64,000 bases of DNA from Parvibaculum indicum. Its GTDB lineage: Bacteria; Pseudomonadota; Alphaproteobacteria; Parvibaculales; Parvibaculaceae. Below are positions 1-64,000 of this stretch, in pieces. How positions within the stretch are numbered: the first letter of the stretch is position 1; each line of letters opens with the position of its first letter. The stretch lies in contig NZ_JAASQO010000015.1 in NCBI RefSeq assembly GCF_011762095.1, positions 1 to 64,000 on the forward strand, read 5' to 3'. Both the position numbers and the translations under genes were made by a program. The notes below the pieces were generated by a model. The model saw only the letters and a program-made list of their open reading frames with translations. It searched no databases and was not told the DNA's origin.

Positions 1-80
1 ACATGAAGACCAAGCACGATCGCAAGACCCACGACACGGCTCGAACCGGGATGCCCCTCTCGAAAGTCCAGCGAACTCAA
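1..80 (-). CDS. TonB-like energy transducer, N-terminal 26 codons only
   Basis: Partial gene that runs off the left edge. Reading leftward, a TTG codon at 80-78 is preceded by a perfect AAGGAG (89-94) with 8 nt spacing. The translation begins LSSLDFREGHPGSS and continues into RVVGLAIVLGLHV, a short polar cytoplasmic tail followed by the start of a hydrophobic segment, which is the usual N-terminus of TonB proteins. It is the last visible gene of a same-strand series that begins with a TonB-dependent receptor at 7806, so a dedicated TonB is plausible. The gap to the flavin reductase is 167 bp. The family call rests on a short N-terminus and should be confirmed in the adjoining sequence. Confidence 0.55.
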   Translation of the reverse strand, partial: MSSLDFREGHPGSSRVVGLAIVLGLH

Positions 81-247
81 CTAATCAACTCCTTGTACTC
101 TACTGCCGCGCCGGCGAGCGGACCGAACGGCGGAACGGTCGCTCGCGCCCGACGGGCGGTCTTCCAGTTGCACATCCGATGCCATGCGCGCGGCGGCGCT
201 CAACTCACCGTAACCCGGCGCTCTACCCGCTCCGGAACGCGGCGTTT

Positions 248-763
248 TCATGTCGAGACCAGCTCCCGGAACGCGCTTTGAAAATAGAGAAGCGGCTCCG
301 TCTCGCCCGGACAGCCGACGAAAAGCACCCGTCCCACAAGGATTTCGTGATCGCCGCCGTCATGGACGGCTTCCAGCTCGCAATCGATGGTCGAGCTGTT
401 CTCCGCAAAAAGCGGTGCGCCCGTTACCCTGCTTTGCCAGTCCACGCCCTCGAATTTCGGTCCGCCCCTGGAAGAGGCGAATTTTCGGGCAATGGCGGCC
501 TGTTCTGCCGAAAGAATGTTCACACCGAAAAAGCCGGCATCCCGAATGGCGGCCAGCGTGTTGCTGCCGCGATCCATGCTCACCATCACCAGGGGCGGCG
601 CCATGGAGAGCGCGGAGAAGGCGCTGACCGTGGTGCCCGCCGGGGCGTCGTCCTGCAATGTGGTGACGATGGTGACGCCGCTTGCAAAACAGCCCAGCGC
701 CCTGCGAAACAGATTCTCGTCGATTTCAGTCATATCCTGTCCGTCTTTCGTCCGTTCAACCAT
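248..763 (-). CDS. Flavin reductase (RutF/HpaC-like), 171 aa
   Basis: Small flavin reductase domain protein. It begins MVERTKDG, then shows the family core FASGVTIVTT near the N-terminus, SAFSALSMAPPLV and GFFGVNIL. Family members use NAD(P)H to reduce free FMN or FAD and hand it to a monooxygenase. Here the obvious client is the RutA-like monooxygenase two genes upstream. The ATG at 763 has a GAGG 7 nt before it; an alternative ATG at 733 lacks a better site. The start lies 8 bp after the M20 stop codon, which indicates an operon. RutF-like rather than HpaC-like is an inference from the neighbours. Confidence 0.9.
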   Translation of the reverse strand: MVERTKDGQDMTEIDENLFRRALGCFASGVTIVTTLQDDAPAGTTVSAFSALSMAPPLVMVSMDRGSNTLAAIRDAGFFGVNILSAEQAAIARKFASSRGGPKFEGVDWQSRVTGAPLFAENSSTIDCELEAVHDGGDHEILVGRVLFVGCPGETEPLLYFQSAFRELVST

Positions 764-771
764 GGCGCGCC

Positions 772-2142
772 TCAGAACGGCTTGTCTCCATAGACGGGCT
801 TGTAGGTGCCGGCATTGCGGCGTCCCTCCGCCCGGCCGCAGACGGCAAGCGCGGTCAATGCGTAAACGAGCGCACTGTCGGCAAGATCGTCCGGCGAGGG
901 CCGCCAGCGCGGCATGCCCGTGGTGACGGCGGGCACGCGATGCATGTTGAAGACGTTCTGGTCGCGCCACATGCTGGAATAGACGGGATTTGCGCGTTCC
1001 AGCGGCCGCCCGAGAGAGAGGCTCGTCGCGCGGCCCACGGCGGATACGAGCGGGGCGACCTCATCGGCATCCGCCTCGAAGCCGTGACGCACCACCATGG
1101 GCTCAATGTCGAACCCTTCGAGATCGAACTGACGCATGAGCGCCGTCAGCTCATGCTGCACATCGGCGGCCTTCTGCTTCGGCGTCAGGCCCGCTTCGGT
1201 GTAGAGCGAAACGACTTCCGTGCCCGCCCCGAAGGAATGGGGGATGCCGGCGCGGATACTGTCGATCTGCGTCTTGGGAATGGAGATGCCGCCCTCGCTT
1301 TCATAACGATGACGCTCGGGATAGGTGCGTCCCCATTCATGCAGCGCTTCGAGAATGGGCCCCAGCCGGTAGATCGGGTTGGGGTGCTCCAGAATATTTT
1401 CCGGCGTGTCCAGAATGGGCGTGAACATGCCCTGCCCGTAGATCCGGATACGGAACACCACATAGCCGCAGCCCTGCCAGGTGAGCCCGAAATCGGTGCC
1501 TTCCGCCGCGATGGCGAAATCGGGCGAGACGCCGCCATGATGGAAGAGGTAATGCGCGCCGATATCCTTGCCGAGATAGTCGACGCCCCGGCGCTCCTCG
1601 ATGGGCTCCGGGCCGATCTCGCCCGGGCAGGCAGTGAGATAGAGTTTGCCGGAAAGATCGAAGCCGGCCTTTTTCAGCGCCTTGGCCGCGATCATGAAGC
1701 AGCTCATGGGGCCGCGATCATTGGCGATCGGGTAGCCGAAAAGCTTGCCGTCCTCGAGCCAGCATTCCTGCCATTCGCGATTTTCCAGCGTCTCCGGCCG
1801 ATAGCGCGCCACATCGAGATCCGGTTCCCAAGTCGGGCTTTCGGTATCGAGATGCGCGGTAAAGAGCAGGTTCTTGCCTTCGCCATAGCCGCCATATTCG
1901 CCGATGACGTTCTGCCGCTCCGGCGTGGCGCCGACGGCGCGCGGGGCAAAGCCTTCGCGCTCCAGCCATTCGAAGACATAGTTGCTCGCCTCGGCCTCAT
2001 GGCGGGAGGGGCTCGGGATATTGCCGAGCTCCAGTGCGAGTTCCGTCAGCTCGTCCTTGTCGATGGAAGCCGAAAGCGCGGCGCGCTCTTCCTCGCCCAC
2101 CTGATAGGGCGCGGGCATTTTGATATTCAGAAGATCCGTCAT
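772..2142 (-). CDS. M20-family metallo-amidohydrolase, 456 aa
   Basis: M20 (ArgE/DapE/CPG2) zinc hydrolase. The metal-site motifs are visible: AHLDTES (His-x-Asp), the ND of IANDRGP, GEIGPEPIEE (catalytic and metal Glu) and AAEGTDFG. Family members cleave amide bonds of small N-acyl or N-carbamoyl compounds, which suits release of an amine or acid after ring opening by the upstream RutA-like enzyme. The start ATG at 2142 overlaps the stop of the upstream gene in an ATGA, so the two are translationally coupled. The E. coli rut operon has no M20 enzyme, so this is a departure from the classical uracil pathway. The substrate is unknown. Confidence 0.9.
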   Translation of the reverse strand: MTDLLNIKMPAPYQVGEEERAALSASIDKDELTELALELGNIPSPSRHEAEASNYVFEWLEREGFAPRAVGATPERQNVIGEYGGYGEGKNLLFTAHLDTESPTWEPDLDVARYRPETLENREWQECWLEDGKLFGYPIANDRGPMSCFMIAAKALKKAGFDLSGKLYLTACPGEIGPEPIEERRGVDYLGKDIGAHYLFHHGGVSPDFAIAAEGTDFGLTWQGCGYVVFRIRIYGQGMFTPILDTPENILEHPNPIYRLGPILEALHEWGRTYPERHRYESEGGISIPKTQIDSIRAGIPHSFGAGTEVVSLYTEAGLTPKQKAADVQHELTALMRQFDLEGFDIEPMVVRHGFEADADEVAPLVSAVGRATSLSLGRPLERANPVYSSMWRDQNVFNMHRVPAVTTGMPRWRPSPDDLADSALVYALTALAVCGRAEGRRNAGTYKPVYGDKPF

Positions 2143-2807
2143 TTGCAGTTTTCCCACGCGCCTTCGATGTCCGCCGTCTTTGTCAGGATGGCGCAATTGA
2201 GTTCCAGCGAGCGCAGCGCTCCTTCATGCACGTCCGCGCCATAGGCAGCGCAGGCGTCCTCCGCGATGAAGACGTGATAGTCGCGGTGGAAAGCGTCGCG
2301 CACCGTGCAGTCGATGCAACACTCCGTGGTGAGGCCGCAGACGACGAGCGTGTCCGCGCCCGTATCGCACAGCACGTCCGCGAAGTCGGTTTCGTAGAAG
2401 GCGGAGTATTTCGGCTTCATCACCACGGGATCGCCCGGCAGCGGCTGAGGACCGTAGAACGCGGCGCCCGGCGAGCCGGCGCGGCAGACCGCGCTTTCCG
2501 CCTCCGGATCGCCGTGGCGACGGCGCATCCACTCGCCCCATGACGGGCTGTCGGTTTCCGGCGAGGTAGAGAGGCCGATGAAGATCACCGGCACCCCCGC
2601 CTTGCGCGCGGCGGCGATCAGACGCTCCGTCTTTGCGATCGCCGCCGGCACGGCGGACATATCCACCCCGAAGCCCGCCAGCAGCCCGTCCGGCGCGGCG
2701 AAATCGACCTGGATGTCGATGACGCACAGCGCTGTCCGGTTCGGCGCGATCCATGCCTTCAGGTCGCCGACGCCCGCGGGCGCCGCATTTTGCGCAAGCT
2801 CCGTCAT
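2139..2807 (-). CDS. Isochorismatase-like cysteine amidohydrolase (RutB-like), 222 aa
   Basis: Cysteine hydrolase of the isochorismatase/nicotinamidase superfamily. The triad can be placed at Asp31 (VIDIQVDF), Lys131 or Lys133 (MKPKYSAF) and Cys163 (GLTTECCIDC). RutB members hydrolyse the ureidoacrylate formed by RutA to a carbamate and an aminoacrylate; nicotinamidases and carbamoyl sarcosine hydrolases share the fold. RutB-like is preferred because a RutA-like enzyme lies directly upstream. Both ends are coupled by ATGA overlaps, to the monooxygenase (2804-2807) and to the M20 gene (2139-2142). Confidence 0.9.
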   Translation of the reverse strand: MTELAQNAAPAGVGDLKAWIAPNRTALCVIDIQVDFAAPDGLLAGFGVDMSAVPAAIAKTERLIAAARKAGVPVIFIGLSTSPETDSPSWGEWMRRRHGDPEAESAVCRAGSPGAAFYGPQPLPGDPVVMKPKYSAFYETDFADVLCDTGADTLVVCGLTTECCIDCTVRDAFHRDYHVFIAEDACAAYGADVHEGALRSLELNCAILTKTADIEGAWENCK

Positions 2808-3856
2808 GCGAAGTGAGCCCGGAGCTTGGGCAGCACTTCCGCGCCCATGATCTTCAGTCCTTCGACATAGTCGGGGAAGATCAGCATGACGCCATCGAGC
2901 TCGCAGAACTCGACCTGCTCTTTCAGCTTTTCGAGGCAGGTCTCGGGCGTGCCGTGCACGACATGGGTCATGAAGGTTTCCTTCGCCTTCTCGCCCATGA
3001 CGCTGGAGCTGCCGTCGGCTTCCATGCCGTAGGAGCGCATCATGCCCTGCACCGCGCCCCAATCGAGACCTTCCTTGTAGTAGGCGACCTTTTCGGCGGC
3101 CTCCTCGTCGGTCTCGCCGAACACGACCGTGCTCATGGCGAAGGCCTTGATCGTCTCGTTGTATTCATCCGCGACGCGGCGGGCCATGCGGGAAATGCGC
3201 TGCGTGTCTTCCGCCGTCTTGCCGCCGATGAAGCAGGCATCCGTGTTCTGCACGGTAAAGCGCAGGCCCCGCTCCGACTGCCCGGCGCAGATCATGTAGG
3301 GGCGCGGGCTCGACATCGGCTTGGGCTCGGAGACGCAATCCTTGAAGGTGAAGAACTCGCCTTCATAGTCCACATGGTCCTTCTCCCACATGGTCCGGAC
3401 GAGCTTGGCCCATTCTTCCGCATAGCGGTAGCGGCCGTCATGGTCGAGATTTTCCGGCCAGGCGCCCATCTGGTCGAACTCATCCTTGTAGGCGCCGGAG
3501 ACGATGTTGAGCCCTGCGCGGCCGCCCGAGATGTGGTCGAGCGTCGTAATCATCTTGGCGACGACGGCGGGGTTCTGCAGCAGGGTATGAACCGTGGCGA
3601 TGATCTTGGCGTTCTTCGTCGCCTCGGCGATACCGGCCATCATGGTGACGGATTCGAGCGAGGTGCCCCAATGCTCCGTCTCGCCGCCGAAGCCGCGCCA
3701 CTTCATCATCGACATGATGAAATCCAGCCCGATCTCGTCGGCAAGCACCGCCGCGTCGCGGTTCTGCTTGTAGGACGCGTCCAGCTTGGGCGTGTTCTTG
3801 GAAATGATCCATCCGCCATTCGCGATGGGAAGGAAAACGCCGAATTGCTTCGTCAT
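2804..3856 (-). CDS. RutA-like FMNH2-dependent luciferase-family monooxygenase, 351 aa
   Basis: Bacterial luciferase-like (TIM-barrel) flavin monooxygenase. The N-terminus FGVFLPIANGGWIIS and internal blocks WRGFGGETEHWGTSLES, DHISGGRAGLNIVSG, YKDEFDQMG and MICAGQSERG resemble pyrimidine monooxygenase RutA as I recall it. RutA opens the uracil ring with reduced FMN supplied by a RutF reductase. Here the reductase, a RutB-like hydrolase and an M20 hydrolase follow in one operon, but RutC, RutD, RutE and RutG are absent, so the substrate may be another cyclic amide or N-heterocycle. ATG 3856 (GAGAG upstream) is chosen over an in-frame GTG at 3910 because it matches the family N-terminus. Confidence 0.88.
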   Translation of the reverse strand: MTKQFGVFLPIANGGWIISKNTPKLDASYKQNRDAAVLADEIGLDFIMSMMKWRGFGGETEHWGTSLESVTMMAGIAEATKNAKIIATVHTLLQNPAVVAKMITTLDHISGGRAGLNIVSGAYKDEFDQMGAWPENLDHDGRYRYAEEWAKLVRTMWEKDHVDYEGEFFTFKDCVSEPKPMSSPRPYMICAGQSERGLRFTVQNTDACFIGGKTAEDTQRISRMARRVADEYNETIKAFAMSTVVFGETDEEAAEKVAYYKEGLDWGAVQGMMRSYGMEADGSSSVMGEKAKETFMTHVVHGTPETCLEKLKEQVEFCELDGVMLIFPDYVEGLKIMGAEVLPKLRAHFA

Positions 3857-3924
3857 CTTGGTACTCTCGTTTCTGGTTTCGCGGGACAACACCGTCCCAT
3901 CCTTACTCACGCCTTTCGGGGACC

Positions 3925-5238
3925 TCAGCTCGAAGAGCCGACGGCCTCCATTCGCAGTTCCTCTTCTCCCCTTTCTTCAACCTGGCCTTCGGCCGCCGCC
4001 TCGCCTTCGTCGCTTCGCACCGGCGGGCGCATCAGCAGCACCGCGCCGCCCACCACCGCGGGTACGATCGCAAAGAGCAGAAAGGCCGAGACGAAAGAGC
4101 CCGTCGTGTCGCGTACATAGCCGCCGAAGAACGGGCCGAACGAGGCGAGCGTCGCGGCCACGTTCACCATGGAGAAAAGCTCCAGATAGGGGCCGCGGCC
4201 GAAATAGTTCATCAGCAGCACGCTGGTCGCGAGGAAGGTGGCGCCATAGCCAATGCCGATCCCGGCCGCATAGACCATCAGGATGGGAAAGCTCGTGCCG
4301 AGCGTCAGGGCCACCATGCCCACGACGAGGCACATCAGCGACATGAAGAGAAGTTTTTTCGGCTCGAAGAATTCGCCGAGGAAACCGCTTCCCGCGCGCG
4401 CCACGGAATTGAGAAACGCCTCGACGCTGAGCAGGCTGCCGGCGAGCGCCATGGCGACGCCATGCTCCGTCAGATGCGCCACGGAGAGGCTGTTCACCGT
4501 GATGCCGCAGAGCAGGAAGGAAACATAGGCCGCTGCGATGATATAGAATTGCGGCGTGCGAAGCGCCTGCATGACGGTCCAGGTTTCTTTCGTCATGTGG
4601 ACGCCGGGCGCCGCATCGACGACGGCGTCGTTGGCGATTTCCTCAGCCTTCTTGTCCTGCTCTTCGCCCTCGCGGAGGAAGATCGCAATGATGAGCGCGG
4701 CGATGCCGGTCAGGACGGCGGCGATCATCCAGTGCATGCGCCAGTTGTCCCAGACGCCGACCGCGGTGAAATAGATCAGCGGGCCGACAATGCCGCCGAG
4801 ACCGCCCAATGTGTAGTAAATGCCGAATGCCATGGACTGCTTCTTGAAGCAGCGCGCGATGACATAGGTGCCGGGCACCGTCGCCACGAAGGAAAAGCCC
4901 GTGCCCGCGAGCACCGTTCCCAGGAAATAGGCCCAGATGGTCTGCACCTCGTAGAGGCAGAGAAAGCCCGCCACCATCATGGCGCCGCCGAAAAGCACGG
5001 TGAGGCGGACATTGGTATGGCGGATCATCAGGGCCGGCGGATAGCTGGACAGGCCGCAGGAGATGCCGAGCAGGGTGAAGCCGAGCCCGGCCGAGGTCCA
5101 GTCCCAGCCGAGGTCCCGCACCATGTCGGGCAGGACCACGCCGAGAGAGGTGAAAGTGGTTGCGGTGACGAGAAAGAACATCAGGCTGAAAGACAGCAGG
5201 ACGAACCACGCATAGAGGTTGTCACGAAGTTCACTCAT
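3925..5238 (-). CDS. MFS transporter, 437 aa
   Basis: Inner-membrane major facilitator with about twelve hydrophobic segments in two halves, split by a charged central loop (EGEEQDKKAEEIANDA). The C-terminal tail is acidic and cytoplasmic. It resembles the MFS group of monocarboxylate or oxalate/formate-type anion carriers, though I cannot fix the subfamily. It sits between a TonB-dependent receptor (start 7806) and the RutA-like gene, with gaps of 51 and 68 bp, so the likely role is carrying the operon's substrate across the inner membrane after outer-membrane uptake. Confidence 0.9.
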   Translation of the reverse strand: MSELRDNLYAWFVLLSFSLMFFLVTATTFTSLGVVLPDMVRDLGWDWTSAGLGFTLLGISCGLSSYPPALMIRHTNVRLTVLFGGAMMVAGFLCLYEVQTIWAYFLGTVLAGTGFSFVATVPGTYVIARCFKKQSMAFGIYYTLGGLGGIVGPLIYFTAVGVWDNWRMHWMIAAVLTGIAALIIAIFLREGEEQDKKAEEIANDAVVDAAPGVHMTKETWTVMQALRTPQFYIIAAAYVSFLLCGITVNSLSVAHLTEHGVAMALAGSLLSVEAFLNSVARAGSGFLGEFFEPKKLLFMSLMCLVVGMVALTLGTSFPILMVYAAGIGIGYGATFLATSVLLMNYFGRGPYLELFSMVNVAATLASFGPFFGGYVRDTTGSFVSAFLLFAIVPAVVGGAVLLMRPPVRSDEGEAAAEGQVEERGEEELRMEAVGSSS

Positions 5239-5289
5239 TTTGCCTTTGGCCTCCGATACTCTTTCCCGTCACACAAACTTCAGTCGTCG

Positions 5290-7806
5290 TCAGAACCGGT
5301 ATGTCGCGGTGACACGCCATTCGCGGCCCTTGCCGGGCAGCGCGGCGATGTCGCCATAGAGGTCCTGAAGCGGGGTGAAATATTCTTCGTCGAACAGGTT
5401 GTTCACGTTGAGCTGGACTTTCCAGTCGTAGAAGTCCGCAAAAGCCGAGGCCTGTACGAGGTAGTAGTCCGGGTAGTGGACGGGATTGGCCGAGAGACCG
5501 GCGGTCTCCGACACATATTTCACGCCCGCCGTCGCCCCGAGCTGACCCCAGGAATACTGGTCCGTGGTGTAGGTCGCGAACAGACTTGCCACGATTTCCG
5601 GAATACGGCGGTCCTCGATTTCACCGGCGTAGTAGGAGTTGCCGGTAAAGCCCGCCATGTCGCTGAAGTCGTACACGGCCAGCGCACCGCCATAATAGTC
5701 GATGGGGTCGAGGCCGAAGTCTTCCGGACGGAAGTAGTAGAAGGCGTTGTAGCTGCCGAGGATCTTGGTCTGCTGAGCGTTACCCGCGAAGGTGAAGCTC
5801 AGATTGTCCGTCGCCAGATAACGCATTTCCAGCTCGACACCCTTGCCTTCCGTCTTGTCGACGCTACCGCTGACCGTGTCGAAGATGGTCCTGTGCTGGC
5901 GATAGGCCGCGACGGAGCCGGTCAGGATGCCGTCGAAGGCTTCCAGCTTGATGCCCACTTCGGTCAGGTCACCGTCGGAAAGCCAACTGCCATTGGCCAG
6001 ATTGCTCGGGGCCACGTCGCCGACCTGGCCGAACTCGATGGCCGAGGTCTTGGCATAGGTCACGTAAGGACGGAACCCATAGGGCAGCGGCACCATGGCC
6101 ATCGCCGAATAGGTGAATTTTCCATCGTCATTATACTGATGACCGGGCGTGCAGTAGCAGAGCGTACCGCGATCGACGGACTCCGCCGCATACCAGTCGT
6201 AGCGACCGGTCAGGGTGATGTCGATGGCGTTGCCCAGGTTGGAATCGAGCATGGCGTAGATGCCTGCGTCGTTCCAGGTGGACTCGACATTGTTGTCCCA
6301 ACCGTAGCCGGAACCCGCATCGAAGGGAGAGCCGAGCGTATCGGTCGGCGTGGCGCCTACCGAGAGGTCGCGACGATCGAGCGCGATACCGCCGTAATTG
6401 TAGGACTCTTTCTTGATCGCCGAGTAGTAGCGGTTGGACACACCGACATTGTAGTCGAGGGTGAACGGCACGAAAGCGAGATCCGGGGCGAAGCTGCCGC
6501 TGTAGCTCACGCGCGCCTCACCCGTATAGGCTTCGTAGTCGGCCGGGAAGCCGTAGCTCACGAAACGCTCATTGCCCAGCGAGTCGAAGAAGAGCTGGAA
6601 CTTGAGCTGCGACCCGTCGTCATATTTGTGCACAAGATCGCCGAACAGGGTGACGGTGTAGGTCTCGGAGAAGTCCCTGTCGCTGATATAGACGTCATGC
6701 GGGCTCAGATGCGTGGTTCCGACACCCGTATCCAACTGACGATAGACCTGTGCAACACCGAAATAGTAAGGCGGATAGTAGCCGAGACCGCCGGCCGGAA
6801 GTTCGCCAGCATCGAGATAGCCGTTGCCGTTGGAATCCGTCAGGCCCGTATTCTGACCCGTGGTGTAAGTGCCGTTGTCGATCAGATCCTGGGTCAGGCG
6901 GTTCCAGCCCGGCGTCTGCACATAGCCGTCGGAGTGATAGAACATGCCGCCCATCTTGAACGACCAGCCATTGTTCATATCGAAATCGCCGGTCAGCTGC
7001 AGGAGCTGATGCTCCGGGTCGATGCCATTGTAGAAGCTGCCGGAATCCTCGATCTCGCCATAAACATAGATGCCGCCGTCGGTATTGCCGAAGCTCATCG
7101 GGATACCGGCCTGGAAGCTGCCGTTCTTCTTGTCATAGGAGCCGAAGGTGCCAGAGACCTCGCCCGTCAGTTCGGTGAGGTAGCCGGCTTCTTCCGAGAT
7201 CTTCGCGGTCTTGGGCTCGAGGTTCATCGAGCCGCCGACCTTGCCCGGCCCGAAATTCGCCGTGGGCGGACCGCGCAGAATGTCCACGCGCGAGGTGGAA
7301 CCGAGCGGCGTCTGATAGGTGCCGCGGTTTTCGATGCGCTTGAAGCCGTGGAAATAGGTTTCCGCCAGAAGACCGCGCACATTGACCGCGCCTTCCACGC
7401 CATAGAAAGACGCAGTGAACGTGCCCGGCGACACGGAGGCCAGATCGTTGACCGTCGTCACGCCATAGGCATCGAGCGTGTCGTCGCTGACAAAGGTCGC
7501 GGAGCGCGCCGTCTCGAGCAGCGGCTTGTCGATACCGAACAGCAGGTCGCTCGGCTGCTGCTCCAGCAGGCCCGCCTTGTCGCGTTCTGAAATCACGACC
7601 ATCTCGGCCGTCTTCTTCTTGCCGTCGGCCGTTTCGCCATCCGTCTCGCCGGACGGCGTCGTCGATAGCGTCATGACAGGCGTGTCGTCACCCGTCGCGG
7701 CAGTTTCCCCACTTGCTTCCTGGGCGTGGACAACACGCGGCAAGGCCGTCGCGCCGACCATCAGCACCATCATGGAAACAGAGGAGAGAAGTAGTTTTCT
7801 TCGCAT
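5290..7806 (-). CDS. TonB-dependent receptor with an EF-hand-like loop, 838 aa
   Basis: Outer-membrane active transporter. It has a Sec signal peptide (MRRKLLLSS to VVHAQ), a plug domain with NVRG and RVDILRGPPTANFGPG, then a long beta-barrel ending in VTATYRF with a terminal Phe as usual. Residues about 324-335 read DSNGNGYLDAGE, a full 12-residue EF-hand calcium-loop pattern inside a predicted surface loop. It heads the operon that continues with an MFS carrier and RutA-like, RutB-like, M20 and RutF-like enzymes, so its ligand is probably the catabolic substrate rather than iron. ATG 7806 follows AAGGGGG; a GTG at 7824 is the alternative. Confidence 0.93.
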   Translation of the reverse strand: MRRKLLLSSVSMMVLMVGATALPRVVHAQEASGETAATGDDTPVMTLSTTPSGETDGETADGKKKTAEMVVISERDKAGLLEQQPSDLLFGIDKPLLETARSATFVSDDTLDAYGVTTVNDLASVSPGTFTASFYGVEGAVNVRGLLAETYFHGFKRIENRGTYQTPLGSTSRVDILRGPPTANFGPGKVGGSMNLEPKTAKISEEAGYLTELTGEVSGTFGSYDKKNGSFQAGIPMSFGNTDGGIYVYGEIEDSGSFYNGIDPEHQLLQLTGDFDMNNGWSFKMGGMFYHSDGYVQTPGWNRLTQDLIDNGTYTTGQNTGLTDSNGNGYLDAGELPAGGLGYYPPYYFGVAQVYRQLDTGVGTTHLSPHDVYISDRDFSETYTVTLFGDLVHKYDDGSQLKFQLFFDSLGNERFVSYGFPADYEAYTGEARVSYSGSFAPDLAFVPFTLDYNVGVSNRYYSAIKKESYNYGGIALDRRDLSVGATPTDTLGSPFDAGSGYGWDNNVESTWNDAGIYAMLDSNLGNAIDITLTGRYDWYAAESVDRGTLCYCTPGHQYNDDGKFTYSAMAMVPLPYGFRPYVTYAKTSAIEFGQVGDVAPSNLANGSWLSDGDLTEVGIKLEAFDGILTGSVAAYRQHRTIFDTVSGSVDKTEGKGVELEMRYLATDNLSFTFAGNAQQTKILGSYNAFYYFRPEDFGLDPIDYYGGALAVYDFSDMAGFTGNSYYAGEIEDRRIPEIVASLFATYTTDQYSWGQLGATAGVKYVSETAGLSANPVHYPDYYLVQASAFADFYDWKVQLNVNNLFDEEYFTPLQDLYGDIAALPGKGREWRVTATYRF

Positions 7807-8379
7807 GCCAGAAGCCCCCTTCACACAAACAAGGCCGCGCTGCGAACAAGTTGCATGAGCGGCAGGGATGAGAAGAGCAATAGGCGTGCCAGAGAACGAA
7901 GCTATTGAATTCGTTCGGCTTTCCGTTTTTCAGCGCGCCAGAACTGACTTCTTGTCAGCCTCTATTCCCGGGGCTGTGGCATGACTTGCCACCGATTTCG
8001 GCATCGCCCCGCTGCCGGGCGTATTCAGACAAGTATGCGTTCGCCTTCCCTCGTTCAGGGGACAGATTGATTGCCGCGAACCGCCGCGCCCAGCCGCTTT
8101 CGCTGCAAACAGGCTTGCGGAAAACACCGTCATGCGCCGGGCCGCGAGGTGGCCAATGCCGCATGAAACGGAGCTATTCCGCAGCTTCCGCAACGCCATC
8201 GCCGGTTTATGGAAGGTTTTGCCCCCGCCTCCGTCTCTGCCGCATTGTTCGGCATTCGCGACACCGGGGCCGTTTGCGCGTTTTACGGGCGGCAAAGGAT
8301 TGGGCGCATCGAAACAAGATCGCCCCATAGAAGATGAATAGCCTTCGTCATCCAAGTGACAGCGATTGACGAAGTGACC
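7807..8379. other. 573-bp divergent intergenic region
   Basis: No convincing gene on either strand. It must hold the promoter of the receptor operon (leftward) and that of the dioxygenase at 8380 (rightward). A perfect 7-bp inverted repeat, GAACGAA / TTCGTTC, lies at 7894-7900 and 7910-7916, about 90 bp upstream of the receptor start, and is an operator candidate. Open frames across the region have no recognisable content. Confidence 0.6.
7894..7916. promoter_or_regulatory. Inverted repeat, possible operator
   Basis: GAACGAA and TTCGTTC are perfect complements separated by 9 nt. The site lies between the divergent receptor operon and dioxygenase gene. No gene ends here, so a terminator role is unlikely even though T-rich sequence follows on the plus strand. 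Binding by a regulator is an inference. Confidence 0.35.
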
Positions 8380-9228
8380 ATGGCGCCTCAACTGAAACTG
8401 CGCGAGCTGAAACCCGGCTTCGGCGCGGAAATACTGGATGTCGACCTGAAGACGGCGGATGACGAAACGCTGGATGCGGTCGTGGATACTTTCAACAAGC
8501 GCGGCGCCATCCTGTTGCGCGGCCAGGAGATGGAACCGGACGACCTGATGGCGTTCATCTCGCGTTTCGGCGAGCCTGAAGGCCATACCCAGACGCAGTT
8601 CACGCTGCCCGGCTATCCGGAAATCTTCATCCTCTCCAATCGCGAAGTCGACGGGAAACCGATCGGCGCCCATAATGACGGCGTCGGCTGGCATACGGAT
8701 TATTCCTACAAGGAAGAACCCGTGAAATGCACCATGCTCTATGCCAAGGAAGTGCCGCCGGAAGGCAGCGACACGCTGCTGGCCGACCAGTGCGCCGCCT
8801 ACAACGCATTGAGCGAGGACCGCAAGGCGGAGCTCGACAAGCTCAAGCTGCATCACAGCTATCAACATCTGATGTCCACGCGCGAGTTCGGCCGGATGGA
8901 GCTTTCCGAGGAAATGAAAGCGGCCAATCCGGACGTTATCCATCCGCTCATCCGGACGCATCCGGCCAATGGACGCAAGGCGCTCTGGGTCAGCACCGGG
9001 ACCGTGAAGGAGATCGTCGGCATGCCCAACCCGGACGGGCTGGAGCTGGTGGACGAACTCGTGGACTTCGTGACGCGGGATGAATTCGTGCATCGGCACA
9101 AATGGCAGGTCGGCGACATTCTCATGTGGGACAATCGCTGCACGCTGCATACCGGCACGGTCTATGACGACACCAAATATTACCGGCTGATGCATCGCCT
9201 CTGGGTGAAGGGCGACAAACCCTACTGA
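8380..9228 (+). CDS. TauD/TfdA-family Fe(II)/2-oxoglutarate dioxygenase, 282 aa
   Basis: Non-haem iron dioxygenase of the TauD/TfdA family. The facial triad shows as His105-x-Asp107 (GWHTDYS) and the distal His in MWDNRCTLHTG, followed by the 2-oxoglutarate-binding Arg in YYRLMHRLWV. Such enzymes hydroxylate a C-H bond next to a heteroatom, often splitting off sulphite, an amine or an aldehyde, while decarboxylating 2-oxoglutarate. An SDR gene starts 41 bp after its stop. The ATG at 8380 is preferred to a GTG at 8356 because the family fold starts at LKLRELKPGFGAEI; no strong ribosome site precedes either. Substrate unknown. Confidence 0.9.
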   Translation: MAPQLKLRELKPGFGAEILDVDLKTADDETLDAVVDTFNKRGAILLRGQEMEPDDLMAFISRFGEPEGHTQTQFTLPGYPEIFILSNREVDGKPIGAHNDGVGWHTDYSYKEEPVKCTMLYAKEVPPEGSDTLLADQCAAYNALSEDRKAELDKLKLHHSYQHLMSTREFGRMELSEEMKAANPDVIHPLIRTHPANGRKALWVSTGTVKEIVGMPNPDGLELVDELVDFVTRDEFVHRHKWQVGDILMWDNRCTLHTGTVYDDTKYYRLMHRLWVKGDKPY

Positions 9229-9269
9229 GCGGTCTTCCCGTCAGTTTCGGATTTACGGGAGAGGACCCC

Positions 9270-10121
9270 ATGGCAGAGTGCGATACGCGCATATGGTGGA
9301 TCACCGGCGTCAGCAGCGGGCTTGGCCGCGCCGTCGCCTATGCGGCGCTGCGCCTGGGCGACCATGTCGCCGGGACGGTGCGCCGCGAAGAGGACCGCGT
9401 CGCCTTCGAGGCGCTCGCACCCGGCCTCGCACACGGCTATCTGCTCGACGTGACCGAGCAGGAGGCGGTGCGCGAGACGGCCGCGCGCATAGAGGCGGAT
9501 CTCGGCCCTGTCGATATCCTGGTGAACAATGCGGGTTACGGGCTTGTGGGCGCGATCGAGGAAGCGTCGATGGCGGAAATCCGGGCGCAGTTCGAGGTGA
9601 ATTTCTTCGGCGCCGTTTCGGTTATCCAGTCCGTGCTGCCCTCCATGCGGGCGCGGCGCGCGGGGCGCATCATCAACATCACCTCGGTGAGCGGGCTTGC
9701 GTCCTGGTGGGGCACCGGAATCTACGGCGCCAGCAAATTCGCGATGGAGTGCATCGGCCAGACGCTGGCGGAAGAAGTCGGTCCGCTCGGCATCAAGGTC
9801 ACGAATGTGGAACCGGGCGGCCTTCGCACGGAGTTCGCCGGCGGGTCCATGTCCTTCACGGCCCGCGAGATCGAGGACTATGAGACGACCGCGCATGAGG
9901 CGCGGCGGATTTTCGCCGACCACGCGGGCGACGAGCCGGGCGATCCGGTGAAGGCGGCGCTTGCCATCGTGCATATCGCGGAGGCGGAAGAGCCGCCGCT
10001 GCAACTGCTGCTGGGGGCCGACGCGCTTTTCTATGTCGGCCGGAAGCTCGGCGCCTTCCACGCGGAAACGGCCCGCTGGGCTCCGCTCAGCCTTTCCACC
10101 GGCTTCGACGAGAACGACTGA
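9270..10121 (+). CDS. Short-chain dehydrogenase/reductase, 283 aa
   Basis: Classical SDR with a Rossmann fold. Visible are TGVSSGLG (cofactor loop, residues 12-19), NNAG (86-89) and the catalytic Ser139, Tyr152 and Lys156 (YGASK). Arg residues after beta-2 (VRREEDR) favour NADP(H). It follows a TauD-type dioxygenase on the same strand and could oxidise or reduce the alcohol or carbonyl that enzyme produces. It ends just before a bidirectional hairpin that separates it from a convergent dioxygenase gene. Substrate not predictable. Confidence 0.9.
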   Translation: MAECDTRIWWITGVSSGLGRAVAYAALRLGDHVAGTVRREEDRVAFEALAPGLAHGYLLDVTEQEAVRETAARIEADLGPVDILVNNAGYGLVGAIEEASMAEIRAQFEVNFFGAVSVIQSVLPSMRARRAGRIINITSVSGLASWWGTGIYGASKFAMECIGQTLAEEVGPLGIKVTNVEPGGLRTEFAGGSMSFTAREIEDYETTAHEARRIFADHAGDEPGDPVKAALAIVHIAEAEEPPLQLLLGADALFYVGRKLGAFHAETARWAPLSLSTGFDEND

Positions 10122-10144
10122 TCTTTCTCTTCCTCTCCCCGCAA

Positions 10145-10173
10145 AGAAAAAGGCTCGCCAATGGCGGGCCTTT
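10145..10173. terminator. Bidirectional rho-independent terminator
   Basis: GGCTCGCC and GGCGGGCC (one G-T pair) at 10152-10159 and 10163-10170 form an 8-bp stem with a 3-nt loop. A run of A precedes it and TTT follows, so it can serve both convergent genes (9270 rightward, 10193 leftward). Confidence 0.75.
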
Positions 10174-10192
10174 GTCGTTGGCGCGTGGGATT

Positions 10193-11008
10193 TTACGCGG
10201 GCCGCTTGTCTTCGGCGACGGTAACGCGGAAGCCGGAGCGGGTCTGCGGGAAATAGTCCCAGACGGCCAGATGCCAGGTGCAGCGATTGTCCCAGAAGGC
10301 AATGGAGTTGGGCTGCCAGCGGAAGCGCACCTGGAAGTTCGGGTTGGCGCAATGCTTGTAGAGCATCTGCAGGATGCCGTCGCTTTCGTCTTTCCTCATG
10401 CCCACGATCTTGGTGGTGTAGGAGGGATTGACGAAAATGCCCTTCTTGCCCGAGACCGGATGCGTGCGCACGACGGGATGCTCGTTGCAGGGGAACTTCT
10501 TGTCCGGATCGTTCGTGATCGGACGATAGACATGCTCGCCGTCATGCACCGCGTAGAGCCCTTCGAGATAGGCTTTCATGCGATCCGACAGCGCATCATA
10601 GGCGGCATACATGCTGGCGAAAAGCGTATCGCCGCCGACCTCCGGCACGGTGTGCAGATAGAGAATGCTGCCCATGGGCGGAATGTCGTTGCAGGTGAGA
10701 TCCGAGTGCCAGTTGTCGCCCGCGATGAATTTGGAATTCGCATCCGCGTGGATCGCCACGATTTCCGGGTGCTCGGCGAGACCGGCCACACCGCTATGGA
10801 TCGCCAGTTCGCCGAAGGCCTTGCCCAGCGCCTTGTGCTGGTCGTGGTCGATATGCTGATCGCGGAAGAAGATTACCTGATAGTCGGTAATGGCCTGCCG
10901 CAGCTCGGCCGTGAGCGCGTCGGTGAGCGGCTCCGAAAGATCGACACCAAAAACCTCGGCGCCGATATTCGCCGTCATCGGTTTGATCTCAAGGATTTCG
11001 TAGTCCAT
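10193..11008 (-). CDS. TauD/TfdA-family Fe(II)/2-oxoglutarate dioxygenase, 271 aa
   Basis: Second alpha-ketoglutarate dioxygenase of the window and closer to true TauD than the one at 8380. His101-x-Asp103 (WHSDL), the distal His of WDNRCTWHLAV and the Arg of RSGFRVTV form the iron and co-substrate site. The N-terminus (IKPMTANIGAEVFGVDLSEPL) is typical of the family. ATG 11008 has AAGGA 9 nt upstream and is preferred to the GTG at 11014. An NADPH-FMN reductase gene lies upstream on the same strand (143-bp gap), so the two may be co-transcribed. Substrate unknown; taurine is not implied. Confidence 0.9.
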   Translation of the reverse strand: MDYEILEIKPMTANIGAEVFGVDLSEPLTDALTAELRQAITDYQVIFFRDQHIDHDQHKALGKAFGELAIHSGVAGLAEHPEIVAIHADANSKFIAGDNWHSDLTCNDIPPMGSILYLHTVPEVGGDTLFASMYAAYDALSDRMKAYLEGLYAVHDGEHVYRPITNDPDKKFPCNEHPVVRTHPVSGKKGIFVNPSYTTKIVGMRKDESDGILQMLYKHCANPNFQVRFRWQPNSIAFWDNRCTWHLAVWDYFPQTRSGFRVTVAEDKRPA

Positions 11009-11151
11009 CTGCACTCATCCTTACAGAAAGTCCGGTTATTGGGCCGGCGAGCCGGACCGCCGGAAATATGTCGCTGACAAAACCCTATCCAAAAGCCGTG
11101 CCAGATACTTGTCCCGAGGCGCCCTACGCTTTGACCGGCGGGCGCGGCCCC

Positions 11152-11757
11152 TCACATGCCGAATGCGTAGGTGTCGTAATCGGCGACGCCGCTTTCGCGC
11201 ACGGCCCTCAATGCCTTTCCATATTCCACGAGAATGCGCAGCGCGTGGTCGCAACGGCCCACGACCGTCTTTTCCTCTTCGGAGGCGGGATCGCCGTTCA
11301 GCATTTTCGAGACATTACGGATGATGACGTGATCGGGGATCCAGCAAATGCGGTTGTTCTTGTAGCCGCTGGTGCGCAGTTCCACGACGGGATAGGAGCC
11401 GCCCAGCGAGGCGGAGACGGAGACGATGAGGCCCGGCTTGTTGGCCAGTTCCTTCGAGCACATGAGCAGGAAATTCTTGAGCGCGGGCGGCACCATGCCG
11501 TGCCATTCCGGCGTCACCACGACGATGGCGTCCGCCTCGGTCAGCGCCGCAGAAATCGGCGCCCAGGCCTCCTTGAGCGGCGAGGGATCGCCGGTGAACA
11601 TGCTCTGATCCCAGAGCGGCAACGGCCCCGTGCCCAGTTCCAGCAGATAGACCGAGCTTCCTTCACATAACCCGGCGACGCGCTCTTCGAGATAGCGCGC
11701 AACCTTCAGCGATTGCGAGTTCGGACGCTGGCTGCCGGAAATGACGGCGATCTTCAT
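11152..11757 (-). CDS. NADPH-dependent FMN reductase (flavodoxin-like), 201 aa
   Basis: Flavodoxin-fold reductase starting MKIAVISGSQRPNSQS, where the GSxRxxS segment binds the FMN phosphate. Later blocks WDQSM, DAIVVVTPEWHGMVPPALKNFL and GSYPVVELR are typical of the NADPH_dep_FMN_red family (SsuE, ChrR, ArsH types). The enzyme could feed electrons to the Rieske oxygenase encoded divergently or reduce flavin for the RutA-like enzyme, but neither can be shown from sequence. It is divergent from the Rieske gene at 12217. Confidence 0.88.
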   Translation of the reverse strand: MKIAVISGSQRPNSQSLKVARYLEERVAGLCEGSSVYLLELGTGPLPLWDQSMFTGDPSPLKEAWAPISAALTEADAIVVVTPEWHGMVPPALKNFLLMCSKELANKPGLIVSVSASLGGSYPVVELRTSGYKNNRICWIPDHVIIRNVSKMLNGDPASEEEKTVVGRCDHALRILVEYGKALRAVRESGVADYDTYAFGM

Positions 11758-12216
11758 GGGCTGCACCCTTTCGGCTCTTCTTCGTTCCAAGTTCCGATAA
11801 AGCCTAGAAGAGAGCCGGTCCGGGCGTCTTGTGCCTTCACGCTCGATTGCTTGCACAAAACAACGCGGCCCCGGAGCAGACGGCCGCGATGCTGAAAATC
11901 CGGGCAGCGATGCGCCAAAGCTGTGCAGATCGTGCGCTTCTTTCCGTCCGGGAACAAAGTTTTTGGGCGGCATATCGCAAGAGTGCACGAGAGGGAGCCG
12001 GTAGTCTTTTCGATGTGAAGGGCTCTCTTCCGCCGCCTTCGGCGCCCATGCGCCGCGGGCGCGGACCGTTCCTCGGACGAGCCCCGGCACGGCAACCCTC
12101 CATCGGCCTGATTGTTGCGTAGGAGGCCGTATGGAGGGCCCGTGCCATTCGCAAGGGACCGCCGCGCATCCCGCCGGCGGCGAGCAAATGTCACAACCGG
12201 CAAGAGGCAAACGCAT
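11758..12216. other. 459-bp divergent intergenic region
   Basis: No supported gene. It separates the leftward FMN reductase from the rightward Rieske oxygenase and should hold both promoters. A TAGTCTTTTCG segment near 12002-12012 resembles TAGTCTTTCCG near 14363, just upstream of the formamidase gene; the match is short and may be chance. Confidence 0.5.
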
Positions 12217-13401
12217 ATGACCGACAATCCGCTGAACGAGGCATTTTTCCAGAGTATGGAAAGTTCCATTGTCGACGTGCTGGGTGCCGAGACGCTGCCG
12301 CCGGCCTGCTACACCAGCGAGGCGTTTTTCGAATTCGAGAAGGAAGCGCTCTTCAACCATGAATGGCTCTGCGTCGGCCGTGTGGAACAGGTGAAGAATC
12401 CCGGCGACTATTTCACCGTGACGCATATCAACGAGCCGCTCATCATTTGCCGCACACGGGACAACGAGCTGAAGGCGCTGTCGGCGGTGTGCCAGCACCG
12501 CGCCATGCTGGTGGCGGAAGGCCGGGGCAATACGCGCGGTTTCGTCTGCCCCTATCACCACTGGACCTATGCGCTGGACGGGCGGCTGTCCGGTGCGCCG
12601 GCCATGAACAAGACCTGCAATTTCCACCGCGACGACATTCGCCTGCCGGAAATCAAGACCGAGGTGTGGGAAGGCTTCATCTTCGTCAATTTCGACGAGA
12701 ACGCCGCCCCGCTCTCCCCCCGCCTGACGACGGTGCAGGAGGCGTTCAAGAACTACGACCTTGCCCATGCCGAAGGACCGGCACCGGACGAGCCCTTGAA
12801 GTTCGAGTGGAACTGGAAGGTGCAGATGGAAAACAACAATGACGGCTACCACGCCAGCCGCCTGCACCAGGGCCCGCTGCACGAGTTCATTCCGAGCGAG
12901 CTGTGCAGCTTTCCGCCGGTGCCGGAAGGCGCGGCCGGCTATCTGCGCTTCAACGGCGCGCTCCATATGGACCCGGCCTTCAATCCGACGCAAAAGGCGG
13001 TGCTGCCGGTGTTCCCCAACCTCACGGATGAAGAACGCCACCGCGTGATGTTCGCCAATGTGCCGCCGACGCTGTCGCTGGTGATGACGTCGAGCATGGT
13101 GATCTATCTCATCCTGCATGCGGAATCGGCGAAGGAGCATTCCATGACCATCGGCCTGCTGATGGCGCCGGGCGCCATGGAGCATCCGATGTATGAGGAA
13201 CTCATGGACTTCACCATGAAACACACGATCGAGATTACGAGCCAGGACCAGCATGTGGACGAACTGGTGCAGGTGGGCCTTAATTCCCGCTTCGCGCCGC
13301 GCGGCCGCTATTCATGGCAGGAACAGGCGCAAAGCGATCTCAATGTCTGGCTGGTCGAGCGCTACCAGCAGGCATGGGAACGCATGAAGGTCAGCGCCTG
13401 A
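12217..13401 (+). CDS. Rieske non-haem iron oxygenase, large subunit, 394 aa
   Basis: Ring-hydroxylating or demethylating oxygenase alpha subunit. The N-terminal Rieske [2Fe-2S] site is Cys92-x-His94 and Cys111-x2-His114 (CQHR, CPYHHW). The catalytic domain has the bridging Asp209 and iron ligands His212 and His217 (NNNDGYHASRLH), with a later Asp in QDQHVDEL as third ligand. Length fits the family. Neither a beta subunit nor a dedicated ferredoxin or reductase gene is adjacent, so partners must come from elsewhere or from the nearby flavin reductases. The start has AGAGG about 10 nt upstream. The LigB-type gene follows after 39 bp. Confidence 0.92.
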   Translation: MTDNPLNEAFFQSMESSIVDVLGAETLPPACYTSEAFFEFEKEALFNHEWLCVGRVEQVKNPGDYFTVTHINEPLIICRTRDNELKALSAVCQHRAMLVAEGRGNTRGFVCPYHHWTYALDGRLSGAPAMNKTCNFHRDDIRLPEIKTEVWEGFIFVNFDENAAPLSPRLTTVQEAFKNYDLAHAEGPAPDEPLKFEWNWKVQMENNNDGYHASRLHQGPLHEFIPSELCSFPPVPEGAAGYLRFNGALHMDPAFNPTQKAVLPVFPNLTDEERHRVMFANVPPTLSLVMTSSMVIYLILHAESAKEHSMTIGLLMAPGAMEHPMYEELMDFTMKHTIEITSQDQHVDELVQVGLNSRFAPRGRYSWQEQAQSDLNVWLVERYQQAWERMKVSA

Positions 13402-13440
13402 GCCCCGCCGTCACAAACGCAGAGAAAGAAAGACCGACAA

Positions 13441-14235
13441 ATGACGCCCCCCGCCCCGAGCAAGCGCATGCCCGCCATCTTCATCGGACATGGAAGTCCG
13501 GGCAATGTGATGGAAGACAATTTCTTCACGCGCATGTGGGAAAGGCTCGGGCAGGAGATCGGCAAGCCGCGCGCCATCATCTGCGTTTCCGCCCATTGGT
13601 GCACGAGGGGCGTGCGCGTAACGGGGCAGATCCATCCCCGCACCATCCATGATTTCGGCGGCTTTCCGCAGGAAATGTATGAGATGCAGTATCCCGCGCC
13701 GGGCGACCCGGCGCTGGCGGCCGAACTCGTCCGGCGCCTGGCACCGCTCGAGGCCGAGATCGACCATGAATGGGGATACGACCATGGAAGCTGGGCGGTG
13801 CTGAAGAAGATTTATCCGGATGCGGACGTTCCGCTCATCCAGCTCAGCATGGATATTCGCCAGCCCTCATCGTGGCATTACGAGGCGGGAAAGAAGCTCG
13901 CCGCGTTCCGCGACGACGGCGTTCTCGTCATGGGCAGCGGCAATATCGTGCACAACCTGCCGGAAATGAACTGGCGCATGCGCGACGGCAGCTATGACTG
14001 GGCGGCCCGGTTCGGCGACTATATCCGCGAAAGCATCGCCTCGGACGAACCGGAAAAGCTCGTCGATTACGAGAGTTTCGGGCGGGATGCCCGGCTTTCC
14101 GTTCCTTCGCCCGACCATTACTGGCCGCTTCTCTACGTCATGGGCGCGCGGGCGAAAGGCGAGCCGGCCCATTTCGAAACGCCGGTCGTCGAATACGGAT
14201 CGCTCGACATGACCACCGTCGTCTTCGGCGCCTGA
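13441..14235 (+). CDS. LigB/4,5-DOPA-type extradiol dioxygenase, 264 aa
   Basis: Class III (LigB-fold) dioxygenase of the DODA/YgiD group. Metal-site histidines appear as His17 (FIGHGSP), His52 (SAHW), His115 (DHGSW) and the His of SPDHYWPL. Family members open catechol-type rings between or beside hydroxyls; the E. coli homologue YgiD acts on DOPA. Following a Rieske oxygenase, ring cleavage of a hydroxylated product is the natural reading. A hairpin followed by TTTT lies 36 bp after the stop. Confidence 0.9.
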   Translation: MTPPAPSKRMPAIFIGHGSPGNVMEDNFFTRMWERLGQEIGKPRAIICVSAHWCTRGVRVTGQIHPRTIHDFGGFPQEMYEMQYPAPGDPALAAELVRRLAPLEAEIDHEWGYDHGSWAVLKKIYPDADVPLIQLSMDIRQPSSWHYEAGKKLAAFRDDGVLVMGSGNIVHNLPEMNWRMRDGSYDWAARFGDYIRESIASDEPEKLVDYESFGRDARLSVPSPDHYWPLLYVMGARAKGEPAHFETPVVEYGSLDMTTVVFGA

Positions 14236-14270
14236 CCCTCATCCGTTTCTGCAGCTTTTCGATGCGCGAT

Positions 14271-14295
14271 GCTGCCCGTTTCGGAGGCAGCTTTT
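14271..14295 (+). terminator. Probable rho-independent terminator
   Basis: GCTGCC (14271-14276) and GGCAGC (14286-14291) form a 6-bp stem with a 9-nt loop, followed directly by TTTT. It lies between the LigB-type gene and the formamidase gene, so the latter probably has its own promoter. Confidence 0.55.
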
Positions 14296-14420
14296 GTCTG
14301 CCGGGCCAAATCATCAATTTCCGCTGCGCGGGCATGCAAGACGTATTGCCCTTGCCGCTTCTAGTCTTTCCGTCAGGGTCGGGATCATGTCCGGCCTCCC
14401 GCGTTGAAGAGGAGTGGACG

Positions 14421-15503
14421 ATGGATCAGATGTTGGCCAGCAAGGGCTCTACCGGAACCGACCGCAGCGAGCCGACAGGGCTCCATATGCTGCGGGCGAC
14501 CCCCGAAACGGTGCATTGGGGCTATTTCGACGCTTCGCTCGCCCCGGCACTGACCGTCAAGAGCGGCGCCCTCATCCAGGCCGAGGCGCTGACGCATCAC
14601 GCGGGCGATGCGCCGGATCTGATGATGGATGCTTCCGTGCGCCACATCTACGACACCGTGCCGGAAGCCGACCGCAATCCCGGCGTGCATCTGATGACCG
14701 GGCCGATCTATGTCGAAGACGCCAAGCCCGGCGACATGCTGGAAGTGCGCTATCTGCGCATGGTGCCGCGCTTCGACTATGGCTCGAACCTCGCGGCGAA
14801 CTGGGGCCATCTCTACAAGGAATTCGGCGAGAAGGAACGCGTGACGATCTACAAGATCGACCGCTCCACCAATCTCGCCGAGGCGCATTACGCCTATGAC
14901 TATCCGGGCCTTTACGAGACGCCGGGCAAGATCACCAATTGTCCGGAATGCGACCGGCAGCGGGCGCTGAACGGCGTGCGGGTGCCCATCCGGCCGCATC
15001 TGGGCACGGCGGGCGTCGCACCCGACGCGCCCGGCCGGGTCAGCACCATTCCGCCGGGCGCGCATGGCGGCAATATCGACAATTGGCGCATCGGCGCGGG
15101 CGCGACGATGTTCTATCCGGTGCAGGTGGATGGCGGGCTCTTTTCCATCGGCGATCCGCATGTCTCGCAGGGCGACGGCGAAATCAGCGGCACGGCCATC
15201 GAGGCCTCGCTCGACGTGCTCTTCCAGATCGTGCTGCGCAAGGATTTCGAGTTTCCCTCGCCGCTGCTCGAAACGCCGAGCTACTGGATCGTGCACGGCT
15301 TCGACGAAGATCTCGACAATGCGATGCGCAATGCCTCGCTCGACATGCTCAAATTCCTCAATGACAAGCAGGACCTCAGCAAGGACGACGCCTATTCGCT
15401 GATGAGCATTACGGCGGATTTCACCGTAACGCAGGTGGTGGACGGCAAGCAGGGCGTGCATGTGAAGGTGCCGCGCAGCATCTTCCCCACCGGCGGAAAA
15501 TGA
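14421..15503 (+). CDS. Acetamidase/formamidase family amidase, 360 aa
   Basis: FmdA/AmdA-family amidase, which hydrolyses formamide or short-chain amides to ammonia and the acid in the cytoplasm. Family blocks are ETVHWGYFD, TGPIYVEDAKPGD, HGGNIDNWRIGAG, GGLFSIGDPHVSQGDGE followed by GTAIE (the active-site region with its Glu), and TQVVDGKQGVH near the end. ATG 14421 has AGAGGAG 6 nt before it, so an upstream in-frame ATG at 14262 is rejected. Placed after ring-cleaving oxygenases, it could process an amide released from an N-containing ring. It is paralogous to the C-terminal half of the next gene. Confidence 0.93.
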   Translation: MDQMLASKGSTGTDRSEPTGLHMLRATPETVHWGYFDASLAPALTVKSGALIQAEALTHHAGDAPDLMMDASVRHIYDTVPEADRNPGVHLMTGPIYVEDAKPGDMLEVRYLRMVPRFDYGSNLAANWGHLYKEFGEKERVTIYKIDRSTNLAEAHYAYDYPGLYETPGKITNCPECDRQRALNGVRVPIRPHLGTAGVAPDAPGRVSTIPPGAHGGNIDNWRIGAGATMFYPVQVDGGLFSIGDPHVSQGDGEISGTAIEASLDVLFQIVLRKDFEFPSPLLETPSYWIVHGFDEDLDNAMRNASLDMLKFLNDKQDLSKDDAYSLMSITADFTVTQVVDGKQGVHVKVPRSIFPTGGK

Positions 15504-15550
15504 ACGTCTCGTAACGCGGGCACGCTTCTTGCTGCCGTAGGGGCAGGTAT

Positions 15551-15590
15551 TTGCAGCCAGCGGCATGAATGCCGGGTTCTTGGCTGACAG
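15551..15590 (+). repeat. Nested stem-loop in the intergenic region
   Basis: CGGCAT/ATGCCG (15561-15566 and 15569-15574) is nested in AGCCA/TGGCT (15556-15560 and 15581-15585). No T run follows, so it is at best a weak terminator or a regulatory structure. Confidence 0.3.
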
Positions 15591-15620
15591 GAGCGCGCGA
15601 GACCGTTGCGGCTGCACAAT

Positions 15621-15680
15621 TTGTCAGCATGTGGCATCCCGAACAGGCAATGTTCGGGATGCACGCTTGTAACATGAGTG
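15621..15680. promoter_or_regulatory. 12-bp perfect inverted repeat flanked by a direct repeat; operator candidate
   Basis: GCATCCCGAACA (15634-15645) and TGTTCGGGATGC (15651-15662) are perfect complements with a 5-nt spacer. On either side lie related direct repeats, TTGTCAGCATGTG (15621-15633) and TTGTAACATGAGTG (15667-15680). No T run follows, so it is not a simple terminator. The cluster ends within 2 bp of the start of the AraC-amidase fusion gene and would suit autoregulation. Binding is an inference. Confidence 0.5.
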
Positions 15681-15681
15681 C

Positions 15682-18066
15682 GTGACCCCAATGGAAGCCT
15701 GGCGCTTTTCCACAGAAGCCTATCCGAAACCCGACCGCTATGAGGCATGGCAGGATGCCATGCGCCGTCTGGCGCTGAAGCCGACCGGCCATGAAACGGA
15801 AGAAGGAGCCTATGGCCTTCTCTCCGTCGTGACCTCGCATTCCGGCATCAATTTCACGCGCCTCATCTCCACGCCGCAGGAAATCAGCGCGATCCAGGAG
15901 ATCAATCGCGAGATCGGCAAGGACGGCGTCTGGGTCGTCTCGGTGCTCGAAGGCCGCATGACGTTTCACGATGGCGGCAACGACCTGAAGGCCATGTCGG
16001 GCGACATCGTTTACGCGGCCGTCGGCTCTCACACCACGCTGACGCTCGACACGAATTGCCGCCTCATCATGATCCATATTCCAAGCTCGGCCTTCCGGCC
16101 GAAGCTGATGGCGCCCTTGCCGACCAAGGTCATCCATATGTCGGGCCGGGCGGGCGTGGGTCATGTGCTGGCGGGCTTCCTCGCCTCGGTGGGCGAGGCG
16201 CTGGAAGACCTCAGCGTCGACCAGCTCCGCCCCATCGAGATGGCGCTGCCGGAATTCCTGATGGCGGGAATTTTCCGCCAGGCGGATACACGCGCGCTTG
16301 GCGGCGCGGCGGGCGTGCGCGCGGCGCTCTTGCATCGCATCTGCCAGACCATCGAATCCCATCTCAGCGATCCCGACCTCTCGCTCACGCGGATCGCGGA
16401 GGAACACGGCATTTCGCCGCGCTATGTGCAGAAGCTCTTCGAATCCGTCGGGCAGAGCTTCGGGCGCTATGTGCGCTTCCGCCGGCTGGAGCGCTGCCGC
16501 TACGACCTCGAAAGCCCGGTTCATGCGCAGCTTTCGATCTCGGATATCTGCTTCCGCTGGGGCTTCAACGACGCGGCGCATTTCAGCCGCGCCTTTCGCG
16601 ACCACTACAAGGTGTCGCCGCGCGAGTTTCGCCGGTCGGGCCTTGCCGCCGTGCCGGATGAGGGGCCCTGGACGATCAATCGCGGACGGCCCGACGACAA
16701 GGAGAGCGGCTGGTCCGACCTGCAGGAGACAGCGGACGCCCCCTCCCCCGCCCCGGCGGAGGAGGATGGCGAGTTGCAGGTGCTCTCGCCGCCGGAGGCG
16801 ACGACCACCGAGCCCAGGGGCGGCGGACCTGCCCATCACTATCTGCCCGTGACGCGCAAGACCGTGCATTGGGGCTATTTCAGCCGCTTCCTGCCGCCGG
16901 TGGTGGAAATGAAATCGGGCGATTTCATCACCATCGAAACGCTGACGCATCACGCCAATGACGATCATGAGCGCATGGTCGAAGGCGATCCGGGTGCGGA
17001 GGATGTGTTCCACTGGACGAAGGACGGCAAGAATGTGGACCGGCGCGGCGCAGGCCCGCTCGACGCCTCCACCTATGGGCGCGGCGCAGGCGAAGGCTTC
17101 GGCGTTCACATCATGACCGGCCCCGTCGCCGTGGAAGACTCCAAACCCGGCGACATTATCGAACTCCGGATTCTCGACATCGCGCTGCGGCCCAGCGCGA
17201 GCCAGCGTTTTGCGGGACGCAGCTTCGGCAGCAACGCGGCGGCCTGGTGGGGCTTCCATTACAGCGACCTCATCACGCCGCCCGCGCCGCGCGAAGTGGT
17301 GACGATCTACGAAATCGACAAACGCCATGGCAAGGAATGCGCCCGCGCCGTCTATAATTATCGCTGGACGCCGCAGACCGACCCGTTTGGCGTGACGCAT
17401 GAGAAAATCGACTATCCCGGCGTGCAGGTGGACCCGACCACGGTGGAAAAGAATTTCGACGTGCTGAAGGATGTCGAAATTCCGCTGCGCCCGCATTTCG
17501 GCGTCATCGCACTGGCGCCGGACCATCGCGGGATCGTGGACAGTGTGCCGCCCGCGCATTTCGGCGGCAATCTCGACAATTGGCGGCTGGGGCCGGGCTC
17601 GCGCATCTTCCTGCCCGTCGCCGTGGCGGGCGGGCTTTTGTCCATCGGCGATCCGCATGCCTCGCAAGGCGATTCCGAACTTTGCGGTACCGCCATCGAA
17701 TGTTCGCTGACCGGCGTCTTCCAGGTCGTGCTGCACCGGAAGAGCGATCTGACCGGCAAGCTTTTCGATCTCGACTATCCGCTGATCGAAACGGAAGACG
17801 AATGGGTGATCCTCGGTTTCAGCCATCCGAACTATCTGAAGGAACTGGGCAAGAACGCGCAGGCGGAAGTCTATAAGCAGTCTTCCATCGACATGGCGAT
17901 GCGGGACGCCTTCCGGAAGACGCGACGCTTCCTCATGACCTCGAAGGGATTGAGCGAAGACGAAGCGATTTCGCTTATCTCGGTCGCAGTCGACTTCAGC
18001 GTGACGCAGGTGGTGGACGGCAATTGGGGCGTCCATGCCTGTATCCGGAAGAAGCTCTTCACCTGA
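15682..18066 (+). CDS. AraC-family regulator fused to an acetamidase/formamidase domain, 794 aa
   Basis: A single open frame joins two proteins. Residues about 1-210 are an AraC_binding-type sensor (MTFHDGGNDLKAMSGDIVY). Residues about 215-325 are a full AraC DNA-binding domain with both helix-turn-helix units (LTRIAEEHGISPRYVQKLF, ISDICFRWGFNDAAHFSRAF). A Pro/Ala/Glu-rich linker of about 55 residues follows. From about 384 to the end is a complete FmdA/AmdA domain paralogous to the upstream gene: KTVHWGYF, TGPVAVEDSKPGD, FGGNLDNWRLGPG, IGDPHASQGDSELCGTAIE, TQVVDGNWGVH. Its active-site block differs from the stand-alone enzyme (DSE for DGE). There is no stop or frameshift at the junction. Start is GTG 15682 or ATG 15691. 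It may act as an amide-sensing activator, a self-regulating enzyme, or both. Confidence 0.93.
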   Translation: MTPMEAWRFSTEAYPKPDRYEAWQDAMRRLALKPTGHETEEGAYGLLSVVTSHSGINFTRLISTPQEISAIQEINREIGKDGVWVVSVLEGRMTFHDGGNDLKAMSGDIVYAAVGSHTTLTLDTNCRLIMIHIPSSAFRPKLMAPLPTKVIHMSGRAGVGHVLAGFLASVGEALEDLSVDQLRPIEMALPEFLMAGIFRQADTRALGGAAGVRAALLHRICQTIESHLSDPDLSLTRIAEEHGISPRYVQKLFESVGQSFGRYVRFRRLERCRYDLESPVHAQLSISDICFRWGFNDAAHFSRAFRDHYKVSPREFRRSGLAAVPDEGPWTINRGRPDDKESGWSDLQETADAPSPAPAEEDGELQVLSPPEATTTEPRGGGPAHHYLPVTRKTVHWGYFSRFLPPVVEMKSGDFITIETLTHHANDDHERMVEGDPGAEDVFHWTKDGKNVDRRGAGPLDASTYGRGAGEGFGVHIMTGPVAVEDSKPGDIIELRILDIALRPSASQRFAGRSFGSNAAAWWGFHYSDLITPPAPREVVTIYEIDKRHGKECARAVYNYRWTPQTDPFGVTHEKIDYPGVQVDPTTVEKNFDVLKDVEIPLRPHFGVIALAPDHRGIVDSVPPAHFGGNLDNWRLGPGSRIFLPVAVAGGLLSIGDPHASQGDSELCGTAIECSLTGVFQVVLHRKSDLTGKLFDLDYPLIETEDEWVILGFSHPNYLKELGKNAQAEVYKQSSIDMAMRDAFRKTRRFLMTSKGLSEDEAISLISVAVDFSVTQVVDGNWGVHACIRKKLFT

Positions 18067-18991
18067 CCTTTTGCCCCAGGCCCGCGCCCAGCGCGTGAAG
18101 CGCATCGGGCGGGCTCGACGGTCCGGCATGGGCGCATTTCACGCTCGCAACCTCGGCGCCGAAGCGCAGCGCCGCCTCGAAACCGGCGCCGGACATATCG
18201 GCGAACAGAAACCCGGCATGGAAGGCATCGCCCGCGCCCGTCGTATCCACGATCCTTTCCGGCGGCAGGGCGGCCACGCGGCATAGCTCTCCCGCTTCGT
18301 TCAAGCCGGCGGTTCCTTCCGCGCCCATGGTGACGGCTGCGCGGCGCGCGCCCAGCGCGACGAGCTTTTCGAGCATGGGCTTCAGCTCATCCGTGCCCGC
18401 AATTTCCCCGGCGACGGGGCGTGGCAGGATGGCCGTGTCGCACGCGGCGATGAGGGCCAGCGTGTCTTCGGAGACCATCTCCACATCGCAGAGCGTCGGC
18501 ACGCCGCGCTCACGCGCCTCCTGCGCGATCGCCACGGATCCGGGCATATCCATGCCGTCGAAATAGGCATAGCTCGCCCCTTTCCAGATGCTTTCGGGCA
18601 GTGTGGAAGGATATGGCGGGTAGCCTTCGGGCACGGTTTCGACGATACCGCGCTCGCCCGTTTCCCGGTCGAGCAGGATATAGGCCGCGGTGTTGGGCAG
18701 GCCGACCGCGGTGATGCAGCCTGCGCCGTCGATGCCGCGCGCCGTCAGGAATTCGCGCACACGCACACCGTTCTCGTCATCGCCGGTTACGCCTGCATAG
18801 ACGACGCTGAAGGCCTCTCCCCGGCTCTGCCCGAGCGCGGCAAGCGTCGCCGCCGCATTCATGCATTGGCCGCCCATGACGATACGGGCCGGGCCGGAGG
18901 GCTGCTTGGTATCGGGCCGCAGCCGCGCGAAGTCGACATCGAGAATAATGTCGACATTGTTTCGGCCAACGCAAATGACCTTGTCCCTCAC
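18059..18991 (-). CDS. PfkB/ribokinase-family sugar or nucleoside kinase, 310 aa
   Basis: PfkB-family ATP-dependent kinase. The N-terminal glycine-rich strand carries GGQCMNAAATLAALG and the C-terminal signature DTTGAGDAFHAGFLF holds the catalytic Asp and anion hole. The enzyme would phosphorylate a sugar, nucleoside or related alcohol in the cytoplasm; the substrate is not evident. The GTG start at 18991 has GGAGG 8 nt upstream, which settles the start. Its 3' end overlaps the fusion gene's tail by 8 bp in a convergent arrangement. A divergent AraC gene lies 156 bp upstream. Confidence 0.92.
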   Translation of the reverse strand: MRDKVICVGRNNVDIILDVDFARLRPDTKQPSGPARIVMGGQCMNAAATLAALGQSRGEAFSVVYAGVTGDDENGVRVREFLTARGIDGAGCITAVGLPNTAAYILLDRETGERGIVETVPEGYPPYPSTLPESIWKGASYAYFDGMDMPGSVAIAQEARERGVPTLCDVEMVSEDTLALIAACDTAILPRPVAGEIAGTDELKPMLEKLVALGARRAAVTMGAEGTAGLNEAGELCRVAALPPERIVDTTGAGDAFHAGFLFADMSGAGFEAALRFGAEVASVKCAHAGPSSPPDALHALGAGLGQKVR

Positions 18992-19081
18992 CCTTTAATC
19001 CTCCGGTTCCGGTTTTCCAGCGGGTTTTCTGCAAGTTTGACGCCGGTTGCCCGTTCGTGCCGGACGGCTCTTGTTGCTTTT

Positions 19082-19100
19082 AATAATCACTTGCAATATT
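19082..19100. promoter_or_regulatory. Weak Fur-like site
   Basis: AATAATCACTTGCAATATT matches the classical 19-bp Fur consensus at about 12 of 19 positions on the complementary strand. It lies 47 bp before an AraC gene that opens the siderophore region. It is weaker than the sites at 24701, 31467 and 62123. Confidence 0.3.
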
Positions 19101-19147
19101 GATAGGGTGAGACCGAAAAGCCGCCTTCGAACTCGAGTGAGCTGATC

Positions 19148-20140
19148 ATGAACATGCAGCCAGCTTCCGCCCGCGACGAGTTTTCACGCACCGACCTGAT
19201 GCGCGAGGCGGTCGAACGGTGCCTGCGCATGGAAATCGCGCTCGACCCGGCCCAAGTGTCGGATGCGCCGCTGTTTGCGGGCACCCTCATGGCCGAAGAG
19301 GTGCAGCCCGGCCTGCTGGCGACCGGCCATGACATCACCTATTCGCAGGATGAAAGCATCGACGTGCATGTCGGTCCCTCGATCACGTTCGGGGTGCTGC
19401 TCAGCGGCGGGGAAGGCCCTCTCGAAATCGCAGGCCATGGGCCCGTGACGCAGGAGCAGGGACGGCCCTCGCTCATCGCGTTCGGCGCGCCGGCCATCTG
19501 CCGCCGCAGCTGGCGCAAGGGACAGCGCAGCCAGGCCATCGGCTTCACGCTTCAGCCCGAATTCTTCAGCCGCTTCGGCGAGACGGTAAACGAGGACGGG
19601 CTCGCCACACTGAGCCGTCTGCTGGAAGGCGATTTCCAGAGCGTGTCGCTTCCGAAGTCCGAGAGGCTGCTGAGCGCCGCGCGCAAGAATCTCGAAAATC
19701 CCTATACCGGCCCCCTGCGGCACATCTTCCTGGAGAGCAATACGCTCTCGCTCATCGTCGAGACCGCTCAATTGCTCGAGAAAGAACACCTGCTGGTCGA
19801 CAAGCTCGGCCGCCGCCACTACGAACAGGTCATGCATGCGCGCGAGATTCTGGACGCCTCGCTTGCCGATCCGCCCAAGACGCTGGATCTGGCCGCGCAA
19901 GTCGGGGTCAACGTCACCACGCTGCGCATCAATTTCCGGGCGGCCTTCGGCACGACCATTTTCGGCTATGTCCGCGACCGCCGGCTCCAGATGGCCCGGC
20001 TTCTGATCCTGGAACACGGGCTCAAGGTTTCCGAAGCCGGATATCGCGTCGGCTTTTCCAATGCGGCCGCCTTCACGGCGGCCTATCGGCGTCATTTCGG
20101 CCACCCTCCCACGAGGGAACCGGAGATGCCCTCCCACTAA
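19148..20140 (+). CDS. AraC-family transcriptional regulator (PchR-like), 330 aa
   Basis: AraC-type activator. The C-terminal DNA-binding domain has two helix-turn-helix motifs (LDLAAQVGVNVTTLRINFRA and VSEAGYRVGFSNAAAFTAAY), ending FGHPPTREPEM. The N-terminal part resembles PchR-type regulators that bind a ferric siderophore and switch on its receptor, although that domain is poorly conserved. It is followed on the same strand by a TonB-dependent receptor, with a strong terminator between them. It is the likely regulator of that receptor. ATG 19148 is used; ATG 19154 is possible. Confidence 0.9.
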   Translation: MNMQPASARDEFSRTDLMREAVERCLRMEIALDPAQVSDAPLFAGTLMAEEVQPGLLATGHDITYSQDESIDVHVGPSITFGVLLSGGEGPLEIAGHGPVTQEQGRPSLIAFGAPAICRRSWRKGQRSQAIGFTLQPEFFSRFGETVNEDGLATLSRLLEGDFQSVSLPKSERLLSAARKNLENPYTGPLRHIFLESNTLSLIVETAQLLEKEHLLVDKLGRRHYEQVMHAREILDASLADPPKTLDLAAQVGVNVTTLRINFRAAFGTTIFGYVRDRRLQMARLLILEHGLKVSEAGYRVGFSNAAAFTAAYRRHFGHPPTREPEMPSH

Positions 20141-20153
20141 TTGCGAGTCGCAA
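20141..20153. repeat. 13-bp palindrome TTGCGA-G-TCGCAA
   Basis: Perfect 6-1-6 palindrome directly after the AraC stop codon and 160 bp before the receptor start. Its TTGCGA half is shared with the Fur-like motif seen at 24699, 31338 and 62121. It could be an operator for the receptor gene. Confidence 0.35.
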
Positions 20154-20240
20154 CAGTGTTCCTTCGCCCCGCAATAGCGCGACGGATCGTAAACGCCTCC
20201 GGCGGCTAATAAAATCCTTCTACAGACGAATTGGTCGGGA

Positions 20241-20273
20241 GATGCGGACCGGACGGGTCCGCATCTTCTTTTT
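20241..20273 (+). terminator. Strong rho-independent terminator 27 bp before the receptor ATG
   Basis: GATGCGGACC (20241-20250) and GGTCCGCATC (20256-20265) form a perfect 10-bp stem with a 5-nt loop, followed by TTCTTTTT. It can end the AraC transcript. However, only 27 bp remain before the receptor start at 20301, too little for a normal promoter and leader, so receptor mRNA must either read through it or start within or near it. A TAATAAAAT at 20207-20215 could be a -10 region placing the hairpin in the leader. Confidence 0.8.
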
Positions 20274-20300
20274 GCCAGTACTTGTTTTCAGGATTTGCCC

Positions 20301-22472
20301 ATGACCTTCCGATATGTTCGCTCCGCCTGCCTGCTGGGTGTCGCCGCCTCCCTGCTTCTTTCAACCGCCGGCCGCTCCCAGACAGCCGTCGATGAAAAGA
20401 GCGACACAAAGGATGACGCCGCCGTCGAGGACACCATCACGATCACCGCGCGCAAACATCTCGAAAAGGTCTCCGACGCACCGGTGAGCACGACCATTCT
20501 GAACGAGGACGACATACGCCCTTCCGCGCTCGATCCCGGCGCCGAAATAGCGGGGCGGTCGCCGACCACGAATTTCGTCGACTATTCGCGTTTCGGCGAA
20601 ACCTTCATGAACATGCGCGGCGTGGCCACGCTCGGTACGCCGCTGAACTCGCTCGACAGCACCATCGGCTTCGCCGCCGACGGCGTGCCCACCAGCATTT
20701 CCGGCTTCGCCCCGATCCTGCTGGATGTGGAGCGGGTGGAGGTGCTGCGCGGACCGCAGGGCACGACATTCGGGCGCAACGCGCTTGGCGGTATCGTGAA
20801 TGTGGTTCACCGGAAGGCGGATGGAACGAACGAAGCGCGTTTGACCGCCGAAACCGGGTCGGACGGCCACACCTTCGTCGAGGCGGCGGGCGGCGCCTCG
20901 CTCGTGCCGGACACGCTCGCCCTGCGCGGCGCCGTACGATACCAAAAATACGACGGCGACATCTATAACAGCATACTCGACCGGAAGGTGGGCGGCGCGC
21001 ATATCGGCGCGGGCCGCGCCTCGCTGCGCTATACGCCGGACCATTCGCTGACCATCGACCTCACCGGCTCCTATAGCCGGGACGAGAGATCGAACCCGGC
21101 CTATCTCCTGCTCGAGACGCCCGACTTCCCGACAAGCGGCGAGGACGTCGTGCCGAAGAACCGGCGCATCCTGGCCCAGGGCACGCTCGACATCCAGAAG
21201 GACTGGGAGGACTTCACCTTCACCTCGGTTACCAGCTATCAGCAGATCGACATCTGGAACTATGGCGACTTCACGGACACGCTGATCCTCAGCGAAATCT
21301 TCCCCCTCCCCTCGCTCTGGACCAATCCGGCCATCGACAAGGTGGGCACCGCCGAAGAGGAAGGGCTGTTCACGCAGGAATTCCGGCTGAACTCGCCGCA
21401 GAAGCAGCTGCTGCAATGGGTAGTCGGCGCCAATTATTTCCGATCCGATTACACGCTCGACCGAACGGCCAACAACAATCCGCTTGTGGGCGCCACCTTC
21501 AACGGAACCTGGGACAACCGGATCACGAGCCAGACCATTGCGCTTTTCGGCGACGTTTCCGTCCCGCTCGGGCTCGACTGGGAGGTGACGGGCGGATTGA
21601 GGCTCGCGCGGGATACGCAGACGCTGGAATCCCACTACAAGGGCGCTCCCCCGCTGACCGTCGCGTCGCTCGACCAGAAGAGCAGCTTTGCCGACAATTA
21701 TGCGAGCGGCCATGCCGGGCTGACCTATCATTGGGGCGAGGGCCTCATGAGCTATGCCTCCGTTGCCCGGGGATACGCCTCGGGCGGCTTCGAGAAGGCA
21801 ACGCCCTTTGCCTCGCAGGGCGCGACCTCGCCTCCCTTTCACCCGGCAAAGAGCTGGACCTATGAATTCGGCACGAAGTCCGTTTTCGGCACGACCGCGC
21901 AACTGGATGTCGCCGCGTTCTACAACGAGGTGAAGGACGGCCAGCTGACGGGTTTCGACAACACGACATTTCAGGTCTACACGACCAATCAGGACTATGA
22001 GAGCTATGGCGTGGAAGCATCGGGCCAGCTGAGACTGACCGACTGGATGGCGCTTTTCGGCGGTGTGGGATACACCGAATCCGAGATGGTCAATGTCGGC
22101 GGGGCGTCCGGCGCCGCCGGGGCGCGGAACGGCAACCGCGTTCCGCAAGTGCCGAAATGGACGGCCAATCTGGGGATCAGCCTGACCCTGCCGGGGGAGT
22201 ATGTGGCTCTTCCGGGTACGTTCTATCTGCGCGCGCAGGAGCAATATATGGGCGCGCGCTATGCCGACCTCGCCAATGCGCAGAAGATGGAAGACTACAA
22301 TATCGTCGACACCCGCATCGGATGGCGTAACGAGAACCTCGACTTCTATGCATTCGGCGACAATCTGCTGGACGAGCGGCCGATCTCCTTTTCCGTCGAC
22401 TATGCCGGTCCGACCGCGGTTTATGCCGGCCGGGGACGCCTGCTCGGCATCGGCACCAGCGTGAAATGGTAA
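20301..22472 (+). CDS. TonB-dependent receptor, probable siderophore receptor, 723 aa
   Basis: Outer-membrane receptor with a signal peptide (MTFRYVRSACLLGVAASLLLS, end about residue 26), a possible TonB-box segment (DTITITARK), a plug domain (DVERVEVLRGPQGTTFGRNALGGIVNVV) and a beta-barrel ending IGTSVKW. The plug wording is typical of the broad CirA/Fiu-like group used for siderophores and other ligands. The AraC gene upstream, and the esterase and siderophore-interacting genes downstream, point to iron uptake. ATG 20301 has AGGA 7 nt upstream. A terminator-like hairpin lies in its probable leader. Confidence 0.92.
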   Translation: MTFRYVRSACLLGVAASLLLSTAGRSQTAVDEKSDTKDDAAVEDTITITARKHLEKVSDAPVSTTILNEDDIRPSALDPGAEIAGRSPTTNFVDYSRFGETFMNMRGVATLGTPLNSLDSTIGFAADGVPTSISGFAPILLDVERVEVLRGPQGTTFGRNALGGIVNVVHRKADGTNEARLTAETGSDGHTFVEAAGGASLVPDTLALRGAVRYQKYDGDIYNSILDRKVGGAHIGAGRASLRYTPDHSLTIDLTGSYSRDERSNPAYLLLETPDFPTSGEDVVPKNRRILAQGTLDIQKDWEDFTFTSVTSYQQIDIWNYGDFTDTLILSEIFPLPSLWTNPAIDKVGTAEEEGLFTQEFRLNSPQKQLLQWVVGANYFRSDYTLDRTANNNPLVGATFNGTWDNRITSQTIALFGDVSVPLGLDWEVTGGLRLARDTQTLESHYKGAPPLTVASLDQKSSFADNYASGHAGLTYHWGEGLMSYASVARGYASGGFEKATPFASQGATSPPFHPAKSWTYEFGTKSVFGTTAQLDVAAFYNEVKDGQLTGFDNTTFQVYTTNQDYESYGVEASGQLRLTDWMALFGGVGYTESEMVNVGGASGAAGARNGNRVPQVPKWTANLGISLTLPGEYVALPGTFYLRAQEQYMGARYADLANAQKMEDYNIVDTRIGWRNENLDFYAFGDNLLDERPISFSVDYAGPTAVYAGRGRLLGIGTSVKW

Positions 22473-22522
22473 CGCGGGCCCCATGCGCGCGCCGCGCCGG
22501 AAAGCAGGATGAAAGGGACCGC

Positions 22523-23476
22523 ATGATCCTTCGCACTCTCCGCGAGACCGCCCGGAGCGTCTGCCTCAGGCGATATAGCCGCCAGGCAGCGGAAAAGGCG
22601 CAGCAATCGGCGGATGGGCTTCTGATGGATGACGGCAGCGGTTTCCGGCTGCCCTATATCCATCGCTACACGGCGGAAGGACCGCACGGGCCCCATGCGG
22701 TTTTCGTGGCGACGCCCGGCGTCCCGCCGCCGCCCGGTGGCTATCCGGTTCTCTACATGCTCGACGGGAACGCCTGGATTGCGAGCGCAGCGGAAGCGCT
22801 GCATTTCCAGGCGCGCTTTGCCCGCGAAAGCGCGATCGAGCCTTTCATCATCGTGGCGGTCGGCTATCCCGGAGACGACCCCATCAATATGGGGCGGCGT
22901 GCCTATGACCTGCTGCCGAAACACCGCTCGCCGAAACTCGGCGCGAAGTTCATGCAAGGCGCGCCCTGGCACCAGCCGGGCGGCGCGGATGCGTTTCTCG
23001 ACTTTCTGAGCGGTCCGCTCCGCCGGGCCGTCGCGGCGCGGTATCCCGTCAATCCCGGGCGCCGGATATTGTGGGGACATTCCTTCGGCGGCTTTTTCGC
23101 CCTTCATGCGCTGCTCACCGCGCCGCATGTCTTTGACGGTTATGCCGCCCTCAGCCCCTCGCTCTGGTGGGACGACGGACGGCTGACGAAGGAAGCGGAC
23201 GAGCTTATCGGGCGTTTGCCGGGCGATACCGACGCCTCCGTCCTGATCGCCGTCGGCGGGAACGAAACGCCGGACCGGCCCGCGATCAGCGAGCGCATGA
23301 TCGCAGATGCGGAAAGCCTGTCGAAGAACCTGTCGGCGAACGGGCCTCCGGGCCTTCATGTCGAATACCGGTTGCTCGACGGGGAGACGCATCAGTCCGT
23401 CCCGGTCGCCGCGCATTCCCGCGTCTTCAGATTCGCAAGCCGTGTGGCGGCGCGCCCGGAGACGACGCCCTCCTAG
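22523..23476 (+). CDS. Alpha/beta-hydrolase esterase (Fes/IroE-like), 317 aa
   Basis: Esterase of the Esterase_PHB/Fes group. The nucleophile elbow GHSFGG has Ser at about residue 187, and a late acid-His region reads GETHQSVP. The domain starts around PVLYMLDGNAW and includes ALSPSLWWDDG, both typical of enterobactin esterases and IroE. No signal peptide is visible, so a cytoplasmic enzyme that opens a tri- or di-ester siderophore to release iron is likely. It lies 50 bp after the receptor on the same strand, and its stop codon overlaps the convergent siderophore-interacting gene by 4 bp (CTAG). Confidence 0.88.
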   Translation: MILRTLRETARSVCLRRYSRQAAEKAQQSADGLLMDDGSGFRLPYIHRYTAEGPHGPHAVFVATPGVPPPPGGYPVLYMLDGNAWIASAAEALHFQARFARESAIEPFIIVAVGYPGDDPINMGRRAYDLLPKHRSPKLGAKFMQGAPWHQPGGADAFLDFLSGPLRRAVAARYPVNPGRRILWGHSFGGFFALHALLTAPHVFDGYAALSPSLWWDDGRLTKEADELIGRLPGDTDASVLIAVGGNETPDRPAISERMIADAESLSKNLSANGPPGLHVEYRLLDGETHQSVPVAAHSRVFRFASRVAARPETTPS

Positions 23477-24405
23477 TCCATCACGCGGCCAGCGCGCCAA
23501 TATCCCATGAGATTGGCCGATTTGCGGTCCACACCCCGCTCTTTCAGCAGGATGCGGCGTATTTCCTTCACCGCATGGGCCTCGCCCGCCACCCAGACAT
23601 AGAAATCCTTCCTGTCCGTGGTCGCACGATCCCAGAGGATGTCGGTATCGACATCGATGTCTGGCAGGGCGTCCGCCCGATCCGGCGCCGGATCGGACGG
23701 CACATGGGCGCGCGCGGCGGCGGAGAGCATCTGCGCGCCGTGGCGGTCGCCGGGCTTGCGCGGCAGCCATTCGAGGTTCAATTCCGGAAAATCCGGCAGG
23801 CCCACGCAATCGTCCGTGGACGGCATTTCAAGATAGACCTCCGCAAGGGGCCTGACGTCCAGCGCGGCGAGATCTTCCAGAATGCCGGTCACGGCGGGCA
23901 AGGCGGTTTCGTCGGCGATAATCAGAACTCTTTTCGCCCCGGTCGGCGGGCGCCATTCATACCCGCCCGTATCGCCGTCGTAAGCCCGGTTCGGCGCGGC
24001 AAGCTGTATGCGGGCACCGGGGTCCGCATGGAGCGCCCAGCGCGAGGCCGGGCCGGTTTCACCGTGAAGGACGAAATCGATGTCCATTTCGCCCGGCCGC
24101 AGGGCGCGAATGGTGTAGGTCCGGCGCGGCGGCCTCTCGCCCGTCGGCATGGCCTGATAGGCGCCCAGCCAACTGTCGTCCAGCGGCAGGCTCGGCGGCT
24201 TGCCGTCCGCTCCCGGGAAAAACACCTTGATGCGCTGATCCGGCGCACCGGTGCACATCATATCGATGTCGTCGCCCGTAAAGGTCAGGCGGCACAGATG
24301 GGGAGAGAGAACGGTCTTCCTCAGAAGACGCACTTCAAACAGGCGGTAAGGCAGTACCGACACGAAAGCCTCCGCGGCTTCGTTCTGTGTCCTGGGAGAT
24401 TTCAC
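23473..24405 (-). CDS. Siderophore-interacting FAD-binding reductase (ViuB-like), 310 aa
   Basis: SIP-family ferric-siderophore reductase. The FAD-binding region shows RRTYTIRAL and DFVLHGETGPASRWA. The NAD(P)H-binding C-terminal part shows VLIIADETALPAV, FYVWVAGEAHAVKEIRR and a final ANLMGYWRAGR, the family signature. It reduces iron in the imported complex in the cytoplasm. The GTG start at 24405 has GAGG 7 nt upstream. A small alpha-CTD-like gene lies 27 bp upstream on the same strand and probably heads the operon. Confidence 0.93.
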   Translation of the reverse strand: MKSPRTQNEAAEAFVSVLPYRLFEVRLLRKTVLSPHLCRLTFTGDDIDMMCTGAPDQRIKVFFPGADGKPPSLPLDDSWLGAYQAMPTGERPPRRTYTIRALRPGEMDIDFVLHGETGPASRWALHADPGARIQLAAPNRAYDGDTGGYEWRPPTGAKRVLIIADETALPAVTGILEDLAALDVRPLAEVYLEMPSTDDCVGLPDFPELNLEWLPRKPGDRHGAQMLSAAARAHVPSDPAPDRADALPDIDVDTDILWDRATTDRKDFYVWVAGEAHAVKEIRRILLKERGVDRKSANLMGYWRAGRVMD

Positions 24406-24432
24406 GAAACGACCTCGTTCGGCATCCGGCGT

Positions 24433-24630
24433 TCAACCATTTATTCTGTCGCCGATCAGCGTGCGCAGAGAGGCAAGGGATACAGACCCCATCTGCGGCA
24501 GGGAAAGAAGGTCGCGATCGCTCCACTGCGCCGCCTCTTCCAGGGTGAAGATGCCGCCATGCCTCAGCGCATTGACGGCCCGGGGCGCCAGATCCAGCTC
24601 TTCAAGCGACGTTCCTTCGGTGCGTTCCAT
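24433..24630 (-). CDS. Small stand-alone RNA polymerase alpha-CTD-like protein, about 65 aa
   Basis: The whole protein resembles the helix-hairpin-helix C-terminal domain of RNA polymerase alpha: SLEELDLAPRAVNALRHGG, then FTLEEAAQWSDRDLLSLPQ, then GSVSLASLRTLI. In alpha this domain binds DNA and activators. Here it is free-standing, with no N-terminal assembly domain. GGAGG at 24641-24645 serves either ATG 24630 (10 nt spacing) or ATG 24636 (4-5 nt). It is co-directional with the siderophore-interacting reductase gene 27 bp downstream and lies below a Fur-like site at 24701. A role as a transcription modulator is inference; a generic DNA-binding HhH protein is the alternative. Confidence 0.75.
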   Translation of the reverse strand: MERTEGTSLEELDLAPRAVNALRHGGIFTLEEAAQWSDRDLLSLPQMGSVSLASLRTLIGDRING

Positions 24631-24700
24631 CGTCATCGGACCTCCTCAACAACTCCGTTCATCGCGGTCGACAAGTATCGACCCGGATTTGACCCTAGTT

Positions 24701-24719
24701 GCGATTGATTTTCAATATC
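24701..24719. promoter_or_regulatory. Fur-like site in divergent promoter
   Basis: GCGATTGATTTTCAATATC matches the 19-bp Fur consensus at 14 positions when read on the minus strand. It sits between the alpha-CTD-like/reductase pair (leftward) and two unknown genes (rightward). It overlaps the 17-bp motif TTGCGAWTKATTNTCAA (24699-24715), also seen at 31338 and 62121. Confidence 0.6.
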
Positions 24720-24766
24720 AAATCTGGTTTGTTGCGAATGCGATCCTTCGGAAACCGGAGACGAGG

Positions 24767-25273
24767 ATGCCGACACCGCCGCCCACCTACCCCGCCGACA
24801 CGCCGCTTTCGGACTTGAAGACACCGGAGCTGCTGCTGACGACGACCTTGAGACTCTTCGCCGAAGCCTGGCGACGGCCGGGCGAAGACTGCCCGGACTG
24901 GCGCGGCGGCCTTCTGTCCGCCGGACTGCCCGTCTGGGGAACATCCGCATTCGACGGGCTCATCAACATGGTCGCCGCCGCGACGCGGCGTCCGCTCGAT
25001 GTGCGCTGTCCCCGCAGCAAGGTGCTGAGCATGGATGAAGGACGGCTGCTACAGGTCGTCAGCCTGTTCCAGCACGGACAGCCGGAGCCGGCCAAGGCCG
25101 CGCTGGGTGCCTGGCTGCCCCCGGCGGCGCAGCGCATGGCGGCGGTTCCCGCCGAAGCGTTCGCCCGGGCGCTGAAAGAGAGCGGCCTTGTCGTTCCAAT
25201 GCGGCGAGACCCGGTCGGGCGGCCCGCCGCCTATCTGATCCATGCCAATCCGGGGCTGCAACTGGTGCAATAG
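24767..25273 (+). CDS. Unknown protein, 168 aa, paralogue of the next gene
   Basis: Not recognised. The frame starts at ATG 24767, with GGAGACGAGG just upstream. It is soluble, with no signal peptide or membrane segment. Its middle part (RRPGEDCPDW, GTSAFDGLINMVAAATRR, DVRCPRSKVLSMDEGRLL) matches the same pattern in the following gene, so they look like tandem duplicates that diverged. It lies next to a Fur-like site and within a siderophore cluster, which suggests a role in iron metabolism. No function is claimed. Confidence 0.75.
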   Translation: MPTPPPTYPADTPLSDLKTPELLLTTTLRLFAEAWRRPGEDCPDWRGGLLSAGLPVWGTSAFDGLINMVAAATRRPLDVRCPRSKVLSMDEGRLLQVVSLFQHGQPEPAKAALGAWLPPAAQRMAAVPAEAFARALKESGLVVPMRRDPVGRPAAYLIHANPGLQLVQ

Positions 25274-25282
25274 CGGATCGCC

Positions 25283-25738
25283 ATGCGGGCCGCCTTCCTG
25301 GCCCGACGAACTGCCGAACGACGCGGTAAAATGAGAACGACCATCGAACAGGATATCGCAATCAGCGCGATCCGGTGCTGCCACGCCGCCCGTAGCCGTG
25401 GCGAGGACAATGTCCTGCCCTGCCTTTATGCCGCGCTGGAATCCCATGGCTGCGGCCTTCTCGCGCCGGCTTTTCTCGGGCTCGTCGAGGCCTGCGAATA
25501 TTGCATGGGGCGCGATTTCTGCCCCGGCTCCGCCGAACGGTTTTCCGCCGACGAATGCCAGATCCTTGCGCTGCTCGACGATCCGGCGCATGGCGGGATC
25601 TCTTTCGCGCACGGTCCCCATGCGCGCAGCGGCCTCGAACTGCTCGTCAGCGCGGCGGCGTCGACGAGCTTCCTGATAGAAAGGGAATGCGCCGGACCCA
25701 CGAACCGTTCTAGTGCCCCTGGGCACCCTTCCAGGTGA
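25283..25738 (+). CDS. Unknown Cys-rich protein, up to 151 aa, paralogue of the previous gene
   Basis: Not recognised. It starts 9 bp after the previous stop if ATG 25283 is used; ATG 25331 (MRTTIEQDIAISAIRCC) is an equally good start. It carries seven or so cysteines (IRCCHAA, CEYCMGRDFCPGS, SADECQ). The frame of conserved positions (GED, then AF-GL, a DF/DV-CP segment, DE-LL) is shared with the upstream gene. Clustered Cys in CEYCMGRDFC could bind a metal, which would suit an iron locus. Its 3' end overlaps the convergent DUF2218 gene by 29 bp. Confidence 0.65.
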   Translation: MRAAFLARRTAERRGKMRTTIEQDIAISAIRCCHAARSRGEDNVLPCLYAALESHGCGLLAPAFLGLVEACEYCMGRDFCPGSAERFSADECQILALLDDPAHGGISFAHGPHARSGLELLVSAAASTSFLIERECAGPTNRSSAPGHPSR

Positions 25739-26003
25739 TCTCCGGTTTTTCCCGCCAGGCGAAGCGCTTCAAATGATCTTCGAGGATGAATTTGAGGCGG
25801 CCGACATTTTCCTCGTCGTCGGTTTCGCACCGCATAAAGAGCGCGCCCGCTTCCGCCTTCAATTCGCAACGCCCCGGCTGGAAATCGACCTCGCCGGATA
25901 TCTCGTCATACTCCGCGGGCACCTTGTGCCGGAAATGCTTGCAGAGCTGAGCGATATATTTCGACGCGTGTTCGGTTTCCACGCGGGCCTCGACAACGAA
26001 CAT
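25710..26003 (-). CDS. DUF2218 family protein, 97 aa
   Basis: Small soluble protein with the DUF2218 pattern: ARVETEHASKYIAQLCKHF, HKVPAEYD, then RCELKAEAGALFMRCE, ending HLKRFAWREKPEITW. Family members are commonly found beside siderophore receptors and SIP reductases, but their function is unknown. ATG 26003 has GGAGGAG directly upstream; the longer in-frame TTG at 26024 is not favoured. It is the last gene of the ABC importer series, starting 30 bp after the ATPase stop. Confidence 0.88.
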   Translation of the reverse strand: MFVVEARVETEHASKYIAQLCKHFRHKVPAEYDEISGEVDFQPGRCELKAEAGALFMRCETDDEENVGRLKFILEDHLKRFAWREKPEITWKGAQGH

Positions 26004-26033
26004 CTTCTCCTCCAATAGCCTCAATTCGGCCCG

Positions 26034-26843
26034 TCAGCGCGAGCCCGGTTCGGTATTACGATGGACGGCCCGGTCGGCCAGCACGATGGGGAAGCCGAGC
26101 GAACAGCTTTCGACGCGCGCCGAAACGCCGTAGGCCTCTTCGATCAGATCGGGGGTCAGCACGTCCGTCGGCTCGCCCGCCGCCAGAAGGCCGCCCGAGC
26201 CGAGCAGGATCACCCGGTCGGCAAAACGCAGCGCAAGGTTGAGATCGTGTACGGCGAGCAGGCAGAGCGCGCCAGTCGCGCTCACGGTCGTGCGCACCGT
26301 TTCGAGAACGCGCAACTGCCAGCGCAAATCGAGCGCGCTGGTCGGCTCATCCAGAAGAAGCAGGCGGGGTTCGCGCACCAGCACCTGCGCAAGGCCCACC
26401 ATCTGGCGCTGGCCGCCCGACATCTCGCCCATGCGCCGCAGGGCAAGCTCGCGTATGTCGAGTTCGTCGAAAACGCGGTCGATCCGCTCTTCCACCGCCT
26501 CCCGGGTTTCCGATCCCGTGGCCATCGCCCGCGCCGCGCTCAACACGAGTTCGTAGGCGACGAGCGTCGTCGCCTGCGGCAATGTCTGCGGCAGGTAGCC
26601 GATGCGGCGCGCCCGGTCCGAGACGGCAAGCGCGGTGAGTTCCTCGCCGAAAAGGCTGATGGAGCCTTCATGGACGGGCCGAATGCCGATCAACGCCTTG
26701 AGCAGCGTCGACTTGCCGACCGCGTTGGGGCCGATCAACGCCACGAGCTTTCCGCCCTCAATGGCCGGGATCGTCAAGCGGTCGAACACATGCCGGGCGC
26801 CATAGCCGGCGGTGAGCCCCGATACGGCCAGCCCCTCCGTCAT
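26034..26843 (-). CDS. ABC transporter ATP-binding protein, siderophore/haem type (FecE-like), 269 aa
   Basis: ATPase of a class II (FecCDE/BtuCD-type) importer. Visible are Walker A GPNAVGKST, the Q-loop region YLPQTLP, the signature MSGGQRQMV, Walker B LLLLDEPTSALD and the switch His in LLAVHDLNLAL. Walker A has Ala where Gly is usual (GPNAVGKST), a common variant. It couples ATP hydrolysis to import of the siderophore or iron complex. Its ATG overlaps the permease stop in an ATGA (26840-26843). Confidence 0.95.
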   Translation of the reverse strand: MTEGLAVSGLTAGYGARHVFDRLTIPAIEGGKLVALIGPNAVGKSTLLKALIGIRPVHEGSISLFGEELTALAVSDRARRIGYLPQTLPQATTLVAYELVLSAARAMATGSETREAVEERIDRVFDELDIRELALRRMGEMSGGQRQMVGLAQVLVREPRLLLLDEPTSALDLRWQLRVLETVRTTVSATGALCLLAVHDLNLALRFADRVILLGSGGLLAAGEPTDVLTPDLIEEAYGVSARVESCSLGFPIVLADRAVHRNTEPGSR

Positions 26844-27901
26844 CCGAACCTCCGCTGCAGGACGATCAGCGTCACGAAAAGCGGGATGCCGGCCAGCGCG
26901 GTCACGATGCCGACCGGCAGGATGAGGCCCGGCACGATTACCTTGCTGGCCAGCGAGGCGAGCGAGAGCATCAGCGCGCCCGCCAGCGCAGCGCCGGGGA
27001 GGAAGAAACGATGATCCTCGCCCAGCGCAAGCCGGCTGATATGCGGCCCGACCAGCCCGACGAAACCCACCGTGCCGACGAAGGACACCGCGATGGCGCA
27101 GAGAAGGCTCGCCCGGACGAGAACGAGGATGCGCAACCGTTCCACCGCGATCCCCAGCGCACGCGCCTGATCCTCGCCCGCGCGCAGGGCTGTCATCTTC
27201 CAGACGTCGAAGAACGAGAAGACGGCGCAGACCGCGAAGACCAGCGTGACAATGGAAATCTTGTCCCAGTCGGCGCGACCGAGCGAGCCCATGGTCCAGA
27301 AAACGATCTGCTGGAGCGTGTCGCTGTCGGCGACGAACTGAACCAGCGAAACGAGCGCCTCCATCGCGAACAGAACCGCGATGCCGAAAAGCACGATCGT
27401 ATCGACGGTGGCGCCGTAGCTGCGCGAGAAGACGAGAATGAGCCCCGTCGCGCCCATCGCCGTCGCGAAGGCGCAGACCGGCACGATGACGTTTTGCGGG
27501 ATGCCGGGCAGCGCGATCCCGAACACGATGGCAAGCGATGCGCCCAGCGTGGCGGCGGCGGTGACGCCGAGCGTATAGGGGCTTGCCAGCGGATTGTTGA
27601 GGGAGGTCTGCATCTCCGCGCCCGCGAGGCCGAGCGTCGCCCCGACCAGAAGCGCCATCAGCGCATAGGGCAGGCGCACATCCCAGATGATGACCGATTG
27701 CGCCCGGGTGAGACTTTCCGGATCGAAGATGCCCGACACGACATCGCCCAGCGGCAACAGGGCCGGGCCGGTCGCCACGTCCCAGACGAAGGAGGTCAGC
27801 GTGGCGAGCACGAAGAAGGCCAGCACCGCCATGCGCCTGGCGGTGAAGGCGCGATAGGAATCGGCGAGGCTGACCTCCGCCTCGATGCGCGGGTCGTTCA
27901 C
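26840..27901 (-). CDS. FecCD-type ABC transporter permease, 353 aa
   Basis: Inner-membrane permease of the FecCD/BtuC family with about ten hydrophobic segments. Family blocks are RLPYALMALLVGATLGLAGA, MQTSLNNPLASPYTLGV, GFVGLVGPHISRL and the cytoplasmic coupling region near ALGIAVERLR. Only one permease gene is present, so a homodimer is expected. The GTG start at 27901 overlaps the stop of the binding-protein gene (GTGA, 27898-27901). Confidence 0.95.
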   Translation of the reverse strand: MNDPRIEAEVSLADSYRAFTARRMAVLAFFVLATLTSFVWDVATGPALLPLGDVVSGIFDPESLTRAQSVIIWDVRLPYALMALLVGATLGLAGAEMQTSLNNPLASPYTLGVTAAATLGASLAIVFGIALPGIPQNVIVPVCAFATAMGATGLILVFSRSYGATVDTIVLFGIAVLFAMEALVSLVQFVADSDTLQQIVFWTMGSLGRADWDKISIVTLVFAVCAVFSFFDVWKMTALRAGEDQARALGIAVERLRILVLVRASLLCAIAVSFVGTVGFVGLVGPHISRLALGEDHRFFLPGAALAGALMLSLASLASKVIVPGLILPVGIVTALAGIPLFVTLIVLQRRFG

Positions 27902-29028
27902 TGCGCTTTCTCCGGCAGGCTGGCCCAGAAGGCTCCCTCGAGCGGGACCGGCTGGAACCGCCGATACGCTTCGGCCAGCCTATGACGCGGATCGAGATCG
28001 GCAAAGAGGTCGGGGTGGAACCATTTCGCCATTTCCTGCAGGGCCACGACGTTGAAGGGCGAATTGTAGAAGTGATGCCATATAGCGTGGACATGGCCCT
28101 CGCGCACGGCATCGAGTTCGGCAAGGCCCGGACGCTCCATCGCCTCGGCCAGCGAGCGCTGCGCCATATCCATCGTCGCGCCGGTGCCCAGGATCACGCG
28201 GCCCTTGACGGGATCGCCCCAGGAAGAGCCGATGCCGGTCGCCACATAATGGTCGGGCTGAACCTGGAGGAGATGCTCGATCGAGACCGTGCCGACCACG
28301 CCGGGCACGAGGCCGATCGCGATATTGTCGCCGCCCGCCAGCCCGATGAAGCGGCCCAGCATGCCCTCGCCCATCGTCTCGCAGCACTGGTCGTGCAGGC
28401 CCACGCGGCTTTCGAGAAAGACCGTCGGACGCTCCTTCACATCGGCGAGGCGGCTTTCGACGATGTCGAGCTGCGCGGCATAGAATGCGTTGAAGGCCGC
28501 CGCCCTCTTTTCCCGGCCGAGAATCTCGCCCAGCAGCGCGATGCTTTTCGGCGTGTTGACGATCGGGTCCTGTCGGAAATCGATGAAGACGACGGCGACG
28601 CCCGCATCCTGCAGCGTCTCGATGACACGCGCGCTTTTTTCCGACGGGCCGTGGCCGCCGGAGATGCCGAAGATCGCCACGTCGGGCGCGAGCGAGATCG
28701 CCTTTTCGACGCTGAAGGTCTCCGTCGTGCTGCGGCCGATGGTCGGCAGCCTGGTCAGCGCCGGGAAGGCGTCGGCATATTGGTGATAGGTCGCCGGGTC
28801 GAGAAGTTCGAGATCGGCCATCATGCCGGAAAGCAGCGCGACGGGATCCTCCGGCTCCAATATGCCGAGCGCGGGCAGGAAACGCCCCTCGCCCAGCAGC
28901 ACCTTGTCCACATGGTCGGGCACGTTCACCTCGCGGCCCGCGAGATCGGTCACCATGCGCGCATTCGCCGGGCCAGCCATCAGGGGCAGGAGCAGGAACA
29001 GCGAGAGGGCTGCAAGGACAAGACGCAT
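27898..29028 (-). CDS. Periplasmic iron-siderophore binding protein (FecB/FepB-like), 376 aa
   Basis: Class III substrate-binding protein. A signal peptide (MRLVLAALSLFLLLPLMAGPANA) is followed by a start typical of the family (VTDLAGREVNVPDHVDKVLL), then APDVAIFGISG and VVFIDFRQDP in the linker region, and a late VREGHVHAIWHHFYNSP. It would carry the ferric siderophore from a TonB-dependent receptor to the FecCD-type permease encoded immediately downstream. The receptor gene at 29132 is upstream on the same strand, with a strong hairpin in the 103-bp gap. Confidence 0.93.
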   Translation of the reverse strand: MRLVLAALSLFLLLPLMAGPANARMVTDLAGREVNVPDHVDKVLLGEGRFLPALGILEPEDPVALLSGMMADLELLDPATYHQYADAFPALTRLPTIGRSTTETFSVEKAISLAPDVAIFGISGGHGPSEKSARVIETLQDAGVAVVFIDFRQDPIVNTPKSIALLGEILGREKRAAAFNAFYAAQLDIVESRLADVKERPTVFLESRVGLHDQCCETMGEGMLGRFIGLAGGDNIAIGLVPGVVGTVSIEHLLQVQPDHYVATGIGSSWGDPVKGRVILGTGATMDMAQRSLAEAMERPGLAELDAVREGHVHAIWHHFYNSPFNVVALQEMAKWFHPDLFADLDPRHRLAEAYRRFQPVPLEGAFWASLPEKAQ

Positions 29029-29074
29029 GGGACATCACCTTTCGTCGGATGGCGCTCCGTCCGGAACGCAGAAG

Positions 29075-29097
29075 AGGGCCGCCAGCATGGCGGCCCT
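29075..29097. terminator. Strong intercistronic hairpin between receptor and binding protein
   Basis: AGGGCCGCC and GGCGGCCCT are perfect 9-bp complements with a 5-nt loop. On the minus strand the stem is followed by TCTTCTG, only a poor U tract. It may attenuate transcription or protect the 3' end of the receptor mRNA, giving different levels of receptor and ABC importer. Confidence 0.5.
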
Positions 29098-29131
29098 GCA
29101 TCGCTCTTTCATGGGCGGGCGCGTGGCCCGG

Positions 29132-31300
29132 TCAGAAGTCCGCCTCGAGGGTGAACATCACATTTCGGGGCGCGCCGTAGAAGTTGAAAAGCCCCGGTCC
29201 GCCCACGCGCTCGTAATATTTCCGGTCGAGCAGATTATTGACCGAGAATGTCGCCTTCACGTTCTCCGTCACCTTGTAGCCGAGCTGCGCGTCGAGCGTG
29301 GCATAGCCCGGCCCTTCGATGACGCCATTGTAGAAGTCGCTGACCGCGCGTCCGCCACCGGCAATGTAAAGACCGTTGAGCACGCCGTCATCCGGACCGA
29401 AGCTGTAGCGCAGCCAGAGATTCGCATTGTGCTTCGGCGTATAGGTGCTGAAGGTCGTCCCGGAGGGCACCGACGGATCGTCCACATATTCGGTGACGGT
29501 GAAGGCATAACCGGCGAAGAGGTCGAGCTTCTCGGTCAGATTGCCGCTGATCTCCGCCTCGAAGCCTTCCGACTTCACTTCGCCGCCGGCGTAGTAGACG
29601 CCCGGGCTCGAGGGGTTTTGCACCACGCGGTCGGTCTGGTTCAGGCGGAAGACGGACAGGGCGCCGTTGAAGTCGCCGCCCATCATGCCGTCGAACTTCA
29701 CGCCCGCCTCGTAGTTTTCGCCCGTGACCGGCGTCGTGATCTGCGACTGCGGCTGGAAGATTTCGGCATAGCTGGCAAAGAGCGAAATGTTCTGCGTGAG
29801 GTCGTAGCTCACACCGGCAAAGGGCGTGAACTCGCCGTCGATGTCCTTGCGCTCGGATACGACGCCGGTGACGGTATCCGTGGTCTCGTTCTCATACCAG
29901 GTTTCGCGCGCGCCGAGCACGAGCGTCAGCCCCGCCATCGGGCGAATGCGGCCCTGCGCATAGATCCCGGTCTGGGTCGGCTCGCTCCTTGCCGGATTGC
30001 CATAGGGCATGGCCGGCTTCGGCACGGCATAGGGGTTCGGATTGTAAACGTCGTAGGAATAGGGAACCGCCCCTCGCCATTCTTCCACCGTCTGCTCGTA
30101 ATGGCGGTAATCCACACCGACCACGAATTCCTGCAACTGGCCGAAGGCCTGGAAGGGCATCACGACATTCGCGTCGGTGGAAAAGGTTTCCTCATCGTAT
30201 TTACGGGCGAGCCCGGCCATGCTGGTGGTCGTGGTCGTCGGCGGATTGATCGCCGTGCGGCCATAGGCATAGGCAAGCTCCACGTCGCGGTCGGAGTAGC
30301 GCGCGGAGAGATTGAGCTTGAAGCCGTTGTCGAACTCATGGCTGAACTTGGCGACGCTTTCGAAAATCTCGTTCTCGAAATTGTTCCATGACGCGCCGAC
30401 AAAGGTGGAGCGGTCGATGTCGAGCAGATTGCCGTTCGTGTCGACCGGCAGGCCGTTGAAGGGCACGGAATCGCGCTGCTGATGCCAGACGAAAAGGTCG
30501 AGCTTGGTCTTCGGGCCGAGATCGGCGCCGAGTGTGCCATAGACGACGCCGACCTGGTTCTCGTCCACATCGATGAAGCTGTCGCGGTCCTGATAGGCGG
30601 CGACGAGACGGGCGCGCAGCGCGCCGGATTCGACCAGCGGCGCGTTCACATCGCCTTCCACGCGGTAATTGTTCCAGGAGCCCGCCGACGCCTTGCCCTT
30701 CACGGCGAAGTCCTTATGCGCCTTCTTCAGGCCGAGATTGGCGATGCCGCTGATTTCGCCGGCGCCGGTGAAGAGACCGGCGGGACCGCGCAGAAACTCC
30801 ACACGGTCGGCAATGGCGAGATCGGGCTGCGTGCCGTAGATGCTCGACAGCGGCGCAGGCAGCCCCTCCACCGTCAGCGTATCGAGCTCGAAGCCGCGCG
30901 TGAAAATGCTCGACCGGCCCGGATCGTTGGTCAGCACCAGCATGCCCGTGGTGCGGCGCGCCGCATCTTCGAGCTGCGTCATGTTGAGTTCGTCCATCCG
31001 CTCGCGGGTGACGACGGAAACGGCCTGCGGAATCTCGCGGACGGAAGCGGGCGTCTTACCGCCCACCGTGGCGACGCTGCTGGTGAAGCTGTTCGTGCCT
31101 TCCGTGGTCTCCGGCGCGCCCTCGCCCTCGATGACGATGGGCGCCGTCACTTCCTCGGCCGCCCCGGCTTCCGCCGTGGCCGCGTCCTGCGCCTGCGCCG
31201 GACCGGCGAATGCCAGACCGAGCGCCAGAACCAGCGCGCCGGGCGCCGCGTGGCACATCAGACGCGCGCGGCGTCCCTTATCGTCGAAACTCTCAAACAT
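29132..31300 (-). CDS. TonB-dependent siderophore receptor (FhuE/FpvA-like), 722 aa
   Basis: Outer-membrane ferric-siderophore receptor. A signal peptide (ending near AGPAQAQ) is followed by the plug domain with VREIPQAVSVVTRERMDE, RRTTGMLVLTND, FTRGFELDTLTVEGLP and VEFLRGPAGLFTGAGEISG, wording typical of the hydroxamate-siderophore receptor group. The barrel ends NVMFTLEADF with a terminal Phe. It heads a series with the FecB/FecD/FecE-type genes and lies below two Fur-like sites. A divergent AraC regulator is at 31535. ATG 31300 is chosen because the signal peptide starts there. Confidence 0.94.
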   Translation of the reverse strand: MFESFDDKGRRARLMCHAAPGALVLALGLAFAGPAQAQDAATAEAGAAEEVTAPIVIEGEGAPETTEGTNSFTSSVATVGGKTPASVREIPQAVSVVTRERMDELNMTQLEDAARRTTGMLVLTNDPGRSSIFTRGFELDTLTVEGLPAPLSSIYGTQPDLAIADRVEFLRGPAGLFTGAGEISGIANLGLKKAHKDFAVKGKASAGSWNNYRVEGDVNAPLVESGALRARLVAAYQDRDSFIDVDENQVGVVYGTLGADLGPKTKLDLFVWHQQRDSVPFNGLPVDTNGNLLDIDRSTFVGASWNNFENEIFESVAKFSHEFDNGFKLNLSARYSDRDVELAYAYGRTAINPPTTTTTSMAGLARKYDEETFSTDANVVMPFQAFGQLQEFVVGVDYRHYEQTVEEWRGAVPYSYDVYNPNPYAVPKPAMPYGNPARSEPTQTGIYAQGRIRPMAGLTLVLGARETWYENETTDTVTGVVSERKDIDGEFTPFAGVSYDLTQNISLFASYAEIFQPQSQITTPVTGENYEAGVKFDGMMGGDFNGALSVFRLNQTDRVVQNPSSPGVYYAGGEVKSEGFEAEISGNLTEKLDLFAGYAFTVTEYVDDPSVPSGTTFSTYTPKHNANLWLRYSFGPDDGVLNGLYIAGGGRAVSDFYNGVIEGPGYATLDAQLGYKVTENVKATFSVNNLLDRKYYERVGGPGLFNFYGAPRNVMFTLEADF

Positions 31301-31339
31301 GGTATCGCCCCCAGCTCTTGAACCGGCTTGCGCCGTTTT

Positions 31340-31358
31340 GCGAATGATTATCAACTGA
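31340..31358. promoter_or_regulatory. Fur-like site upstream of the siderophore receptor
   Basis: Read on the minus strand, TCAGTTGATAATCATTCGC contains the intact Fur core GATAATCATT and matches 12 of 19 consensus positions. It lies 40 bp upstream of the receptor start and includes the 17-bp motif TTGCGAWTKATTNTCAA at 31338-31354. Confidence 0.6.
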
Positions 31359-31466
31359 GTAGCCTTCCCACGGAAATGGGACAAGGGGCGGGCCTTTGCC
31401 GACCGGTCAGAAGTCTTTGATATCCAATCAGTTTGCCGCTTCATCATGCCGTAATGGCGGTTTTTT

Positions 31467-31485
31467 AATAACGCTTCTCATTATT
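31467..31485. promoter_or_regulatory. Fur-like site between receptor and AraC gene
   Basis: Read on the minus strand, AATAATGAGAAGCGTTATT matches the 19-bp Fur consensus at 14 positions. It lies about 50-65 bp before the rightward AraC gene and would repress it under iron-replete conditions. Confidence 0.6.
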
Positions 31486-31534
31486 ATGTCAAAGGTATAG
31501 GCTGGGCGGGTTTGCAGAGGAACAGAGTTTGCGC

Positions 31535-32458
31535 ATGGCGCCCGCCGACCCACCGAGCCCCCGCACGGCCAGCATGGACTACCTGCCCCGGCAGGGGTTC
31601 CGGCTGATCGAATTGAGGGACGGGCTGAGCCTTCATTCCAGCGACGGGATGGAAAACGGTCTTTCCACGCCGCCCGCCCGCACGGCGAGCCGGCTGGTCT
31701 GTTCGCTCGTCCTCGACGGATCCCTGGAAGGCATTTACGACAATCATGTCGTCCCGTTCGGCGGGCATTCGGGCCCGGCCCGTCACAAGGCCTGCGGTAC
31801 GCTGGTGTCGCTGCGCGAGCCGGTCTCGTTTTCGCGGCGGGGCCTGCGCGGCACGCGCACGCGGAAGGTGAACATCACCCTGCAAATGTCATGGCTGGAA
31901 AAGACGGGCCTGCTGGAACTCGGGCGGCAATCGCCGATCGGGCGCTTCACGCGCAGCCATCTCGCGGTGCGGCACTGGGTGCCCAACCGCCGGGCCGTGC
32001 AGATCGCCGAGGAAATCCTGCGGCCTTGCCCCGTAACGCCGGAACTCGAAACGCTCTATCTGGAATCGCGCGCCATCGAGCTGCTGCTGGAGGGAACCGG
32101 ATCGCTGGCCGACCGGCCGGGCGATGCCGGGTCGGCCGGGCTGCGCCGCAAGGCGCGCGACATCGAGGATTTCCTGATCGCCCATCTCCACCAGCCGCTG
32201 ACGCTGGACGAGATCGCCAGGGCGCTCGCCATGAGCCCGAGCAGCCTGCAACGGGCCTGCCGCTCCGTTTACGGAACATCCGTTTTCGACCTGCTGAGAA
32301 AGCTGCGGCTCGACACCGCGCGGCACCGCCTCGCCGAAGAGGGGATCAGCGTGGCGGAGGCTGCCTATATCGCGGGCTATGGGAGCCCGGCCAATTTCGC
32401 AACCGCCTTCCGCCGCGCCTATGGCGTCTCGCCGTCGGAGGCCCGCCGGGCGCGCTGA
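31535..32458 (+). CDS. AraC-family transcriptional regulator (PchR-like), 307 aa
   Basis: AraC-type activator with a C-terminal double helix-turn-helix (LTLDEIARALAMSPSSLQRA and SVAEAAYIAGYGSPANFATAF) ending YGVSPSEARRAR. The N-terminal half (SWLEKTGLLELG, LAVRHWVPNRRAVQIAEEIL) matches regulators of siderophore receptors. It is divergent from a siderophore receptor and preceded by two Fur-like sites, so it probably senses the ferric siderophore and activates that receptor operon. ATG 31535 is used; a TTG at 31529 is better spaced from AGAGGA and is possible. Confidence 0.9.
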   Translation: MAPADPPSPRTASMDYLPRQGFRLIELRDGLSLHSSDGMENGLSTPPARTASRLVCSLVLDGSLEGIYDNHVVPFGGHSGPARHKACGTLVSLREPVSFSRRGLRGTRTRKVNITLQMSWLEKTGLLELGRQSPIGRFTRSHLAVRHWVPNRRAVQIAEEILRPCPVTPELETLYLESRAIELLLEGTGSLADRPGDAGSAGLRRKARDIEDFLIAHLHQPLTLDEIARALAMSPSSLQRACRSVYGTSVFDLLRKLRLDTARHRLAEEGISVAEAAYIAGYGSPANFATAFRRAYGVSPSEARRAR

Positions 32459-32467
32459 CGGTTTTCC

Positions 32468-33442
32468 TCAGCGCCTTTCGCCGGCAAAGTCGATGCCGCG
32501 CGGCACCGCCGCGCCCCGGATCGAGCCGTGATCGAGCCCCGGCACGATCTCGAATGTCAGCGCGATCCGCGCCGCACCCTTTTCCTCGATCAGCGCCGCC
32601 AGATCGCGCGCATTGCCTATCATCCGGTTGTTTTCCTTCCACGCCCGGAACCTGTCGGCGTGTTCGCTGCGCTTTTCCCAGTCGTCGAGCGACTGCTCGG
32701 CGCCGCCGGCCATCATCAGAAGCGGAACGGGCTTTCCGGATGCGGGCGTGCCCAGAAACCGCTTCGCCTCGCGCATGAGCTGACCGTCATTGAACCAGAG
32801 GGAGGGGCTTACCGCGACATAGGCGTCGAATGCGCCCGGCCGCGCGAAGGCGGCATGCAGCACCGTCATGCCCCCGAAGGAATGCCCCCACAGGGTCTCG
32901 CGCGTTTCATCGACGGGGAAATGCGCTGCGACGAAGGGCTTGATGTCATTCTCGATCATATCGAGCCAGGCGTCGGCCCCGCCAAGCTCCGGCCAGGGGA
33001 GGCCATTGGGGCGGGCGGGCATGACGTAGCCGTCCCTGTCGCTTGGCGGCGTCAGGTCGCGAATGCGCCTGTCGAACGAAAATTCGCCTTCGGGATAGGT
33101 AATCGCGACGATGAGCGCCGGATCGCGCCCCGTCATCCGCGCGCGGGCCGCCGCGCTTTGCGCGAAATCGGAGAACATGCCGAAGAGCTGACCGCCATCC
33201 AGCGCATAGAGAACCGGATAGCCGTTTTTCGGCGCGTCGCCCGGCGGCACCCAGACCAGCAGGCGAATGTCCCTGCCGCCGGTCTTGCCGTGGAAGGAGA
33301 TGTCGCGCGAATGCGGGATGGCGACGGGATGCGCCGCGCCTGCGCGGTCCTGCCCGGCCGGTTCCGCCTGCGCGGAATGTTGCGCCGCGCCCCATGAAAC
33401 CGCCATGAGAACCAGAAACCCGACCGCCGCCCGAATGCGCAT
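32468..33442 (-). CDS. Periplasmic siderophore esterase (IroE-like alpha/beta hydrolase), 324 aa
   Basis: Second Fes/IroE-type esterase. Unlike the one at 22523 it has a signal peptide (MRIRAAVGFLVLMAVSWGAA, cleavage near HSAQA) and so acts in the periplasm. The Ser nucleophile is in GHSFGG, the late His in GLDHGSIRG, and YPVLYALDGGQLF and AVSPSLWFNDG match the family. It converges on the AraC gene with 9 bp between stops. An inverted repeat (CCCTCA / TGAGGG) lies just upstream of the start, overlapping an alternative GTG start at 33451. Confidence 0.9.
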   Translation of the reverse strand: MRIRAAVGFLVLMAVSWGAAQHSAQAEPAGQDRAGAAHPVAIPHSRDISFHGKTGGRDIRLLVWVPPGDAPKNGYPVLYALDGGQLFGMFSDFAQSAAARARMTGRDPALIVAITYPEGEFSFDRRIRDLTPPSDRDGYVMPARPNGLPWPELGGADAWLDMIENDIKPFVAAHFPVDETRETLWGHSFGGMTVLHAAFARPGAFDAYVAVSPSLWFNDGQLMREAKRFLGTPASGKPVPLLMMAGGAEQSLDDWEKRSEHADRFRAWKENNRMIGNARDLAALIEEKGAARIALTFEIVPGLDHGSIRGAAVPRGIDFAGERR

Positions 33443-33444
33443 GA

Positions 33445-33466
33445 CCCTCACTCTTTAAAATGAGGG
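33445..33466. promoter_or_regulatory. Inverted repeat CCCTCA-N10-TGAGGG at the esterase start
   Basis: Two perfect 6-bp arms flank CTCTTTAAAA immediately upstream of the esterase ATG at 33442. The AT-rich spacer and position suit an operator, or an mRNA hairpin that hides the ribosome site. Confidence 0.35.
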
Positions 33467-33537
33467 CGCAGGGTAGGCCGTTTGCGGAGACGGGATCAAG
33501 CCGCGGCATGGGCGAGGACGAAGAGATTTCCGCCCGA

Positions 33538-33576
33538 ATAAAAATGACCCGGCGCGTCGTGAGAGACGCAACCGGG
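33538..33576 (-). terminator. Rho-independent terminator (minus strand)
   Basis: On the minus strand CCCGG...CCGGG encloses GCGTC/GACGC, followed by TCATTTTTATT. It would end the DUF1302 transcript about 190 bp after its stop codon. Confidence 0.6.
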
Positions 33577-33768
33577 CCACCTCCCCCTGTCTTTTGACGC
33601 CAGTGGAGGAAAGAGCGCGGGGAGACAGGAGGCTCCCTGACCGGCCTGAGTGACACCGAAATTGTGGGATGCCGATACAAGGCTGCACATGCTACGGAGC
33701 AGCCGGCCTGGAATACCGGCCCGGCCCTTAGTGAGGAGGGGGCCGGACCGGATTGCATTCGTCAGTCC

Positions 33769-35829
33769 TCAGAAGGCGTAGGACACCGTCATGGCCACGA
33801 AGTTCTTGTCGTAGTCCACGTTCCGGTTTTCCGCGCCCATATGCATGGTGTAGGAAAGACCGGCCTTGAAGCCCTGATACTTCGCATCGACGCCGAGGGT
33901 CAGGACCTTCTTGCCCTTCACGAAGCCCGGGCCGATGGGACCGGCGGAGTAACCCGCCACGTCATGCGACCAGAAAACATGCGGCTCGATCGTCCACCCC
34001 GTGTTGAAGGCGGAGTGATAGTCCTGAAAGGCGTAGAGGCGATAGCCCGCCGAAAAGGCGGAGGCATAACGCGGCGTAAGCGAGCAGTTCTGGCTCGCCA
34101 CGCCAGTATTTGCCTGACACAGGTCGCCGACCGCAGTAGCGACACCGCTATTCGGGTGCGTCTTGTGCGAACCCGGGATCGCGAAGCGGTTGCCCTCCGA
34201 ATCCGGCAGGTACTGGAAGCCCGCATTGATGAGCAGCACGGTGAAGTCGCCACCCGTATTGCGCACGAACCAGTTGGACGGCGTCAGCGTGGAGAGCGTA
34301 GTGAAGGAGCCGTGCAGCGCCCTGGTCCGCCGGTAGCCGGGAATGACCTGCCCCGGTGCGACCACTTCGCCGGTATAGATCGGCGCCTCGCCCGGCTGGG
34401 CCGTGAAGCCGTAGAGCGCGAAGTCGTGCGCGAGGATTTCCGTCGTATCCACCTGGAACGGCATGTTCGGGTAGTAGGCGATATCGCCCGAGATCGCCGT
34501 GCCGTCGCCGAAGATTGCCGGCAACATGGTGACGGAGGTGTTGAAGCTCGCCCCGATCATCTTGATGTCTTCGGGATACTGCGCCAACAGGTACTTTTCA
34601 CCGCCGTAAATACCACCCAGACCATAGAAAAAACTGCTTACGGGAAGTTGCCAACCGTCATAAGCCTCGCCGGGTGCGTTAAAGGTGAGTCCTCCACTTC
34701 CTGTACAAACCGGACCGGACAAATCTCCGCCGCAGGTCGCGTACATCAAGGGCATGTTGTTGAGCGTATCGACAAGCCCGGTAAACGTGCCGAAGGGCAG
34801 CTTGGAATGGAAGTTCACAAAGTAGAGCCCGAGATCCGTGCCCTGGCCCAGCCAGTCGGCATAGTGGCGCAGCGCGAAGCCGTATTGCCCCTCATCCTTC
34901 GTTTTCCGGTCTTCAATACGCGGTACGTAAATAGGCGGCGGAAATTTGCCAGTCTCCAGGCCGGGATAATACTCGCCCGTCGAAACGCCATAGCCGCAGC
35001 CCTGGCCCAGTGCATCGCTGACCGAGAAGAGCGTGCCGCAAGCCGGAAGCTCGGACTTCTCATGCTCATAGACATACATGGCTTCGAACGTGACGTCGCC
35101 CGGCAGACCCAAGCTCGCATAGGCCGTGCCCTGCGGCAGGAAGACTTCCTTCAGTTCCAGGCCCGGCTGGTAAAGCGCGGCCACGTCGAAAGGCAGATAA
35201 GACGAGACGCCGCCCTGGATGAAGGTGCTTTCGCCCCAACTCACCACCTGCCGGCCGAGACGCACATTGAGCGGCATGCCGGCAATGTCCCAGTCCGCAT
35301 AGGCATAGGCGTCCAGCAGCTTGATGTCGCGCATGGCGTATTTCTTGGCGCTGCGTCCCCCGTCGTTGAGAGGACGGCCGCCATGCGGGGTTGCGCCGCC
35401 ACCGACCCGAGAACCGTATTCGTTATAGCCGTCATCGATGTCGCGGGCGGCCGGATCGAAAAAGGCCTTGCCGGAGACATAGAAGCCGTAATTGCGCCAC
35501 TGGCCGCTCAGTTCCGAAACGGCCTTGTAGGGCATGGAGAAGATCTCGCCCTGTTCGACATTGATGTTGCCGTCGTCGTGGTTGACGTCGGCGCCGGAGC
35601 CGTCCGACAGGCGGCAACCGCCGTTGAAATAGGAGATGTGAGCGCAGCTCCGCTCTTCCGTCCGCATGGCGGCGGATACGGACACCGTGGTGTCCAGTTG
35701 CATCGTCAAATCGCTGAATTGGAATTCCAGAGCGTCGGCCGGTGACGCGACAAGCGCCGGTGAAAACAACAGTGACGCGGCGACAAGTGCGCGCCGCCCG
35801 CCTTTCGCGGGCGAATGCAGGATTGTCAT
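33769..35829 (-). CDS. DUF1302 family outer-membrane protein, 686 aa
   Basis: DUF1302 protein. A signal peptide (MTILHSPAKGGRRALVAASL to SPADA) is followed by LEFQFSDLTMQLDTTVSV and repeated beta-strand patterns such as LNVRLGRQVVSWGESTFI, ending in FVAMTVSYAF with a terminal Phe, as in porin-like barrels. Family members usually co-occur with DUF1329 proteins in steroid- and hydrocarbon-degrading bacteria, which suggests export or uptake of a hydrophobic compound; the mechanism is not established. It is divergent from an AraC gene. The ribosome site is the purine-rich GGGGGGAAGG before ATG 35829. Confidence 0.9.
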   Translation of the reverse strand: MTILHSPAKGGRRALVAASLLFSPALVASPADALEFQFSDLTMQLDTTVSVSAAMRTEERSCAHISYFNGGCRLSDGSGADVNHDDGNINVEQGEIFSMPYKAVSELSGQWRNYGFYVSGKAFFDPAARDIDDGYNEYGSRVGGGATPHGGRPLNDGGRSAKKYAMRDIKLLDAYAYADWDIAGMPLNVRLGRQVVSWGESTFIQGGVSSYLPFDVAALYQPGLELKEVFLPQGTAYASLGLPGDVTFEAMYVYEHEKSELPACGTLFSVSDALGQGCGYGVSTGEYYPGLETGKFPPPIYVPRIEDRKTKDEGQYGFALRHYADWLGQGTDLGLYFVNFHSKLPFGTFTGLVDTLNNMPLMYATCGGDLSGPVCTGSGGLTFNAPGEAYDGWQLPVSSFFYGLGGIYGGEKYLLAQYPEDIKMIGASFNTSVTMLPAIFGDGTAISGDIAYYPNMPFQVDTTEILAHDFALYGFTAQPGEAPIYTGEVVAPGQVIPGYRRTRALHGSFTTLSTLTPSNWFVRNTGGDFTVLLINAGFQYLPDSEGNRFAIPGSHKTHPNSGVATAVGDLCQANTGVASQNCSLTPRYASAFSAGYRLYAFQDYHSAFNTGWTIEPHVFWSHDVAGYSAGPIGPGFVKGKKVLTLGVDAKYQGFKAGLSYTMHMGAENRNVDYDKNFVAMTVSYAF

Positions 35830-36271
35830 TCCTTCCCCCCTTTTCCCCTTTACGTTTCTACTACGTGCTTTTGTTTCTCTCGCTTCCGCGAGCGCCGTTC
35901 GCTCATCGACGAATGCCGGATGACGCAACGAACTCCTCCCTTTCGAAGCGAGGGGAGTATGCGTGAAGGAGGCAGGCCGGTTGAAGGTGGCTTCTGGCCA
36001 ATGTGACGGTTCGATCTGGCCAGTTCAAAATGGCCCTTCGCGGCCGCCGATTTCAGGGCGGCGGAAGTGCCACACCGACGGATTTTTCGTCCCGCGACAG
36101 AGACCGATCCCAATTCGCAATCCGAAATACCCTTATTTTTTACCTTTCCCCGATTCTCGCCATGGCCGAGGCAAATACACCTACCCGATGCGCGGTTTTC
36201 TCTTGCGCTTCTTCTCCGGATTGACAGCCCATTACTGTGTGTCCAGACTTCATTTCGGGGAGGGAACGGTC
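35830..36271. other. 442-bp divergent intergenic region
   Basis: No supported gene. It holds the promoters of DUF1302 (leftward) and an AraC regulator (rightward). TCTGGCCA occurs twice, at 35993-36000 and 36015-36022, a 22-bp step of about two helical turns. Confidence 0.55.
35993..36022. promoter_or_regulatory. Direct repeat TCTGGCCA x2, AraC operator candidate
   Basis: Two identical 8-bp units start 22 bp apart, placing them on the same DNA face. AraC-family proteins typically bind direct repeats with about 21-bp period. The site lies between DUF1302 and its divergent AraC gene. Confidence 0.35.
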
Positions 36272-37309
36272 ATGCGCATCTCGAAAAGCTATCCGCTTGC
36301 AGCCTGTGTGGTTATCGAGGAGCTGGGCTTCGATTCGTCGATGCTGCAATCCTTCGAGGGGCTCGGGCTTTCCGGCGACGACCTGCCGGATCTGTGCAGG
36401 CGGATCGCCGTCAGCGCGGAGCATCACCCGGAACTGGGTCTGCGAATCGGCCGCTCGCTGAGCCTCGGCTCGCATGGTATTTTCGGCCACGCCCTGATGA
36501 GTTGCAGGACACTGCATCAGGCGGCCCGGATATTGATGCGCTACAACCCGCTCGACGGGGAAACGCGCTGCGCGAACGTCTCCTATACCGCCGACAATGT
36601 GGTGCTGAGTTTCGTTCCGCCTTTCGACATTCCGTCCTTTCCCGGCCTGATGAGCGAAATCTTCTACGCCGCCGTCGCCAATGCGCTGCGGGAGCTGCTG
36701 AGCACCGATCTCGCCGGCGTCAGCCTGGAGCTGGCGCATGTGCCGCGAATGGACGAGGAACGCTTTTCCGAGCTCATCAAGATACGCACGACCTTCGGCC
36801 ACAAGGCCAACCGGCTTCTGGGGCCCATCGGCGCGATGCAGCTTCCGCTGCCCGCCGCGGAAATCGAAACGGCGCCGCTTTATCTGGAGCAGTGCGAAAA
36901 GCTGCTGGCGCAGATGGGGCGCGCGCATGGCACGCATACGCAGGTGCGCCGGATATTGCTGCGCATGAAACCGCAATTCCCGCGCGAGGGCGACGTGGCC
37001 GCGATGCTGAATATCAGCCCCCGCACGCTGCGCCGCCGCCTGACGGGCGAAGGCACGTCCTATCAGCGTATCTGCAACGAGGTTCGCAGCCATGTCGCCT
37101 GCGAATATCTGCGGCGGACGGAAATCGGCATTGCCGAAATCGGCGCGCTTGTGGGATTCGAGGACGCGGCGAATTTCCGCAGTGCCTTCAAACGGTGGAC
37201 CGGCATGTCGCCGAGCGCCTTCCGCGCTGCCTCAGCCGACGAACCGGCGCAGAAAAGCGAGAATGCCCGCATCGCGGCGGGACACGACCTCGCCCCGGCC
37301 GCCGGTTGA
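36272..37309 (+). CDS. AraC-family regulator (OruR/ArgR-type), 345 aa
   Basis: AraC regulator with the Arabinose_bd-type N-terminal domain (SLGSHGIFGHALMSCRTLHQ) and a C-terminal HTH_18 (ISPRTLRRRLTGEGTSYQRI, then IGIAEIGALVGFEDAANFRS and KRWTGMSPSAFR). Clearly paralogous to the gene at 39605. It is divergent from DUF1302 and likely controls it. ATG 36272 follows GGGGAGGG. The 3' end overlaps, on the opposite strand, an OrfA-like reading frame. Confidence 0.93.
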   Translation: MRISKSYPLAACVVIEELGFDSSMLQSFEGLGLSGDDLPDLCRRIAVSAEHHPELGLRIGRSLSLGSHGIFGHALMSCRTLHQAARILMRYNPLDGETRCANVSYTADNVVLSFVPPFDIPSFPGLMSEIFYAAVANALRELLSTDLAGVSLELAHVPRMDEERFSELIKIRTTFGHKANRLLGPIGAMQLPLPAAEIETAPLYLEQCEKLLAQMGRAHGTHTQVRRILLRMKPQFPREGDVAAMLNISPRTLRRRLTGEGTSYQRICNEVRSHVACEYLRRTEIGIAEIGALVGFEDAANFRSAFKRWTGMSPSAFRAASADEPAQKSENARIAAGHDLAPAAG

Positions 37310-37615
37310 CCCGGCCGCGCGCCGCGCCGCCGCCGCGCAATCCGGCCGCCTCAGACGCAACTGCGCCTGCAATATCGCCTTGTCCATCGCCAGGTCGATA
37401 ACGGTGCGCCGCAACCATTCGACTTCGCCCTCGCCGGTTTGCGGATCGGCCAGAAGTCCCCAGGTCCGGTAGGGCCCGTAAAACGCCTTCACCTCATGGA
37501 AGGCGGCTTCGCTTACCCCGTATTTCCGGCAGATCGCGTCTCTTTGCATATTCGCTTCCAGCGACCGCGCGATGCCGCATTTGATTTCGTCCGAAACGTC
37601 CCGATGCACACTCAC
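37232..37615 (-). pseudogene. IS3-type transposase OrfA-like remnant, about 128 codons
   Basis: The frame resembles Transposase_8 (IS3-family OrfA): a helix-turn-helix MQRDAICRKYGVSEAAFHEV, then a tract ending VIDLAMDKAILQAQLRL where OrfA usually has a leucine-zipper and DKAILQE-like end. The C-terminal third is Arg/Ala-rich and unlike OrfA. No OrfB, inverted repeats or target duplication were seen, so this is a relic or a domesticated protein. It overlaps the end of the AraC gene by 78 bp on the opposite strand. The start is uncertain (GTG 37615 or 37609). Confidence 0.5.
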
Positions 37616-37646
37616 TCTCGATCTCCAATGGTGGAAAACGCGAATG

Positions 37647-37675
37647 GCCCCGGGGGTGTCCCCCCGGGGCTTTTT
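37647..37675 (+). terminator. Strong rho-independent hairpin
   Basis: GCCCCGGGGG (37647-37656) and CCCCCGGGGC (37661-37670) form a 10-bp stem with a 4-nt loop, then TTTTT. The T run orients it rightward, ending transcripts from the AraC gene at 36272. It also sits 29 bp after the leftward DUF1329 stop and may serve that gene too. Confidence 0.7.
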
Positions 37676-37703
37676 CACGAGAACGGATGGACCGTTGGCC
37701 GCC

Positions 37704-39065
37704 TTAGCGGGCGCCCATCCGGCGGATGGCGCTGGGCGAATATTCGTCGCCGTCCAGCTCGTCCGCGAAAAAGTTCACCGCGGGCTCTTCATTGTTCAGA
37801 GCCGAGGCAAGGTAACGGCTGCCCTGCAGGTCGTAATCCATCTGACCGGCATAGGCGCAGAGCGGCACGTTGTAGGCCTGGATCTGCTCCAGTTCCTGCA
37901 CACGCCAGATGTCGCCTCGTCCGTCATAGAGTTCGGTCGCTGCGAGCTGCCAGGCATCTTCGTCGATATGGAAGACGCGGCGGGCATAGACGTGGCGGGT
38001 GGACGGCTTCAGATCCGCCTGCACTTCCCACATGCGATGCTTTTCGTAGCGCACGAGGTCCTGGTTGAGGTGACGCGGCTCGATGAGGTCGTCATAGTCG
38101 GACAGACCCATCTCGTAATTGTTGGCCGCCATGTAGCGCACGTTCTTGCCGAGCACGGTCCAGGTGTAGCGTTCCAGCGAACCGTTATAGCCGTCGAAGC
38201 TGTCGGCGGTGGACAGGCCGTCCGTGTTCACGCCGGGATTGTCGAAGGCGATGTTCGGCGCGCGGCGCACGCGGCGCGTGCCGGGGCTGTACTGCCAGGC
38301 CTGGCGCGGACGCTTGGCCGCGTTGATCGCTTCGTGCACCAGGATCACGTTACCGGCGGCGCGCGCCGGGGCGATGGTGTGCGCGATGTAGTAGATCGAG
38401 TTGTTGTTGAGGTCTTCCGCGCTCTTCTTCGTCGGGTCGGACCACCACAGGATCGCCTGGTCCTGCACGATCAGCGGCGTGTAGGAGCCGTTCGGCGTGA
38501 CCGGCATGGCCGCGAACTGACGGATCAGCTTGAAGGAGCGATAGCGCAGCGTGTGGTTCCACACGATTTCATAGGCGTTGTTCGGAATGGGGAACGGGAA
38601 GCCCATGATGGCCTTCGACACGCCGTTGCCGCCGCCCACGAGTTCGCCGACGCTCGCATTGCGCTTGGTCGCGGCGTAGACGTTCTGGGGATAGGCGCAG
38701 CTCCGCCGCGTCTGGAAGACTTTCATCTTGTAGTCGTCATAGCGTTCCAGCATCGCGGCCTGACCGGGCGTCAGGAACTCCCGGTACTTGTCGATGTTGG
38801 AGCCGTCCACGACATAGAGCGGCTTGTCATCCGGGAACGGGTTCTCCAGATGATCGCCTTCCTGATAGCTGACATTGGAGGGGATCGAGTTCAATCCCCC
38901 GGTCCAGGCCGGAATATCCCCGCCGTCGCCGGCTTTCTCCGCGCCGACCGGCGTCAGATCCTGCCCCAGCCGGTTGACCTGGCTTTCGGGTACCTTCGCA
39001 TAGGACGCCGTCATGCCCAGCGCCAAAATGGCGACCGACATAGCGGCTGTATTCATGATTTTCAT
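37704..39065 (-). CDS. DUF1329 family exported protein, 453 aa
   Basis: DUF1329 protein. A signal peptide (MKIMNTAAMSVAILALGMTASYA) precedes VPESQVNRLGQDLTPVGAEKAG and GGDIPAWTGGL, the typical start of the family; later blocks WQYSPGTRRVRRAPNIAFDNP and NLADL-like barrel strands follow the LolA/LolB-like pattern reported for it. Such proteins pair with DUF1302 proteins and RND exporters. Here the DUF1302 gene is 1.9 kb downstream with an AraC gene between. ATG 39065 has GGGAGG 8 nt upstream. Confidence 0.92.
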   Translation of the reverse strand: MKIMNTAAMSVAILALGMTASYAKVPESQVNRLGQDLTPVGAEKAGDGGDIPAWTGGLNSIPSNVSYQEGDHLENPFPDDKPLYVVDGSNIDKYREFLTPGQAAMLERYDDYKMKVFQTRRSCAYPQNVYAATKRNASVGELVGGGNGVSKAIMGFPFPIPNNAYEIVWNHTLRYRSFKLIRQFAAMPVTPNGSYTPLIVQDQAILWWSDPTKKSAEDLNNNSIYYIAHTIAPARAAGNVILVHEAINAAKRPRQAWQYSPGTRRVRRAPNIAFDNPGVNTDGLSTADSFDGYNGSLERYTWTVLGKNVRYMAANNYEMGLSDYDDLIEPRHLNQDLVRYEKHRMWEVQADLKPSTRHVYARRVFHIDEDAWQLAATELYDGRGDIWRVQELEQIQAYNVPLCAYAGQMDYDLQGSRYLASALNNEEPAVNFFADELDGDEYSPSAIRRMGAR

Positions 39066-39604
39066 CAAAAACCTCCCCCCCTTCAAGGCGACGCAATGGC
39101 CTTCGTGTTCATTACTGATAACGCCTGCCCCTGCGGCTTCCATGTATCGAGCCAGCTTCAGGACAGACGATCTGCGAAATCGCAGCCTAGATGGAACGGC
39201 ATCGGGCGACAGGCCTCAAACAGGCCAAGTTGGGGGTAAAAAACGGCCATCCCGCGGCGCTCTTTCCCTGCGTCCCCCTGCGTCACGGCAGACGGACGGC
39301 GCATCGCGCCGCCAACCCCGCCCCGACATGCCGAGACCGGCCCCGCCGCGCCTCTTCTTCCATCCGAAAGCGCATGCCGGTTCCCGTTTCGCTATTCCGT
39401 AGCTCGTTATTCCGTACAGGGATCTTAAAAATTCTTTCCCGACCTTTCTGTTCCGACTATGATCCCCCTGCCTATTTCGATGCCCCACGCATGATTCTGC
39501 ACACACCTGCCGCGGGCCTCCCAACCAAAAAACCATAATGAAACCGGCAACCTTTCGTTCGGAAGGTTCGTTCCGGTCAATCTGGGGGTAGGAGTAGGCC
39601 AACA
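39066..39604. other. 539-bp divergent intergenic region
   Basis: No supported gene. It contains promoters for DUF1329 (leftward) and an AraC gene (rightward). ACAGGCC occurs at 39209-39215 and 39220-39226, one helical turn apart. Confidence 0.5.
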
Positions 39605-40594
39605 ATGTATTTGTCTCCCGCTTACGTCACAGTTCTCGCATCCACACTCCGGCAGCTTGGATATGACGCATCGGATTTTCCGCAAAACCACAACGAACCG
39701 TTGCGCGAGAAGGATCTCTACGATCTGTGCTGCCGCGCCGTCGAGATTTCGCACGGCCATGCGGAGCTGCCGCTCATGGTCGGCACGGGGTTCCATCTGG
39801 GCACGCACGGGCTGTTCGGACATGCGCTGATGAGCTGCCAGACCCTGAGGCAGGCGGCGCGCATTCTCGTGCGGTACAATCCGATCAATGGCGACAAGGG
39901 GAGAGTGCAGGTCGTCTTTGCCGAGGATTCGGTCGTGGTTTCCTATTTCCCGGCCTTCAGCGTGCCGGGCGCGCCGAATTTCCTCACCGACCTGTTTTTC
40001 TCCGCCGTGTCGACGGCGCTCAGGGAGCTGATCGGCCGGCAGCTCGAATCGGCGCAGCTCGAACTCGCCTATACGCCCTCCATTCCGGAGAAGCGCTATT
40101 CGGATATCGTCGGCATACCGACCACCTACGGGCATTTCGCCAACCGGCTGATCGGTCCGTCGGAGGTGCTGGACCGGCCGCTTCCGGCGGCTCATATCTC
40201 GACCGCCGACGCCTATCTGCGCCAATGCGAGAAGCTGCTGCGGCGGATGGAGGAAAGCCACGGCTATCAGAGCATCGTGCGGCGGCTTCTGATGACGTCC
40301 CGGGCGAGCCTGCCCAACGCCTCGGAAATCGCCGAGAAGCTCAATATGAGCCCGCGCACCCTGCGCCGGCGGCTTCTCGACGAGGGGACCAGCTATCAGG
40401 CCATCGTAAACGAGGTCAGGAGCTATCTCGCCTGCGAATATCTCCGGGATACCGATATCAGCGTGTCGGAAATCGGCGTCCTGCTGGGCTTTGAGGACAT
40501 TTCCAATTTCCGCAACGCGTTCAAGCGCTGGACCGGCATTTCCCCGCGCGACTATCGCAAGCAGGCGAGGCAGACGGACGGCAACAGGACGTAA
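39605..40594 (+). CDS. AraC-family regulator (OruR/ArgR-type), 329 aa
   Basis: Paralogue of the AraC gene at 36272. The sensor part shares HLGTHGLFGHALMSCQTLRQAARILVRYNP and the DNA-binding part shares MSPRTLRRRLLDEGTSYQAIVNEVRS and EIGVLLGFEDISNFRNAFKRWTG. It is divergent from the DUF1329 gene and probably controls it. ATG 39605 is preceded by an AGGAG. It converges with the transporter gene at 40618 with 23 bp between stops. Confidence 0.93.
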   Translation: MYLSPAYVTVLASTLRQLGYDASDFPQNHNEPLREKDLYDLCCRAVEISHGHAELPLMVGTGFHLGTHGLFGHALMSCQTLRQAARILVRYNPINGDKGRVQVVFAEDSVVVSYFPAFSVPGAPNFLTDLFFSAVSTALRELIGRQLESAQLELAYTPSIPEKRYSDIVGIPTTYGHFANRLIGPSEVLDRPLPAAHISTADAYLRQCEKLLRRMEESHGYQSIVRRLLMTSRASLPNASEIAEKLNMSPRTLRRRLLDEGTSYQAIVNEVRSYLACEYLRDTDISVSEIGVLLGFEDISNFRNAFKRWTGISPRDYRKQARQTDGNRT

Positions 40595-40617
40595 ACGCCC
40601 GGGCCCCTTTTCGCGCC

Positions 40618-41934
40618 TCAGAGCAGAATGCGGAACAGATATCCGGCCAGGAAGAGAACGATGCCGCCGCCGATGCGCGAGGAAATCTGCGCATAGGGGA
40701 AAAGCGCCATGCGCCGGGATGCGCCCAGCACTTCGAGATCGCCGCTGCCGCCCCGGTTCGCCATGCACAGCCCCGCGGCGATGGCGGCTTCGACGGGGTA
40801 GAAGGAGAAGACCCGCGCGCTGAGGGCGGTGCCAAGCGTCGCGCCGAGAACGATGACGCCGGCGATCACGAAATTCTCGAAGGTGAGAGCGGAGAGCAGT
40901 TCGTTCAGGTCCGTCATCGCGCCCACGGCGACCAGCACCAGCACGATGAAGGCCTTCAATCCCCATTCGTTCATTGTCCCCAGGGCCTGTACGAGCGAGG
41001 CCGGAAGAACATTCGCCAGGTTGAGCGCGACGAAAATGACGACCACCCAGGCAAACAGATGGATCTGCGGCATGAGGGTGTAGAGCAGCATCGACAGCAG
41101 CAGCATGGCGACGGAAAAGAAAATCGCGCCCAGAATGTTCGGTTCGCTGCCTGGGGCCGGCCCGGTGTCCGGCTCGGGTTCGGTCCCGTGCCGCGGGATC
41201 TCGCGCGCATCCGGGCGACGGCTCAGTTTCCCGTTGCCGGTCAGCGAAGGAAAACGGTCGCCGATCCTGTTCAGGGCCGAAGCCATCAAGATCGCCATCA
41301 TGTTCGCAATGGTGAGGATCGAGATCGCGAAGCCGTAATAGGTCGCCGCATTGTCCCCGGTGACATCGGTATAGATCTCGGCCATCGGAATGGCGCCCGC
41401 CCCGTTGCCGCCGCCCATCACGGGCAGGACATAGTGGGTGACGATGCGGGCAGGTTCGATCTGGAAGACCAGACCGATCAGGATACCGGTACCCGCCGCG
41501 CCGGCGATGCCGCACAACATGACGGGCACCAGCCCTAGGACGGATTGCAGCAGCGTCTCCCGGTCGACGGACAGAATCGAGCCCGCGACCAGCGCCACCA
41601 GCAGGAAATAGAGAAAGCGGTTGCCGACGACGGACTCCGCCAGAAACGCGCGGTCGTCCGGTCCGATCCAGCCGAAATGCACCATCACGGCGGTGCCGAC
41701 AAACGCCATGATGAGGCCGCCGCCGACATAGTCCCGCCAGATCGGCAGTTTCTCTCCGATGGCGTAAAGGACGAAGCCGATCGACCACATGACGGCGAAT
41801 GCGCCGACAATGCCTGCGTCCTGCAGATGGCCGCTGACCAAAAGAACGGCGCTCAGCGCCGCCATGACGGCGAAGGGTGCGAGTTGCACACCGCCCAGTT
41901 CACACTCAACGGCTTTCCTGATCGACGCATTCAT
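40618..41934 (-). CDS. 2-hydroxycarboxylate (CitS/MaeN-type) transporter, 438 aa
   Basis: Inner-membrane carrier of the 2HCT family, known to move citrate, malate, lactate or citramalate with sodium or protons or by exchange. The two re-entrant-loop signatures are present: VMGGGNGAGAIPMAEIY and CMANRGGSGDLEVLGA. There are about eleven hydrophobic segments and a cytoplasmic loop rich in Arg/Pro/Glu. It is the last gene of the operon that starts at 50661 and most likely imports the acid that operon consumes. ATG 41934 has a GGGGAGAG upstream. Confidence 0.92.
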   Translation of the reverse strand: MNASIRKAVECELGGVQLAPFAVMAALSAVLLVSGHLQDAGIVGAFAVMWSIGFVLYAIGEKLPIWRDYVGGGLIMAFVGTAVMVHFGWIGPDDRAFLAESVVGNRFLYFLLVALVAGSILSVDRETLLQSVLGLVPVMLCGIAGAAGTGILIGLVFQIEPARIVTHYVLPVMGGGNGAGAIPMAEIYTDVTGDNAATYYGFAISILTIANMMAILMASALNRIGDRFPSLTGNGKLSRRPDAREIPRHGTEPEPDTGPAPGSEPNILGAIFFSVAMLLLSMLLYTLMPQIHLFAWVVVIFVALNLANVLPASLVQALGTMNEWGLKAFIVLVLVAVGAMTDLNELLSALTFENFVIAGVIVLGATLGTALSARVFSFYPVEAAIAAGLCMANRGGSGDLEVLGASRRMALFPYAQISSRIGGGIVLFLAGYLFRILL

Positions 41935-41974
41935 GCGCGCTCTCCCCCCTGAGTTCCCCCGCGCCGCCGGCCGC

Positions 41975-42973
41975 CTACCTGCCGTCGACAACGATGCATT
42001 CGCGCGGCGGCATACGGCCTTCGATGACTTCCACCGCGCAAACGGACGCGATCATATTGGTGCGCGCGAGGCCTTCATGCGTGGATGCGCCCGCATGCGG
42101 CGCCGCGATCACGTCGTCGCGCGCGATGAGGGCATCCGTCACGCTCTTCATCGACGGATCGCTCTCGCTTTCATAGACATCCAGCCCGGCTCCCAGGATC
42201 CGGCCGTTTTCCAGCGCCTCGAGCAGGGCCCGGTCGTCCACCAGCCCGCCGCGCGCGGTATTGATCAGCACCGCATTCGGCTTCATTTTCCCGAAGGCGT
42301 CCGCGTCGACGATATGGCGCGTTTCCGGGGTCAGCGGCGCATGAAGCGAGATGTAGTCGGACTCGGCCAGCAGCGTGTCGAAGTCGACGCTCGACAATCC
42401 GTAAGCGTTTATGTCCTCGTCCCGGAGGCGCGGCGTACACACCATGATCTCGGCTTCAAAACCCTGCAGCCTCCTGGCAAGGCTTCGGCCGATCCGCCCG
42501 AAACCGAGAATGCCGACCTTCTTCCGGTAGAGGTCGGTCCCGACAAGGATGTTCCATTTGCCGCCGTTCATGGCGTTCTGGGCTTCCCGGAAACGCCGGC
42601 CGGCGGAAATCATCATGCCGATCACCTGGTCGGCGACGGACGCATCGTTTCCGCCCGCCGCGATCGTCACCACCCGGCCCAGTTCCCTTGCCGCTTCGGT
42701 ATCGACCTTTTCGTACCCGACGCCCCTCCGGGAAACGATGGCGAGATCGGGAAGCGCGCCGAGCGCGTCGCGCGTAATGTTCGCATGGCCGACGATCCAG
42801 CCGCCGGCGCCGTCCAGCAGCTTTTTCATGTCGTCTATGTCGAGTTGCGCCTCGGTCTTGCCGTCCGGCAGCGTGGCGATCTCGACCTCGATGTCGTTGC
42901 CGCGCAGAAACGCTACGGCTTCGTCATCGAAGAACTTCTGGGTGACGACCACCTTTCTGGGAGGTTTTGTCAT
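41975..42973 (-). CDS. D-2-hydroxyacid dehydrogenase, 332 aa
   Basis: NAD(P)-dependent D-isomer 2-hydroxyacid dehydrogenase related to phosphoglycerate dehydrogenase. The Rossmann loop is VGILGFGRIGRSLA; the catalytic Arg lies in NTARGGLVDD, with the Glu about 30 residues later and the His in APHAGASTHE. It interconverts a 2-keto acid and a D-2-hydroxy acid, which matches the hydroxycarboxylate carrier downstream and the LeuCD-type hydratase upstream. Gaps are 21 bp to the LeuD gene and 40 bp to the transporter. Confidence 0.92.
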   Translation of the reverse strand: MTKPPRKVVVTQKFFDDEAVAFLRGNDIEVEIATLPDGKTEAQLDIDDMKKLLDGAGGWIVGHANITRDALGALPDLAIVSRRGVGYEKVDTEAARELGRVVTIAAGGNDASVADQVIGMMISAGRRFREAQNAMNGGKWNILVGTDLYRKKVGILGFGRIGRSLARRLQGFEAEIMVCTPRLRDEDINAYGLSSVDFDTLLAESDYISLHAPLTPETRHIVDADAFGKMKPNAVLINTARGGLVDDRALLEALENGRILGAGLDVYESESDPSMKSVTDALIARDDVIAAPHAGASTHEGLARTNMIASVCAVEVIEGRMPPRECIVVDGR

Positions 42974-42994
42974 GTCGGATTACCTTTTGGCGGT

Positions 42995-43603
42995 TTATGC
43001 AAGCCAGTCATGATCGGCGAGGTAGCGCGACTGGAAGGTTTCGATCTCGTCGCGCCATTGCAGCGTCATCCCCACTGCATCGAGCCCGTTGAGAAGCATC
43101 GTCTTGCGGCGCTCGTCGATATCGAAATGGAAGCTGCGTTCCGGCGTCGCGATGGTCTGCGTCTCCAGGTCGATCGTCACCTCGCCGACGCCTGCCTGCG
43201 CGTGCTCGATCAATATCCCGACCTGGGAGTCGGACGCCTCGATCGCCAACAGACCGTTCCTGGCGCAATTGTCGAAGAAGATGCCGGCGAAGGACGGGGC
43301 GACGATCGCACCGATCCCGAATTGCCGCAGCCCCCAGACCGCGTGTTCCCGGCTCGACCCGCAGCCGAAATTCGCGCCGGTCACCAGAAAGCTCGCCTCG
43401 TTCCAGGGCGGCCGGTTGAGGACGAAGTCCGGACGCGGGTTTTCGTTCTCGTCGAAACGAAGATCGTGAAAGAGCCCCCTGTCGAGGCCGCTCCTGTCGA
43501 TCCCCTTGAGGAAGGTTTTGGGCATGATCACATCGGTGTCGATATTCGCCGCCGGAAGCGCGGCCATGACGCCGGATTTACGCGTAAACGGTTCAGCCCG
43601 CAT
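42995..43603 (-). CDS. leuD: 3-isopropylmalate dehydratase small-subunit-like (LeuD-type), 202 aa
   Basis: Swivel domain of the aconitase superfamily, shown by PAANIDTDVIMPKTFLKG near the N-terminus, FGCGSSREHAVW and IAPSFAGIFFDN-like text (IVAPSFAGIFFDNCARNGL). It forms the active enzyme with the LeuC-like protein encoded upstream. ATG 43603 has GGAGG 6 nt upstream and lies inside the LeuC reading frame (11-bp overlap), so the subunits are co-translated. Neither leuA nor leuB is nearby, so a catabolic hydratase for a related acid (for example citramalate or mesaconate) is at least as likely as leucine synthesis. Confidence 0.92.
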   Translation of the reverse strand: MRAEPFTRKSGVMAALPAANIDTDVIMPKTFLKGIDRSGLDRGLFHDLRFDENENPRPDFVLNRPPWNEASFLVTGANFGCGSSREHAVWGLRQFGIGAIVAPSFAGIFFDNCARNGLLAIEASDSQVGILIEHAQAGVGEVTIDLETQTIATPERSFHFDIDERRKTMLLNGLDAVGMTLQWRDEIETFQSRYLADHDWLA

Positions 43604-45023
43604 GGCTCGCCTCCATGCTCCTGACATCGCAAAGACGACCGGCGACGGCGGCGGCGGCGACCATGGCGGGGCTCATCAGATGCGTGCGGGCGCCCGCCCC
43701 CTGCCGTCCCTCGAAATTCCGGTTGGTGCTGGAGGCGCAGCGTTCTCCCGGCGCCACCACATCGTCATTCATCGCAAGGCACATCGAACACCCCGATTGC
43801 CGCCACTCGAAACCGGCATCGATGAATATTCTGTCGATGCCTTCCGCTTCGGCCCGGCGGCGTACCTCGCTCGAGCCCGGCACGACCGCCGCGGCGACGC
43901 CGGGGGCGACCTTGCGCCCCTGCAAAACGGTGGCGGCGGCCCGCAGATCCTCAAGTCGCGCATTCGTGCAGGACCCGATGAATGCGCGATCTATGGCGAT
44001 GTCCCGCAACCGCGTGCCGGGGGCAAGCCCCATATAGTCGAGCGCGCGTTCCGCATCCCGCCGCCTGGCGTCATTGGTTTCGTGAGCGGGGTCGGGGATC
44101 ACATCCGTAACGGGCGCCGCCTGGTCGGGGCTCGTGCCCCAGGTCACCATCGGCGCGATGGCCGCGGCATCGATTTCGACATATGCGTCGAACGCCGCGC
44201 CGGGGTCGGTACGAAGCGACTGCCAGGCGGTCAGCGCTTTTTCCAGAAGCGCGCCCCGCGGGGCGCGCGGCTTGTCGGCAAGATAGGAAAAGGTCTTTTC
44301 GTCCGGCGCGATCACCGCGCCGCGGGCGCCGCATTCCACGGCCATATTGCAGACCGTCATGCGGCCTTCGATCGAGAGATTCCCGATTGCCGATCCGGCG
44401 AATTCGACGGCATAGCCGCGGGCCCCGTCGGCGCCGAGTTGGCGGACGACGGCCATGATGATGTCCTTCGCCGTCACGCCCACCGGCAGCGCCCCGTCCA
44501 CCTCTACCCGCATATTGCGCAGCCGGGTGTAAACGAGCGTCTGGGTCGCCAGGAAATGTTCGATATCGGAGGTGCCTATACCGAAGCCGAGCGAGCCGAA
44601 CGCGCCATATGTCGTCGTGTGGCTGTCGCCGGCAGCAATCACCATCCCCGGCAAGGCAAGCCCCAGTTCGGGCATGACGACATGCTCGATACCCTGCTGG
44701 CTGTGAAAGAGGTCGAAAAGCTCGATCCCGAAATCGTCGCAGTTTTTCTGCAGGTAGGACATCTGCGCATCGTTCGCCCGGTCGGCGCGCAACGCATCCC
44801 GGTCAGGTCTGGTCGAATTGACGTGATCCACGACTGCGATCGCCGAGCGGGGGCGGAACACGTCCCGTCCTGCCTCGCGAAGACCGGTAAACGCCTGCGG
44901 GCTCGTATATTCGTTCAACACCGTGCGGTCCACATAGAGGAGAACCTGCCGGCCTTCCTCGTCGAGGCGCCGGACAGTGTGACTGTCGACAAGCTTGTCA
45001 TACAATGTTCGAGGCTGCGTCAT
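43593..45023 (-). CDS. leuC: 3-isopropylmalate dehydratase large-subunit-like (LeuC-type), 476 aa
   Basis: [4Fe-4S] (de)hydratase of the aconitase family. It begins RTLYDKLVDSHTVRR and shows AAGDSHTTTYGAFGSLGFGIG, FIGSCTNARLEDL and QSGCSMCLAMN; the Cys of GSCTNAR and the two Cys of CSMC are the cluster ligands. Length equals bacterial LeuC. It isomerises a 2- to a 3-hydroxy acid through an alkene intermediate. The operon context (HyuBA, AtuA-like, hydroxyacid dehydrogenase, 2HCT carrier) argues that this is a pathway-specific paralogue. It starts at ATG 45023. Confidence 0.93.
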   Translation of the reverse strand: MTQPRTLYDKLVDSHTVRRLDEEGRQVLLYVDRTVLNEYTSPQAFTGLREAGRDVFRPRSAIAVVDHVNSTRPDRDALRADRANDAQMSYLQKNCDDFGIELFDLFHSQQGIEHVVMPELGLALPGMVIAAGDSHTTTYGAFGSLGFGIGTSDIEHFLATQTLVYTRLRNMRVEVDGALPVGVTAKDIIMAVVRQLGADGARGYAVEFAGSAIGNLSIEGRMTVCNMAVECGARGAVIAPDEKTFSYLADKPRAPRGALLEKALTAWQSLRTDPGAAFDAYVEIDAAAIAPMVTWGTSPDQAAPVTDVIPDPAHETNDARRRDAERALDYMGLAPGTRLRDIAIDRAFIGSCTNARLEDLRAAATVLQGRKVAPGVAAAVVPGSSEVRRRAEAEGIDRIFIDAGFEWRQSGCSMCLAMNDDVVAPGERCASSTNRNFEGRQGAGARTHLMSPAMVAAAAVAGRLCDVRSMEASHAG

Positions 45024-45100
45024 GTGCCGTCCACGGAATATATCTGTTCGTCCGGCGAAGCTAGCAAGCCGGGTGCCTTATTCGTCTTGCGAAATTCGTA

Positions 45101-45427
45101 TCAATCGATACCCGACGGGCCTTCGAGTTCCACGTCGAGCAGACGGACATATTGCTGACCGGAATGCATGTCGCGTTCGACCATCCCGCCCTGCGGGTTG
45201 GCACGCGGATAGGAAATCTTGACGAGATCGAAATCCGGGACCGGAATTTTCCTGACCAGATCGGGATCCGTTCCGAACAGCTTTTCGAACACTTCCGGGC
45301 CCAGCCCCGGGCTGTCCTTGTAGCGCTGGAAATTTTCCGCGCTGTCGAACCAGATATCCATGGTGACCCAGAAAGGCCCCGCCTGTTTGGAACGAATATG
45401 CCGGCAAACATTGCGCAATTTTGTCAC
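45101..45427 (-). CDS. DUF4387 family protein, 108 aa
   Basis: Small protein with the DUF4387 pattern: HIRSKQAGPFWVTMDIWFDS, an acidic middle, then DFDLVKISYPRANPQG and QQYVRLLDVELEGP. DUF4387 proteins regularly follow AtuA/DUF1446 genes and in some genomes are fused to them, so they are probably a second subunit; the activity is unknown. GTG 45427 with GAAAGGG upstream is the start. It lies 33 bp after the AtuA-like gene. Confidence 0.9.
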   Translation of the reverse strand: MTKLRNVCRHIRSKQAGPFWVTMDIWFDSAENFQRYKDSPGLGPEVFEKLFGTDPDLVRKIPVPDFDLVKISYPRANPQGGMVERDMHSGQQYVRLLDVELEGPSGID

Positions 45428-45460
45428 GATTTTCCCTTTCTCGGGCTGCGACGACCGATT

Positions 45461-46843
45461 TTAAGAATTCACCCAGACCGTTCTCACAAGCTGCAGCGGA
45501 TCTTCGACCTCGACGACATGGTTGAGCTTGAACTCATAGACCTGCCCGCGGGGAATATCGGCCGGCGTGAACGGAAAGCCGTAGCTCGGCAGTTCCTTGT
45601 TCATCACGGCGGGGTAGTGGAAGAAATACGGGTTGCAGGCATGGGCAATGGAGTTGGCCAGCTCTTGCGTCTTGGCCGTGGCGACGAACAGAACGCCGAT
45701 TTCGCGGGGGTTCGGCGTTCCCTCCGGCACATCCGCCCCATCGACCGCGTTCCAGCCATACATTCTAAGCGAGATATGGAAATCGTCGTCTTCCCCGGGC
45801 GGCAGGGTCTGACGGGCCCGCGCATAGAGCACATCCAGGAAACGGTCGTGGAAGCCGGAGACATCCTGCAGAACGTCCGGATCCTGAATGCCGACGAGCA
45901 TGATCGTCTGATAGCGGCCGCCGCCGGCCCCTTCCAGCTTCATCGTATAGGTACCGGGGTTCCAGGCCGCTCCCGTGACGCGAACGCTGCGGCCGTCTTC
46001 TTCCTGTTCGTAGCGGGCGTTGTTTACATCGAGCTGGCCGCCCGGCTCGTTCAGAAGGTAGGGGTTCGTGTTTTCATAGAGCATATGCGCGGAAACGCTG
46101 TAGGGCGTGCAGGTATTGCGTTCCGAGAGTGGCTCGACCTCGAACCCGTCCCGGCCGACCGTCAAGAGAACGCCCGAGCCGAGCGTCGGATTGACCGAGC
46201 ATTGGACGCCGCATTCGCCGATCTTGCCCGCATGCCATGCAGCCCCCCAGCCCGCGCCCTTCCAGATCGGGAAGCTGGCGAGCACGGCCGGGTCGGTCGA
46301 GCGGCCGCCGAGGATCACATCGGCACCCTGCTCCAACGCGGCGATATAGGGTTCGACCCCCATCAGGGCGACGATGTGGTCGCAGGACTCCACCGTTTCA
46401 TCTTCCAGCGCGCCCAGCGGCGGGAGAGGCTTTATCCGCCCGCCGGCATTCAGGGCCTTCACCTCGGCCTTGTTCTGCTCGCTGTAAAGCAAGGCGATCC
46501 TGGGAGAGATGCCGAGCTCCTTCACCACCTCGAGCAATATGTCCCGGGTCCAGTTCACATTGAGATCGCCACCCGCCTGGCCGGAGGTTCCGACGATGAC
46601 CGGAATGCCCGCCTTCGCATGCGCCTTCATCAGGATGGTGAGGTCCCGCTTCACGGCCCCGCGGCTGTTCTTGGATTTTCCGGTCGCGAGATAGGCGGCG
46701 CCGCTATCGGTGGACCCGGCGTCGGAGGCAATGGCCATGGCGCCTTTCGCAAGCCCGTACTCGATCTCCTCTTCGCGAACGCCGGACCCGAGGGAGCCGC
46801 AGGGCACGATGATTTTTACAGGTGAGAAAGCGTCTGCAGTCAT
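45461..46843 (-). CDS. AtuA-like (DUF1446) protein, 460 aa
   Basis: DUF1446/AtuA family. Family blocks include CGSLGSGVREEEIEYGLAKG, IASDAGSTDSGAAYLATGKS, VIVGTSGQAGGDLNVNWTRD, LGGRSTDPAVLASFP and GRIKPLPPLG. AtuA was named from acyclic terpene utilisation clusters, where its role is not settled. Here it is paired with DUF4387 and lies between HyuA and LeuC homologues, so a step on a carboxylic acid or its CoA derivative is possible. ATG 46843 is used; TTG 46849 is an alternative. Confidence 0.9.
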   Translation of the reverse strand: MTADAFSPVKIIVPCGSLGSGVREEEIEYGLAKGAMAIASDAGSTDSGAAYLATGKSKNSRGAVKRDLTILMKAHAKAGIPVIVGTSGQAGGDLNVNWTRDILLEVVKELGISPRIALLYSEQNKAEVKALNAGGRIKPLPPLGALEDETVESCDHIVALMGVEPYIAALEQGADVILGGRSTDPAVLASFPIWKGAGWGAAWHAGKIGECGVQCSVNPTLGSGVLLTVGRDGFEVEPLSERNTCTPYSVSAHMLYENTNPYLLNEPGGQLDVNNARYEQEEDGRSVRVTGAAWNPGTYTMKLEGAGGGRYQTIMLVGIQDPDVLQDVSGFHDRFLDVLYARARQTLPPGEDDDFHISLRMYGWNAVDGADVPEGTPNPREIGVLFVATAKTQELANSIAHACNPYFFHYPAVMNKELPSYGFPFTPADIPRGQVYEFKLNHVVEVEDPLQLVRTVWVNS

Positions 46844-46912
46844 GGTCAATCCAAATCTTTCAATACGTGCGAGCTTTGCGCCCGGGCATGGCGACGAACT
46901 CTTCGAGACGGG

Positions 46913-49003
46913 TCACTGCGAACCGGGCTCCCGGATCTCGACGATCAGGTTCGAGAACTCGTCCACCGCAACCGTGGCGTCCGGCCCGACATTGAAGCTC
47001 GTTTCTCGCTCCTCGAAGATGGCCGGCCCATCGATGACCGTGCCGGGCCGCAAAGCATATCGGTCATATACCGGCGTTTCGATTTTCCCGAAGTCGGGGA
47101 AGAATACCTCGCGAGACGGCCTTTCGGCCGGCGTCTCGACAGGATCGTGCGCCAGGCTGATATCCTGCGCGTCCAGAGAAGACGACAATCGCCAGTTTAC
47201 CACCTCGACCGGGATGCCCGGGACCGTCCGTCCGAACAGTTCGCCATAGGTCCGGTCGAATGCCTCGCGGACGGCCTTCGTGTCGTCGCTCGACAGCGGC
47301 CCCTGCGGGAGAGGCACGGTGATTTCGAACCCCTGGCCGTGATAGCGCATATCCGCTTTCCACTGGAACCGGATGTCCTCTGTCGCCGCCCCGGTTTCGA
47401 CGAGCAGCTTGCAGGCATCGGCCTGCATTTCCGCATACAAGGCGTTGACCTCGTCCCAGTCGATCCGGTCGAGGCGCGCGAAGTACCCCCGCGCGCTGTC
47501 GGTGGTGGGCGCCGCCACAAGAAAGCCGAAAGCGGAAATGACGCCCGCGCCCATCGGCACGACGATCCGCCTTACCTTCAGCAGCTTGGCAAGGCCGTAG
47601 GCGTGAACGGGGCCGGCGCCGCCGAACGCGACCATCGAATAGGAACGGGGGTCCTTCCCCTTCTCCGCGAGATGCATGCGCGTGGCCGCCGTCATGTTCT
47701 CGTTGATGATCTTCTGGATTCCTTCCGCCGCCTGCTCCGTCCCGATCCCGAGCGGCGAGGCCAGCTTCTCCTTCACCGCGTCCCGGACCGTCTCCAGGGA
47801 CAGTGCCATTTCACCGCCCAGGAAATAGTCGGGATTGAGATAGCCGAGCAGAAGGTCGGCATCGGTCACCGTGGGGACCTCGCCACCCCGGCCATAGGCG
47901 ACCGGCCCGGGCACCGAGCCCGCGCTGCGGGGGCCGACCTTCATCAGGCCGAGATCGTCCACCACGGCCATGGACCCGCCGCCGCCGCTGATTTCGATCA
48001 TGTCGATCACAGTGACCTTGAGCGGCAGGCCCGACCCCGGTTTGAACCGCTCGAGCCGCCCGGCCTCGAAGTCGTATTTGACATGCGGCTCGGCGTTCTC
48101 GATGACGCACATTTTGGCCGTCGTGCCGCCCATATCGAATGACAGAAGATGGTCCTCGCCGATCTGGCGGGCGATATAGGCGGCCGCCATGGCGCCGGCG
48201 GCTGGCCCGGATTCGATCAGCCTTACGGGATAGGCTTTCGCCTCCTCGATCGTCGTCAAACCGCCGCTCGACAGCATGATCGAGAGATTGCCCGCAAAGC
48301 CCAGCTCTGCCAGCTCGCCCGTCAGGCGGTCGAGATAATCGTGCACGCGGGGCTGGACGTAAGCGTTGACGCAGGCAGTGTTCGTCCGCTCGAACTCGCG
48401 GATTTCGGGCGCGACATCGGATGAAAGCGTCACGAGCAGATCCGGATAGATCGCCCGGACCACTTCAAGCGCCTGCTTTTCATGTGCCGGATTGCGATAG
48501 GCATGCATGAAGGAGATGGCCAGCGCCTCGATCCCCTCATCCTCGACGAGCTGCCGGACTTCGCGCGCAACGGCGTCCTCATCGAGCGTCTCGCATTCCC
48601 GCCCGTCGGCGAACATGCGTCCCCCCACACCGCGCCGCAGATTGCGCGGGACGATAACGGGGGCGGGCCTCTGGAAGAGATCGTCGACGTCGTAGCGGGT
48701 CTCGTGCCCCATCTCCAGCGTGTCGGCGAACCCGCCGGTCGTTATGAGACCGACCCTGGCTCCGGTCCGTTCCAGCACGGTGTTGGTAATCAGGGTCGTG
48801 CCGTGCACGATGCCGAGGATCTGCTCGGCCCGCGAATTCGTTTCATCGAGCAGGCGCTTCACGCCGTCGATGATGGCCCGGCTCGGATTTTCGGGCGTCG
48901 TGAGGAGCTTGCCGGTTCTCGTCATGTCGCGCACTTCGTCGCGAAGAACGAAATCGGTGAAGGTTCCCCCGATATCAATCCCGATACGGATTGTTTTTGT
49001 CAT
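46913..49003 (-). CDS. Hydantoinase/oxoprolinase A-type subunit (HyuA), 696 aa
   Basis: ATP-using subunit of the N-methylhydantoinase/acetone-carboxylase/5-oxoprolinase superfamily. The ASKHA-type phosphate loop is RIGIDIGGTFTDFV at the N-terminus; later DMGGTTAKMCVI, VDDLGLMKVGPRSAGS-like text and FGGAGPVHAYGLAKLL are typical. The enzyme uses ATP to activate a lactam, imide or ketone for hydrolysis or carboxylation. Its ATG overlaps the HyuB stop (49000-49003), so the two subunits are coupled. The real substrate is unknown; a gamma subunit of acetone carboxylase is not present. Confidence 0.93.
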   Translation of the reverse strand: MTKTIRIGIDIGGTFTDFVLRDEVRDMTRTGKLLTTPENPSRAIIDGVKRLLDETNSRAEQILGIVHGTTLITNTVLERTGARVGLITTGGFADTLEMGHETRYDVDDLFQRPAPVIVPRNLRRGVGGRMFADGRECETLDEDAVAREVRQLVEDEGIEALAISFMHAYRNPAHEKQALEVVRAIYPDLLVTLSSDVAPEIREFERTNTACVNAYVQPRVHDYLDRLTGELAELGFAGNLSIMLSSGGLTTIEEAKAYPVRLIESGPAAGAMAAAYIARQIGEDHLLSFDMGGTTAKMCVIENAEPHVKYDFEAGRLERFKPGSGLPLKVTVIDMIEISGGGGSMAVVDDLGLMKVGPRSAGSVPGPVAYGRGGEVPTVTDADLLLGYLNPDYFLGGEMALSLETVRDAVKEKLASPLGIGTEQAAEGIQKIINENMTAATRMHLAEKGKDPRSYSMVAFGGAGPVHAYGLAKLLKVRRIVVPMGAGVISAFGFLVAAPTTDSARGYFARLDRIDWDEVNALYAEMQADACKLLVETGAATEDIRFQWKADMRYHGQGFEITVPLPQGPLSSDDTKAVREAFDRTYGELFGRTVPGIPVEVVNWRLSSSLDAQDISLAHDPVETPAERPSREVFFPDFGKIETPVYDRYALRPGTVIDGPAIFEERETSFNVGPDATVAVDEFSNLIVEIREPGSQ

Positions 49004-50661
49004 TTTCGAACACTTGCCTCGGGCTTCTTATTGTAGTGGAGAGAGGTCGCTTCCCCGCTCACCAGATCGAGTTCCAGATCCCGTTCGATGGCCGCCGCGT
49101 CGCGCTCCGCCGGATCGCCATATCCGCCGCCACCGGCGAATTCGAATGTGACGGTCGACCCGCTTTTGAGCAGGTTGCGCGATTTGAGCCCGACCGTTCC
49201 AACGCCGGAAACAGCGGCCGACGCGGCCGCGCCCGGCAACCCGCCCAAAATGCCGCGGGCGGGATTTTCCTCCCGCTCGCCGACGATAACGATCTGGGCG
49301 GGCGTCCCGGCGCGGTTCTCGATCTCGATCGTCTGACCAAGACCGCCGCGATATTTACCGGCACCGCCCGAATCGCGGCGGAACTCCTTGCGCTTGAACA
49401 GGAGCGGCGACGTCGCCTCGAGAATTTCGATGCTGCCGGCGCCCGAGTTGGTCGGGAAAGCCGTGGTCGACAGCCCGTCGGCGCGCGAGGACGCGCCCAT
49501 GCCGGCACTGGCAAACAGAATGGTGGAGTATCGCTCTCCCCGATCGTCATGGCCGCCGACCAAAATGCGCATTGCCGGTGCGCCGCCGCTATCGGCCAGC
49601 ACCCTGTCGGGCAATACATCGGCCAGCGCCTGGTAGATCGCACAGGAGAGGACGTGTCCGGACAAATGCCTCGCCGCGACGGGCGCGGGGTGACGCGCAT
49701 TCAGAATGCACCCCTCCGGCGCGACCACGCGGATCGGTCGATAGGACCCTTCATTACGCCGCGAATAGGGATCCAGAATGCATTTGAGCGGATAGATGGA
49801 ATAGGCCTGGGTGTAGTTCATGGTGCAGTTGATGGCACTGGCGACCTGGGGAGACGTGCCCGCATAGTCGACGGTCATCCCGTCCCCTTCGACGGCGATC
49901 CTGCATTCGATCTCCGTCGGCTCGTTTCCCGCGCCGTCGAGACGAACGGAGGAGGAATAAACGCCGTCCGGCACGGCGGCGATCGCGCGCCGCATGGATT
50001 GCTCGGACATGGCGTGAAGCTCGCGCGACAGATCCTCGAAATCCTCAAGCCCGGTATCGGCGAGGAAATCGGATGCACGTTTCCGGCAGACCTGATTGGC
50101 GGTCACCTGCGCCTCGATGTCGCCAAGGATCAGATCGGGGTGCCGGACATTGTTGAGGAAGAGACGCAGCATGGTCTCCTCGCGAACGCCGGCCCGGTAG
50201 AGATGAATAGGCGGGATACACACGCCCTCTTCATATATCTCGCGATTGTCGGGCCGGACGCTCCCGCCGATATCGGGCGCATGGGCCGCCGTGCCGGAAA
50301 AGGCGACCAGCCTGCCGTTGTGAAAGACCGGCGCGATGAGCGCGATGTCCGGCAGATGTCCCGTCGCGATCCAGGGATCGTTCGTGAAAACGCAGTCCCC
50401 TTCCTGCCAGGTTTCCAGCGGAAATCGCTCCAGAATACTCCGGCAGGCCCGCCCCAGAAGCCCCGCAAAGGCGGGGATGCCGCCGCTGCACTCGGCCAGC
50501 GTCTCGCCACGCAGATTCATCAGGCATGTCGCGAAATCATTCGATTCACGTATAATTGGAGAGAAGGCGGTACGCAGCAGTGTGGTCGCCGCCTCGTCGG
50601 CGACGGCAATCAGCTTACTCCAGTAGATTTCGAGCGAAATCGCGTCGAATTTCTCACTCAT
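49000..50661 (-). CDS. Hydantoinase/oxoprolinase B-type subunit (HyuB), 553 aa
   Basis: Partner subunit of HyuA. Recognisable are FDAISLEIYWSKLIAVADEA, LLRTAFSPIIRESNDFA, GDCVFTNDPWIATGHLPDI, AHAPDIGGSVRPDN and GGAGKYRGGLGQTIE, with a Gly-rich end (EFAGGGGYGDPAERD). It heads an eight-gene operon running to 40618, and is divergent from a LysR gene 174 bp away, which probably regulates it. Length is normal for the family. Confidence 0.94.
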   Translation of the reverse strand: MSEKFDAISLEIYWSKLIAVADEAATTLLRTAFSPIIRESNDFATCLMNLRGETLAECSGGIPAFAGLLGRACRSILERFPLETWQEGDCVFTNDPWIATGHLPDIALIAPVFHNGRLVAFSGTAAHAPDIGGSVRPDNREIYEEGVCIPPIHLYRAGVREETMLRLFLNNVRHPDLILGDIEAQVTANQVCRKRASDFLADTGLEDFEDLSRELHAMSEQSMRRAIAAVPDGVYSSSVRLDGAGNEPTEIECRIAVEGDGMTVDYAGTSPQVASAINCTMNYTQAYSIYPLKCILDPYSRRNEGSYRPIRVVAPEGCILNARHPAPVAARHLSGHVLSCAIYQALADVLPDRVLADSGGAPAMRILVGGHDDRGERYSTILFASAGMGASSRADGLSTTAFPTNSGAGSIEILEATSPLLFKRKEFRRDSGGAGKYRGGLGQTIEIENRAGTPAQIVIVGEREENPARGILGGLPGAAASAAVSGVGTVGLKSRNLLKSGSTVTFEFAGGGGYGDPAERDAAAIERDLELDLVSGEATSLHYNKKPEASVRK

Positions 50662-50736
50662 ATGCGTCCACCGATGCTGCTAGTGTCTCCGGAATTGGCG
50701 CCAAGCTAGCAGCGGCATCCCCCTACTTCCAATTCG

Positions 50737-50748
50737 CTATACGTATAG
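50737..50748. promoter_or_regulatory. 12-bp palindrome CTATACGTATAG, LysR operator candidate
   Basis: Perfect palindrome in the 174-bp region between HyuB and the LysR gene, 76 bp from the HyuB start and 88 bp from the LysR start. Symmetric AT-rich sites of this kind, of the T-N11-A class, are what LysR proteins bind. A second small palindrome, GATGCATC, lies at about 50752-50759. Confidence 0.45.
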
Positions 50749-50835
50749 ATTGATGCATCGATATTCCCCTTCCCGACCCAAAAGACTGTCCCGATTTCAG
50801 GTGCGCTGCGCAGGCGCACGGGAAAGGAGGGCGAC

Positions 50836-51717
50836 GTGAATATCGATTGGCTCGACGATTTTCTGGTGCTGGTCGAGGTCGGTGGCTTTGCGCGCGCCGC
50901 GGAGCAACGCGCGGTCACGCAGCCGACCTTCAGCCGGCGGATTCAGGCCCTGGAAGAGTGGGTCGGCGCCACGCTTGTCGACCGCAGCACACACACAATG
51001 AAGCTAACCGCCGCCGGCGAGAGTTTTAAGGTTGTGGCGGAACAGACGGTCCGCCGTCTCCAGCTCGGGCGGGAGGAAGCGCGCGCGATCGCCAAGATTT
51101 CGTCCGAAACGCTTCGCTTCGCCTCTACCCATGCGCTGTCGCTGACCTTCTTTCCGACCTGGCTGCGCCGTCTGGAGAAGGACGAACCGACAAGCGTGAC
51201 GGTGGAACTAACGGCCGACCACATGGTGGCGTGCGAAAGACTGATGATCGAAGGGCGCGCGCAGTTTCTGCTCGGCCATCACCACGAAGCCGCAACGACA
51301 AGGTTCGGCAAGGACTTCCGGTCCGTACGGCTGGGCGAGGATACGCTGTTGCCCGTGATTTCACCGGAGCTGGCCAAACAGGTCGTCCCGGAAAAGGCGC
51401 CGCAACTATCCTTTTCCGCCGAGTCCGGCATGGGGAGAATCCTGTCCGCAGCCTGGGCCGCCTCCGGACGCACACCGCGAACCAAGCCCGTATTCTCCTC
51501 TCACCTGGCCAGCGTCCTGACGGCCATGGCCCGTGACGGCCGCGGCGTCGCATGGACCGCGCTCAGCCTTGTGAGCGACGATATCGAAGCGGGAACCCTG
51601 TTGCGCGCCGGCCCTCCGGACCAGGACATCCCCATCGAAATTCGCCTCTGGCGCCCCGCCGCCCGGCAATCGCCGGCAGCAGAGGCGCTCTGGAGCAGGA
51701 TATTGAAGTCACAATAG
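50836..51717 (+). CDS. LysR-family transcriptional regulator, 293 aa
   Basis: LysR regulator. The N-terminal winged helix-turn-helix reads DWLDDFLVLVEVGGFARAAE, then RAVTQPTFSRRIQALEEWVG, with TAAGESF closing the domain; the remainder is a periplasmic-binding-like effector domain. GTG 50836 has a strong AAAGGAGG upstream. The divergent position makes it the obvious regulator of the HyuBA-AtuA-LeuCD operon, with the operon's substrate or an intermediate as co-inducer. Confidence 0.94.
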   Translation: MNIDWLDDFLVLVEVGGFARAAEQRAVTQPTFSRRIQALEEWVGATLVDRSTHTMKLTAAGESFKVVAEQTVRRLQLGREEARAIAKISSETLRFASTHALSLTFFPTWLRRLEKDEPTSVTVELTADHMVACERLMIEGRAQFLLGHHHEAATTRFGKDFRSVRLGEDTLLPVISPELAKQVVPEKAPQLSFSAESGMGRILSAAWAASGRTPRTKPVFSSHLASVLTAMARDGRGVAWTALSLVSDDIEAGTLLRAGPPDQDIPIEIRLWRPAARQSPAAEALWSRILKSQ

Positions 51718-51788
51718 CCCCGTTCCGACCCGGCCGGCAACGAGCCCACAAGGAGTGAGGAACGGCCTCCCGTCAGGGCGTATCGTCG

Positions 51789-52448
51789 TTATGCTTCTTT
51801 TATGATGTAGGCGCAGCGCCGGGCGCCCTCGATGATGTGTTCGGCGCGTTCGACGGTTACGCCAGGGCCGAGAAGAGAGCGGAAGAGGGCCAGTTCAGTG
51901 CGGCAAAAGCCCTGACAGAGGCTCGCCGCCGCGCATATCGGACAATGGTTTTCGATCAGGAGCAGGGAGCCGTCTTCGGCTTCTTCCCAAGCCGCCATAT
52001 ACCCCTCTGCCGAGCGCAATTCGGCAAGCGCCGCCACACGATCCCTGAGGCTGGTATGGCCCGACATCGCGGCTTCATAGAGGATGCGGGTATCCTGCTC
52101 TCTCTGGTCGATAATGCGGTCGAGCGCTTCGTCGCCCAAAAGGGAGCGCACGGATTCCAGAATCTGGACCGTGAGACTTGCATGGGTATCGGGAAAAGCC
52201 GACTGCGCCTCGGGCGTCAGGCTCCATTGCTGCCTGGGACGGCCGACGCCGGCCGGGGTGCTATCCGCCCGGACCTGGCCTTCCGCCGCAAGCCGGTTGA
52301 GCTGCTGGCGCGCGGCCTCTCCCGTGATGCCGAGTCTCTTGCCCAGCTCGGCCGCGGTCTGTTTCCCATGCATTTTCAACATCATGAGAATCCGTTCCGC
52401 AGGATTTCGCGGGGACCAATTCCAATTTTCCAAGACTCTGCTTGACAT
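51789..52448 (-). CDS. SufR-like helix-turn-helix regulator with a four-Cys Fe-S motif, 219 aa
   Basis: DeoR/ArsR-type winged helix regulator: ILMMLKMHGKQTAAELGKRL and GITGEAARQQLNRLAAEGQV form the DNA-binding part, with GRPRQQWSLT as the wing. Near the C-terminus CPICAAASLCQGFC gives a Cys-x2-Cys-x5-Cys-x3-Cys motif, as in SufR-type iron-sulphur sensors. It is divergent from the superoxide dismutase gene (89-bp gap), so control of sodB and perhaps itself by Fe-S status or oxidants is likely. ATG 52448 is used; a longer in-frame start at 52511 is unlikely. Confidence 0.88.
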   Translation of the reverse strand: MSSRVLENWNWSPRNPAERILMMLKMHGKQTAAELGKRLGITGEAARQQLNRLAAEGQVRADSTPAGVGRPRQQWSLTPEAQSAFPDTHASLTVQILESVRSLLGDEALDRIIDQREQDTRILYEAAMSGHTSLRDRVAALAELRSAEGYMAAWEEAEDGSLLLIENHCPICAAASLCQGFCRTELALFRSLLGPGVTVERAEHIIEGARRCAYIIKEA

Positions 52449-52537
52449 ATTGTCGCCGATAGTTTTCAAAGCTCTCACTTGGAAAATATGCGTATCCCGC
52501 TTTTGGCGCAAGCCTTAAGCTTTCAGGAGTATGAAGA

Positions 52538-53140
52538 ATGGCTTTTGAACTCCCCACCCTGCCCTTTTCCCGCGAGGCCCTGACCGCGCGCGGGATGTGC
52601 CAGGAAACGCTGGAACTCCATCACGGCAAGCACCACCAGGCTTACGTGACCACCCTGAACGGCCTGGTCGAGGCCAATGCCGACCTTCAAGGCAAATCGG
52701 TGGAGGAAATCGTCGCCTTCGCCAGGGACGCGGCCGATCTTGCCCCCGCCTTCAACAATGCGGGCCAGCACTGGAACCACAGCTTTTTCTGGAATTCCCT
52801 CTCTCCCGAAGGCGGGCGACTCCCCGGCAAGCTGGAAGCCAAGATCGTTGAAGATTTCGGCTCCGTCGACGCCTTCAAGGACAGCTTCAAGACCGCGGCC
52901 GTGGGGCAGTTCGGCTCCGGCTGGGCCTGGCTCGTGCTCGGCGACGACGGGAAGCTCAAGACAGCCAAGACCGCGAACGCCGCCAGCCCGCTTTCCACCG
53001 GCGAGGGGAAAGCGCTGCTGACGCTCGACGTGTGGGAGCACAGCTACTACGTCGATTTCCGCAACCGGCGTCCGGACTATGTCACCAACTTCCTCGACAA
53101 TCTGGCGAACTATGAATTCGCCGAAGCCAACCTCGTGTAA
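52538..53140 (+). CDS. sodB: Superoxide dismutase, Fe type, 200 aa
   Basis: Iron/manganese superoxide dismutase. It begins FELPTLPFSREALT, has ligand His residues in LELHHGKHHQAYV and QHWNHSFFWNSL, and the late Asp and His in DVWEHSYYVDFRNRRPDYV. The Gln before the WNHS motif (AGQHWNHSFFW) corresponds to the Gln typical of Fe enzymes. It converts superoxide to hydrogen peroxide and oxygen in the cytoplasm. AGGAG lies 8 nt before ATG 52538. The RND adaptor gene begins 13 bp after the stop. Confidence 0.96.
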   Translation: MAFELPTLPFSREALTARGMCQETLELHHGKHHQAYVTTLNGLVEANADLQGKSVEEIVAFARDAADLAPAFNNAGQHWNHSFFWNSLSPEGGRLPGKLEAKIVEDFGSVDAFKDSFKTAAVGQFGSGWAWLVLGDDGKLKTAKTANAASPLSTGEGKALLTLDVWEHSYYVDFRNRRPDYVTNFLDNLANYEFAEANLV

Positions 53141-53153
53141 AGGCGGCTCTTCC

Positions 53154-54311
53154 ATGCCGGACAATAACTCCTCTCCATCCCGTTTCGACAGCGCAGTTTC
53201 CGCGAGCGGTCTGCGATCTCTCGGCCGTCGTTTTTCCTCGATCATCATTCTGTTGGTCATTCTGGGCCTTTTGTTCGCAGGCCTCGTGTTGTGGCGGAAC
53301 ATAAGGCTGGGCGGCCAGCAGGGCTGGGCACAGGGCCCGCTTCCCGTTACAGCAACCGTCGTCGAGCCCAGAGAGGTTCCCGCTTCTCTCGACGCGGTCG
53401 GCACCTTGCGCGCCGTCAATGAAGTGATGCTTGCGCCGGAGGCAAGCGGGCGTGTCGTCGATATCGAGTTCGAGGCAGGCGACACCGTCGAGAAGGATGC
53501 CTTACTCGTCCAGTTGTTCGATGCCCCCGAACGTGCCGATCTCGCCTCGGCCAAAGCGGCGTTGACGCTTGCCCAGACGCAACTGAAGCGCTCGCAACGC
53601 CTTGCGTCCACCGGCGTCGACTCCAAGGAACGCCGGGACCAGCGCGCCGCGCAGCGCGACCAAGCGGCCGCAGCGGTCGAGCGTCTCGAGGCGCATATTC
53701 GGCAGAAACAGATCCGGGCGCCTTTTGCCGGCAAGGTCGGGATCCGTCGGATCGACCCCGGGCAATATCTCAATGCGGGAGAAGAGGTCGCAACGCTGAC
53801 CGCGCTCGACACGCTCTTTGTCGAATTTGCGCTTCCGCAGCAGGATTTGAGCCGGATAAAAACCGGAGCCACCGTCGATGTGAAAAGCGACGCCTGGCCG
53901 GAGCGGACATTCACCGCGAAGGTCAACGCCATCGAACCGCAGATCGGCAAGGATACGCGCAATGTTTCGGTACAAGCCGTTCTGGACAACAAGGACGGCG
54001 CGCTGCGCCCCGGCATGTATGTAACGGCATCGCTCGCTCTGCCCCCGCAACAAAACGCCCTGGTCGTTCCGGAGACGGCGATCATGACTTCCGCGCAAGG
54101 CGACAGCATTGCCGTCGTTCGCGGCGAGACGCCGAAGGAAGGCGGTACCGCCGATATCGTTCCGGTCATCAGCGGGCGCCGCATCGGGAACGAGGTCGTC
54201 GTGACGCGCGGCCTGGTGCCCGGAGACGTGGTGGTGACGGACGGACAGCTCAGAATCCAGCCGGGCGCATCTCTCGAGGTGAAGCAACCCGGCTCCCCGC
54301 AGGAAAAGTGA
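53154..54311 (+). CDS. RND efflux periplasmic adaptor (membrane fusion protein), 385 aa
   Basis: Adaptor of a resistance-nodulation-division pump. An N-terminal membrane anchor (IIILLVILGLLFAGLVLW, about residues 29-46) precedes a lipoyl half-motif (APEASGRVVDIEFEAGDTVE), an alpha-helical hairpin rich in Gln/Arg/Ala, and a second lipoyl half (IRAPFAGKVGIRRIDPGQYL). It links the inner-membrane pump to an outer-membrane channel not encoded here. It follows sodB by 13 bp and is immediately followed by the pump gene. Confidence 0.94.
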   Translation: MPDNNSSPSRFDSAVSASGLRSLGRRFSSIIILLVILGLLFAGLVLWRNIRLGGQQGWAQGPLPVTATVVEPREVPASLDAVGTLRAVNEVMLAPEASGRVVDIEFEAGDTVEKDALLVQLFDAPERADLASAKAALTLAQTQLKRSQRLASTGVDSKERRDQRAAQRDQAAAAVERLEAHIRQKQIRAPFAGKVGIRRIDPGQYLNAGEEVATLTALDTLFVEFALPQQDLSRIKTGATVDVKSDAWPERTFTAKVNAIEPQIGKDTRNVSVQAVLDNKDGALRPGMYVTASLALPPQQNALVVPETAIMTSAQGDSIAVVRGETPKEGGTADIVPVISGRRIGNEVVVTRGLVPGDVVVTDGQLRIQPGASLEVKQPGSPQEK

Positions 54312-54312
54312 C

Positions 54313-57300
54313 ATGACGTTTACGGATATCTTTATCAAGCGGCCGATCCTTTCGATCGTCGTCAGCCTGCTTATCTTCCTGGTCGGGTTGAGCGCAGTAT
54401 TCTCACTGCAGATCCGTCAATATCCGAGGATGGAAAGCGCCACGATCAATATCGATACGGCATTCCCCGGCGCGACACAGGACGTGATGCAGGGTTTCGT
54501 GACCACCCCGATCGCCCAGGCGATCGCGACCGCCAACGGGATCGAATACATCACCTCTTCCTCGACACAGGGGAAGAGCCATATCGCCGCCAAGCTCATC
54601 CTGAACGCCAATGCCGATCGCTCGATGACGGAAATCCTGTCCAAGGTGCAGCAGGTGAAATATCGCCTCCCCGAGGGCGCGGCCGATCCCGTCATCACGA
54701 AAATCACCGATGGCGCCTCCGCCATCCAATACGTCTCGTTCGTAAGCGACACGCTTTCTCCGTCGCAGATTTCAGACTTCGCGACGCGCGTTGCCCAGCC
54801 GTTGATCACGTCCGTTCCGGGCGTCGCATCTGCGCAGATCGACGGCGGCGCACCCTTTGCCATGCGGATATGGGTCGACCCGGTGAAACTCGCTGCGCGC
54901 GGCCTGACGGCAAGCGATGTCGTGCGCGCGCTACGCGCGAACAACGTCCAGGCAGCGCCCGGCCAGATCAAAGGCTCGAACACCGCCATCAACATTACGG
55001 CGACCACGGACCTTCGGAATATCGACGCATTCCGCAATATGCTGCTGAAGACCGGCGGGAACGGACAGGTCTATCTGAAAGATGTCGCAACCGTGGAACT
55101 TGGCGGCCAGAATTATGACGGCAAGGCCATCAGCTCCGGGCATCAGGCCGTTTTCATATCGATCTCGCCAACGCCGGACGGCAATCCGCTGGAAATCGTC
55201 GATGCGGTGAACAAGCTGCTGCCGGGCATTCAACGCGTCGCACCGCCGGGGCTTACGGTCAAGAACCAGTTCGACGTCGCACATTTCGTCGAAGCTTCCA
55301 TCTCGGAGGTCGAACATACGCTGATCGAAGCGGTGGTGATCGTGATTGCCGTGATCTTCCTCTTTCTCGGCACGTTCAGAGCCGTGATCATTCCGATCGT
55401 CACCATCCCGCTTTCGCTCCTCGGTACCGCGGCATTGATGCTGATGTTCGGTTTTTCTCTCAATCTTCTGACCCTGCTCGCCATGGTTCTGGCCATCGGC
55501 CTTGTGGTCGATGACGCCATTGTGGTGGTGGAAAATATCCATCGCCATATCGAGGAAGGCTCGCCGCCGGTACAGGCTGCGATCGCAGGCGCACGTGAAA
55601 TCGTCGGGCCGGTGATCGCCATGACCATCACGCTCGCGGCCGTTTACGCGCCGATCGGCCTGATGGGCGGCCTCACCGGTGCGCTCTTTCGTGAATTTGC
55701 CTTCACGCTCGCCGGTTCGGTTATCGTTTCCGGCGTCGTCGCCCTGACGCTTTCGCCGATGATGAGCGGGCGCCTCCTGCACTCGAAAATGACCGAAGGG
55801 CGTCTTGCCCAGGGCATCGAGCATGTGATGGAGCGCGTGACAAATCGTTATGTCCACCTGCTGGGCATGACCATGAAATCGAGGACAGCGGTCCTGATCG
55901 CCGGCGCGGTCTTTCTGGGCGCCATCGTCGTCTTCTTCACAAGCGCGGCGCGTGAACTCGCACCGCAGGAGGACATGGGCTACATCTTCGTACAAACGAA
56001 GGCGCCGCAATATGCCAATGTCGACTACACGGCAAAATACAGCTCCGATGTCGAGCAGATATTCCACACGTTCCCCGAATTCGCGGACAGCTTTTTCGGC
56101 ATGGGGGGATCGAATGGCGCCAATATCGGCTTCGGCGGCATCATTCTGAAAGAATGGGAAGACCGGGACCACGGCGCGAGCGAGATCCAGAGCGAGATCG
56201 CCGCGCGGGCCGGCGGGGTGACCGGTGTCTATGCGGCGGTTTTCCAGCCCAGCCCCCTGCCCGCCGGCAGCGCCGGCTTGCCGGTTCAGATGGTTATCCG
56301 CTCAGCGGACGGCTTCTCGTCGATCTACAAAACAATGGACGGTATCAAGAATGCCGCCTGGCGCAGCGGTCTGTTCGCCTTTGTCGACAGCGACCTCGCT
56401 TTCGACAGCCCGGAAGCGCATATCTCGGTCGACCGCGCCAAGGCGGGCGAGCTCGGCATCTCCATGTCCGAGATTGCCGACACGCTCGCCGTCATGGTGG
56501 GCGAGAATTACATCAACCGCTTCAACTGGTTTGACCGTTCCTATGACGTCATCGCCCAGGCGCCCGAGGACAAGAGGCTGACGCCGGACAATCTGGGACA
56601 GTTCTATGTCCGGACCGGCTCCGGCACGCTGGTACCACTGTCCACGGTCGTCAACGTCGAGATGCGATCGCAGCCGAATGCGCTGTCGCAGTTCAACCAG
56701 ATGAATGCCGCAACGCTCTCGGCCGTGCTGCTGCCCGGCGTGACCATGGGGCAGGCAGTCGACTTTCTGAAGAGCCAACCCTTGCCGCCCGGCATGTCGG
56801 TCGACTGGCTCTCGAACAGCCGGCAATATGTGAAGGAAGGAAACCAGCTGACGATCTCTTTCGGATTTGCACTGATCGTCATCTATCTCGTGCTGGCCGC
56901 CCAGTTCGAGAGCTTCCGCGACCCGCTGGTCATTCTGGTGACGGTGCCGCTGGCGATCTTCGGTGCGCTGGTGCCGCTCTATCTCGGGTTCACGACCCTC
57001 AACATCTATACCCAGATCGGGCTCGTCACACTGATCGGCCTGATCTCCAAGCACGGCATCCTGATGGTTTCCTTTGCCAACGACATGCAGCGAGCAAACG
57101 GATGGGGACGGCACGAAGCCATCCTGCACTCCGCGTCCGTCAGAATGCGCCCGGTGCTGATGACCACCGCTGCCATGGTGGCCGGACTCGTTCCGCTTCT
57201 CTTCGCCGCCGGGGCGGGCGCGGCCAGCCGGTTTGCCATCGGCATCGTCGTGGTGATGGGAATGCTGGTCGGCACGATGTTCACGCTCTTCGTGCTGCCG

Positions 57301-57402
57301 ACGATGTACACTCTGTTGGCGGTCAAACATAATCCGCACGCCGAGACGGAGAGTGCCCAATCCAAGGAGCGCGAGGCCGCCCCTGCAACGGCATCACCTT
57401 GA
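54313..57402 (+). CDS. RND efflux transporter permease (HAE1/MexF-like), 1029 aa
   Basis: Inner-membrane proton-driven pump of the AcrB/MexF type. TM1 begins FTDIFIKRPILSIVVSLLIF and ATQDVMQGFVTTPIAQAI marks the porter domain. The proton-relay Asp pair is in IGLVVDDAIVVVENIHRH (TM4), and a repeat of the fold is evident after about residue 530. Length is typical. It starts 1 bp after the adaptor stop. Substrates are unknown; linkage to sodB and an Fe-S regulator suggests oxidant or redox-active compounds. Confidence 0.95.
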   Translation: MTFTDIFIKRPILSIVVSLLIFLVGLSAVFSLQIRQYPRMESATINIDTAFPGATQDVMQGFVTTPIAQAIATANGIEYITSSSTQGKSHIAAKLILNANADRSMTEILSKVQQVKYRLPEGAADPVITKITDGASAIQYVSFVSDTLSPSQISDFATRVAQPLITSVPGVASAQIDGGAPFAMRIWVDPVKLAARGLTASDVVRALRANNVQAAPGQIKGSNTAINITATTDLRNIDAFRNMLLKTGGNGQVYLKDVATVELGGQNYDGKAISSGHQAVFISISPTPDGNPLEIVDAVNKLLPGIQRVAPPGLTVKNQFDVAHFVEASISEVEHTLIEAVVIVIAVIFLFLGTFRAVIIPIVTIPLSLLGTAALMLMFGFSLNLLTLLAMVLAIGLVVDDAIVVVENIHRHIEEGSPPVQAAIAGAREIVGPVIAMTITLAAVYAPIGLMGGLTGALFREFAFTLAGSVIVSGVVALTLSPMMSGRLLHSKMTEGRLAQGIEHVMERVTNRYVHLLGMTMKSRTAVLIAGAVFLGAIVVFFTSAARELAPQEDMGYIFVQTKAPQYANVDYTAKYSSDVEQIFHTFPEFADSFFGMGGSNGANIGFGGIILKEWEDRDHGASEIQSEIAARAGGVTGVYAAVFQPSPLPAGSAGLPVQMVIRSADGFSSIYKTMDGIKNAAWRSGLFAFVDSDLAFDSPEAHISVDRAKAGELGISMSEIADTLAVMVGENYINRFNWFDRSYDVIAQAPEDKRLTPDNLGQFYVRTGSGTLVPLSTVVNVEMRSQPNALSQFNQMNAATLSAVLLPGVTMGQAVDFLKSQPLPPGMSVDWLSNSRQYVKEGNQLTISFGFALIVIYLVLAAQFESFRDPLVILVTVPLAIFGALVPLYLGFTTLNIYTQIGLVTLIGLISKHGILMVSFANDMQRANGWGRHEAILHSASVRMRPVLMTTAAMVAGLVPLLFAAGAGAASRFAIGIVVVMGMLVGTMFTLFVLPTMYTLLAVKHNPHAETESAQSKEREAAPATASP

Positions 57403-57409
57403 CGATACC

Positions 57410-57437
57410 GCCGACGGGCCCGCTCGCGCCCGTCGGC
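57410..57437. terminator. Hairpin after the RND permease gene
   Basis: GCCGACGGGC (57410-57419) and GCCCGTCGGC (57428-57437) form a perfect 10-bp stem, 8-nt loop, 8 bp after the stop codon. No T run follows, so termination may be weak or factor-dependent. Confidence 0.5.
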
Positions 57438-57506
57438 AGGATGAAATCGATGGCGTGTTTGTCGCCTTCTCGCGTGATAGCGGCGGCACTTCGGAAGGGA
57501 AACACG

Positions 57507-57541
57507 GCGCGCTGGATCCCCATGAGTGAGGTCCAGCGCGC
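57507..57541 (-). terminator. Inverted repeat downstream of the FAD-monooxygenase gene
   Basis: GCGCGCTGGA (57507-57516) and TCCAGCGCGC (57532-57541) are perfect 10-bp arms with a 15-nt loop. On the minus strand CGTGTTTCCC follows, a weak U tract; it would end the monooxygenase transcript 12 bp after its stop. Confidence 0.5.
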
Positions 57542-57552
57542 GCGATGCTTTC

Positions 57553-58740
57553 TCAGTTTTCGATCCGAAGCGAGGACGCAGCAAGTACTTCGGAACGGAT
57601 GCCGCGCTGGAAATAACGGTTGAGAAGCCATTTCGGCATCCACCGCATGATCGCATTGCGAAAGGCGAAAGCACGATCCGTCTGCGGCACAAACCATCGC
57701 GCGGTGGAGCGGCTGCGCACTTGAAGCGTCGTGATCGTCGGGCGCAGGCGAGCCTCGTGCCTTTCAAGCGCTTCGGCAATGTCTCCCCTGGCCAGTTCTT
57801 CTGCCAGCACACAGGCCGACGTCATCGCCATGCCGGCCCCCTGCCCCGACACGAGCGTCAGACAATGCGCAGCATCCCCAAGCAGGAGACAACGTCCCTT
57901 ATGCCATGAGGGCAGATCGACCATGACCAAGCCGTCAAGAAGAACGTCGTCCTGCTCTCCAAGCAAAGCTATCCGCCGGATCACGTCAGGATGCGCACCG
58001 GCAAAGGCTTCACCCAGGAGCTGCTTCCTGCGCTCGATCGACACGAAAGACGCATCTTCGTCGCACCATATATGGAGCGCGGCGATCTTGTCCTGCGGCA
58101 GGCGGTAATATTCGACCATGCGACCGGGCTCCGCATAGGAGAGGAAGTCGTTGCCGAGACCTTGAGGGTCACTCACCTGATAGGCCGCCATGCGATAGCC
58201 GAGCGGCACGAGATGATCTGCGCTTTCGCCGAACAGCGCCGAGCGTGTCGCGGACCGAACACCATCCGCGCCGATCAGCAGATCGACCGAGAAGGCGCTG
58301 CCGTCCCGCAGCCTCACCGATACGGCGTCTCCTTCATCCCGGAAAGTTTCCACTTCCGTCGCAAAACGTATGTCGACATCGGGATTGGTCCTGATGGCCT
58401 CGTAGAGAGCCGTCGCAAGATCCGGTCTCGCGAGGGTTATCCATTCGAGCCCTTTCAGGAAGTCATGATAGTTGATCCTGAGAAGTTCGCTGCCATCGCG
58501 CGCAAGGTAGAGATTGTCCTCAATATGCCGCTCGCATTCCCGGAGGCGCGGCAGAAGCTCCATCCGCCGCGCCACTTCGTATCCCGGTCCTGAAAGACCG
58601 AGCATGTAACCGTCGGCGCGCAAGTCCGGCGCCCGCTCGACGAGCGTGACCCGCCACCCGGTAGCCGCCAACCACCAGGCCGCACTCAATCCCGCGACAC
58701 CACCTCCGACGACGAGTGCCGTTCGCTTTCCTGCATTCAT
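57553..58740 (-). CDS. FAD-dependent monooxygenase (PHBH/TetX-like), 395 aa
   Basis: Class A flavoprotein monooxygenase. GxGxxG lies in VVGGGVAGLSAAWWLA at the N-terminus, the DG motif in IGADGVRSATR, and GDAAHCLTLVSGQGAGMAM is the second FAD contact. Such enzymes use NAD(P)H and FAD to hydroxylate an aromatic or similar compound. Its gene starts 10 bp after the receptor stop in the third iron locus, so it may modify or break down the imported siderophore or be an unrelated detoxifying enzyme. It converges with the RND pump. Confidence 0.92.
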   Translation of the reverse strand: MNAGKRTALVVGGGVAGLSAAWWLAATGWRVTLVERAPDLRADGYMLGLSGPGYEVARRMELLPRLRECERHIEDNLYLARDGSELLRINYHDFLKGLEWITLARPDLATALYEAIRTNPDVDIRFATEVETFRDEGDAVSVRLRDGSAFSVDLLIGADGVRSATRSALFGESADHLVPLGYRMAAYQVSDPQGLGNDFLSYAEPGRMVEYYRLPQDKIAALHIWCDEDASFVSIERRKQLLGEAFAGAHPDVIRRIALLGEQDDVLLDGLVMVDLPSWHKGRCLLLGDAAHCLTLVSGQGAGMAMTSACVLAEELARGDIAEALERHEARLRPTITTLQVRSRSTARWFVPQTDRAFAFRNAIMRWMPKWLLNRYFQRGIRSEVLAASSLRIEN

Positions 58741-58750
58741 CAGACTTCAC

Positions 58751-60748
58751 CTAGAACGCAACGGTCATACGGAGACCGACTTCGCGTCCCCGACCGAGTT
58801 GATAGAAATCGCCGAGTCCGAGCTGGTGGAATCCGTAAACGGCATAGTGTTTGTCTGTAAGATTATCGACGTAGAAGTCGGCCGAGAGATTGTCGTTGTA
58901 GATCCAGCTGACACCGGCATCGAAGGTCGAATAGCCACTCTGGGATTGAGCCGCGGTGTTGTACTCATCGAAATAGACTTCGCCCGTGTAGGATACACCT
59001 GCGTGCGGGAACAGAACGCCGAACCCGTCCGGAAGCCCTATCTCGTATTCCACGTTGAAATTGGCCGTGACCCGGGGCGCGTATGGCAGGCGATTGCCTT
59101 CAAGGTTGACGCCCGGAGCGGACGGGTTGTCGTAGCTTTCGAAGGTCGCGTGGTTCAGGCCAAGTCCGCCCTCAAGGCGCAGCCCGTCGATCGGATAGAC
59201 GCCAACCTTGAGATCCAGACCGTAGGAGACGACTTCGCCCGCATTCTGCAGATACTGGTTCGGCTGCACTCCAACGAAGAGCTGATAATCGTCTGAATAG
59301 GTATAGTAGGCGGCCGTGTCGACATGAAGGCGGTCATTCAACGCCTTCGCCTTCAGGCCCAGCTCGAAACTATGCGTATATTGCGGGTCATAGGCGAAGG
59401 AGATGTTCGCAGGCGAGATGTTTCGCGTAAATCCGCCCGGCTTGAAGCCGCTGCTGTAAAGCGCATAGAGGCGGGCATTCTCCGTCACCTGATAGCCGAG
59501 CGACAATTTCGGCGACAGCGCGGTAAAGCTTTCTTCATTGCGAAGATTGACGGCACCCGAGCCGATGGCTTCAGCTTCCTCGTAATCGAGGCGCAGGCCC
59601 GTCGTGATATCCAGGCGATCCGAGATATGCCAGATCGTTTCGCCGAAAAGAGCATATGACGCGATCTTGTGTTGCGAGGTCTGCAACGCAGCCGGTACGC
59701 GGCGTTCGAAGTCAAGATACTGGTAGTAAGCGCCGATCACATAATCCAGGGCACTGCCATTCCCCGGGTCCGAAACAAGACGAAATTCCTGACTGAAGGT
59801 TTTCTGGTCTTCCGGCGTAAAGGAACCGAAAATGACGCGATCGAGCTGTCGGGTCTGGTAGCCCGTCAGCGACGAGAAGGTTCCGATATCCGTGTCGTAG
59901 GTGGCTGTGAGCCCATAGCTGTTGAGCGCCAGCTTATATTCCGCAGGGATCGGGAAGGCGACACCGCTCCGTCGGTCCGCAGCCAGAACGAACTGTTCCT
60001 CGTCCGACTCCGTCACCGTTCGCGACGCGCTCAGCATTACGTCGAGGGGCGATGCCGAGGGTGCATAGCGGAGCCGAATCCGCGCCTGCTCGTCGCGGGT
60101 CTCGCCGAGTTCGGAGTTCGTGAAGAAATCCTTGTAGATGCCGTCTTCGTCACGGCGGGCAAGAGATATATCGCCGTACAGAACATCCTCGACGATCGGC
60201 GTCGAAAGAAGGATATCGCCTTCATGCGCCTCGTCGCCGATGAGGCCGGAAACCACCATCCGCATCTCGTTGTCCGGCTTCCGCGTTATCACGTTCATTA
60301 CGCCGCCGACTGCGTTACGCCCGTACAGAGTTCCTTGCGGGCCATAAAGAAGTTCGATGCGTTCCAGATCGAGCGGCAGAAGCTGACCGAAAGTCGCCGG
60401 GTCCTGGGGCAGGCCGTCCACATAAAGCTGAACGGTCGGATTGTAGAAGTCGACCGAGGACTGTCCGCGGATGGTGAAGTTCGAGTAGGCGCGACTCGAC
60501 CGTTGACGGATATTCGTATCGGGGAAGAGGCGGTCCACCTTGTCGGCATAGCGGATACCGCGCGAAAAAAGCTCGTCCGGCGTCGCGATGCTGACGAGGC
60601 CATCGACCTTCTCCACATCCCTTTCCTGCTTCGTCGCCGTCACCGTGATGGGCGGTAGTTTGGCGGCTTCTTCAGCCGCATCATCCGCGAAGGCAGGTGT
60701 GGCGAGCAGGAAAAACGGCAATGTGAAATGGACCAGTCTGGAACGCAT
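58751..60748 (-). CDS. TonB-dependent receptor, 665 aa
   Basis: Outer-membrane receptor with a signal peptide (MRSRLVHFTLPFFLLATPAFA), a plug domain (LYVDGLPQDPATFGQLLPLD, LYGPQGTLYGRNAVGGVMNV) and a barrel ending EVGLRMTVAF. It sits between an RhtX-like MFS gene and the FAD monooxygenase, with a divergent AraC regulator and Fur-like site at the head, so a siderophore is the likely ligand. Start is ATG 60748 (GGGGGA 5 nt upstream) or ATG 60760. Confidence 0.93.
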   Translation of the reverse strand: MRSRLVHFTLPFFLLATPAFADDAAEEAAKLPPITVTATKQERDVEKVDGLVSIATPDELFSRGIRYADKVDRLFPDTNIRQRSSRAYSNFTIRGQSSVDFYNPTVQLYVDGLPQDPATFGQLLPLDLERIELLYGPQGTLYGRNAVGGVMNVITRKPDNEMRMVVSGLIGDEAHEGDILLSTPIVEDVLYGDISLARRDEDGIYKDFFTNSELGETRDEQARIRLRYAPSASPLDVMLSASRTVTESDEEQFVLAADRRSGVAFPIPAEYKLALNSYGLTATYDTDIGTFSSLTGYQTRQLDRVIFGSFTPEDQKTFSQEFRLVSDPGNGSALDYVIGAYYQYLDFERRVPAALQTSQHKIASYALFGETIWHISDRLDITTGLRLDYEEAEAIGSGAVNLRNEESFTALSPKLSLGYQVTENARLYALYSSGFKPGGFTRNISPANISFAYDPQYTHSFELGLKAKALNDRLHVDTAAYYTYSDDYQLFVGVQPNQYLQNAGEVVSYGLDLKVGVYPIDGLRLEGGLGLNHATFESYDNPSAPGVNLEGNRLPYAPRVTANFNVEYEIGLPDGFGVLFPHAGVSYTGEVYFDEYNTAAQSQSGYSTFDAGVSWIYNDNLSADFYVDNLTDKHYAVYGFHQLGLGDFYQLGRGREVGLRMTVAF

Positions 60749-60770
60749 GTTGTCCCCCATGAATTATCGG

Positions 60771-62018
60771 TCAGGCGGTGGAAGAAATCGGTTCGGGTAC
60801 GCGCTGCGGTCCGGCAATCCGCGCCGTCAGCAACGGAGCAGCGAAAGCGGCAAAAAACAGAAAAAGAGCGGCAAGCGCGAAATTGGTGCCATGCCCCAGC
60901 CCTTCGCTCACGAGACCGGCAAGCACCCCCGCCACGATTGCAAGAAGCGCGTCGGCGCTCTGGAGAAGGGCGAAGTCGGTTCCCGCGCGCTCCGGCAGAC
61001 ACCATCCCATCATTGCGGAATAGAGAACGGCGAAGGTCAGCGAAAAGGCAGCGGCCTGTGCGAGACAGGCAAGGATGATCGCAGTTTCGTCGAAATGCCG
61101 AGTGAGTGCGATGGCCGAGAGCGCGGCAAAGGAAAGAGCGTGAAGGAGCGCGCAGATGCAGAGCGCCGAACCGGTGGACAGACGGCGAAAGACGGCCCCG
61201 GCAAAAACCGCGCCGGCAATGCCGACCGCGGCCCCGGCGCCGCCGCGCAACCAGCCGATCGTATCAAGCGGTAGCCCGGCGTCGACGAGGAAAGGCCCCG
61301 TCAAGGCGATGCCGAGCCGCCCGCCGAACTGATAAACGAGTACCAGGACGATCGCGAGACGCAGTTCGGGCCGCCCGAGGGAGGCGAGCAGCGATACCGG
61401 CGCGGGCGCGTCCGGTGAGGGCGCATCCGAGACCATGCGGCCCGAGAGCACTGTCGGCATCGTCATGACACCCAGGCAGGCGACCATGAGAAGCATGGCC
61501 CATGTCCAGCCTGCATGGGCAAAGACCGCGAGCCATACGCCGATACCGACGATGAAGCCGAAATAGCCGCCCGCCACCTGCGCGGAGCCGCCAAGCATAT
61601 GCCGGTCGCGCCGCAGTGCTTCCACGGCGAGAGCATCCGTCGCCGTGTCCTGCGTTGCACCGAATATGATGGCGATCGCCAGTATCGTCAGGAGAAGCGG
61701 CAACTGTCCGATGGGCGACAGAAAAGCCATCAAGGCGAAGGCCGCAATGATCGAAATCTGACAGACAAGAATCCAGGAACGGCGGCGGCCTATCTCAGCG
61801 ATGTAGAAGCGGTCGACGAAAGGCGCCCACAGAAATTTCAGAGCCCAGGGCAGAAAGAGAAGATGGAGATAGCCGAGCGTATCGAGCCGCGCTCCTTCGT
61901 CCCGAAGTACAGTCGGCAGGGCCGTCTGCACCATGCTGCCAAGCGTACCCTGGGCAGCATAGAGACCGAATAGCAGAGCGATAATGCCTGCTGCCTGCCT
62001 GTCCCCCGACTTCCCCAT
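60771..62018 (-). CDS. MFS transporter of the AmpG/RhtX type, probable siderophore importer, 415 aa
   Basis: Twelve-segment MFS carrier. The segment YLHLLFLPWALKFLWAPFVD and the following RFYIAEIGRRRSWI are characteristic of the PAT group that includes AmpG and the siderophore importers RhtX and FptX. Linked to a TonB-dependent receptor and an AraC gene as in the rhizobactin and pyochelin systems, it likely moves a ferric siderophore across the inner membrane without ATP. It heads the operon and lies 22 bp before the receptor. A Fur-like site is 105 bp upstream. Confidence 0.88.
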   Translation of the reverse strand: MGKSGDRQAAGIIALLFGLYAAQGTLGSMVQTALPTVLRDEGARLDTLGYLHLLFLPWALKFLWAPFVDRFYIAEIGRRRSWILVCQISIIAAFALMAFLSPIGQLPLLLTILAIAIIFGATQDTATDALAVEALRRDRHMLGGSAQVAGGYFGFIVGIGVWLAVFAHAGWTWAMLLMVACLGVMTMPTVLSGRMVSDAPSPDAPAPVSLLASLGRPELRLAIVLVLVYQFGGRLGIALTGPFLVDAGLPLDTIGWLRGGAGAAVGIAGAVFAGAVFRRLSTGSALCICALLHALSFAALSAIALTRHFDETAIILACLAQAAAFSLTFAVLYSAMMGWCLPERAGTDFALLQSADALLAIVAGVLAGLVSEGLGHGTNFALAALFLFFAAFAAPLLTARIAGPQRVPEPISSTA

Positions 62019-62122
62019 CCGTACGCATCACCTGTTGAATTCGACGGGCAAGCTTTGCGATGACGGTCATCGTCCTGCCACCTCAAACGGGGTCACCCAC
62101 CCCGGAAGCGGGACTATTAGTT

Positions 62123-62141
62123 GCGAATTATTCTCAAAATC
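62123..62141. promoter_or_regulatory. Fur-like site between RhtX-like and AraC genes
   Basis: GCGAATTATTCTCAAAATC matches the 19-bp Fur consensus at 13 positions on the minus strand. The 17-bp motif TTGCGAWTKATTNTCAA (62121-62137) overlaps it. It can serve both divergent genes, which argues against reading the longer AraC frame from 62121. Confidence 0.65.
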
Positions 62142-62180
62142 AATAAAATCGTTCCAATCGCACAGGCCGGGGATATTAAG

Positions 62181-63194
62181 TTGGACGAACAGCAATATGA
62201 TTTTGGCCGGGTCAGCGTGCTCGAACGCTCCCTGGGATATGGAGAGCCCCACGCCCGGCCGGCCCCCGTCACTCGCCATCTGGCGGAACGCGGCATCGAC
62301 ATGGCCTGCCTCGAAGGCCGCTGCCAGCGGATCAATATCCGGGACGGATTCGACGTCACGCTCTATGACATGACGTTCAATGCGGCGCACACATCGTATG
62401 GACACTCCGAACCCGGCCTAACCATCACCGCGCTCCTTGATGCCGGAGGAAACGGCTCAATGGTGGAAAGCGAGGCGACCGCCGGCTCACCGGAAATTCC
62501 CTACAAACCCGGCATACTCTATGTCTGCTATTCGACCCGTCCGATTCATGGCAGCTACGTGATACCGGCGGGCTGCCATTTCGTCTTTGCCGAACTCCGA
62601 CTCGGCTACAAATTTCTCGACCGCATCGGATTCGCGCCGCTCTTTGCCTCGGCGAACGCATCTCATCCCCTTCACCGCATGTCCGGCGATGGTGTGTGGA
62701 TCGGCACGGCAGAGATGCCCAATGCGATGCAACGACGGATATCAAATCTCATCGATTGCGGACTTGGGGCAGGACGAAACGATCTGACGCTTGAGACAAG
62801 AGCGCTCGAAATGCTGACGGCGACCGCGCAATTGATGGATGCCTCGCCACCGCCTCCAAGGCGCAGGGCGGGAGATGAACGGCGTCTCGACGAAGCGCGG
62901 GACATCGTCCTTTCGGATATTTCCAGGCACTGGACCATTGCCCAGCTTGCCCGCAAGACAGGGCTAAACGAAAAGAAACTCAAAACCGGTTTCAAAGCGC
63001 GTTTCGGGTACAGCGTCCGTCAATTTATCCAGCGCGCCCGTCTCACCGCTGCTCGTGATATGCTGATCGAAGGCAAAAGCAGCGTCACCGAGGTCGCTTT
63101 CGCTGTCGGGTATTCCAACCCGAGCTACTTCGCGGAACTTTATCGCCGCGAGTACGGCGTCAATCCGAGCGAAATGCCTCTATCCTTATCCTGA
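62181..63194 (+). CDS. AraC-family transcriptional regulator (PchR-like), 337 aa
   Basis: AraC regulator with a C-terminal double HTH (WTIAQLARKTGLNEKKLKTG and SVTEVAFAVGYSNPSYFAEL), ending REYGVNPSEMPL. The N-terminal half is of the siderophore-sensing kind seen in PchR. It is divergent from the RhtX-like/receptor operon. The frame could start at TTG 62121, but that would place the start inside the Fur-like site; TTG 62181 has GGGGA 8 nt upstream and is preferred. Confidence 0.85.
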   Translation: MDEQQYDFGRVSVLERSLGYGEPHARPAPVTRHLAERGIDMACLEGRCQRINIRDGFDVTLYDMTFNAAHTSYGHSEPGLTITALLDAGGNGSMVESEATAGSPEIPYKPGILYVCYSTRPIHGSYVIPAGCHFVFAELRLGYKFLDRIGFAPLFASANASHPLHRMSGDGVWIGTAEMPNAMQRRISNLIDCGLGAGRNDLTLETRALEMLTATAQLMDASPPPPRRRAGDERRLDEARDIVLSDISRHWTIAQLARKTGLNEKKLKTGFKARFGYSVRQFIQRARLTAARDMLIEGKSSVTEVAFAVGYSNPSYFAELYRREYGVNPSEMPLSLS

Positions 63195-63370
63195 GGTCCG
63201 GTTTGTTCATCGCATCGTCTTCCCGCGGGGACATTTCACTGCCGGCTCGAAGCTAAAGACCGATCGCCGGATTTGCCGTCCGCGGAACAGCCGAGCGGCG
63301 AGCAGGCAAGATGGTTGGATATCGCAAGCCCCACCCTATGCGCGCAAATTAGTTCGTATGTTCAGGGGAG

Positions 63371-63446
63371 TGGTGCCCAGGGGCGGAATCGAACCACCGA
63401 CACTGCGATTTTCAGTCGCATGCTCTACCAACTGAGCTACCTGGGC
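63371..63446 (-). tRNA. tRNA-Phe (anticodon GAA)
   Basis: On the minus strand the 76-nt sequence starts GCCCAGGTAGCTCAG and ends with acceptor CCTGGGC and encoded ACCA. The anticodon loop CTGAAAA is closed by TGCGA/TCGCA, so the anticodon is GAA (Phe). The T arm has GGTTCGATTCC. All four stems can be drawn. The 3' end faces the accessory region on the left. Confidence 0.97.
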
Positions 63447-63508
63447 GGAAGCTCCAAAGCGGGGCGGGCTCTTGAGGCCCCGGCAAGCCGCCTTGGTGAG
63501 GTTCGCGG

Positions 63509-63537
63509 GTTATAAGAGATTGATCCGGCACTGTCCA
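63509..63537 (-). promoter_or_regulatory. Sigma-70-type promoter of tRNA-Phe
   Basis: On the minus strand TGGACA (63532-63537) and TATAAC (63509-63514) are separated by exactly 17 bp. The predicted start would be near 63502, about 56 nt before the mature tRNA. Confidence 0.7.
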
Positions 63538-63599
63538 GAGGCGGCGCACAGCTTTCGCCCAGAATATCGAAAACCGAATTGCCGAACAGGGTTAAGGGC

Positions 63600-63848
63600 T
63601 TACCAGCCGCCGCCACGCTCCCCGTCCTCGTCGGGGTCGAGGCTTTCGGGATCGAAATCGTCGGGCGGCTCCACGGCGGGAATCGCATAACCTTCGCTCA
63701 ACCAGCGATTGAGATCGACATCCGCGCAATGCTTCGAACAAAAGGGGTGGACGTCAGGCGCGGACTTCTTGCCGCAAATCGGGCATGGCCTCGGTGCGCG
63801 CAGGGGAACGACCTTGCCGTCATACTCCCTGCCGCCCTGCCCGCTCAT
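63600..63848 (-). CDS. yacG: DNA gyrase inhibitor YacG (small zinc protein), 82 aa
   Basis: YacG family. The zinc site is CPICGK and HPFCSKHCADVDLNRWL, four cysteines in two pairs, followed by the family's SEGYAIPAVEP and an acidic tail. YacG binds GyrB and reduces gyrase activity in E. coli. The start ATG overlaps the stop of the RNase E/G-like gene (63845-63848), so the two are coupled; this gene order is common in alphaproteobacteria. Confidence 0.93.
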   Translation of the reverse strand: MSGQGGREYDGKVVPLRAPRPCPICGKKSAPDVHPFCSKHCADVDLNRWLSEGYAIPAVEPPDDFDPESLDPDEDGERGGGW

Positions 63849-64000
63849 TGTAGCACCCCGACATCGATCTTTTCGCGGGAGTAATCCGGCTCCGGCACGA
63901 GGCTGACAGCCGCTGCGATCTTCAGGCTCAACCGCTCCAGCAGGTAGGGGTTGCCGCGCTCCAGCCAGTCCACCACTTCGGTCGAGGCATGCGCGACAAG
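63845..64000 (-). CDS. RNase E/G-family ribonuclease, C-terminal 51 residues
   Basis: Partial gene running in from the right edge. The 51 visible residues (ASTEVVDWLERGNPYLLERL, then LKIAAAVSLVPEPDYSREKI) resemble the C-terminus of short RNase G/E-like proteins that precede yacG in alphaproteobacteria. Only this end is in the window, so the call rests on the short match and gene order. Confidence 0.65.
   Translation of the reverse strand, partial: LVAHASTEVVDWLERGNPYLLERLSLKIAAAVSLVPEPDYSREKIDVGVLQ

Follow-up and report, generated by a model that had tools for sequence, protein, structure and literature searches.

An AraC-type regulator fused to a formamidase/acetamidase domain in Parvibaculum indicum: a candidate amide sensor captured from an enzyme

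What does a complete amidase domain do at the end of a transcription factor? The question is raised by a stop-free frame of 794 codons at positions 15682-18066 (+) of a 64,000-nucleotide stretch of Parvibaculum indicum DNA (the window). The first-pass annotation had read this frame as an AraC sensor, a double helix-turn-helix (HTH), a linker and a full FmdA/AmdA domain, and had proposed that the amidase was either recruited to sense amides or lets the regulator break down its own inducer. The architecture was confirmed from the open frame, Pfam and AlphaFold/Foldseek. The two functional proposals remain the best pair of hypotheses, and a regulatory role is supported; however, the argument drawn from the active-site loop fails, as described below. 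Transcription factors that reuse enzyme folds as sensors are few and instructive, as with the aminotransferase fold in MocR/GabR, and the amidase fusion is a widely spread further type of enzyme-fold regulator.

Homologues of the protein align from residue 4, and conservation of the DNA also starts at ATG 15691; the true start of the fusion gene is therefore probably this ATG, giving 791 aa. A probable FeaR-like N-terminal sensor/dimerisation domain of the AraC type (15691-16296, +, residues 4-205), which evolves fast between genera, is followed on the same strand by the AraC double HTH (16321-16638, residues 214-319), a disordered linker (16639-16830, residues 320-383) and an FmdA/AmdA domain of the long subfamily (16831-18063, residues 384-794). 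Pfam places HTH_18 and HTH_AraC at residues 238-318 with 74.5 and 54.5 bits (cut-offs 33.6 and 26.6), and finds FmdA_AmdA, split into two matches, in the C-terminal half with 93.8 bits (cut-off 27); AraC_binding_2 at residues 87-178 scores 21.8 bits, under its cut-off of 27. The protein resembles FeaR-like AraC/XylS regulators in its N-terminal sensor-like domain, its double HTH and a putative promoter-proximal element, and the FeaR model (NF007243) aligns to residues 18-319; however, with 115.4 bits against a curated cut-off of 199 it is not a FeaR member, and unlike those regulators it has an additional enzyme domain after the HTH. Against the formamidase FmdA equivalog (NF045496), it reaches 59.7 bits, below the curated cut-off of 500. 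In the AlphaFold model, built from 30 sequences (mean pLDDT 77), two ordered parts are joined by a disordered linker (residues 322-380). By Foldseek, the N-terminal part resembles AraC proteins, CuxR and Rns among them, and the C-terminal domain covers the whole of PDB 3b9t with a TM-score of 0.92 by target length.

The linker evolves fast except at one site. An R-G-x-P motif, here RGRP (16681-16692, +), is invariant between the HTH and the amidase in 74 of 74 aligned fused proteins, taken from the best 80 of 149 stretches, and is absent from the unfused AraC relatives compared. An AT-hook was set aside as an explanation of RGRP, since relatives read RGLP, RGWP, RGKP, RGVP or RGQP at the same site. 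Directly upstream of the gene lies a perfect 12-bp inverted repeat, GCATCCCGAACA-GGCAA-TGTTCGGGATGC (15633-15661), which is not conserved at other Parvibaculum loci.

A homologue scan with one genome per species gave 79 related loci (within the best 80 of 149 confirmed stretches), and the proposed survey of other genomes found the same fusion, in a single frame, at 73 of them, in alpha-, beta- and gammaproteobacteria. The genera include Parvibaculum, Aliiglaciecola, Novosphingobium, Hyphomonas, Paraburkholderia, Caballeronia, Variovorax, Pseudacidovorax, Halopseudomonas and Bradyrhizobium. In an even phylum sample, 8 of 399 genomes carry the full fusion, the window's own included, while 76 of 399 have any FmdA/AmdA match. 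The concern that the architecture might already be described as common proved half right: it is common in genomes, with at least 73 loci, but no description of an AraC-FmdA fusion was found in the open literature, subscription journals lying outside the search. The fusion is thus real and widespread, and apparently new among transcription factors with an enzyme-fold sensor, being undescribed in the open literature searched. Its usual annotation, 'acetamidase/formamidase family protein' (once 'AraC family transcriptional regulator'), conceals a probable regulator in many genomes. On pRlX5 of Rhizobium johnstonii (L125, 5277-7686), the fusion gene is broken in the AraC sensor region, so that one annotated frame holds HTH and amidase and a second, short frame the sensor. 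Long frames in the phylum sample that were considered as other HTH-FmdA fusions (G193, G414, G235:C15, G071 and G190) were rejected, having no HTH evidence by eye and looking like over-extended frames or signal-peptide forms.

Comparison with six other Parvibaculum loci and one related Hyphomicrobiales locus gave dN/dS values of 0.01-0.12 for the fused FmdA half, about equal to those of the neighbouring stand-alone amidase, and up to 0.2-0.8 for the linker; dS was mostly high, and the ratios are rough. Between genera, the FmdA half is approximately 67-73% identical, much like the stand-alone enzyme, and the AraC sensor 25-37%. Judged by these substitution patterns, constraint on the fused amidase domain equals that on the stand-alone enzyme.

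Two known groups of regulators invite comparison. In AraC regulators of the GlxA/FtrA/GbdR type, an N-terminal DJ-1/PfpI (glutamine-amidotransferase-like) domain is the sensor. These proteins likewise combine an AraC HTH with an enzyme-like fold; however, that fold is N-terminal in them and serves as the sensor, whereas the fusion retains the AraC sensor and has gained the enzyme at its C-terminus. In MocR/GabR regulators such as EnuR, a winged helix is fused to an aminotransferase fold (PMC8739950), and here too a DNA-binding domain and an enzyme fold are joined beside catabolic genes of the same pathway; the DNA-binding and enzyme families are different, and the likeness is one of principle only. 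Pfam found neither a winged-helix N-terminus nor a fold-type-I aminotransferase domain in the fusion protein, which is not a MocR/GabR member.

The fused domain shares with 3b9t, a long-subfamily PF03069 protein, the whole fold, 62% identity over 413 columns, the DSE motif and the conserved polar residues. However, 3b9t is a stand-alone Tat-signal protein, whereas the fused domain makes up the C-terminal half of a regulator, and comparison with long stand-alone amidases shows 18 fixed residues specific to the fusions, S463 and D620 among them. The paralogy to the neighbouring amidase noted earlier holds, but it is distant: the identity is about 37% to the neighbour type and approximately 60-63% to long stand-alone amidases elsewhere, and by this measure the neighbour type is the more distant paralogue. 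The active-site loop had been noted as differing between the two (DSE against DGE); in fact members of the long subfamily, 3b9t included, usually read DSE, and those of the short subfamily, the neighbour's group, DGE. This also rules out DSE as a sign of a dead active site. The fused domains form one clade beside the long stand-alone amidases (SH-aLRT 97-98), so that by the tree their origin is single.

In the window, the fusion gene belongs to a cluster that includes TauD-family genes (8356-9228, +, and 10193-11014, -), a gene for a Rieske ring-hydroxylating oxygenase alpha subunit (12112-13401, +; the listed start is likely too far upstream), one for a LigB/4,5-DOPA extradiol dioxygenase family protein (13441-14235, +) and the stand-alone short FmdA/AmdA amidase (14421-15503, +; the frame listed from 14262 is over-extended, and GAGGAG precedes ATG 14421). 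This operon type (TauD, Rieske oxygenase, LigB dioxygenase, short amidase, fusion) is found in the window, other Parvibaculum, Aliiglaciecola, Hyphomonas and, in part, Beijerinckiaceae. In Burkholderiales and Rhizobiales, a second type consists of an amino-acid-type binding protein, an ABC permease/ATPase, a long amidase and the fusion, often with RidA. One type of fusion is thus paired with two amidase subfamilies and two operon types. A separate short or long amidase is present in all eight fusion genomes that were searched whole; in five of them no stand-alone amidase lies close to the fusion, yet one is present elsewhere in the genome.

The promoters of the short amidases, when aligned, share one conserved island, TGCGC-N7-CAAGA, from which the 17-bp pattern KGCGY-N7-CAAGW was derived. 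The pattern also occurs upstream of transporter/long-amidase operons that were not used in its derivation. It lies near an amidase or transporter gene start at 38 of the 79 loci (best 80 of 149 stretches, closely related loci included), nearly always in the orientation of the downstream gene; it is short and degenerate, and a strict match is missing at many loci. The 7.9-kb cluster of the window holds four such elements against 0.13 expected (P 1.2e-5), although the first of the following helped to define the pattern: TGCGCGGGCATGCAAGA (14325-14341, +) lies 80 bp upstream of the stand-alone amidase start, GGCGCATCGAAACAAGA (8303-8319, +) just upstream of the TauD-family gene at 8356, GGCGTATTCAGACAAGT (8018-8034, +) between that gene and a TonB receptor gene (5290-7824, -), and GGCGCCTCGGGACAAGT (11107-11123, -) 92 bp upstream of the TauD-family gene at 10193-11014. 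Directly before the fusion gene, there is no strict or one-mismatch site. The 4.02-Mb genome has 68 matches; two more in the window lie outside the cluster, at 56559-56575 and 59701-59717. The spacing of its two half-sites, approximately one helical turn, suits contact by an AraC double HTH, and the element is the putative binding site of the fusion's AraC half.

Unfused relatives of the AraC half provide a natural control. In genome G390, TauD-like, Rieske, LigB and short amidase genes are followed by a 324-aa AraC protein without an amidase domain, 45% identical to the AraC half of the window fusion, and two element copies precede the Rieske operon. Unfused AraC relatives are carried by Thalassolituus (L076) and Hyphomonas (L075) too; that of Hyphomonas atlantica (L075, 12901-13938) is a second, unfused relative, which shares its cluster with the fusion and adjoins a gene for a Rieske oxygenase. 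In the AraC tree, every bootstrap replicate nests the proteins of G390, L075 and L076 within the fused clade, which suggests secondary loss of the amidase domain; the loss is not statistically established, as one fused clade is not rejected by the AU test (p 0.24). L079 was withdrawn from the unfused relatives, its contig ending inside the gene. Comparison of the window with G390/L154 is near ideal, the same cluster and operator-like element being available with and without the fused domain. The contribution of a captured enzyme domain to a regulator thereby becomes directly testable, with a predicted element and regulon supplied.

Based on these results, it is somewhat probable that the fusion is an AraC activator of a catabolic operon for amides or N-heterocycles, in which the enzyme copy is an extra sensor of a pathway amide. 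The operator-like element, the pairing with a separate amidase and the unfused natural control support a regulatory role. The AraC DNA-binding half would act on KGCGY-N7-CAAGW elements before a catabolic operon that contains the separate amidase. The C-terminal half would be an FmdA amidase of the long subfamily that was captured as a copy and is still well formed, and whose kept active site may bind the pathway amide or a lactam- or ureide-derived amide. The ligand signal would then pass through the flexible RGxP linker and alter how active the AraC half is or how it oligomerises, turning the operon on in the presence of substrate; residual hydrolysis, if kept, would stop the signal once the substrate is consumed. 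Several observations weigh against this reading. The AraC half retains its own N-terminal sensor and unfused relatives occupy the same cluster, and the amidase domain is therefore not needed for regulation as such; the retained AraC sensor leaves room for two signals. The element is degenerate, lacks a strict match at many loci and is missing directly before the fusion gene, and other AraC genes of the window could own it. Finally, the domain retains the polar residues conserved in the family, for which a pure sensor would have no use.

These residues bear on the closest alternative, in which the AraC sensor itself detects the amide and a fully active fused amidase consumes it as a built-in shut-off; we give it an appreciable but minor chance. 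The GGNxD and GDxHxxQGDxExxGTAxE motifs are retained; of the 52 positions that are fixed in each of the two stand-alone groups, 42 are just as fixed in the fusions and the remaining ten vary, mostly conservatively; and at least 95% of fusions retain each of H605, N630, D632, D657, H659, Q662, D664, E666, E673 and E703. Together with the enzyme-like constraint, and with an AraC sensor domain in fused members and unfused relatives alike, this speaks for destruction of the inducer. However, H423, part of an HH pair in all long and in HH-type short stand-alone amidases, has given way to Q in 64 of the 74 fused domains, through at least five changes that all fall inside the fused clade, and the fusion-specific residues, S463 and D620 included, also suggest an altered site. 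Moreover, with a separate amidase in eight of eight genomes, an extra enzyme at the abundance of a regulator would clear the inducer poorly. In the P. indicum fusion protein, H423 is retained. The sequence points both ways on hydrolysis by the fused domain, the conserved residues arguing for it and the recurrent H423Q and fusion-specific residues for an altered site; no paper naming the catalytic residues of the FmdA/AmdA family was found in the open literature. A more speculative extension of the sensor reading, of rather low probability, is a so far undescribed class of one-component regulator, in which a catalytically competent amidase behind the AraC HTH would be sensor and timer at once, the bound amide holding the activator on and hydrolysis resetting it.

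It is unlikely that the fusion is a bifunctional protein without sensing, in which a second catabolic amidase was joined to its regulator through the chance arrangement of the genes. In the unfused loci L076 and G390, the amidase gene indeed lies next to the regulator gene, and a fusion could easily arise; however, the order in these loci is amidase then AraC, whereas the fusion runs AraC then amidase, so it is no read-through of that order. Read-through of the neighbouring amidase is ruled out, as both gene order and subfamily differ. In addition, regulators are usually present at low levels and would be a poor source of enzyme, the fusion is never the sole amidase in the eight genomes searched whole, and its fixed residues are its own. 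Less likely still is subunit exchange, in which mixed oligomers with the stand-alone amidase would let the abundance or occupancy of the enzyme control the AraC half, as in trigger enzymes: fusion and stand-alone paralogue constantly co-occur, but the partner may be a short amidase with 37% identity or a long one with 60%, and a conserved mixed assembly is less likely for that reason. A sequencing or assembly artefact, such as the frameshift that had been named as a danger near the junction, is practically negligible, as the junction is identical in at least 73 other loci and nothing was found in its favour.

The cluster of the window continues with Rut relatives. At 248-5238 (-), a Rut-like N-heterocycle pathway is encoded by genes for a RutF-like flavin reductase, an M20 deacylase, a RutB/biuret-hydrolase-like cysteine hydrolase, a RutA-like luciferase-type monooxygenase and an MFS carrier, the RutA, RutB/biuret hydrolase and RutF relatives all scoring well under the curated cut-offs. 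Other loci contain a dihydropyrimidinase, an allantoinase-like protein, RidA and nitrile hydratase. Taken together, the Rut-like relatives and these proteins point to catabolism of N-heterocycles, ureides or amides as the probable pathway linked to the fusion.
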